A program made the translations under genes and the position numbers. Positions 1 through 27,554 of a DNA stretch of 27,554 nucleotides are shown here, one piece after another. This DNA is from a virus. The notes beneath the pieces are model-generated. The model was given only the letters and a program-made list of their open reading frames with translations, searched no databases and was not told where the DNA came from. The DNA is taken from positions 1 to 27,554 of the IMG/VR virus record IMGVR_UViG_3300025671_000406; one strand, 5' to 3'. Numbering within the stretch: the stretch's first letter is position 1; each line of letters begins with the position of its first letter.

Positions 1-561
1 TGGAAATCAATGCAAGCAGATGGTTTCTATAGAGATAAAAACGGTAAAACAATGGTACCTCTTATAATGTTTAAAAGAGATAGTTTTACTAAAAATAATA
101 CTTTAGGTAATAAATTAGACGGTAATAAAGTAAATAATATAGAATATTTTGAAACAGGATATTCTAAACGTAATGTTTATGACAATTTTGGGGTATTAAG
201 AAACCAAAAACCACAAAAAGAATATATCTTAGGCATAATCCCCGATTATTTAGATATTACATATACAATGTCTATTTTTACAGATTATGTAGAACAAGCA
301 AATGAAATTACCGAAGCAGTAGAATTTGCAGCTCGTTCATATTGGGGTGATCCTGAAAGATTTATGTTTAGAGCAGACATACAAACCTTTAATACACCTG
401 TTTTATTAGAAAACGGAAGTGATAGAGCAAATAAAACAACAATGAATGTTTTAGTTAACGGGTATATTATACCAAGTGGTATAAATGCAGCAATGGCAGG
501 ACCTAGTCCAAAGTCTTATGGTATAACTAAAACTATAATTAAAGAATCAATTATTACATAA
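1..561 (+). CDS. Tail-completion/neck-like virion protein (5' partial)
   Basis: The frame is open from base 1 (Trp-Lys-Ser before the first Met at base 10), so the gene begins left of the window; 186 codons and the stop are visible. The middle (roughly residues 80-120) has the pattern IIPDYLDITYTMSIFTDYVE, then a helix and 'SYWGDPERF', followed by an alternating beta-rich end with 'VNGYIIPSGIN'. This resembles the small T4-like proteins that cap or stabilise the head-proximal end of the tail (gp15/gp3-type), in which a 'P-x-M/L-x-F/Y' strand precedes a helix. That link is by general pattern only. Its place upstream of fibre, sheath and tube genes fits a structural role. It could be another conserved virion protein of marine T4-like phages. 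I am confident it is a real gene and only moderately sure of the role. Confidence 0.55.
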   Translation, partial: WKSMQADGFYRDKNGKTMVPLIMFKRDSFTKNNTLGNKLDGNKVNNIEYFETGYSKRNVYDNFGVLRNQKPQKEYILGIIPDYLDITYTMSIFTDYVEQANEITEAVEFAARSYWGDPERFMFRADIQTFNTPVLLENGSDRANKTTMNVLVNGYIIPSGINAAMAGPSPKSYGITKTIIKESIIT

Positions 562-566
562 AATAT

Positions 567-574
567 ATATTTAT
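567..574 (+). promoter_or_regulatory. ATATTTAT element upstream of the first fibre gene
   Basis: An exact ATATTTAT begins 5 bases after the preceding stop and ends 5 bases before the ATG at 580. It is one of the recurrent intergenic copies. The short distance to the start is unusual for a promoter in this set. Confidence 0.3.
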
Positions 575-579
575 TATAG

Positions 580-1203
580 ATGGCAACAATAAGTACAGTA
601 GGAATAGCAAGTGGTAGTTTAATTTACCCTGAACACGTTTTAAGAGCAATAGATGCATTAAATGGTGCTAGTGGCCCCTTTGATTTTGTTCTTTCTGGTT
701 CTTTAACTACCTCTGGAAGTATAAAATTACTTTCAGGAAGTTTACTTCCTAATCAAAACCCCATAGCATATTTAACATATAATACTTCTTCAGGGGATTT
801 AAATTTTTCTACAGGTAGTAATTTAGCAACTACTTCATCTCATGCTTTAAGTATAAAAAGTGGCTTAACAGCTTCATATGCTGATACTGCTACAAGTGCT
901 TCAATTGCAGATGAATTAAGTCAACTTGCAACTGCTAGTTTTGCTGATACTGCTACAAGTGCTTCTATAGCTACAAATGCAGATACTGCTTCAAATATTA
1001 ATAGTTATGGATCTGGTTCACATTCTGGTTCATTCTCAATTACTGGATCTTTATTTGTTACTGCCTCTCATGTATTAAACTTAGCCCCATCTAACCCCTT
1101 ACCTACAGCTGGTATAATACTGGGATCATTTGCAGTAACTGGTTCAGATTTAGCATATTATAACGGAATATCTTGGAAAAAAGTATCTACTGAAGACTTT
1201 TAG
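580..1203 (+). CDS. Short repeat-containing tail fibre-like protein
   Basis: A 207-residue protein rich in Ala, Ser, Thr and Gly. Residues 1-40 (MATISTVGIASGSLIYPEHV, then LRAIDALNGA) match the N-terminus of the collagen-like protein at 3594, so this is probably a shared attachment or assembly module. Residues about 85-135 hold repeats of the 'TASFADTATSASIA' type also found in the larger fibres at 5793, 7482 and 17957. The C-terminal part ends in a 'SDLAYYNGISWKKVS' strand pair typical of phage fibre ends. No enzymatic motif, signal peptide or membrane segment is visible. The role is inferred to be a virion fibre or decoration protein. The start is the only sensible ATG, 18 bases after the previous stop, and has no Shine-Dalgarno sequence. 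Confidence 0.7.
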   Translation: MATISTVGIASGSLIYPEHVLRAIDALNGASGPFDFVLSGSLTTSGSIKLLSGSLLPNQNPIAYLTYNTSSGDLNFSTGSNLATTSSHALSIKSGLTASYADTATSASIADELSQLATASFADTATSASIATNADTASNINSYGSGSHSGSFSITGSLFVTASHVLNLAPSNPLPTAGIILGSFAVTGSDLAYYNGISWKKVSTEDF

Positions 1204-1238
1204 TGGATTTTTATAAAAAGGTTATTATATTATAGGTT

Positions 1239-3551
1239 ATGAAAGTACAAGCTCATACGAGTTTTATAGGAACAACTGGGTATGCTAATCATGCCAAATC
1301 TTTCTTCACAGAATTAGACAAATTAACCCCAGTTAAAATACGAAATTTTACAGTAGGTAAAACTTGGAATGGTCCTAGTCAAACTCCTCATAATAACGAA
1401 CCATATATTACTCCGCAAATGAAAAAAATGCTTCATTTGCAAACTTTGTTTAATAATGATAATTCAAGAGAGGATTATCCTATATATTCATTTCAAAATG
1501 GTTATCAACCTGATATTGATATAGTATTAAATGAACACAATCATCATTATTTTTATGATGATTATAAAGGATATAAAATAGCATATAATGTTTGGGAATC
1601 AACTCGATATTCAGATGAATATTTTAATCAATTATTAAAATTTGATGAATTATGGGTACCAACAGAATGGCAAAAAGAAATATCCATTAAACAAGGATAT
1701 CCAGAAGATAAAATATTTGTTATACCTGAAGGTGTAGATGGAACTATATTTAAACCACCTTCTAGACCTAAAAAACAAGACAAATTTCAATTTGTTATAG
1801 TTGGAAGATGGGATTATAGAAAAGGTATAAAAGAAAGTATTGAGGGTTTTTTAAAATCATTCCCAAACAACTCAGATGTTGAATTATTATTAAATGTAGA
1901 AAATCCCTATCCTGTAGATGGTATGAATTCTACAGAGGAACGTTTAAAATACTATGGGCTAGAAGACGATAGAATAAAAATATTAAAATTTTTAGATAGA
2001 AAACAATATATTTCACTACTTCAAAATACTAATGTTTTAATTTCATGTGCTAGAGCAGAAGGTTGGAATTTACCTTTGATAGAAGCACTTGCTTGTGGTA
2101 CACCATCAATTTACACTAAATGTTCAGGCCAACTTGAATTTACAGAAGGTAAAGGATTAGGAGTAGAAATACTAGGAGAAGAACCTGCTACAAATGGGGC
2201 CGGTTTAACATTTGAACAAAATATACCCGGTAACTTCTACACTCCTGATTTAGATGATTTAGTTAAAAAGATAAAAGATTCATATGAAAATTATAACGAT
2301 TGGAAACAATGGCATTTAAAACGTTCTAAAGAAATACGTCAAGAATTTTCTTGGAAAAATCAAGCAAAAAAAGCATATAAACGTTTACAACAAATTAAAA
2401 TTAAACCTCAACTCCAATTACCCTATGTAGAGGTTAATTTTGTAGATGGTCCTTATGCTTGTTTAAAAAATGCCAATCAAACCTATAAAATAGATTTTAT
2501 AGATCAAGATACAGGTAAAAACGAATATTCAGTAGATTTACAAAATAATCATTGGAGTAAAACCTTTTTTAAATATTTTAAGAATTGGGATATACAAATT
2601 AAAGATCAATTTGATAATATTGTTAATTCCTATAAATACAATGCTGCAGGTAAACGCGTATATATTGCATTTGATTCCAAGTCATTGGGGGATACATTAG
2701 CTTGGTTTCCCTACGCTTTAGAATTTAAAAAGAAACATAATTGTCACGTAATAGTATCAACGTTCTGGGAAAAGTTTTTTAAAAATAAATATCCTGAACT
2801 TGAATTCGTAAAACCTGGTGAAACTGTACCTAATATATACGCTATGTATAAAATAGGATGGTTTTATGAGGATGGAACTGACAAATTAGACGGATTTCAA
2901 CAACCTCAGGATCCTAAATCTATTCCCTTACAACAAACTGCAACTAATATATTAGGGTTAGAATATCAAGAAATTATTCCACGAATGGACTATCAAGTTA
3001 AAGATAGACCCTTTAAGGAAAAATATATTTGTATTTCACCCCATGCTTCTGCGGGAACTAAATACTGGCACCACCCAACAGGATGGCAAACTGTTATAAA
3101 TTATATCAATAATGTTTTAGGATATAAAGTAGTAATGATATCTAAAGAAAAGTATAACAATGCTTGGGAAACAGATAAATTACCATTAAAGAAAAAATTC
3201 GAAAATATTATAGATGCTACAGGTGACCATCCTATAGAAGATATTATCAACATACTCCACCATTCAGAATTATACATTGGGGTATCAAGTGGTTTAGCCT
3301 GGTTATCTTGGGCAATTCAAAAACCTGTAGTAATGATATCAGGATTTAGTGCGGATTGGACTGAATTTACCACAAACATTCAGCGTATTATTAATAAAAA
3401 TGTTTGTAATTCTTGCTTTAATAATTATAAATTAGATGCTGGAGATTGGGATTGGTGCCCTGTACATAAAAATACTCCTAGGCAGTTTGAATGCACTAAA
3501 AAAATCCATCCAGAAACCGTGATAAAAGGTATTATTAACAGCTTTGGTTAA
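1239..3551 (+). CDS. GT4 glycosyltransferase fused to an autotransporter-heptosyltransferase-like (BAHT) glycosyltransferase
   Basis: A 770-residue cytoplasmic enzyme with two glycosyltransferase halves. Residues 1-390 are GT4/GT-B-like: an N-terminal 'HTSFIGTTGYANHAKSF' loop, 'VIVGRWDYRKGI' opening the donor domain near 185, and an E-x7-E pair at E274/E282 in 'AEGWNLPLIEALACGTPS'. Residues about 395-770 follow the bacterial autotransporter strand-loop-strand O-heptosyltransferase (BAHT, TibC-type) pattern: a beta-rich entry with 'NHWSKTFFKYF', 'FDSKSLGDTLAWFPYALEF' near 477, 'ISPHASAGTKYWHH', 'GVSSGLAWLSWA', and four cysteines C723, C726, C740 and C752 spaced like the iron-binding cysteines of TibC. 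Known BAHT enzymes transfer ADP-heptose-derived heptose to Ser in repeat-rich adhesins. Here the gene lies between two Ser/Thr-rich fibre genes, so those are the natural candidate acceptors; this is inference. The donor may differ in the phage. The second half is the firmer assignment. Confidence 0.85.
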   Translation: MKVQAHTSFIGTTGYANHAKSFFTELDKLTPVKIRNFTVGKTWNGPSQTPHNNEPYITPQMKKMLHLQTLFNNDNSREDYPIYSFQNGYQPDIDIVLNEHNHHYFYDDYKGYKIAYNVWESTRYSDEYFNQLLKFDELWVPTEWQKEISIKQGYPEDKIFVIPEGVDGTIFKPPSRPKKQDKFQFVIVGRWDYRKGIKESIEGFLKSFPNNSDVELLLNVENPYPVDGMNSTEERLKYYGLEDDRIKILKFLDRKQYISLLQNTNVLISCARAEGWNLPLIEALACGTPSIYTKCSGQLEFTEGKGLGVEILGEEPATNGAGLTFEQNIPGNFYTPDLDDLVKKIKDSYENYNDWKQWHLKRSKEIRQEFSWKNQAKKAYKRLQQIKIKPQLQLPYVEVNFVDGPYACLKNANQTYKIDFIDQDTGKNEYSVDLQNNHWSKTFFKYFKNWDIQIKDQFDNIVNSYKYNAAGKRVYIAFDSKSLGDTLAWFPYALEFKKKHNCHVIVSTFWEKFFKNKYPELEFVKPGETVPNIYAMYKIGWFYEDGTDKLDGFQQPQDPKSIPLQQTATNILGLEYQEIIPRMDYQVKDRPFKEKYICISPHASAGTKYWHHPTGWQTVINYINNVLGYKVVMISKEKYNNAWETDKLPLKKKFENIIDATGDHPIEDIINILHHSELYIGVSSGLAWLSWAIQKPVVMISGFSADWTEFTTNIQRIINKNVCNSCFNNYKLDAGDWDWCPVHKNTPRQFECTKKIHPETVIKGIINSFG

Positions 3552-3558
3552 TATTTAT
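3551..3558 (+). promoter_or_regulatory. ATATTTAT element upstream of the collagen-like gene
   Basis: Exact ATATTTAT sharing its first base with the glycosyltransferase stop codon and ending 35 bases before the ATG at 3594. A second AT-rich element (ATAAATA) lies within 12 bases of that start. Confidence 0.35.
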
Positions 3559-3593
3559 TGGAGAATAATTCTAGATAATTCAATAAATAGTAA

Positions 3594-5369
3594 ATGGCTG
3601 ATACAATTAGTACCTCGGGGATAGCTAGCGGTAGTATAATACGCGCTGATCATGTGTTAAGAATCACTGATGCCCTTTCTGCACAATCTACAAATGATAT
3701 ATATATTACAGGTTCTGTAGGAATTACAGGTAGTTTAAATCTTGATCCCGCTTCAACTCCCCAAACTGGATCTGGGTTTGAATGGATGCTTAGTTTTGAT
3801 ACAGGTAGTGGCCAAGTAGTATACTCACGCAGAAATTCAACATCAGGTACTTCAGGTACCTCAGGCTCAAGTGGTACTTCAGGTACTTCTGGTTCTTCGG
3901 GTACATCAGGTTCATCAGGTACTTCAGGTACTTCTGGTTCATCAGGTACTTCAGGATCAAGTGGTACATCTGGTAGTTCAGGTACTTCTGGCTCATCTGG
4001 TTCATCTGGTACATCTGGAACTAGTGGAGAAAAAGGAGGAGTTGAATATAATTTTGATACAAATACAGCTGATACTGATCCAGGTGCTGGTAAAATAGCT
4101 TACGATAATTCTACTATAGGATCAGTTACTAACATTTACATAGATAATACAGATCAAAGAGGTACAGATTTAACTGCTTGGTTTTCAACTTGGGACGATT
4201 CAAATAATGTCACAAATAAAGGAACTATAAGTCTTATAAGTAGAGACACAGGTAGTGTAGTAAATTTATTTACTGTTACAGGAGCTGCGACTGCTGCTTC
4301 TGGATATTACAAAATACCCGTTTCTTATGTAGCTGGAGCTTTAGCAGCAAATAACGCTCCTTTATCACTTGAATTTTCTAGAACAAGTGATGTAGGTACA
4401 TCTGGTACTTCAGGTTCTTCAGGCACATCCGGTTCTTCAGGTTCAAGTGGAACTTCAGGTTCAAGTGGAACTTCAGGTTCTTCTGGTACAGACGGTACTT
4501 CTGGTACAAACGGTACCTCTGGTTCATCTGGTACTTCTGGTTCATCAGGATCATCAGGTACTTCTGGAAGTTCAGGCACATCCGGTACTAGTGGTATAAA
4601 AGGAGGAATTGAATACAATTTTGATGATCAAACAGGACAAGCAGATCCAGGACCAGGTGTTATAAGATATGATAGTGCTACTATTGGTTCTGTAAATAAT
4701 TTATATATAGATAATTTAGATCAAACAGGAACAGATCAAACTGCATGGTTTGCTACTTGGGATGATTCAACTAATGATGTAGATAAAGGACAAGTTATTA
4801 TTTCAAATGCAGATAATACTCCTATAGCTAACGTATTTACAGTTACAGCTTCCGTCATAGCCGAATCAGGATATTATAGAATACCTGTAGATAATCTTAC
4901 AGGAACTTTACCTACTAGTGGATCTAAATTAGTATTAGCTTTCTCTAGGGCTGGAAATAATGGTACCTCAGGTACTTCTGGTGCTGTGACTCTTAAAGGT
5001 GGGACTACTGGATCTGTATTACTAAATACAGGAAATGTTTCAGCATATAGTGGTAGTGAAGGGTTTACATATGACACTTCAAATGACCAATTAACTATAT
5101 CATCCTCAGCAGATGTAACAGGATCATTAAACATAACAGGTTCAGTAATAATAACAGGATCTTTATTTGGTATAACACATAGAGAATCACTTGCAGGATC
5201 TTCAACATATAATATTGATCATAATTTAAATGAAGAATTTCCTATAGTACAAGTATATAGTGCTTCAAAAGAGCAAGTTATCCCAAGTTCAGTAAAATCA
5301 ACTTCTGTAAATCAAATCCAACTAGAATTTGTTGGTAATTTTACTGGAAGTGTAGTAATAATAAAATAA
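3594..5369 (+). CDS. Collagen-like Gly-Thr-Ser repeat fibre protein
   Basis: A 591-residue modular fibre. Residues 1-45 share the 'ADTISTSGIASGSIIRADHV' N-terminus with the protein at 580. Two Gly-X-Y blocks (about residues 84-144 and 268-333) consist almost only of GTS and GSS triplets. Each is followed by a copy of one globular module of about 120 residues: it begins 'KGGVEYNFD' or 'KGGIEYNFD', contains 'TAWFSTWDDS' or 'TAWFATWDDS', and ends 'LEFSR' or 'LAFSR'. The C-terminus has a 'YNIDHNLNEEFPIVQVYSAS' module related to four modules in the 1512-residue fibre. The Gly-X-Y pattern suggests a trimeric collagen-like rod. The repeats contain no proline, so they are poor prolyl hydroxylase substrates but dense in Ser/Thr for O-glycosylation, and the heptosyltransferase-like gene ends 42 bases upstream. 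No catalytic motif is seen. Confidence 0.8.
   Translation: MADTISTSGIASGSIIRADHVLRITDALSAQSTNDIYITGSVGITGSLNLDPASTPQTGSGFEWMLSFDTGSGQVVYSRRNSTSGTSGTSGSSGTSGTSGSSGTSGSSGTSGTSGSSGTSGSSGTSGSSGTSGSSGSSGTSGTSGEKGGVEYNFDTNTADTDPGAGKIAYDNSTIGSVTNIYIDNTDQRGTDLTAWFSTWDDSNNVTNKGTISLISRDTGSVVNLFTVTGAATAASGYYKIPVSYVAGALAANNAPLSLEFSRTSDVGTSGTSGSSGTSGSSGSSGTSGSSGTSGSSGTDGTSGTNGTSGSSGTSGSSGSSGTSGSSGTSGTSGIKGGIEYNFDDQTGQADPGPGVIRYDSATIGSVNNLYIDNLDQTGTDQTAWFATWDDSTNDVDKGQVIISNADNTPIANVFTVTASVIAESGYYRIPVDNLTGTLPTSGSKLVLAFSRAGNNGTSGTSGAVTLKGGTTGSVLLNTGNVSAYSGSEGFTYDTSNDQLTISSSADVTGSLNITGSVIITGSLFGITHRESLAGSSTYNIDHNLNEEFPIVQVYSASKEQVIPSSVKSTSVNQIQLEFVGNFTGSVVIIK
3843..4026 (+). repeat. Collagen-like Gly-Thr-Ser/Gly-Ser-Ser coding repeat, block 1
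   Basis: A degenerate 9-base coding period gives uninterrupted Gly-X-Y triplets with Thr or Ser at X and Ser at Y. Synonymous codons vary (tca, tct, agt; ggt, gga, ggc), so the repeat is maintained at protein level. Confidence 0.85.
4395..4592 (+). repeat. Collagen-like Gly-X-Y coding repeat, block 2
   Basis: Second run of mostly GTS/GSS triplets, with a GTDGTSGTNG variant in the middle. It and the following module repeat the architecture of block 1 and its module. Confidence 0.85.
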
Positions 5370-5372
5370 TAG

Positions 5373-5750
5373 ATGGCTAAGAATGTTAGAATAGTACCTG
5401 CATCTGGTTCTATTTATTTTACAGCAGATGGGTATGATATTACAGGTTCACTTAGATTACAAACAGTTGGAGATACAGAAGACCTCCAATTTATAGATGG
5501 TAATACAAATGAATCTATAATATTAATACATAAAGATGCTGCTAGAGTAGGTATAGGAATAACATCAGCATCAGCCAAATTAGAGATTTCTTCATCAATA
5601 AATGAAGACCCTTTACGTGTTGGAACACCTAGTGGTAGTATAAAAATAAATAACGAAGGTGTTTTGCAATTAACTGAATATCAAGGTTCAGCAACTCCTA
5701 TAGGAGGAGGACTAATTTATAGCGCCTCTAGCCTTTTTGTAGGAAATTAA
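5373..5750 (+). CDS. Small fibre-like virion protein
   Basis: A 125-residue protein beginning three bases after the stop of the collagen-like gene. 'SGSIYFTADGYDITGSLRLQ' and 'AARVGIGITSASAKLEISSS' are beta-strand repeats of the kind found in phage fibre shafts (the 'VGIGTTSPSAKLEV' pattern of tail-spike and fibre proteins). The C-terminus reads 'GGLIYSASSLFVGN'. It has no enzymatic motif. It is probably a fibre tip or accessory protein co-transcribed with the collagen-like gene. Its size suggests a separate subunit, since the upstream frame ends cleanly and a new ATG follows at once. The function is inferred from context and composition. Confidence 0.6.
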   Translation: MAKNVRIVPASGSIYFTADGYDITGSLRLQTVGDTEDLQFIDGNTNESIILIHKDAARVGIGITSASAKLEISSSINEDPLRVGTPSGSIKINNEGVLQLTEYQGSATPIGGGLIYSASSLFVGN

Positions 5751-5758
5751 ATATTTAT
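5751..5758 (+). promoter_or_regulatory. ATATTTAT element upstream of the 400-residue fibre gene
   Basis: Exact ATATTTAT starting on the base after the preceding stop codon, 34 bases before the ATG at 5793. The rest of the leader is very A-rich. Confidence 0.4.
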
Positions 5759-5792
5759 CAGTATAACCCAAAATTAAAAAAAACATTATATA

Positions 5793-6995
5793 ATGGCAAG
5801 TTGGAAAAAAGTCATAGTATCGGGATCATCAGCTAATTTAGCTGACTTACAAGTTGATTCCCTCTCATCAGGTCTGGTTACTGGAAATTCAGGCAATTTA
5901 ACAACAACCGCAGTAAACGGTACAGGAAATATAGTAGCTACTACAGCCGCGGATGGTGTATCAATGAGTGGTTCCTTTAGTGGATCTTTTCAAGGTACAA
6001 TTGACGCTGATATTGCTTCTGCTTCTATAGCTGCTACAGCTGATACAGCTTCTGTAGCTTTAAGAGCAAATGCATTATCACCCTTAGCAACGGCATCATT
6101 TGCTTTAGTAGCAGGTACTGCTCGTAATGCTGATTCAGCTTCTGTAGCTGCAAGAGCAACCACACTATCTTCTGATGCAACAGCATCATTTGCCGATTTA
6201 GCTTCAGATGCTAGAACAGCCGATAGTGCTTCAGTAGCCGCTAGAGCAACTACACTATCTTCTGATGCAACAGCATCATTTGCTGATAGAGCTACAAGTG
6301 CTTCAATTGCAGACGAAATTTCACAACTTGCAACAGCTTCTTTTGCTGATAGTGCTACAACAGCTTCCCATGCCTTAGGTGGTGCTGGTTCATTTAGTGG
6401 TTCATTCCAAGGTGACGGTTCAGGATTGACAGGACTACCAGGAACCCTAACAGTAGATGGTGATACAGGAACACAAGATGTAGATTTAATTAATGATGAT
6501 CTACAAATACTTGGTACATCAGAGGAAATTGTAACAGCTGTAACAAAAGTAGGTAATGATGTTAAAGTAACATTAAGTTTACCAGATGACGTTACAATTG
6601 GAAATGATTTAACAGTTACTAATAATGCAACAATTGCTGGAGATTTAACAGTAGGTGGATCAATAGTTAGTGCTTCTTCATTAGCAGTTGAAGATCAATT
6701 TATTATCCTAGCATCAGGTTCAAATGGCCCAATTGATGGTGGTATTATTATTAACCAAGTTGATGATGATCCAGATGGTAAAGGTGTTGCCTTAGCATAT
6801 GATTCAAGTGCAAATAGATGGGCATTACAAACAGGTTTAAATGATACAGCCTCTGTAATTACACCAGATGCACATTTAGGTGTTATTCAAGAAGCAGCAG
6901 GTACCCCTAGTTCCGATCCAGTATATGGTGGAACTGCCGGTAAAGGTACTATTTATGTAAATACCTCTAATGACGAAATTTATATTTATTCTTAA
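5793..6995 (+). CDS. Tail fibre protein with Ala/Ser/Thr solenoid-like repeats
   Basis: A 400-residue fibre. It starts 'MASWKKVIVSGSSANLADLQ', close to 'MPNWKKLIVSGSDASLNSLE' of the 1512-residue fibre, which suggests the same assembly or attachment site. Residues about 50-195 carry 'GSFSGSFQG' and repeats of the 'ADSASVAARATTLSSDATASF' type. The C-terminal half (about 230-400) is a beta-rich region with 'DVTIGNDLTVTNNATIAGDL', a hexapeptide-like pattern of a triple-stranded beta fibre shaft, then 'DQFIILASGSNG' and a terminal 'GTIYVNTSNDEIYIYS'. These are hallmarks of trimeric phage fibres. No intramolecular chaperone or enzymatic domain is evident. The protein is very likely a virion component; its exact position in the particle is unknown. 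Confidence 0.75.
   Translation: MASWKKVIVSGSSANLADLQVDSLSSGLVTGNSGNLTTTAVNGTGNIVATTAADGVSMSGSFSGSFQGTIDADIASASIAATADTASVALRANALSPLATASFALVAGTARNADSASVAARATTLSSDATASFADLASDARTADSASVAARATTLSSDATASFADRATSASIADEISQLATASFADSATTASHALGGAGSFSGSFQGDGSGLTGLPGTLTVDGDTGTQDVDLINDDLQILGTSEEIVTAVTKVGNDVKVTLSLPDDVTIGNDLTVTNNATIAGDLTVGGSIVSASSLAVEDQFIILASGSNGPIDGGIIINQVDDDPDGKGVALAYDSSANRWALQTGLNDTASVITPDAHLGVIQEAAGTPSSDPVYGGTAGKGTIYVNTSNDEIYIYS
6001..6370 (+). repeat. Ala/Ser/Thr-rich fibre repeat array
   Basis: Two to three near-identical copies of a unit encoding 'ADSASVAARATTLSSDATASFAD', with shorter 'TASFADSATTASHA' units. The same units recur in the fibres at 7482 and 17957. Confidence 0.7.
6982..6989 (+). 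promoter_or_regulatory. ATATTTAT element upstream of a small conserved gene
   Basis: Exact ATATTTAT inside the last codons of the fibre gene, 25 bases before the ATG at 7015. This matches the 24-25 base spacing seen before the sheath, baseplate and 17957 genes. Confidence 0.4.
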
Positions 6996-7014
6996 TAAAT
7001 ACTTTAAAAGGTTA

Positions 7015-7227
7015 ATGGGTTTAATTGATAAAATAAATAAAAGTGAAGCTGCCCAAAAGGCAGCTTCTACTAATTCCTCTAAAGAAGATCTTCCTTTAAG
7101 TAAAGAAGAACTAAAGTATCTCCTTTCTTTAATTAAGAATTCTAACTTTCCTGGGAAAGATGTAGAAATAATTTATAACCTTACTTGGAAACTTCAACAA
7201 GCTTATTTATATTTAGATAAAGACTAA
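7015..7227 (+). CDS. Small charged protein of unknown function
   Basis: A 70-residue protein. A longer reading would start at 6970 inside the fibre gene. I chose the ATG at 7015 because it follows the fibre stop, avoids a 26-base overlap, and begins a sensible sequence (MGLIDKINKSEAAQKAAS). After a Ser-rich stretch comes 'LPLSKEELKYLLSLIKNSNF' and a predicted helix ending 'LTWKLQQAYLYLDKD'. The composition suggests a small helical cytoplasmic or assembly protein. It is not recognised as a named family. It is followed 10 bases later by a second small helical protein with a similar 'LTFNEIKFILNSL' core. Together they may be accessory or chaperone-like proteins for the large downstream fibre, but that is speculation from position. 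Confidence 0.6.
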   Translation: MGLIDKINKSEAAQKAASTNSSKEDLPLSKEELKYLLSLIKNSNFPGKDVEIIYNLTWKLQQAYLYLDKD

Positions 7228-7237
7228 TTTATTTAAT

Positions 7238-7405
7238 ATGGAAAAGTATACTTTAAGAAATCTTACATTTAATGAAATTAAATTTATTTTAAATTCTCTA
7301 TATGGGGTTACAATCAAGGGTACAGAAGCTAGAAGTTATGTATCTTTAATTGATAATATAGAAAAACAAGCTAGTAAAATAGAAAATCCTCCTTCAGCTT
7401 CTTAA
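7238..7405 (+). CDS. Very small helical protein of unknown function
   Basis: An uninterrupted 55-codon frame from ATG 7238 to TAA 7403-7405, in the gap between the 70-residue gene and the long fibre. It begins MEKYTLRNLTFNEIKFILNS, continues with 'GTEARSYVSLIDNIEKQASK', and ends 'NPPSAS'. The alternating hydrophobic/charged pattern looks like two short helices. Its 'F-N-E-I-K-F-I-L-N-S-L' core parallels 'S-K-E-E-L-K-Y-L-L-S-L' in the preceding small protein, so the two may be diverged paralogues. The gap is otherwise unexplained, and the frame has the same codon flavour and start context as its neighbours. It is probably real; the function is unknown. Confidence 0.6.
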   Translation: MEKYTLRNLTFNEIKFILNSLYGVTIKGTEARSYVSLIDNIEKQASKIENPPSAS

Positions 7406-7406
7406 A

Positions 7407-7414
7407 ATATTTAT
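7407..7414 (+). promoter_or_regulatory. ATATTTAT element and TATATTTG box before the long fibre
   Basis: Exact ATATTTAT begins one base after the preceding stop. The overlapping TATATTTG (7412-7419) matches the Bacteroidota -7 consensus TAnnTTTG, but I see no TTG-type -33 box at the right distance. Confidence 0.4.
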
Positions 7415-7427
7415 ATTTGATATTATT

Positions 7428-7460
7428 GGCCCTTTAAGGGAAGTGGGCAGGCAATCCTGT
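7428..7460 (+). other. Structured leader of the 1512-residue fibre mRNA
   Basis: The leader is locally richer in G and C than its surroundings. It can form a CCCT/AGGG hairpin (7430-7440), followed by CAGG-CAAT-CCTG (7448-7459). It lies between the putative promoter and the ATG at 7482. There is no U-run, so it does not look like a terminator. It could be a 5' leader that controls translation or stabilises the mRNA. The stems are short and need a covariation test. Confidence 0.35.
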
Positions 7461-7481
7461 AACCAACCATGATAAAAAATT

Positions 7482-10400
7482 ATGCCAAACTGGAAAAAAC
7501 TCATTGTCAGTGGTTCTGACGCCTCTCTAAATTCCTTAGAGGTAAACCAAGCCTCAGGTTCATTCTCGGGCTCGTTTCAAGGTGACGGTTCGCAATTAAC
7601 AGGTATAACTGTTGATGCAGCTACTACGGTAGAAGATTCTTTTACTTCCCAAACCTCAATATCAATCACACACAATTTTGAAACTAAAAATATAATAGTT
7701 TCTGTGTACAATAGTGATGATGAACAAATCATCCCTCAATCTGTTACAACAACAACTAATAATACGGTTGATATAGTCTTTCAATCTGCAACTTCAGGTA
7801 GAGTAGTAGTAGTAAGAGGAGGACATATTTTATCAGGTTCTGCAGCAACCGCTTCATTAGCTTTAGAATTAAGTAATTTAGCTACTGCTTCATTCGCTAT
7901 AACTGCATCACATGCTCTAAATATACCTGATACTGCATCTCATGCTTTAACAGCCGTAACATCTTCCATTGCAGACGAATTATCACAATTAGCAACAGCT
8001 TCTTTTGCAAATAATGCTACAAGTGCTTCATATGCATTATATGCAGTATCTGCCTCACATGAAATTGTATTAGAAACATCATCATCCTTTGCTGAAACAG
8101 CTTCTTTAGCTATTAACTTATCCCCAGAAGCTACAGCTTCTCAGGCAGATAATGCTACTACAGCTAGTTTTGCTATTACTGCTTCACATGCCCTAAATGT
8201 ACCTGCAACATCATCTCATGCTTTAACAGCAGTAAGTGCTAGTATTGCAGATGAATTATCACAATTAGCAACAGCTAGCTTTGCAATAACTGCTTCACAT
8301 GCTTTAAATGTACCTGATACAGCTTCCCACGCATTAACAGCGGTAACAGCCTCACACACAGCAGGCACAGCTTCAATAGCAAACAATGCAGTTACTGCAT
8401 CAAATATCAACCCTCTAACCCAAGATGTATCTATAACAGGTTCTCTATCAGTAAGTGGAAATGTCCAATTTGCAGATATATTAGGTGTTGCTAATGAAAT
8501 AGTAATGGTAGGAAGTAATAATAGCATTACTTCTTCTAATATAATTTCTTTAGATCCTACTAATAATTACCTTGGTATAAATCAACCAAACCCAGAAGTT
8601 ACACTTCATATGACGGGTGATGGTGCACAAACTGCTCAAATTAGAATGGAGCAGTATAATGATAGTTCAGATGCACCTGATATTAGAACAAGAAAAGCTA
8701 GAGGTACTTCAGCATCACCTGCAAAAAATAATGCTGGTGATTTTATATACAGACAAAATTCTGAAAGGTATAATGGTTCAACATATACCACAGTAGGTCA
8801 ATTTGCAGTAGATGCAAATAGCTCAAATGCAGATAGATTCCAACTTACTTTGGCAGTTAGTGAAGATGGTAATACAATCGATGCTGCTGCTGCACAATTT
8901 AAGATTGATGGTAATGATGGTGGTGCGATTACTTTTAACGATGCATATAAGTTTCCAACGTCAGACGGAACATTAGGTCAAACACTTATTACAAATGGTA
9001 GTGGTGTTCTTTCTTTTGGAACCGTATCAACAGCATCTCATGCTTTAACAGCTGTAACAGCTTCACATGCTCTTAACGTACCAGATACCTCATCATTTTC
9101 ATTAAATGCAGATTCTGCTTCAGTAGCTGCTCGTGCAACAACATTAAGTGCTGACGCAACAGCATCAATAGCAGATAGAGCTACAACATCATCATTTGCC
9201 GACCTTGCAGGAAATTCACGTAATGCTGATTCTTCCTCAGTTGCTGCAAGAGCTACTACTTTAAGTGCTGATGCTACAGCATCTATAGCCGATAGAGCTA
9301 CTACAGCATCTTTTGCAGACTTAGCTGGAGATGCCAGAACAGCAGATAGTGCTTCTGTTGCTGCAAGAGCTACAGAATTAAGTGCAGATGCAACTGCCTC
9401 ATTTGCCGATAGAGCAACAAGTGCTTCAATTGCAGACGATATTAAAGATGGTGCTGTAACAAATGCTAAATTAGTTAACGATAGTATAACATTAGGTACC
9501 ACAGAAGTTACTTTAGGTACAACAATTGGTACGCTTAGTGGTTTAGATGCTATTAGTGCAACTACAGGTACATTTGTATTACAAATTTACGAATCCTCTT
9601 CTACAATCATCACTTCAGGATCAAATATTTTTGGTAATGATCAGAATGATATACAACAAATTACTGGTTCATTAAAACAATCAGGAAGTTATACACTTTC
9701 AGGAAGTTTATTGCAATCAAACGGAACAATTAGTGGTTCATTTGAAGGTAATGGTTCAGGATTAACAGGAATAACAGCTGATTCAGCCGATTCATCTTCA
9801 GTAGCAGCTCGTGCTACTACTTTAAGTACTGATGCTACAGCAAGTTTTGCTTTAGTAGCTGGGACTTCAAGAAATGCAGATAGCGCTTCAGTTGCGGCCC
9901 GTGCTACTGAATTAAGTACAGACGCTACTGCCTCATTTGCTGATTTAGCAAGTAATGCAAGAACATCCGATAGTGCTTCTGTTGCTGCAAGAGCAACTGA
10001 ATTATCAGCTGATGCAACAGCATCATTCGCCGACTTAGCTTCAGACGCTAGAACAGCCGATAGTGCCTCAGTAGCATCTCGTGCTACTACTTTAAGTGCA
10101 GATGCTACAGCTTCCCACGCGTTAACAGCGGTAACAGCCTCACACACAGCAGGCACTGCTTCAATATCTAACTACGCTACAAGCGCTTCATTTGCCATAA
10201 CTGCTTCATATTTACTTGGTGGAGCTGGCAACTCAGGATCCTTTAGTGGTTCATTTCAAGGAGATGGTTCAGAATTAACAGGTATAACGGTTGATGCATC
10301 TACTTTAGTTAATGCTACTTTTACAAGTCAAACTAGCCTTACAGCATCACACGAATTAGATTCTACTAATTTAATTATTACTGTATTTAACACTGATAAT

Positions 10401-12020
10401 GAAGTTCTTATACCTGAAAATATAAGAATATTAGATAATAGCAATGTAGGGTTTGATTTTGCTACTTCAACTTCAGGTAAATATGTTTTAGCAAAAGGAG
10501 GACATATAGTTAGTGGATCCATTACTACTACTGTATCAGAACAAACTACAGTAACAGCTTCATTTGTTGACCAAACAAGTTACACAGCATCACATGCTTT
10601 TGAAAGCAAAGATGTTAATGTTATAATTTATGGTGTTAATGATGAATTATTAATTCCACAAACCATAAAAACTCTTAATAGCAGTTCAGTAGGAGTAGAT
10701 TTTGCAGAATCTACTTCAGGTAGAATTGTAATAACTAAAGGTGGACATTTTGTATCAGGATCTATAGCTTCTGCTTCTATTGCGGATGTTGCTACTTTAG
10801 CAAGAGCAGGTTCAGGATCCTTTAGTGGATCATTCCAAGGTGATGGTTCGAATTTAACAGGTGTTGCTTCACCTACAGGTTCATTTAGTGGTTCTTTTAC
10901 AGGTAGTATACTTGTCTCAGATCATATTTTACCTACTTCTAATGAAGCATACGATTTAGGGTCACCAGATAAAAAGTTTAGAGATTTATATTTAAGTGGA
11001 TCTACAATTTATTTAGATGATGTAGCCTTATCTAAAAACACAGATGGAAACTTAGAAGTTAAAGATAGTAATGGTAATTTTAAAAGTATTAGAGCTGATG
11101 AAGTTATCATAGGAAATGGAGAGAATGCTACTCGACTTAAAATAAATAATGGTAGATTAAGTGCAATTAATAAAGATGATTCAAGAGAAGAAAGCATAGA
11201 ATTAGCAATTTCATCCTCATTTTCAGAAACCTCTTCTTTATCATTGTCATCATCTTATGCTATAACAGCATCCTATGTTTTAAATGCAGATAGAGCAACA
11301 AGTGCCTCAATAGCAGATGAATTATCTCAATTAGCAACCGCTTCATTTGCTTTAACAGCATCCCATGCTTTAAATGGTGGTGGAGGTAATTCAGGATCAT
11401 TTAGTGGTTCATTTCAAGGAGATGGTAGTAGTTTAACGGGTATAGTAGCAAGCGTAGTTTCTGAAAGTATAGCTGCTGATTCGTTTACTAGTCAAACTAG
11501 TTATACTGCTTCCCATAATTTTGGTACAAAAGAAGTAGTTGTTCAAGTTTATGACAATAATGATAATGTAATTGTTCCTTCAAATATAAGAGCAATAACA
11601 GATAATGCTGTAGGATTAGATTTTGCATCCTCAAGAACAGGAAAAGTAATAATATCTAAAGGAGGTCATATTGTAACAGGTAGTGTTATAGCAACAGCTT
11701 CTGTAGCAGAAGGTCTTTCACCAAGTGCACAAAGACAATCTGTTGTACTTGCTACATCTGATTTTACAGGATCTTTTTATTCTTTGCATATAATATCATC
11801 TAGTTTATCTATGTCAGCACCCCCAACTCCTCAACCCGGAGATTGGTTTAAAATATCACAACGTGTTCCTAGTGGATCTAATTTTACTTCCTCACTGTTA
11901 TTTGGAAATGGGTCACAAATTATGTCATCTTCAACTGAACTAGAATTAGATGTTGAAGATCAAGGTATTGAATTTATTTATGCAGATGCAACACAAGGAT
12001 GGGTAATAATAGGAAACTAA
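7482..12020 (+). CDS. Long tail fibre protein, 1512 residues
   Basis: The largest gene of the window and the likely main fibre subunit. The N-terminus 'MPNWKKLIVSGSDASLNSLE' resembles that of the 400-residue fibre. The body alternates three module types: (1) 'GSFSGSFQGDGSxLTGI' hinges; (2) Ala/Ser/Thr repeats such as 'TASHALNVPDTASHALTAV' and 'ADSASVAARATTLSADATAS'; (3) four copies (about residues 49-118, 939-1010, 1026-1095, 1333-1400) of a beta module with the pattern 'SQTSYTASHNF...VxVYDNNDNVIVPSNI...KGGHIVTGS'. Near 1135-1200 lies 'TSNEAYDLGSPDKKFRDLYL', a common fibre-shaft motif. The C-terminus has 'PPTPQPGDWFKISQRVPSGS' and ends 'FIYADATQGWVIIGN', a beta-rich tip found at the ends of marine phage fibres. 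No catalytic residues are evident. It is probably a homotrimer in the virion. Confidence 0.85.
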   Translation: MPNWKKLIVSGSDASLNSLEVNQASGSFSGSFQGDGSQLTGITVDAATTVEDSFTSQTSISITHNFETKNIIVSVYNSDDEQIIPQSVTTTTNNTVDIVFQSATSGRVVVVRGGHILSGSAATASLALELSNLATASFAITASHALNIPDTASHALTAVTSSIADELSQLATASFANNATSASYALYAVSASHEIVLETSSSFAETASLAINLSPEATASQADNATTASFAITASHALNVPATSSHALTAVSASIADELSQLATASFAITASHALNVPDTASHALTAVTASHTAGTASIANNAVTASNINPLTQDVSITGSLSVSGNVQFADILGVANEIVMVGSNNSITSSNIISLDPTNNYLGINQPNPEVTLHMTGDGAQTAQIRMEQYNDSSDAPDIRTRKARGTSASPAKNNAGDFIYRQNSERYNGSTYTTVGQFAVDANSSNADRFQLTLAVSEDGNTIDAAAAQFKIDGNDGGAITFNDAYKFPTSDGTLGQTLITNGSGVLSFGTVSTASHALTAVTASHALNVPDTSSFSLNADSASVAARATTLSADATASIADRATTSSFADLAGNSRNADSSSVAARATTLSADATASIADRATTASFADLAGDARTADSASVAARATELSADATASFADRATSASIADDIKDGAVTNAKLVNDSITLGTTEVTLGTTIGTLSGLDAISATTGTFVLQIYESSSTIITSGSNIFGNDQNDIQQITGSLKQSGSYTLSGSLLQSNGTISGSFEGNGSGLTGITADSADSSSVAARATTLSTDATASFALVAGTSRNADSASVAARATELSTDATASFADLASNARTSDSASVAARATELSADATASFADLASDARTADSASVASRATTLSADATASHALTAVTASHTAGTASISNYATSASFAITASYLLGGAGNSGSFSGSFQGDGSELTGITVDASTLVNATFTSQTSLTASHELDSTNLIITVFNTDNEVLIPENIRILDNSNVGFDFATSTSGKYVLAKGGHIVSGSITTTVSEQTTVTASFVDQTSYTASHAFESKDVNVIIYGVNDELLIPQTIKTLNSSSVGVDFAESTSGRIVITKGGHFVSGSIASASIADVATLARAGSGSFSGSFQGDGSNLTGVASPTGSFSGSFTGSILVSDHILPTSNEAYDLGSPDKKFRDLYLSGSTIYLDDVALSKNTDGNLEVKDSNGNFKSIRADEVIIGNGENATRLKINNGRLSAINKDDSREESIELAISSSFSETSSLSLSSSYAITASYVLNADRATSASIADELSQLATASFALTASHALNGGGGNSGSFSGSFQGDGSSLTGIVASVVSESIAADSFTSQTSYTASHNFGTKEVVVQVYDNNDNVIVPSNIRAITDNAVGLDFASSRTGKVIISKGGHIVTGSVIATASVAEGLSPSAQRQSVVLATSDFTGSFYSLHIISSSLSMSAPPTPQPGDWFKISQRVPSGSNFTSSLLFGNGSQIMSSSTELELDVEDQGIEFIYADATQGWVIIGN
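9100..9440 (+). repeat. Ala/Ser/Thr-rich fibre repeat array
   Basis: Three tandem copies of a roughly 30-residue unit, each running from 'ADSASVAARATTLSADATAS' (or 'ADSSSVAARATTLSADATAS') to the next 'AD'. Copies differ mainly at synonymous positions. Confidence 0.75.
9775..10160 (+). repeat. Ala/Ser/Thr-rich fibre repeat array
   Basis: Four tandem copies of the same unit as at 9100-9440, leading into 'TASHALTAVTASHTAGTASI', which also occurs near 8320-8380. Confidence 0.75.
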
Positions 12021-12021
12021 C

Positions 12022-12633
12022 ATGGCTAGAAGAAGAATATCTCGTTTTACTAGGGGGGCTAGTGCCGAATCTACAGTTAGTGGTGGAGGAGCTAGCAGTG
12101 CAGCCGGCATTGTTGATTATATAGCAGGACATTGTGATGGTAGAACAGTTACTAGTTCTACAGGAACTACTTACACTTTAGGAACAGCATCGGTTTTAGC
12201 CCTTACATCTTCTCATCAAGTTTTACCCGGAAGCTCTATAGCATATACACCCCCTTCAGGGGCTACTTCTGTTTTGTATAGATTTTTTTTCAATAATACC
12301 TATATTGATTATGATATGATATCTAATTTTGCAGTTCAACTTGATGGTACTCAAATAAACGTTGCTAGATGGACATCTAGAGATAGAGGATATTCTTCAT
12401 ATAACAGACCATTTCAATTTAAATGTTTAGAAGCACATATTCAAATAGGGGATACTAATGATGTAGCTAATGCAAAAGTTAATGGATGGAGTTCTTCTAA
12501 AACAATAAGATGTACTGGAAGAGAACATAGTTCATCTTATGAAAGTCAAGTTAACTATATGCATTATTGGGATGGAACTGGAGATACTGGTGTTCAATAC
12601 CCTCAACTTTTTATAATTGCTTATAAAAATTAA
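12022..12633 (+). CDS. Fibre-tip-like protein, CDGRT paralogue 1
   Basis: A 203-residue protein, first of three tandem paralogues. The N-terminus is basic (MARRRISRFTRGASAESTV). It is followed by 'YIAGHCDGRTV', then 'GSSIAYTPPSGATSVLYRFF', 'FAVQLDGTQINVARW', 'RGYSSYNRPFQFK', 'GDTNDVANAKVNGWSSSKTI' and 'MHYWDGTGDT'. The pattern of beta strands with conserved Tyr, Trp and Arg resembles a family common at the end of marine phage fibre operons, which I take to be receptor-binding tips or decoration knobs. It begins one base after the long fibre stop, so it is almost certainly co-translated with it. Two cysteines beyond that in CDGRT are present. No enzymatic motif is visible. The structural role is inferred from position and composition. 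Confidence 0.65.
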   Translation: MARRRISRFTRGASAESTVSGGGASSAAGIVDYIAGHCDGRTVTSSTGTTYTLGTASVLALTSSHQVLPGSSIAYTPPSGATSVLYRFFFNNTYIDYDMISNFAVQLDGTQINVARWTSRDRGYSSYNRPFQFKCLEAHIQIGDTNDVANAKVNGWSSSKTIRCTGREHSSSYESQVNYMHYWDGTGDTGVQYPQLFIIAYKN

Positions 12634-12635
12634 AT

Positions 12636-13259
12636 ATGGCAAGAAGAAAATTATCCACATTCATCCCAGGTGCCAGTGCACAAACCTTTAGAGGAGAATC
12701 TTCTGGTCATGTTTTAGAAATGATTTCTGGGGTTTGTGATGGTAGAACAGTACCAGGTGTAAATGGACCCTATACATTAGGAGATGCTACATACCAGACT
12801 AGCTCAACTACAGTTCAAATAATGAATGGATCTAGTATAAATTATCTCCCCCCAGCAGGAACCAAAACTGTAATTTATAAATTATGGTTTTCTTGGATGT
12901 ATGTAAGTTCTTCTTATATTTGTTTGCCCCATTTTGGTGTACAAATTGATGGAACTTTAATGACTAATTCTAGATGGTCTACTTATCATTATAGATATTC
13001 TACCTATGCTCGACCTTTACAACAAGATAGAATAGTAGGAGTAATTAGAGTAACAGGGACAGATAACAAAGCAGATGGTCAACTTGCTTCTTGGGATAGT
13101 GCTAAAACTATTAGAGTACAATTTGATTCATATGATAGTGGCCAACATAGAGTTGAATTACACGAACTTGTTTGGTGGAATGGAACATCATCCGGTATTT
13201 ACCAAACAGCAGGCCAAGAAAAGCATCCTTGGCTAGAAATAACCGCTTTATCAACATAA
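12636..13259 (+). CDS. Fibre-tip-like protein, CDGRT paralogue 2
   Basis: A 207-residue paralogue of its neighbours, starting two bases after the preceding stop. It shares 'MARRKLSTFIPGASAQ', 'EMISGVCDGRTV', 'GSSINYLPPAGTKTVIYKLW', 'FGVQIDGTLM', 'YRYSTYARPLQQ' and 'WDSAKTIRVQF', and ends in a beta-rich tail 'KHPWLEITALST'. The central strands are well conserved, whereas the loop after 'KLW' and the C-terminal third diverge. That is what receptor-binding variants would show. It is a likely virion tip or decoration protein, alternative or additional to paralogues 1 and 3. Confidence 0.65.
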   Translation: MARRKLSTFIPGASAQTFRGESSGHVLEMISGVCDGRTVPGVNGPYTLGDATYQTSSTTVQIMNGSSINYLPPAGTKTVIYKLWFSWMYVSSSYICLPHFGVQIDGTLMTNSRWSTYHYRYSTYARPLQQDRIVGVIRVTGTDNKADGQLASWDSAKTIRVQFDSYDSGQHRVELHELVWWNGTSSGIYQTAGQEKHPWLEITALST

Positions 13260-13262
13260 ATT

Positions 13263-13895
13263 ATGGCAAGAAAACGAATGTCAAGACTGGTACCTGGAGC
13301 AAGCGCCGCAACAACAGCTGCTTCGGGAACTTCTAGTAATGTACTTGAACATATAGCTGGGTTTTGTGATGGTAGAACCATAACAGCTGCTAACAATTCT
13401 ACAACATACACCTTACAAAACGTTACTGGAGCTAGTAGTATGACAACTTCTCATGCTGCTTTAAATGGAAGTAGTATTACATATTTACCACCTGCAGGTA
13501 CAAAAACCGTAATTTATTCTTGGAATTTTAATACTGTTTATGATAATAATTATAATATTTTATATCATTTGAAAGTACAATTAGGAGATGGAGCAGGTAG
13601 TGAATCTTTTTCCGATATTACTATTTCAAGATATTCAAGATTTGAATACGGTTATTCTACCTACACAAGACCTATAATTGAAAATATTATAAATGCTATA
13701 ATAGTTATAGGAGATACAAATGATATAGCAAATGCTAAAGTATCTTCATGGAGTATACCTCGAACAATAAGAGTTACTGGAAGAGAATATAGTTCATCTT
13801 ATAATACAAAATATAATGATATAGATTATTGGAATAGTGCCGGAAGTAGTGATCCACGTGTTCCATATTTAGAAGTAATTGCTTTAAACACATAA
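13263..13895 (+). CDS. Fibre-tip-like protein, CDGRT paralogue 3
   Basis: A 210-residue third paralogue, three bases after the preceding stop. It shares 'MARKRMSRLVPGASAAT', 'EHIAGFCDGRTI', 'GSSITYLPPAGTKTVIYSW', 'YGYSTYTRPIIE', 'IGDTNDIANAKVSSWSIPRT' and 'VPYLEVIALNT'. It has a small insertion (GDGAGSESFSD) after 'LKVQL' relative to paralogues 1 and 2. The region 'GDTNDxANAKV' is closer to paralogue 1, while 'PPAGTKTVIY' is closer to paralogue 2, which suggests past recombination among the three. Inferred role: fibre tip or adhesin. Confidence 0.65.
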   Translation: MARKRMSRLVPGASAATTAASGTSSNVLEHIAGFCDGRTITAANNSTTYTLQNVTGASSMTTSHAALNGSSITYLPPAGTKTVIYSWNFNTVYDNNYNILYHLKVQLGDGAGSESFSDITISRYSRFEYGYSTYTRPIIENIINAIIVIGDTNDIANAKVSSWSIPRTIRVTGREYSSSYNTKYNDIDYWNSAGSSDPRVPYLEVIALNT

Positions 13896-13898
13896 AAA

Positions 13899-14222
13899 AT
13901 GTCTTATACAAAAACATACAACATTACAGGATTAAGAAAAACTGGATCATTAGACGGATTATCTGATGTAGTAACCAGAGTATTTTTTAGCATTACAGGA
14001 TCACAAGATGGTGGACCTACTGGTTCAGTAGGAGATTTAGAATTATGGTTTGGAGCTCCTGCTTCAGGTAGCTTTATAGATTTCGATAATCTTACTGAAT
14101 CTGATGTGATAAATTGGATTACAACTGAACATCCAGATGATTTATTTGATCCACAAATTAGAGATGCTATAGTAAACGAAACACAACCTTTAATTTCGGG
14201 TTCTAGTTTACCTTGGGAATAA
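13899..14222 (+). CDS. Small conserved virion-associated protein
   Basis: A 107-residue acidic protein starting three bases after the third tip paralogue. It reads 'MSYTKTYNITGLRKTGSLDG', then 'DVVTRVFFSITGSQDG', 'GDLELWFGAP', 'ESDVINWITTEHPDDL', and ends 'SSLPWE'. The pattern (a V-x-x-V-F strand, a gap, then V-x-x-W-I helix and a terminal aromatic-acidic motif) resembles small proteins of unknown function that accompany marine myophage fibre operons. No catalytic motif is visible. It may be a fibre-assembly chaperone or minor virion protein; this is inferred from position only. Confidence 0.55.
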   Translation: MSYTKTYNITGLRKTGSLDGLSDVVTRVFFSITGSQDGGPTGSVGDLELWFGAPASGSFIDFDNLTESDVINWITTEHPDDLFDPQIRDAIVNETQPLISGSSLPWE

Positions 14223-14234
14223 AAAATATTTAAC

Positions 14235-15302
14235 GTGATACACGAAGATATCCAACTTACCGGCTCATTCCAAGCAAGTGGTTCATTTAACGCCCCACTA
14301 CATGCTGGTACTGGATCTGCACTTGAAGAAACCGGTAGTATATTTAATGATACTACTGATAATTTTTTAAAAGTATATGATGGAAATAAGTGGTTAATTA
14401 TAGGAGAAAATACAGCTAGTATTCCAATTCCTCCTATACCATCTGCTAGTATTGAATACTTAGCTGTAGCAGGTGGTGGTGGAGGTGGTGGAAGATATTA
14501 TGGAGGCGGAGGAGGAGCTGGTGGAATGTTAACAGGATCCTTATCAGATATCGAATCTGGTTCAATAATTTTACTTACAATAGGTGGAGGTGGAAGTGGT
14601 GGACCTAACAACTATAATGGAGCTGCTAGTGGAGGAAATGGTGTTAATTCATCAATAGCTTCTTCTGCAGGTACCTCATTTTCTACAATTACTACTATTG
14701 GAGGTGGAGGAGGAGAAGGAGGATCTACTTCAGCACCAGGAAATGGAGGTTCTGGAGGAGGATCTAATGACTGGAGTACTGGAAGAGATGGAGGATCTGG
14801 TACTACAGGACAAGGAAATGATGGTGGTTCTAATATTACAACAGGTACCTATGCTGGAGGTTCAGGTGGGGGAGGAAAAACTGAAGTTGGATATGATAGA
14901 AATAATAACATTAATTTAGCTAGTAAAGGTGGAGATGGAGAACAGAGTTCTATTACTGGCACTTCAACATATTATGCTGGTGGGGGTGGAGGTTCAATGA
15001 ATGCTAATGTTCAATATTATGTGTCCTTTGGGGGCCAAGGAGGTGGTGGTAGAGGAGCAGCCGATTATTTAGGTACTGCTGTTCAAGCAACTGCAGGTAC
15101 GGCTAACACTGGTGGGGGTGGAGGTGGTGGATGTTGGAGTAATACAACAACAGGTGCAGCTGGAGGATCAGGAATAGTTATATTAGCATACGATCCAACT
15201 AAAATATCAGCTACCGGAGGAACCATAACAACAAGAGGAGATGGATTTAAAGTCCATACTTTTACCACTTCTGGCACATGCTCAATCTCAGATCCTGTAT
15301 AA
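14235..15302 (+). CDS. Polyglycine-rich adhesin-like protein 1 (GTG start)
   Basis: A 355-residue protein, first of three tandem paralogues. GTG is used as the start: its aligned paralogue at 16383 begins ATG followed by the same 'IHEDIQL' codons, and no in-frame ATG lies nearby upstream. The layout is an N-terminal 'EDIQLTGSFQASGSFNAPLH', a short beta region with 'VYDGNKWLIIGEN', then 'ASIEYLAVAGGGGGGG' leading into long glycine clusters (about residues 80-320). The C-terminus is 'ILAYDPTKISATGGTITTRG' followed by 'FKVHTFTTSGT'. Glycine clusters of this kind form polyglycine type II helix sandwiches in T-even gp38-type adhesins. The protein is therefore a good candidate for a receptor-binding tip. 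The variable glycine-loop composition between paralogues supports this. Confidence 0.7.
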   Translation: MIHEDIQLTGSFQASGSFNAPLHAGTGSALEETGSIFNDTTDNFLKVYDGNKWLIIGENTASIPIPPIPSASIEYLAVAGGGGGGGRYYGGGGGAGGMLTGSLSDIESGSIILLTIGGGGSGGPNNYNGAASGGNGVNSSIASSAGTSFSTITTIGGGGGEGGSTSAPGNGGSGGGSNDWSTGRDGGSGTTGQGNDGGSNITTGTYAGGSGGGGKTEVGYDRNNNINLASKGGDGEQSSITGTSTYYAGGGGGSMNANVQYYVSFGGQGGGGRGAADYLGTAVQATAGTANTGGGGGGGCWSNTTTGAAGGSGIVILAYDPTKISATGGTITTRGDGFKVHTFTTSGTCSISDPV

Positions 15303-15305
15303 AAT

Positions 15306-16379
15306 ATGAAATTTGAAGATATACAACTTAGTGGCTCATTAGATATCTCAGGATCAATGGTTTTACCTTTACATGCTGAAGATAGTAATATTTCAAACCC
15401 TATTATAGGTGATTTATATTTTAATACTGTATCTCAATCCGTAAAAGTATATAATGGTACTGCAGGGGGTTGGCAAGTTTTAGCTGACCAAACAGGAGGT
15501 GGAGATTTAATATTTGCAGATATAGAATATTTAGTCGTAGCTGGGGGCGGTGGCGGGTCTTCTGGTATTGGTAATGGTAACGGTACCGGAGGTGGTGGTG
15601 CAGGAGGAATGTTAAGTTCTTCTTTAGCAGATATAGAATCAGGTAGTAAATTTACTGTTACTGTTGGAGCAGGAGGTAATGGAGGTACTCCATCTACTTA
15701 TGCTGGTAGATCTTCAGCTCAAAGAGGAACTGATGGAGGAGATTCTTCATTAGCTTCAGCAGCAGGTACATCTTTTACCACAGTTACAGCAGTAGGAGGT
15801 GGTTCAGGTGGAAGATACTATGGTGATAATACAGGTAATGATGGTGGATCTGGAGGTGGTGGAGCATCTTATAGCGGTGCAGGAGGATCAGGAACTACAG
15901 GTCAAGGTAATGACGGAGGAGTAGCAACACCGTCCGGTGATAGTACTTACCGTGGTGGAGGCGGTGGTGGTAAATCAGAAGCAGGGGCTACTGGAGCTGC
16001 TTCAGGTAATGGAGGAGCAGGTACGGCATCTAAAATAACAGGTACTGCAGTAAACTATGCCGGAGGTGGCGGTGGTGGAACATATACAGCAGCAGGAGGA
16101 TCAGGAGGAACCGGTGGAGGAGGAGCAGGATCAAATGGTGGAAATACAGCAGGTTCAGGAACAACTAATACCGGTGGTGGTGGAGGAGGTGGAGGATGGC
16201 CTGGAAGTTCTTCTTCTACCGGTGGACAAGGAGGAGCAGGAGGCTCTGGAGTAGCAATCTTAGCATACGATCCCACTAAAATATCAGCCACCGGAGGAAC
16301 AATAACAACAAGAGGAGATGGATTCAAAGTACATACTTTTACATCTTCAGGAACATTTACAGTTTCAGATCCAGTTTAG
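15306..16379 (+). CDS. Polyglycine-rich adhesin-like protein 2
   Basis: A 357-residue second paralogue, starting three bases after the first. N-terminus 'MKFEDIQLSGSLDISGSMVL', then 'VYNGTAGGWQVLADQ', 'DIEYLVVAGGGGGSSG', many glycine clusters alternating with Ser, Thr and Ala loops, and the same C-terminal 'DPTKISATGGTITTRGDGFK' module with 'VHTFTSSGTF'. The N- and C-terminal modules are conserved among the three copies while the glycine-rich middle varies in loop length and sequence. That is expected if the middle forms the receptor-contacting polyglycine sandwich. Probable fibre-tip adhesin; no enzymatic motif. Confidence 0.7.
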   Translation: MKFEDIQLSGSLDISGSMVLPLHAEDSNISNPIIGDLYFNTVSQSVKVYNGTAGGWQVLADQTGGGDLIFADIEYLVVAGGGGGSSGIGNGNGTGGGGAGGMLSSSLADIESGSKFTVTVGAGGNGGTPSTYAGRSSAQRGTDGGDSSLASAAGTSFTTVTAVGGGSGGRYYGDNTGNDGGSGGGGASYSGAGGSGTTGQGNDGGVATPSGDSTYRGGGGGGKSEAGATGAASGNGGAGTASKITGTAVNYAGGGGGGTYTAAGGSGGTGGGGAGSNGGNTAGSGTTNTGGGGGGGGWPGSSSSTGGQGGAGGSGVAILAYDPTKISATGGTITTRGDGFKVHTFTSSGTFTVSDPV

Positions 16380-16382
16380 AAT

Positions 16383-17477
16383 ATGATACACGAAGATATA
16401 CAACTTAGCGGTTCTTTACAAATAAGTGGATCATTTGCCTTACCATTAGCTGCAAATACTGCTTCAATATCTAATCCTTTAACAGGAAGTATTATTATCG
16501 ATCAATCTGATAATAATAAAGCTAGAATATATAATGGAACTGAATGGCAAGAGATTGCTTCACAATCAACACCCCCTTCAATTGCAGATATAGAATATTT
16601 AGTTGTAGCAGGTGGAGGAGCTGGTGGAGGAACAGCCGGTGTAAACGGTAATGGAGGTGGAGGCGGCGGAGCCGGAGGTTTATTGAGCGCTTCACTCTCT
16701 TCTATTGAAGCAGGTACTACTATCACGGTAACTGTAGGAGCCGCAGGAGCAGGCTCTACTTACGGGGCTGGAGAAGGTACTAATTCGTCTATAGAGTCAA
16801 CAGCAGGTACAAGTTTTACCACAGTAACTTCCACAGGAGGAGGTGGAGGAGGACAAGAATTTGACGGAGCTGCAGGTTCCTATGGTAAAACTTCTGCAGG
16901 AGAACCCGGTGATGGAGGATCAGGAGGAGGTGGGTGTGCTAATGCTGGTGCCAATAGTATTGAATCCGCGGGTTCAGGTACAACTGGTCAAGGTAACGAT
17001 GGCGGTATATCTACTTACAACACACTAGGATACAACTCTTCAGGAGGAGGAGGCGGAGCAGGAGCTGCTGGTCAAGATGGACCAGGGGGAGGTTATAATA
17101 ACACCCACGGAGGAGATGGTGGAGACGGAAAACAGTCATCAATTACTGGTACATCTACCTACTATGCCGGAGGCGGTGGAGCAGGTGGTTACTATACTTC
17201 CCCAGCTAGTTCTGGTGGACAAGGAGGCGGGGCTAATGGTGGTGCACAATCATCTACTCCACCTAACGGTACAGCCAACACAGGAGGAGGTGGTGGAGGT
17301 CGTAACAACTGGAATAACGATGGCGGTGGAGGAAACGGAGGTTCTGGTGTAGTGATCTTTGCTTATGATCCAACTAAAATATCAGCAACAGGTGGTACTA
17401 TTACAACACGTAGTTCAGATAATTTTAAAGTACATACATTTACATCATCAGGAACATTTACAGTTTCTAATCCATAA
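16383..17477 (+). CDS. Polyglycine-rich adhesin-like protein 3
   Basis: A 364-residue third paralogue, starting three bases after the second. 'MIHEDIQLSGSLQISGSFAL' at the N-terminus aligns with the GTG-started first copy. The middle contains 'DIEYLVVAGGGAGGG' and glycine clusters broken by loops with Asn, Tyr and Trp (for example 'GGGRNNWNNDGGGGNGG'). The C-terminus is 'AYDPTKISATGGTITTRSSD' then 'FKVHTFTSSGTFTVSNP'. The arrangement suggests gene triplication followed by divergence of binding loops. The three could be assembled together or used as alternatives. Assigned as a virion adhesin by composition and context. Confidence 0.7.
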   Translation: MIHEDIQLSGSLQISGSFALPLAANTASISNPLTGSIIIDQSDNNKARIYNGTEWQEIASQSTPPSIADIEYLVVAGGGAGGGTAGVNGNGGGGGGAGGLLSASLSSIEAGTTITVTVGAAGAGSTYGAGEGTNSSIESTAGTSFTTVTSTGGGGGGQEFDGAAGSYGKTSAGEPGDGGSGGGGCANAGANSIESAGSGTTGQGNDGGISTYNTLGYNSSGGGGGAGAAGQDGPGGGYNNTHGGDGGDGKQSSITGTSTYYAGGGGAGGYYTSPASSGGQGGGANGGAQSSTPPNGTANTGGGGGGRNNWNNDGGGGNGGSGVVIFAYDPTKISATGGTITTRSSDNFKVHTFTSSGTFTVSNP

Positions 17478-17489
17478 ATAAAAACATAG

Positions 17490-17497
17490 ATATTTAT
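17490..17497 (+). promoter_or_regulatory. ATATTTAT element before the 131-residue gene
   Basis: Exact ATATTTAT 12 bases after the previous stop, ending only 4 bases before the ATG at 17502. A transcript starting a normal distance downstream of a -10 box would miss this start, so this copy argues against a simple promoter reading. Confidence 0.25.
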
Positions 17498-17501
17498 AAA
17501 C

Positions 17502-17897
17502 ATGGGACATTACGCAAAAGTAAGACAAGGAAAAGTAGTTAAAGTAATCGTAGCAGAAGCTTCATTCTTTGATCATTTTATAGATGATTCACCTGGTAAG
17601 TGGATACAAACATCTTATAATACAAGAGGTGGGGTTCATTATGAACCAAATTCTAATGTTACTTCATCAGATCAATCTAAGGCATTAAGAGGAAACTATG
17701 CCGGTATTGGATACACATATGATTCTACTTTAGATGCATTTTATCCACCAAAACCTTTTAATTCTTGGACATTAAATACAGGTTCATTTACATGGGAATC
17801 CCCAGAACCATATCCAACAGGAGATGTTACAGGTTCTTGGACAGGTTCGTGGAATTGGGAGGAAAGTTCATTATCTTGGGTAACCAGCTCGTTTTAA
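17502..17897 (+). CDS. Conserved marine-phage virion-like protein
   Basis: A 131-residue protein. 'MGHYAKVRQGKVVKVIVAEA' forms two N-terminal strands. Then come 'GKWIQTSYNTRGGVHYE', 'RGNYAGIGYTYDSTLDAFYP', 'PKPFNSWTLNTGSFTWESPE' and a Trp-rich end with 'GSWTGSWNWEESSLSWVTSS'. The arrangement 'W-x-Q-T-S-Y-N ... R-x-N-Y-A-G-I-G-Y-x-Y-D ... F-x-P-P-K-P' is one I recognise from short conserved proteins in the fibre regions of cyanophages and other marine T4-like phages, usually annotated as hypothetical or virion structural. The many Trp and Tyr residues would suit sugar binding, but no function is established here. Confidence 0.65.
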   Translation: MGHYAKVRQGKVVKVIVAEASFFDHFIDDSPGKWIQTSYNTRGGVHYEPNSNVTSSDQSKALRGNYAGIGYTYDSTLDAFYPPKPFNSWTLNTGSFTWESPEPYPTGDVTGSWTGSWNWEESSLSWVTSSF

Positions 17898-17923
17898 AGA
17901 GTATGTATTTTAATTAGTTTTTA

Positions 17924-17931
17924 ATATTTAT
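17924..17931 (+). promoter_or_regulatory. ATATTTAT element before the 249-residue fibre
   Basis: Exact ATATTTAT in a 59-base gap, 25 bases before the ATG at 17957. It is followed by TATAG, as is the copy before 580. Confidence 0.4.
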
Positions 17932-17956
17932 TATAGAATAAAACTAAATAGTTCAA

Positions 17957-18706
17957 ATGAGAATAGATAACCCTACAATATTCGGTAACTTAATTACAAC
18001 AGGATCAGATGCAGATGCATCTATAACCGGATCATTTTCAGGATCATTAACAGGGTCTATACTAGGAGATATAATAGGTACAGCAGATTCAGCATCAGTT
18101 GCAGCTAGAGCTACAACATTAAGTACAGATGCTACTGCTTCATATGCTGATACAGCTAGTATTTCAAGAACATCTGATTCAGCTTCTGTTGCAGCCATAG
18201 CTACAACTTTATCTTCTGATGCAACAGCATCATTTGCTGATAGAGCTACTAGTGCTTCAATTGCTGATGAAATTTCACAATTAGCTACTGCTAGTTTTGC
18301 TGACAGTGCTACTACAGCTTCTCAAGCAGATAGTGCTACTACAGCTTCAAATATAGAAAATGACATAGTTAATTATGCTAAAGTAGGACCAGAATTTAAA
18401 ACAACTGGATCATTATCTGTAGCATCAAATACAGCATCTGTTGATTTTTCGGCAACACAAATATTCACATTAACATTAGCATCAAATACCCATTTAGAAT
18501 GGTCAAATTATGATAATGGGATGATTAAAAATATAGTATTAACTGGTGGCGGTGGTGGTTACACGTTAACTGTTCCTGGTTCTTCTCAAAGAATTACAGG
18601 AGTATATGATGATACAGCTGCTGTTAAAAATTTAATACAAGTAGTTTGTACAAATGCTGATTCTGGAAATGAAGAATTCTGGTATAGTATTGCACAACCT
18701 ATATAA
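17957..18706 (+). CDS. Tail fibre protein with Ala/Ser/Thr repeats, 249 residues
   Basis: Starts 'MRIDNPTIFGNLITTGSDAD' and then has 'SFSGSLTGSILGDIIGTADS'. Residues about 40-135 repeat the 'ADSASVAARATTLSTDATAS' and 'TASFADRATSASIADEISQL' units of the larger fibres. The C-terminal 100 residues are beta-rich with 'VDFSATQIFTLTLASNTHLE', 'VLTGGGGGYTLTVPGS' and 'NEEFWYSIAQPI', a common fibre end domain. No enzymatic motif. It probably assembles as a short fibre or replaces the distal part of a longer one. It is the last repeat-bearing fibre before the proline-rich protein and the modification genes. Confidence 0.75.
   Translation: MRIDNPTIFGNLITTGSDADASITGSFSGSLTGSILGDIIGTADSASVAARATTLSTDATASYADTASISRTSDSASVAAIATTLSSDATASFADRATSASIADEISQLATASFADSATTASQADSATTASNIENDIVNYAKVGPEFKTTGSLSVASNTASVDFSATQIFTLTLASNTHLEWSNYDNGMIKNIVLTGGGGGYTLTVPGSSQRITGVYDDTAAVKNLIQVVCTNADSGNEEFWYSIAQPI
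18078..18350 (+). repeat. Ala/Ser/Thr-rich fibre repeat array
   Basis: Two copies of the 'ADSASVAARATTLSTDATAS'-type unit plus two short 'ADSATTAS' units, homologous to the arrays in the 400- and 1512-residue fibres. Confidence 0.7.
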
Positions 18707-18735
18707 ATAATTAGTTTTAAAATATAAAATAGAAC

Positions 18736-19368
18736 ATGGCTTCAGCAGCATTTGGCTTACAGTTAATTCAAGTACCAACACCTAGTCCAACTCCTAGTCC
18801 AACACCTAGTCCATCTCCTACTCCAACACCTAACCCAACACCATCACCTACTCCTACACCTGCAACTCCTGCACCAACACCTACACCAACACCTAACCCA
18901 ACACCAACACCTACACCTGCAACACCTGCACCTACTCCTACACCTGCAATACCTACGCCAACACCTACACCCGCAACTCCTGCACCAACACCCACTCCTG
19001 CTGTTCCTGCACCAACACCTAACCCAACACCTACACCCGCAACTCCTGCACCAACACCCACTCCTGCTGTTCCTGCACCAACACCAACACCCAACCCTAC
19101 ACCTACACCTACACCAACACCAGCAGCACCAACTTGTACACCGGCTTCTGTATTTTATGGCAACTCAGGTACTGCTGCATGTAACTCTAATTCAAGATAT
19201 ACTGTATATAACCCCGAGGGAGATAGTGGCCCTGTAGCTAATGGTGTTCCTATTTATAGCAATAGTACTTGCAATAATCCTGCTCCTTCAAGATGGTATG
19301 CTGATTTATATGGAATTTATGGTTATTGGAATGGAAATAACTGGAGTTTTGAAGGATTATGTTTCTAA
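18736..19368 (+). CDS. Extensin-like Pro-Thr-Pro repeat virion-like protein
   Basis: A 210-residue protein in three parts. Residues 1-13 ([13 protein letters not shown]) are short and mildly hydrophobic, not a clear signal peptide. Residues 14-132 are almost only Pro, Thr, Ala, Ser, Val and Asn, in 'PTPTP', 'PSPTP', 'PATPAP' and 'PAVPAP' units. Residues 133-210 form a small domain with four cysteines and aromatic clusters, ending '[15 protein letters not shown]'. The Pro-Thr-Pro stalk would form an extended polyproline II rod and resembles plant extensins and arabinogalactan proteins, in which prolines are hydroxylated and glycosylated. A prolyl-hydroxylase-like gene begins 68 bases downstream, followed by a GT60-like gene, so this is the prime candidate substrate. 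The Cys domain may be a binding head. The substrate claim is inference; the repeat structure is directly visible. Confidence 0.75.
18775..19131 (+). repeat. Pro-Thr-Pro coding repeat
   Basis: 119 codons of short-period proline repeats. Within it a 22-residue unit is tandemly duplicated: 18958-19019 and 19024-19085 are identical over 62 bases with a 66-base period. Such recent duplication implies the stalk length can change. Confidence 0.9.
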
Positions 19369-19436
19369 AATATTAAAAAATAAAAAAAAGTTTGGTTTAT
19401 TAAAAAATTTATGTTATATTATTAAAAAACAGTTTT

Positions 19437-20765
19437 ATGGTTAAAAAAGTAAAAGATTTTGTTAGTAAGGAAGAGTGTAAAAGCCTTATAAAATTGATTA
19501 AAAAAAATAATCAAAAATCTACAGTTGTAAACAATGATAACGAAAATCCTGTGTTTGCCTCTGAATACAGGAATTCTAGTACTTCACATCTAGATCCTAG
19601 TAATCCTTTAGTACATGAAATTCACCAAAGAATTGCAGACTATTTAGGAGTAGACATTAAAAAAGGTGAACACCTTCAAGGTCAATTATACGAACCAGGA
19701 GAATACTTTAAAGAACATTATGACTGGTTTTCTGAAGGAGAAAGTTATGATCAAAATTGTCTTCATTCAGGTCAAAGAACTCATACTTTTATGATCTACC
19801 TAAATGAACCTAAAAAAGGTGGTAAAACTAAATTTCCTAAATTAAATAAAGAATTTAAAGCTAAAAAAGGAACGGCTTTACATTGGCTTAATATGCAGCA
19901 TGGAAGAGTTGTAGACGAAGTAATGCATGAAGGAGCTGAAGTAAAAAAAGGAAAAAAATATATAATTACTGCTTGGTTTAGAGAAAATGACTTTGATGGT
20001 AGAAAAGATTCTCAATTATATATAGATAAAAAAGAAGGTAAAACTACTAAAAAAAGAAAACCAACAGCTAAAAAACCAACAGCTAAAAAACCAACAGCTA
20101 AAAAACCTACAGGAATTACTCAATTTACTCATGAAAATGAATTGCCTAGACTTACAAAAACTGGATTTACAGTTGTAAAAACCCCAGAGCATGTATTTAA
20201 ACTAATTCAGGAAGCTTATTTTTTATTAAAACCAACATTACAAGAAGAAGTTTTTGAAGGTAAAGAACATATTATTAGAAAAGTATCAGATGCAGAACAA
20301 AGTTCTAGTGATTTATTAGACCTTAGTCAAACTCCAACTATAAGAACAATAATTCATGATGCCTTAAAACCAATCCATGAAGATTTTATAAAAAATAAAG
20401 AAGAAATAGAACCTAGTGCGGTTTATGGTATTCGTTCTTACAATAAAGGAGCTGTTCTTGCAAATCATGTAGATAGAATAGCTACACATCATGTATCTTC
20501 TATTATTATTGTTGATAAAGATATTAAGTGTAAAACATGTAAAAAAGGTAAAAAGAAGGGTAAGAAAAAACAGGATTGGCCACTTCAAATCCAAGCCCAC
20601 GATGGAACTTGGCATGATGTTTATGCAAAACCTGGTGAAATGATTCTATATGAATCCGCTATTTGCAAACATGGTAGGGAAATACCATTTAGAGGAAAAT
20701 ATTTTAGAAATTTTTACGTACACTATAAACTAAAAAATTGGGAGTATGTCGGAAACGAGCAATAA
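19437..20765 (+). CDS. Two-domain prolyl 4-hydroxylase-like Fe(II)/2-oxoglutarate oxygenase
   Basis: A 442-residue enzyme with two oxygenase domains. Domain 1 (about 1-190) has the P4H signature: 'GEYFKEHYDWF' with H94 and D96, 'MIYLNEPKKGGKTKFP', 'KKGTALHWLN', and H164 with K174 in 'MHEGAEVKKGKKYIITAWF'. The H-x-D...H and the Lys ten residues after the distal His match the iron and 2-oxoglutarate ligands of collagen P4H. A Lys-rich linker (about 200-225) holds 'PTAKK' repeats. Domain 2 (about 225-442) has 'YGIRSYNKGAVLANHVDRIA' (H344, D346), a Lys/Cys-rich insertion near 361-380, 'GEMILYESAICKHGREIPF' (H412), and 'GKYFRNFYVHYKL'; it resembles a second family of 2-oxoglutarate oxygenases. Expected reaction: hydroxylation of peptidyl proline in the cytoplasm. 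It follows the Pro-Thr-Pro protein and overlaps the next gene by 20 bases. Confidence 0.85.
   Translation: MVKKVKDFVSKEECKSLIKLIKKNNQKSTVVNNDNENPVFASEYRNSSTSHLDPSNPLVHEIHQRIADYLGVDIKKGEHLQGQLYEPGEYFKEHYDWFSEGESYDQNCLHSGQRTHTFMIYLNEPKKGGKTKFPKLNKEFKAKKGTALHWLNMQHGRVVDEVMHEGAEVKKGKKYIITAWFRENDFDGRKDSQLYIDKKEGKTTKKRKPTAKKPTAKKPTAKKPTGITQFTHENELPRLTKTGFTVVKTPEHVFKLIQEAYFLLKPTLQEEVFEGKEHIIRKVSDAEQSSSDLLDLSQTPTIRTIIHDALKPIHEDFIKNKEEIEPSAVYGIRSYNKGAVLANHVDRIATHHVSSIIIVDKDIKCKTCKKGKKKGKKKQDWPLQIQAHDGTWHDVYAKPGEMILYESAICKHGREIPFRGKYFRNFYVHYKLKNWEYVGNEQ
20061..20111 (+). repeat. 15-base tandem repeat encoding PTAKK
   Basis: Three exact copies of CCAACAGCTAAAAAA and a partial fourth, encoding a Pro-Thr-Ala-Lys-Lys linker between the two oxygenase domains. 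The exactness suggests recent slippage expansion. Confidence 0.9.
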
Positions 20766-22650
20766 GATTTTTGCTTCGATTGTTTCCTACGGTGATTTAG
20801 ATATAGTTCCTACAGTACGAGATTTACTCCAAAAAGCATCTCACCCAGAAAACATATTCGTAGTAGTATTTAGACAATCTACTCCTGACCATGATATATC
20901 AGCGATTAGATATTTAGACAATGTTTTAGTTATTGATTGTCTTTATAATAAATCCAAAGGTGTAGTATGGGCACATAGTAATATTGTACCCTCTTTAGAT
21001 CCTGGATTTAAGTATTGGTTAATGGTGGATTCACATACTCGATTTGATGAAGGATGGGATGATCTTTGTATACAAAATTTACAGGAATTACCTCCTAAAT
21101 CATTAATTAGTGTTTATGCTCCACAGTATTTTTTATCTCGAGAAGAAAAATCTAAAGGATTTCAAGTTAATTATGCTCACGAATTAAACCCTGATGGTAG
21201 TGTACATTGGGGAGCTAAACTAGTTGAAGATGGACATAATATAGAAGCATTTAAAAATTCTAGTATAGCAGGAGGACTTATGTTTTCCCCTATAGAATTA
21301 ATGGATGAAGTACCCATTGACCCTTATCTAAATTATCAGTTACAAGAAACTGATCAAACTATTAGAGCTTTTACTCACGGATGGAATATGTATGCTCCTA
21401 AATTTGATGGAGCTATTTATCACATTTATGAGCGTACTACAAGAATGTGCCCTAATGGGAATGATGGAGGTAGAGGACTTAACCCTGTAAAAAGATACCA
21501 TTATAAATTAGGTATATTAGGTAGAGAAGATTTAAATGATAATGATGTCTTTAGACTAGATCAGTATGGATTAGGAACTGTAAGAACAGTTAAAGAATTT
21601 GAAGAAACTTATAATATAAAACTATATACTAGGGAAGAAGTTTTAGCTAAACAAGGAGAACCTATAACTCCTTATGTAGGAACTTTATCTCCCCATATTA
21701 GTGATTCTTCTTCTACAGAAACTACAGTATCACCAACCTCAACCCAAAAGGTAATTTCAATTCCTGTAGCAGTATTTAATGATCATTTTCGTTTCCAATT
21801 AGATTTATTTTGGTATCACCATAAAAGATTATATGGAGATGATGCTCAAAATATGTGCCATGCTATTGTCCTTAGTAGGAACCACTATACGGATATGCCT
21901 GCTGCTGATATAACTCCCTGGAGTAATGTTGATCCTCATTTTAAAGATCTACCCCATTCTATGTGTAAAGCCTACTTTGATTACAACCCTGAATGGTTTC
22001 AAAAGAATTTAATGCAAACTAACATTCAAATTGGTTTACAACAAATTATAGATAAATTTAATGATGATGATGTAGTTGAAATATTAGATTGTGATATGTT
22101 CCATATGGAAAAACGTCCTCCTTTAGATGTTAAAGATGATGAAGTATATGTTGCAACTGATTATGAAAAATGGCATTTACATTCTAAAACAATTAATAAG
22201 TTTATTATAGAAAGATACCTCCATAAAACAGGAGGAGATTATAATGGAGGATTTGTACCTATTATTTGTAATGTAAGAACCCTTAAAAAAATAATGACTG
22301 AGTGGTTAGCAGTTAATTTAGATATAATTGAACAACCAATAACAGACGGGTTAAAATGGTGGTCTTCAATGTATGCTTTACAAGCTGCTTGTGAGAAGAA
22401 CATGGTAAAAATGATTGAGTATAATAAATGTTATATTCAAAATATTAACGAATGGAAAGATGATATGTACATTTGCCATTATTCATGTGATGGAGTTTAT
22501 ATTCATAAAAATGATAAAGAACATTTGTACTCTTATGAAAATTATTTAAAATGCAAAAACTCAGATTTTAAATACCCTAAATTATTTGCTGAGTGGTATG
22601 CACAAAGTGCATTTTGGAATACAAATAAACAAGAAGGATGGGAAAAATAG
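20746..22650 (+). CDS. Skp1-type GlcNAc-transferase-like (GT60) enzyme fused to a second glycosyltransferase
   Basis: A 634-residue protein. Residues 1-320 fit the UDP-GlcNAc:polypeptide GlcNAc-transferase family (Pfam GlcNAc, GT60): 'IFASIVSYGDLDIVPTVRDL' at the start, 'SKGVVWAHSNIV', 'YWLMVDSHTRFDEGWDD' with the D95-S96-H97 metal motif, 'SIAGGLMFSPIELMDEVPID', and 'TIRAFTHGWNMYAPK'. The best-known member, Dictyostelium/Toxoplasma Gnt1, transfers GlcNAc to hydroxyproline of Skp1. A Ser/Thr linker (about 320-345) leads to the second half (about 350-634) with 'FRFQLDLFWYHHKRLYGD', D448-x-D450 in 'LDCDMFHME', 'GGDYNGGFVPIICNV' and 'DGLKWWSSMYALQAAC'. This layout recalls plant hydroxyproline arabinosyl-/serine galactosyltransferases (HPAT/SERGT), but only loosely. 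The start overlaps the hydroxylase stop by 20 bases. The GT60 call is strong; the second domain is tentative. Confidence 0.82.
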   Translation: MSETSNKIFASIVSYGDLDIVPTVRDLLQKASHPENIFVVVFRQSTPDHDISAIRYLDNVLVIDCLYNKSKGVVWAHSNIVPSLDPGFKYWLMVDSHTRFDEGWDDLCIQNLQELPPKSLISVYAPQYFLSREEKSKGFQVNYAHELNPDGSVHWGAKLVEDGHNIEAFKNSSIAGGLMFSPIELMDEVPIDPYLNYQLQETDQTIRAFTHGWNMYAPKFDGAIYHIYERTTRMCPNGNDGGRGLNPVKRYHYKLGILGREDLNDNDVFRLDQYGLGTVRTVKEFEETYNIKLYTREEVLAKQGEPITPYVGTLSPHISDSSSTETTVSPTSTQKVISIPVAVFNDHFRFQLDLFWYHHKRLYGDDAQNMCHAIVLSRNHYTDMPAADITPWSNVDPHFKDLPHSMCKAYFDYNPEWFQKNLMQTNIQIGLQQIIDKFNDDDVVEILDCDMFHMEKRPPLDVKDDEVYVATDYEKWHLHSKTINKFIIERYLHKTGGDYNGGFVPIICNVRTLKKIMTEWLAVNLDIIEQPITDGLKWWSSMYALQAACEKNMVKMIEYNKCYIQNINEWKDDMYICHYSCDGVYIHKNDKEHLYSYENYLKCKNSDFKYPKLFAEWYAQSAFWNTNKQEGWEK

Positions 22651-23390
22651 AAAAAACAGCCTATATTACAGGTATAACCGGTAATTTTACTAAAACTAAT
22701 CCTATAGAAGAGGATTTAAGAGGACAATCTTATGTCTATACTACTAGAAAAAGTAAAGCATTTAAAAAGAATGCTGAATCTAATGGGTGGGAAGTAAGAT
22801 ATTTAGATCATTTAGAACATACTACTAATCTAGTTAAAGCTTCTATCCAATCTAAAGATGTTAAATTTTGTAAATTTGATTTAGATAGTGAAAAACCCTT
22901 ATGGGAAGAATATGATTATATTTTATATGCAGATCATAAGTTTATTTTTACTAAAAAACAAATTGAAAGTTTAGTTGATTTTATAGATGACGAAAAACAT
23001 GTTTGTGCAGTAGGAGAACAGGGATCTAATGTGTTTACAGAATTTTTCTGTGCTACAGCTTATACTCGTTATGTTAAAGTAATGGATGAAATGAGAAAAA
23101 ACATTGATTACTATATCGAAAATAGAAGTTGGGAATACTGTATGCAAGAAGATAAGCCTATGGCTAATATGAGTTATGTTTTATGGAATACAAAACATCC
23201 TAAATTTAGATTTTTAGTAGATAAATTAAATGAAGAACAAGAAAAATTTCAACATCCTGAATGTCAAATCCTTTTTACTTTGTTTATGAACGACCATCAA
23301 GATTTAATCCAAATACAACCGGGACATTCTCTTATTGGTCATTTAGAAAGAGTAATTCCTGAACCTTTAATTGGTCATAAGCATTATTAA
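22638..23390 (+). CDS. Putative small glycosyltransferase (DUF616/TOD1-like fold, tentative)
   Basis: A 250-residue cytoplasmic protein overlapping the previous gene by 13 bases. It starts 'KTAYITGITGNFTKTNPIEE' and then 'GQSYVYTTRKSKAF', 'NGWEVRYLDHLE', 'DVKFCKFDLDSE' and 'EYDYILYADHKFIFTKKQIE', followed by Trp, His and Gln motifs near 'HPECQILFTLFMND'. The order (Rossmann-like strand with Gly, Y-V-Y-T-T, G-W-x-V, K-x-x-K-F, then a Y-D-Y-I-x-x-A-D-H metal-like site) resembles DUF616/TOD1/MUCI70-type glycosyltransferase-like proteins. I see no exact D-x-D. Being sandwiched between glycosyltransferase and sulfotransferase genes supports a sugar-modifying role. It could also be a nucleotide-sugar enzyme. 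Low certainty beyond that. Confidence 0.5.
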   Translation: MGKIEKTAYITGITGNFTKTNPIEEDLRGQSYVYTTRKSKAFKKNAESNGWEVRYLDHLEHTTNLVKASIQSKDVKFCKFDLDSEKPLWEEYDYILYADHKFIFTKKQIESLVDFIDDEKHVCAVGEQGSNVFTEFFCATAYTRYVKVMDEMRKNIDYYIENRSWEYCMQEDKPMANMSYVLWNTKHPKFRFLVDKLNEEQEKFQHPECQILFTLFMNDHQDLIQIQPGHSLIGHLERVIPEPLIGHKHY

Positions 23391-23392
23391 AA

Positions 23393-24025
23393 ATGTACGA
23401 TACAGAGAGAAAATTATTATTTGTCCATATAGCAAAAACTGGAGGATCTTCAGTAGTTTACTATTACACTAGAGGAGTATTCCCAGAACTAAAAGATGAA
23501 ATAAGTGAGGATTATATTTATCAAAATTTTGTAAAACAAAACTTTTTATATGATCCCCGAGCTCCTAAGGTAGAAAATGGTGAGCCTCTATATGAATTAG
23601 GACCCCATTGCCATTTATATGAATACGAAGAATTTTTAAATATAGATGAATATTACAAGTTTTCTATAATGAGAGAACCTGCTAATTATTGTTTTTCTAA
23701 TTTTCACGAATGGCCCCAAGCTTTTAAAAATAAAAATTATACGGACTTTATTTTAAGTGAAGAATTTAAAGAAAAAACAGATCCTCAATTAATACATTTT
23801 AATGATAAAAGTGGAACCTATAAAATGGATAAACTTTTTAAATTTGAAAGATTTAATGAAGTATTTGAATTTATTTCTACTAGATTAAATGATTGGAATA
23901 TTCCTTATTGTAAATCTAATTATAGACCTTATACAAAGAAAGCACTAAGTGAAAACCCCCAAGATATAAAAGACATAGTAAATAAACATTTTCAAGACGA
24001 CTATGAGCATTGGAAAACACTCTAG
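23393..24025 (+). CDS. PAPS-dependent sulfotransferase
   Basis: A 210-residue protein starting two bases after the preceding stop. It has the PAPS-binding signatures of the Sulfotransfer_2/carbohydrate sulfotransferase group: an N-terminal P-loop-like 'LLFVHIAKTGGSSVVYYYT' (5'-phosphosulfate binding, residues about 8-26), and 'YKFSIMREPANYCFSNFHEW', with R94 and S102 in the positions expected for 3'-phosphate binding. 'HCHLYEYEEF' lies between. The family moves sulfate from PAPS onto hydroxyls or amines of glycans. No transmembrane or signal segment is visible, so it should act in the cytoplasm, unlike eukaryotic Golgi enzymes. Coupled to a deacetylase (23-base overlap), it may sulfate the glycan made by the upstream enzymes. 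Substrate is inferred. Confidence 0.8.
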   Translation: MYDTERKLLFVHIAKTGGSSVVYYYTRGVFPELKDEISEDYIYQNFVKQNFLYDPRAPKVENGEPLYELGPHCHLYEYEEFLNIDEYYKFSIMREPANYCFSNFHEWPQAFKNKNYTDFILSEEFKEKTDPQLIHFNDKSGTYKMDKLFKFERFNEVFEFISTRLNDWNIPYCKSNYRPYTKKALSENPQDIKDIVNKHFQDDYEHWKTL

Positions 24026-24626
24026 TATACTAGTAATAGGAGCACACCCAGATGATATTGAAGTAGGGTGTGGAGCTAGTTTATGTAAATGGGTTAAAGA
24101 TGGCATTAATATTGTTGCTGTCGTTATGACTTGTGAAAATGATATTAGAAGAAAAGAACAAGAAAACGCATTTAAAGTTTTAGGTATAGATAAATACCAT
24201 ATTGGACATTTTATAGATGGAAAAATACCCCATGATAAAGAGAGTGTTAGTTTTATAGATAATCTTATAAAACAACATAATATTAATACTATTATTACCC
24301 ATAGTGAATTTGATGCACATCAAGATCATCATAATACTATGAAATCAGCAATGTCTTCGGGTAGATTAATAAATAATTTTTTACATTTTGATACTGTACC
24401 TTTTAGAAGAATAAATTACCAAGAATTATCTAAACCAACTATATATTCTAATGTAGATGGTTTTATACAATGTAAAATAGAATCTATTAAATGTCATGAA
24501 TCTCAATTGTCTAGGTTTCCTATAGATTGGGAAGAAAAACTTATATCTGAAGCTAATTACAAAGGAAATTTTGTTAATACAAATTACGCTGAATCATTTT
24601 ATTGTAAAAAACTTTATATTTATTAA
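24003..24626 (+). CDS. PIG-L/LmbE-family N-acetylglucosaminyl deacetylase
   Basis: A 207-residue zinc hydrolase. The diagnostic N-terminal motif is 'ILVIGAHPDDIEVGCGASL' with H15, D17 and D18. The second motif is 'HSEFDAHQDHHNT' with H106, D108 and H109, the His-x-Asp-His zinc site of PIG-L/MshB/LmbE enzymes. Members deacetylate GlcNAc in GPI anchors, mycothiol, bacillithiol and antibiotics. The length is typical of the family. The start overlaps the sulfotransferase by 23 bases, and the gene ends the run of five modification genes. A GlcNAc added by the GT60-like enzyme would be the obvious substrate, leaving an amine that the sulfotransferase could use. This is a hypothesis; the deacetylase family itself is clear. 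Confidence 0.88.
   Translation: MSIGKHSSILVIGAHPDDIEVGCGASLCKWVKDGINIVAVVMTCENDIRRKEQENAFKVLGIDKYHIGHFIDGKIPHDKESVSFIDNLIKQHNINTIITHSEFDAHQDHHNTMKSAMSSGRLINNFLHFDTVPFRRINYQELSKPTIYSNVDGFIQCKIESIKCHESQLSRFPIDWEEKLISEANYKGNFVNTNYAESFYCKKLYIY
24616..24623 (+). promoter_or_regulatory. ATATTTAT element at the end of the deacetylase gene
   Basis: Exact ATATTTAT inside the last codons of the deacetylase gene, ending 15 bases before the ATG at 24639. It may separate the modification genes from the tail genes. Part of it is dictated by Tyr-Ile-Tyr coding, so the call is weak. Confidence 0.25.
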
Positions 24627-24638
24627 TAAACAACCGTT

Positions 24639-24896
24639 ATGGCAATACAACAAACTAAAGTAACTGAAGAAGAACTAAAAGAAATTGGAGAGTTTCAAGA
24701 AAAAATTAATCTTTTAACTTACCAGTTAGGTCAACTAGAATTACAAAGATTAAATCTAGAACAAAATAAAAAAATTCTAGAAAACGAACATCTTGTTTTA
24801 ATTCAATCAGAAAAAAAGCTAGGTGATTCCTTAAAAGAAAAGTATGGTGATTCTCAAATTGATTTAAAAACTGGTGAAATTATACAATCTAGTTAA
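24639..24896 (+). CDS. Small coiled-coil protein
   Basis: An 85-residue protein. Residues 5-65 are a near-continuous heptad pattern rich in Glu, Lys, Gln and Leu ('EEELKEIGEFQEKINLLTYQ' onward), then 'SLKEKYGDSQIDLKTGEIIQ' at the end. It is likely a two-helix coiled coil with a short beta hairpin, similar in style to small prefoldin-like proteins that are common just before the sheath gene in marine T4-like phages. The 'YGDSQIDLKTGEI' tail is the most conserved-looking segment. It could be a tail-assembly chaperone or minor structural protein. No enzymatic motif. Confidence 0.6.
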   Translation: MAIQQTKVTEEELKEIGEFQEKINLLTYQLGQLELQRLNLEQNKKILENEHLVLIQSEKKLGDSLKEKYGDSQIDLKTGEIIQSS

Positions 24897-24916
24897 TGTT
24901 TTTGAAGCCTCCCTAT

Positions 24917-24924
24917 ATATTTAT
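24917..24924 (+). promoter_or_regulatory. ATATTTAT element before the tail sheath gene
   Basis: Exact ATATTTAT in a 52-base gap, 24 bases before the sheath ATG at 24949. The sheath is a highly expressed late protein, so this copy is a good promoter candidate. Confidence 0.45.
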
Positions 24925-24948
24925 CATTGATAAAATAACTAAATTAAA

Positions 24949-26712
24949 ATGGCTGAAACTTTATTATCCCCCGGAGTATTAACCCGTGAGAACGACCAAA
25001 CTCTCATAACACAAGGTCCTATTGTAGCTGGTGCTGCAATTCTTGGTCCTACTGTAAAAGGTCCCGTTAATATCCCAACTGTTGTTACTTCTTATAGTGA
25101 CTATAAAAGCAAATTTGGTGGTGCTTTCGAAAGTGCAAGTATTAGATATGAATACTTAACATCTGTTGCTGTTTACAATTACTTCCAACAAGGAGGTCAA
25201 ACAGCACTTATTACTCGTATTGTATCTGGAACATTTTCCCCTGCAACTGCTTCTGTACCTGCAATAGGTACTGGTTCAGGTGATTATACTACATCATCTT
25301 TCGAATTAGAAACAATTTCTCAAGGTGAGATCATGAACAATTCTGGAAGTGTATCCACTAGTGGATCCTTAGTAAGTGGTTCAGGTGATAACCTAAGATT
25401 TGAAATTGCTGCTGTAGATTCAGGAAGTGGTCAATTTAGCCTCTTAATTAGAAGAGGAGATGATAATTCCAAATCTAAAACTATTCTTGAAACATGGAAT
25501 AACTTGTCATTAGACCCTAACTCAGCCAACTATATAGAACAAGTTATTGGTAATCAAATTAAGAATTTTGATACAGATAGTGATGGTAACAGATTTATTC
25601 AAGTAACTGGATCATATATTAATAACTCACGATATGTAAGAGTTAAATCTGTAACTAATCCTACACTTAACTACCTCGATAACGACGGAAATTTCAAACC
25701 AGAATACACATCTTCTCTCCCATCTATTGGAAGTGCTTCATATGAAGCTCCAGGCGAAGAAGGAGCATTTGGTGGTGCTGCTGGTAAAATATATGGTGGT
25801 GGTTCAACAGGAACTACGCAATTAAAAATGTATAGCGAAATTGATAGCAATAGTATCCAAGGATTAACTGGTGCTCAATATACCGCTTCAATTTCATTAC
25901 TAGAAAATAAAGACGAATACGATTTTGAAATATTAACACTACCTGGTGTAACAATTCAAAATGGTTCAGTTGCTACTACTACTGCAATTGATGTAGTAAC
26001 AGAAAGAGGAGATGCAATTGCTGTAATCGATACTAGAGATTATGGTTCAACTCTTAACCAAGCAATTACAAACGCTGGAACCGTTGATTCAAGCTACAGT
26101 GCTACTTATTGGCCTTGGGTTCAAATATTATCTGCCGAAACAGGTAAATTAGAATTCGCCCCAGCTTCAACATTAATTCCTGGAGTTTATGCTACAAATG
26201 ATAGATTAGGAGCTGAATGGTTTGCCCCTGCTGGATTTAACAGAGGTGGAGTTGGAGGTGCTATCCAAGTAGAAAGAAAATTAACACCTGCTGATAGAGA
26301 TAAACTATACCAAGGAAAAGTTAACCCAATCGCTTCATTCCCAGGACAAGGTCCAACAATATTCGGACAGAAAACATTACAAACTAAAGCTACATCCTTA
26401 GATAGAGTAAATGTTAGAAGATTATTGATCGAATTGAAACGTGTAATTGGACAAATTGGTGAAGGATTGTTATTTGAACAAAATACAGCTTCTACAAGAG
26501 GTAGATTCTTAAACCAAGTTAACCCATATCTAGAATCAATACAACAAAGACAAGGACTATACGCTTATAGAGTAGTAATGGATGAAACTAACAATACATC
26601 AGATGTAATTGATAGAAACCAAATGGTAGGACAAATTTATATCCAACCAACTAGAACAGCCGAATTTATAATCCTAGACTTTAATGTAACACCAACTGGT
26701 GTAGAATTTTAA
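24949..26712 (+). CDS. Contractile tail sheath protein (T4 gp18-like)
   Basis: A 587-residue sheath subunit (T4 gp18 is 659). The N-terminus 'ETLLSPGVLTREND' and 'GPTVKGPVNIPTVVTSYSDY' followed by 'KSKFGG' are typical of the phage sheath family, as is 'YNYFQQGGQTALITRIV'. The middle (about 85-290) is a variable surface domain rich in Gly and Ser. The C-terminal conserved core carries 'PWVQILSAETGKLEFAPAS', 'AGFNRGGVGGAIQVERKLTP', 'VNPIASFPGQGPTIFGQKTL', 'RVNVRRLLIELKRVIGQIGE' and an ending 'RTAEFIILDFNVTPTGVEF'. Sheath subunits polymerise round the tube and contract on infection. The gene is preceded by an ATATTTAT element and followed by the tube gene, the usual T4 order. Confidence 0.95.
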   Translation: MAETLLSPGVLTRENDQTLITQGPIVAGAAILGPTVKGPVNIPTVVTSYSDYKSKFGGAFESASIRYEYLTSVAVYNYFQQGGQTALITRIVSGTFSPATASVPAIGTGSGDYTTSSFELETISQGEIMNNSGSVSTSGSLVSGSGDNLRFEIAAVDSGSGQFSLLIRRGDDNSKSKTILETWNNLSLDPNSANYIEQVIGNQIKNFDTDSDGNRFIQVTGSYINNSRYVRVKSVTNPTLNYLDNDGNFKPEYTSSLPSIGSASYEAPGEEGAFGGAAGKIYGGGSTGTTQLKMYSEIDSNSIQGLTGAQYTASISLLENKDEYDFEILTLPGVTIQNGSVATTTAIDVVTERGDAIAVIDTRDYGSTLNQAITNAGTVDSSYSATYWPWVQILSAETGKLEFAPASTLIPGVYATNDRLGAEWFAPAGFNRGGVGGAIQVERKLTPADRDKLYQGKVNPIASFPGQGPTIFGQKTLQTKATSLDRVNVRRLLIELKRVIGQIGEGLLFEQNTASTRGRFLNQVNPYLESIQQRQGLYAYRVVMDETNNTSDVIDRNQMVGQIYIQPTRTAEFIILDFNVTPTGVEF

Positions 26713-26719
26713 AAAGGCA

Positions 26720-26727
26720 ATATTTAT
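26720..26727 (+). promoter_or_regulatory. ATATTTAT element before the tail tube gene
   Basis: Exact ATATTTAT 7 bases after the sheath stop, ending 17 bases before the tube ATG at 26745. Confidence 0.4.
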
Positions 26728-26744
26728 AATAAACATAACTCAAA

Positions 26745-27230
26745 ATGGCAGTAAAAGATCCCAATGAAATAATGTTCACCGCCTTTGAACCAAAGGTACA
26801 AAATAGGTTTATTCTTTATGTAGATGGTATTCCATCATACTTAATAAAGAATGCCTCTGCTCCCGGATTCGATGCTGGTGAAATCATCCTAGATCATATT
26901 AACGTATACCGTAAAATTAAAGGTAAAGTACGTTGGAACGATATGACATTAGGTTTATATGACCCCGTAACCCCCTCTGGAGCTCAAGCCGTAATGGAAT
27001 GGGCACGTCTAGCTCACGAATCAGTAACTGGTCGTGACGGATACTCAGATTTCTACAAAAAAGATCTACAATTAGATATATTAGGTCCTGTAGGAGACGT
27101 GGTTTCTCAATGGATAATCAAGGGAGCATATTGTAAAACTGCCACATTTGGTGAATACGATTGGAGCGCTGATGCTGCAATTAATTTAGATATCACCATT
27201 GCAATGGATTATTGTATCCTAAACTTTTAA
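26745..27230 (+). CDS. Tail tube protein (T4 gp19-like)
   Basis: A 161-residue tube subunit (T4 gp19 is 163). 'FEPKVQNRFILYVDGIPSYL' at 15-34, 'SAPGFDAGEIILDHINVYRK' with 'GKVRWNDMTLGLYDPV', 'AVMEWARLAHESVTGRDGYS', 'KKDLQLDILGPVGDVVSQW' and the terminal 'LDITIAMDYCILNF' follow the gp19-like family strand order closely. Subunits form stacked hexamers that make the inner tube through which DNA passes. It follows the sheath gene at 32 bases and is followed by a rho-independent terminator, in keeping with very high late expression. Assigned with high confidence. Confidence 0.95.
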   Translation: MAVKDPNEIMFTAFEPKVQNRFILYVDGIPSYLIKNASAPGFDAGEIILDHINVYRKIKGKVRWNDMTLGLYDPVTPSGAQAVMEWARLAHESVTGRDGYSDFYKKDLQLDILGPVGDVVSQWIIKGAYCKTATFGEYDWSADAAINLDITIAMDYCILNF

Positions 27231-27258
27231 TACCCCAACCCTCCATACCCCGAAAAAT

Positions 27259-27290
27259 GGTGTTCCACTTGGAACACCTTTTTCTTTTTT
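27259..27290 (+). terminator. Rho-independent terminator after the tail tube gene
   Basis: A perfect 8-base-pair stem GGTGTTCC (27259-27266), loop ACTT, GGAACACC (27271-27278), followed by TTTTTCTTTTTT. It lies 28 bases after the tube stop. Confidence 0.95.
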
Positions 27291-27292
27291 AT

Positions 27293-27300
27293 ATATTTAT
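27293..27300 (+). promoter_or_regulatory. ATATTTAT element before the baseplate gene
   Basis: Exact ATATTTAT just after the terminator U-run, 25 bases before the ATG at 27326. Because transcription should stop just upstream, the next gene needs its own promoter here. This makes it the strongest single case for promoter function of this motif. Confidence 0.55.
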
Positions 27301-27325
27301 ATCCACAAATTAGTTATTTTATTAT

Positions 27326-27554
27326 ATGGAAGAACAAGTTACAGAAAACAAATTTAAATTCCCAACCGAAGTTGTCGAACTACCCTCTAAAGGATTAATA
27401 TATCCTAAGGATAATCCTCTATCTTCAGGTAAAATAGAAATGAAATATATGACTGCTAAGGAAGAAGATATTCTTACTAACCAGAATTATATTTCAAAAG
27501 GAACAGTGTTAGATAAATTAATTGAATCTTTAATTGTCTCTAAAATCAATATTA
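27326..27554 (+). CDS. Baseplate hub protein, T4 gp26-like (3' partial)
   Basis: An open frame of 76 codons running off the right edge. It begins MEEQVTENKFKFPTEVVELP and continues with 'SKGLIYPKDNPLSSGKIEMK', then 'YMTAKEEDILTNQNYISKGT' and 'VLDKLIESLIVSKINI'. 'LPSKGLxYP ... SGxIEMKYMTAKEEDIL ... KGTVLDKLI' is the N-terminal signature I associate with the T4 gp26-type baseplate family (Pfam T4_baseplate) of marine T4-like phages. The family call rests on memory of the motif, and the rest of the protein is outside the window. Its place after sheath and tube fits a baseplate or tail-assembly protein. Confidence 0.65.
   Translation, partial: MEEQVTENKFKFPTEVVELPSKGLIYPKDNPLSSGKIEMKYMTAKEEDILTNQNYISKGTVLDKLIESLIVSKINI

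Follow-up and report, generated by a model that had tools for sequence, protein, structure and literature searches.

What does a glycosyltransferase gene of the kind that decorates bacterial adhesins do within the fibre gene block of an aquatic phage? The window, by which we mean the whole 27,554-base IMG/VR virus record analysed here (probably part of a longer genome), contains such a gene. An initial annotation had read it as a GT4 domain fused to an autotransporter-heptosyltransferase-like (BAHT, TibC/AAH-type) half. The gene was found in the position and frame given there, as a single open reading frame (Table 1), and profile searches recovered both halves of the fusion. Residues 401-765 match the NCBIfam equivalog TIGR04414 (hepto_Aah_TibC) with 310.9 bits (E 1.1e-92), while the curated cut-off of this model is 200 bits, and a phmmer search matched the TibC structures 4rb4/4rap in the PDB over residues 401-768 (E 2.8e-54). 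The N-terminal half matches the Pfam GT4 models Glycos_transf_1 (PF00534, 8.3e-13) and GT4-conflict (2e-10), as well as PHROG 2170 across residues 8-385 (E 2.9e-37). The comparison with TibC proposed earlier also held at the level of the fold: an AF2 model (mean pLDDT 86.6) found TibC as its best PDB match in Foldseek (E 5e-30, TM 0.82 over the target), with low confidence in the iron-finger loop, where residues 733-737 have a pLDDT below 50.

Table 1. Features of the fusion gene, its fibre neighbours and the tail genes (window positions)
Feature	Position	Strand	Basis
Upstream fibre, 207 aa, Ser/Thr/Ala-rich, candidate acceptor	580..1203	+	sequence
GT4-BAHT fusion glycosyltransferase, whole gene	1239..3551	+	770 aa, one ORF; 236 related viral loci
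GT4 glycosyltransferase domain, residues 1-390	1239..2408	+	Pfam GT4 matches, PHROG 2170
GT4 EX7E pair E274/E282	codons 2058-2060, 2082-2084	+	invariant in 47 homologues
BAHT-derived domain, residues 396-770	2424..3548	+	TIGR04414, TibC alignment, Foldseek TM 0.82
D485 (TibC D110)	2691-2693	+	TibC alignment
K608 (TibC K230)	3060-3062	+	TibC alignment
Region of the TibC beta-hairpin thumb, ~residues 636-651	3144..3191	+	alignment
Ile669 where TibC has Arg286 (adenine reader)	3243..3245	+	TibC alignment
W688 (TibC W305)	3300-3302	+	TibC alignment
Iron-finger motif C723, C726, C740, C752	3405..3494	+	aligns with TibC Cys339/342/358/370
Collagen-like fibre, 591 aa, best candidate acceptor	3594..5369	+	PF01391 1.9e-15
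Collagen-like run 1, fibre residues 85-150, Gly-Thr/Ser-Ser repeats	3846..4043	+	sequence
Collagen-like run 2, fibre residues 268-339	4395..4610	+	sequence
Fibre, 400 aa, possible acceptor	5793..6995	+	sequence
Large Ser/Thr/Ala-repeat fibre, 1512 aa, possible acceptor	7482..12020	+	sequence; structural PHROG matches
Contractile tail sheath	24949-26712		
Tail tube	26745-27230		

The residues on which catalysis depends in TibC are conserved. There, Asp110 is the base, Thr226 and Lys230 are assigned to the phosphate and Trp305 to the heptose O4, while Cys339, Cys342, Cys358 and Cys370 are the Fe3+ ligands (PMC4358343). Across 47 full-length phage fusions D485, K608, W688 and the cysteines C723, C726, C740 and C752 are invariant, and so are R190, K195, E274 and E282 in the GT4 half. 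When 68 viral and 8 bacterial BAHT domains were compared, the catalytic Asp, Lys and Trp proved universal (68/68 viral), the position of Thr226 was Thr or Ser in all 68 viral domains, and the four cysteines, which form a predicted metal site, were present in 67 of them. The TibC-like spacing previously noted for these cysteines is borne out, since they align to the Fe3+ ligands at a spacing of 3/14/12, compared with 3/16/12 in TibC.

However, two features of TibC have been lost. Arg286 contacts the adenine N1 of ADP-heptose and the beta-hairpin thumb is needed for the dodecamer (PMC4358343). An Arg at the former position was found in 3/68 viral versus 8/8 bacterial domains. The thumb segment is swapped for an unrelated insertion in the 770-aa protein and deleted in most relatives, and its Trp267 is kept in one of the 68 viral domains versus seven of the eight bacterial ones. 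Because the thumb is lost, a TibC-like dodecamer ring is not expected for the phage enzyme. Since the catalytic site is intact, yet the adenine-reading Arg and the ring-forming thumb are gone, we file the protein, on its sequence, as BAHT-derived and not as an autotransporter heptosyltransferase; a two-step protein O-glycosyltransferase role is plausible. Consequently, the former designation stands as far as family, Cys4 motif and catalytic residues are concerned, but not for Arg286, the thumb and the acceptor repeats (TIGR04415) discussed below. A fusion homologue on a Pacearchaeota MAG contig (NZDU01000051.1, 997-3348) combines Arg286 and thumb with a lack of the iron-finger cysteines; this contig runs on into further sugar-biosynthesis genes.

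The identity of the sugar is affected as well. A search of 22 viral records, many of which are incomplete, yielded neither GmhA nor a true HldE; with Arg286 gone, this makes a heptose donor doubtful and leaves the label 'heptosyl' unsupported. Self-supply of ADP-heptose was rejected, as GmhA is absent and matches to RfaE domain II fall far under the cut-off. A 'cytidylyltransferase' near the gene of Microcystis phage Mel-JY01 was likewise discarded as a heptose gene, as it lacks any heptose-family match. A near-complete relative of 166 kb (G595), whose fusion shares 80% identity, encodes a GDP-mannose dehydratase, more epimerase/dehydratase genes, an aminotransferase, a GT10 match and an APS kinase, a set that fits a non-ADP donor. 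These GDP-sugar genes were not accepted as proof of the donor, because G597 has a similar cluster although the fusion was not detected in this relative. G595 further carries, at about 13-15 kb and 29-48 kb (L219-L227), a tryptophan-halogenase-like gene and a large nucleotide-sugar/surface-modification cluster.

The idea of a single novel phage enzyme has to be modified. Related loci number 236 in IMG/VR, and nearly all of the 80 that were kept are full-length fusions. Searches of the open-access literature turned up no report of a phage BAHT. Among annotated phage records, Mel-JY01 alone is matched across 80% or more of the query, and in three records of uncultured huge phages the match lies at the BAHT half; on plasmids no match spanned 80% of the fusion. 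The bacterial BAHTs examined are unfused (four from Alphaproteobacteria have open frames of 412-499 aa), and in the tree a branch with 100/100 support separates viral from bacterial BAHT domains. Besides the GT4 fusions, viral BAHT domains occur alone or joined to methyltransferase, GT2 or PIG-L domains, and several of these proteins retain the Arg286 equivalent. Such a range, in which BAHT stands alone or with varied added domains (GT4, methyltransferase, PIG-L), is what one would expect if the BAHT domain were to attach the first sugar. Some phages possess two BAHT genes, often in tandem (L019, L033, L034; G619, G622, G634). Acquisition from Bacteroidota was rejected, as 0/296 genomes from this phylum, that of Brumimicrobium, have a BAHT above the cut-off. 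Cellular fusions were dismissed too: those found are metagenome-bin contigs, of which L084 and L087 bear phage sheath or collagen-like fibre genes, although divergent cellular fusions may have escaped this genome scan because its patterns were taken from the GT4 half only.

Within the window, the enzyme gene lies 35 bp downstream of one fibre gene (580..1203) and 42 bp upstream of another (3594..5369). The N-termini of both fibres resemble each other, and the first 75-80 aa of the upstream one are conserved within the window clade. The Ser/Thr-rich flanking fibres of the initial annotation are present, and the downstream one bears two collagen-like runs with proline-free repeats (GTSGTSGSSG...). 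Compared by eye, the C-terminus of the 5793..6995 fibre resembles that of the structural protein beside the Mel-JY01 enzyme. The nearest isolate sheaths are those of the Flavobacterium phages immuto (53.5%) and of Mel-JY01 (52.6%), and in a large clade the enzyme gene adjoins the tail sheath and tube genes. An acceptor of the autotransporter type had to be abandoned: the neighbouring fibres are not strand-loop-strand repeats, and the acceptor-repeat model TIGR04415 gave no match in five fibre/repeat ORFs of the window at E up to 5, while its positive control, the partner of a Paraburkholderia BAHT, yielded 20 repeats. The gene's neighbours show no general excess of S/T/G/A (P 0.28). On the minus strand of the fibre block, ORFs with repeats rich in Pro/Glu/Val or Ala (e.g. 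4325-4618) are shadows of the Gly-Ser-Thr/Ala-Ser repeats and unlikely to be genes.

A second, accessory cassette is found in the same window (18736-24626). It comprises a Pro/Thr-rich (PTPTPSP) repeat protein, a prolyl-hydroxylase-type 2OG-Fe(II) oxygenase (PF13640) and a GlcNAc-transferase (PF11397, E 4.5e-37) whose C-terminus weakly matches hydroxyproline O-arabinosyltransferase (PF23452, under the cut-off), together with a PIG-L deacetylase, a possible sulfotransferase and one unknown ORF. The cassette, which elsewhere occurs only in the near-identical contigs L140/L141, resembles a hydroxyproline O-glycosylation set next to its substrate.

The link to collagen-like fibres extends beyond this window. 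Viral contigs were selected blindly, solely by a DNA pattern encoding GTSGSSGTSGSSGTS, and records of 27 kb or more were then searched over their full length with TIGR04414, with random 15-mer contigs as control. BAHT was detected in 23/41 and 13/24, together 36/65, of the Ser-collagen contigs and in 0/24 random ones (Fisher P 2.8e-7, an approximate value because of near-duplicate records and a random set of other phage type and habitat). Records of at least 60 kb gave 20/27 versus 0/8 (P 2.7e-4), and 13 of the 14 Ser-collagen records of at least 100 kb encode BAHT; many of the 29/65 records without it are fragments. In the blind contigs, repeat and gene are a median of 8.7 kb apart, a distance that is only weakly short (P 0.03-0.055). 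In near-complete records (G595; Mel-JY01, 190 kb; G603; G601), most or all of the collagen-like runs are found close to the gene. Seen from the enzyme, 39/87 BAHT loci, mostly partial, have no collagen-like run in the stretch examined, and some BAHT phages have Pro-rich collagen instead, with Ile, Gln or Thr at Y. Pro-rich collagen was rejected as a clean contrast, since 4/9 of its records have BAHT, three of them from one lineage. In sheath-anchored stretches collagen runs occur in 7/7 with BAHT and 0/21 without, which we do not use as the main test because BAHT and collagen may both be located beyond its ends (L163 and L164 are examples). G597 was discarded as a negative control: its contig starts only ~6 kb before the sheath and the fibre block is therefore largely missing.

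The composition of the Gly-X-Y repeats is in line with such a link. Over six lineages, Ser occupies 73-91% of the Y positions and Thr at most 3%, and X can be either Thr or Ser; only BAHT-anchored loci are informative on this bias, because the blind contigs were selected by a pattern in which Y is already Ser. TibC acts on Ser and not on Thr, and BAHT is a family of protein-Ser glycosyltransferases (PMC4358343). Thus, Ser fixed at Y is the pattern expected of a BAHT acceptor, while repeat expansion could contribute to it. In Mel-JY01 (L082, PP395634.1), the minus-strand hypothetical protein WWT39287 annotated at 739-2298 looks like a repeat shadow: the plus strand holds a long Gly-Ser/Thr collagen-like fibre frame, at about 1-3050 of the record, that adjoins the GT4-BAHT gene.

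Taken together, we favor, with a probability of roughly 0.58, a bifunctional O-glycosyltransferase for serines of the phage's own collagen-like fibres. In the mechanism that we infer, the C-terminal BAHT-derived domain would place the first sugar on fibre serines, most likely those of the neighbouring proline-free Gly-(Thr/Ser)-Ser segments, and the fused GT4 domain would add a second sugar after this step and so extend the glycan. Its donor is probably not ADP-heptose, as the adenine-reading Arg is lost, and a GDP- or UDP-activated sugar appears likelier. With the ring-forming thumb gone, the enzyme would probably be a monomer or a back-to-back dimer. The sugars might stabilise or shield the proline-less fibres, comparable to the cuticle collagen of a vent worm. 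One might even speculate, with more doubt than confidence, that this reflects a general system of proline-free phage collagen. A BAHT switched from ADP-heptose to another donor (e.g. a GDP-sugar) would then glycosylate the Y-Ser of Gly-X-Ser, and the sugar would, in many aquatic and jumbo phages, stand in for hydroxyproline as the stabiliser of fibre triple helices.

Another acceptor on the virion is conceivable: the Ala/Ser/Thr-repeat fibres (580-1203, 5793-6995, 7482-12020) or a different structural protein might be modified instead of the collagen-like segments. These fibres are Ser/Thr-rich and belong to the same gene block, the sheath and tube genes adjoin the enzyme gene in the large clade mentioned above, and some phages have the enzyme without Ser-collagen in the stretch examined. 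However, the blind co-occurrence concerns the Ser-collagen repeat, the fibre type that was examined, and we regard this acceptor as unlikely. Still less probable is an action on the O-antigen or capsule of the host cell, which might serve to prevent superinfection, as proposed for fibre-region glycosyltransferases of marine T4-like phages. While this has been published for glycosyltransferases of pelagimyophages (PMC7029224) and clusters of cyano-jumbophages (PMC7824862), and G595 does carry nucleotide-sugar genes, it fits poorly with a protein-Ser glycosyltransferase family (PMC4358343) whose iron finger and catalytic site are intact and which tracks a fibre type. A true ADP-heptose BAHT acting on an autotransporter adhesin of the host during infection would agree with the TIGR04414 score above cut-off and the conserved catalytic residues. 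Yet Arg286 and thumb are lost, TIGR04415 gave no match in the window fibres searched, the viral records searched, many of them partial, yielded no GmhA or true HldE, and none of the 296 genomes of the Brumimicrobium phylum reaches the cut-off, which makes this very improbable. Glycosylation of modified bases in phage DNA, common among phage glycosyltransferases (summarised in PMC12619734), is hardly credible for a member of a protein O-glycosyltransferase family encoded in a fibre block and associated with collagen-like fibres.

Returning to the fibre-modifying enzyme that we favor, it is a widespread new variant of the BAHT-type enzymes with a specific link to collagen-like phage fibres. BAHT-type adhesin glycosyltransferases are not known from phages in the literature searched, while hundreds of viral loci encode them and track one fibre type. 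If the enzyme does glycosylate collagen-like fibres, this would explain how phages can make Gly-X-Y fibres without proline or hydroxyproline. It would also offer an alternative reading of fibre-locus glycosyltransferases, which are usually ascribed to LPS modification, as in the interpretation given for marine phages (PMC7029224), and make the enzyme a compact candidate tool with which repeat proteins might be glycosylated specifically at Ser. Since Mel-JY01 is an isolate, the question is directly testable by virion glycoproteomics.

Compared with known systems, the enzyme shares with TibC of ETEC and AAH (TIGR04414) the fold, the catalytic Asp/Lys/Trp, the four-Cys iron finger and a place next to repetitive Ser-rich surface fibres. 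It differs in being GT4-fused, phage-borne and devoid of Arg286 and thumb, and its neighbours are collagen-like and other fibres instead of strand-loop-strand autotransporters. Phage-encoded glycosyltransferases that modify the phage's own virion structural proteins are described for mycobacteriophages (Freeman et al. 2023, cited in PMC12619734); as summarised there, they act on capsid and tail-tube C-termini, with no BAHT or collagen-like fibre reported. In the cuticle collagen of the vent worm Riftia, according to Mann et al. 1996 as cited in PMC6953826, glycosylated Thr stabilises Gly-X-Y triple helices in place of hydroxyproline. This is Thr in an animal collagen, whereas the phage fibres have Ser fixed at Y and would be glycosylated there. 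The counterpart in Mel-JY01, WWT39291 (annotated as 'methyltransferase FkbM'), likewise unites GT4 and BAHT in one protein (TIGR04414, 317 bits), and its gene adjoins a Gly-Ser/Thr collagen-like ORF as in the window, but it holds ~430 aa, apparently including a methyltransferase-like domain, between GT4 and BAHT and reaches 1226 aa in total.
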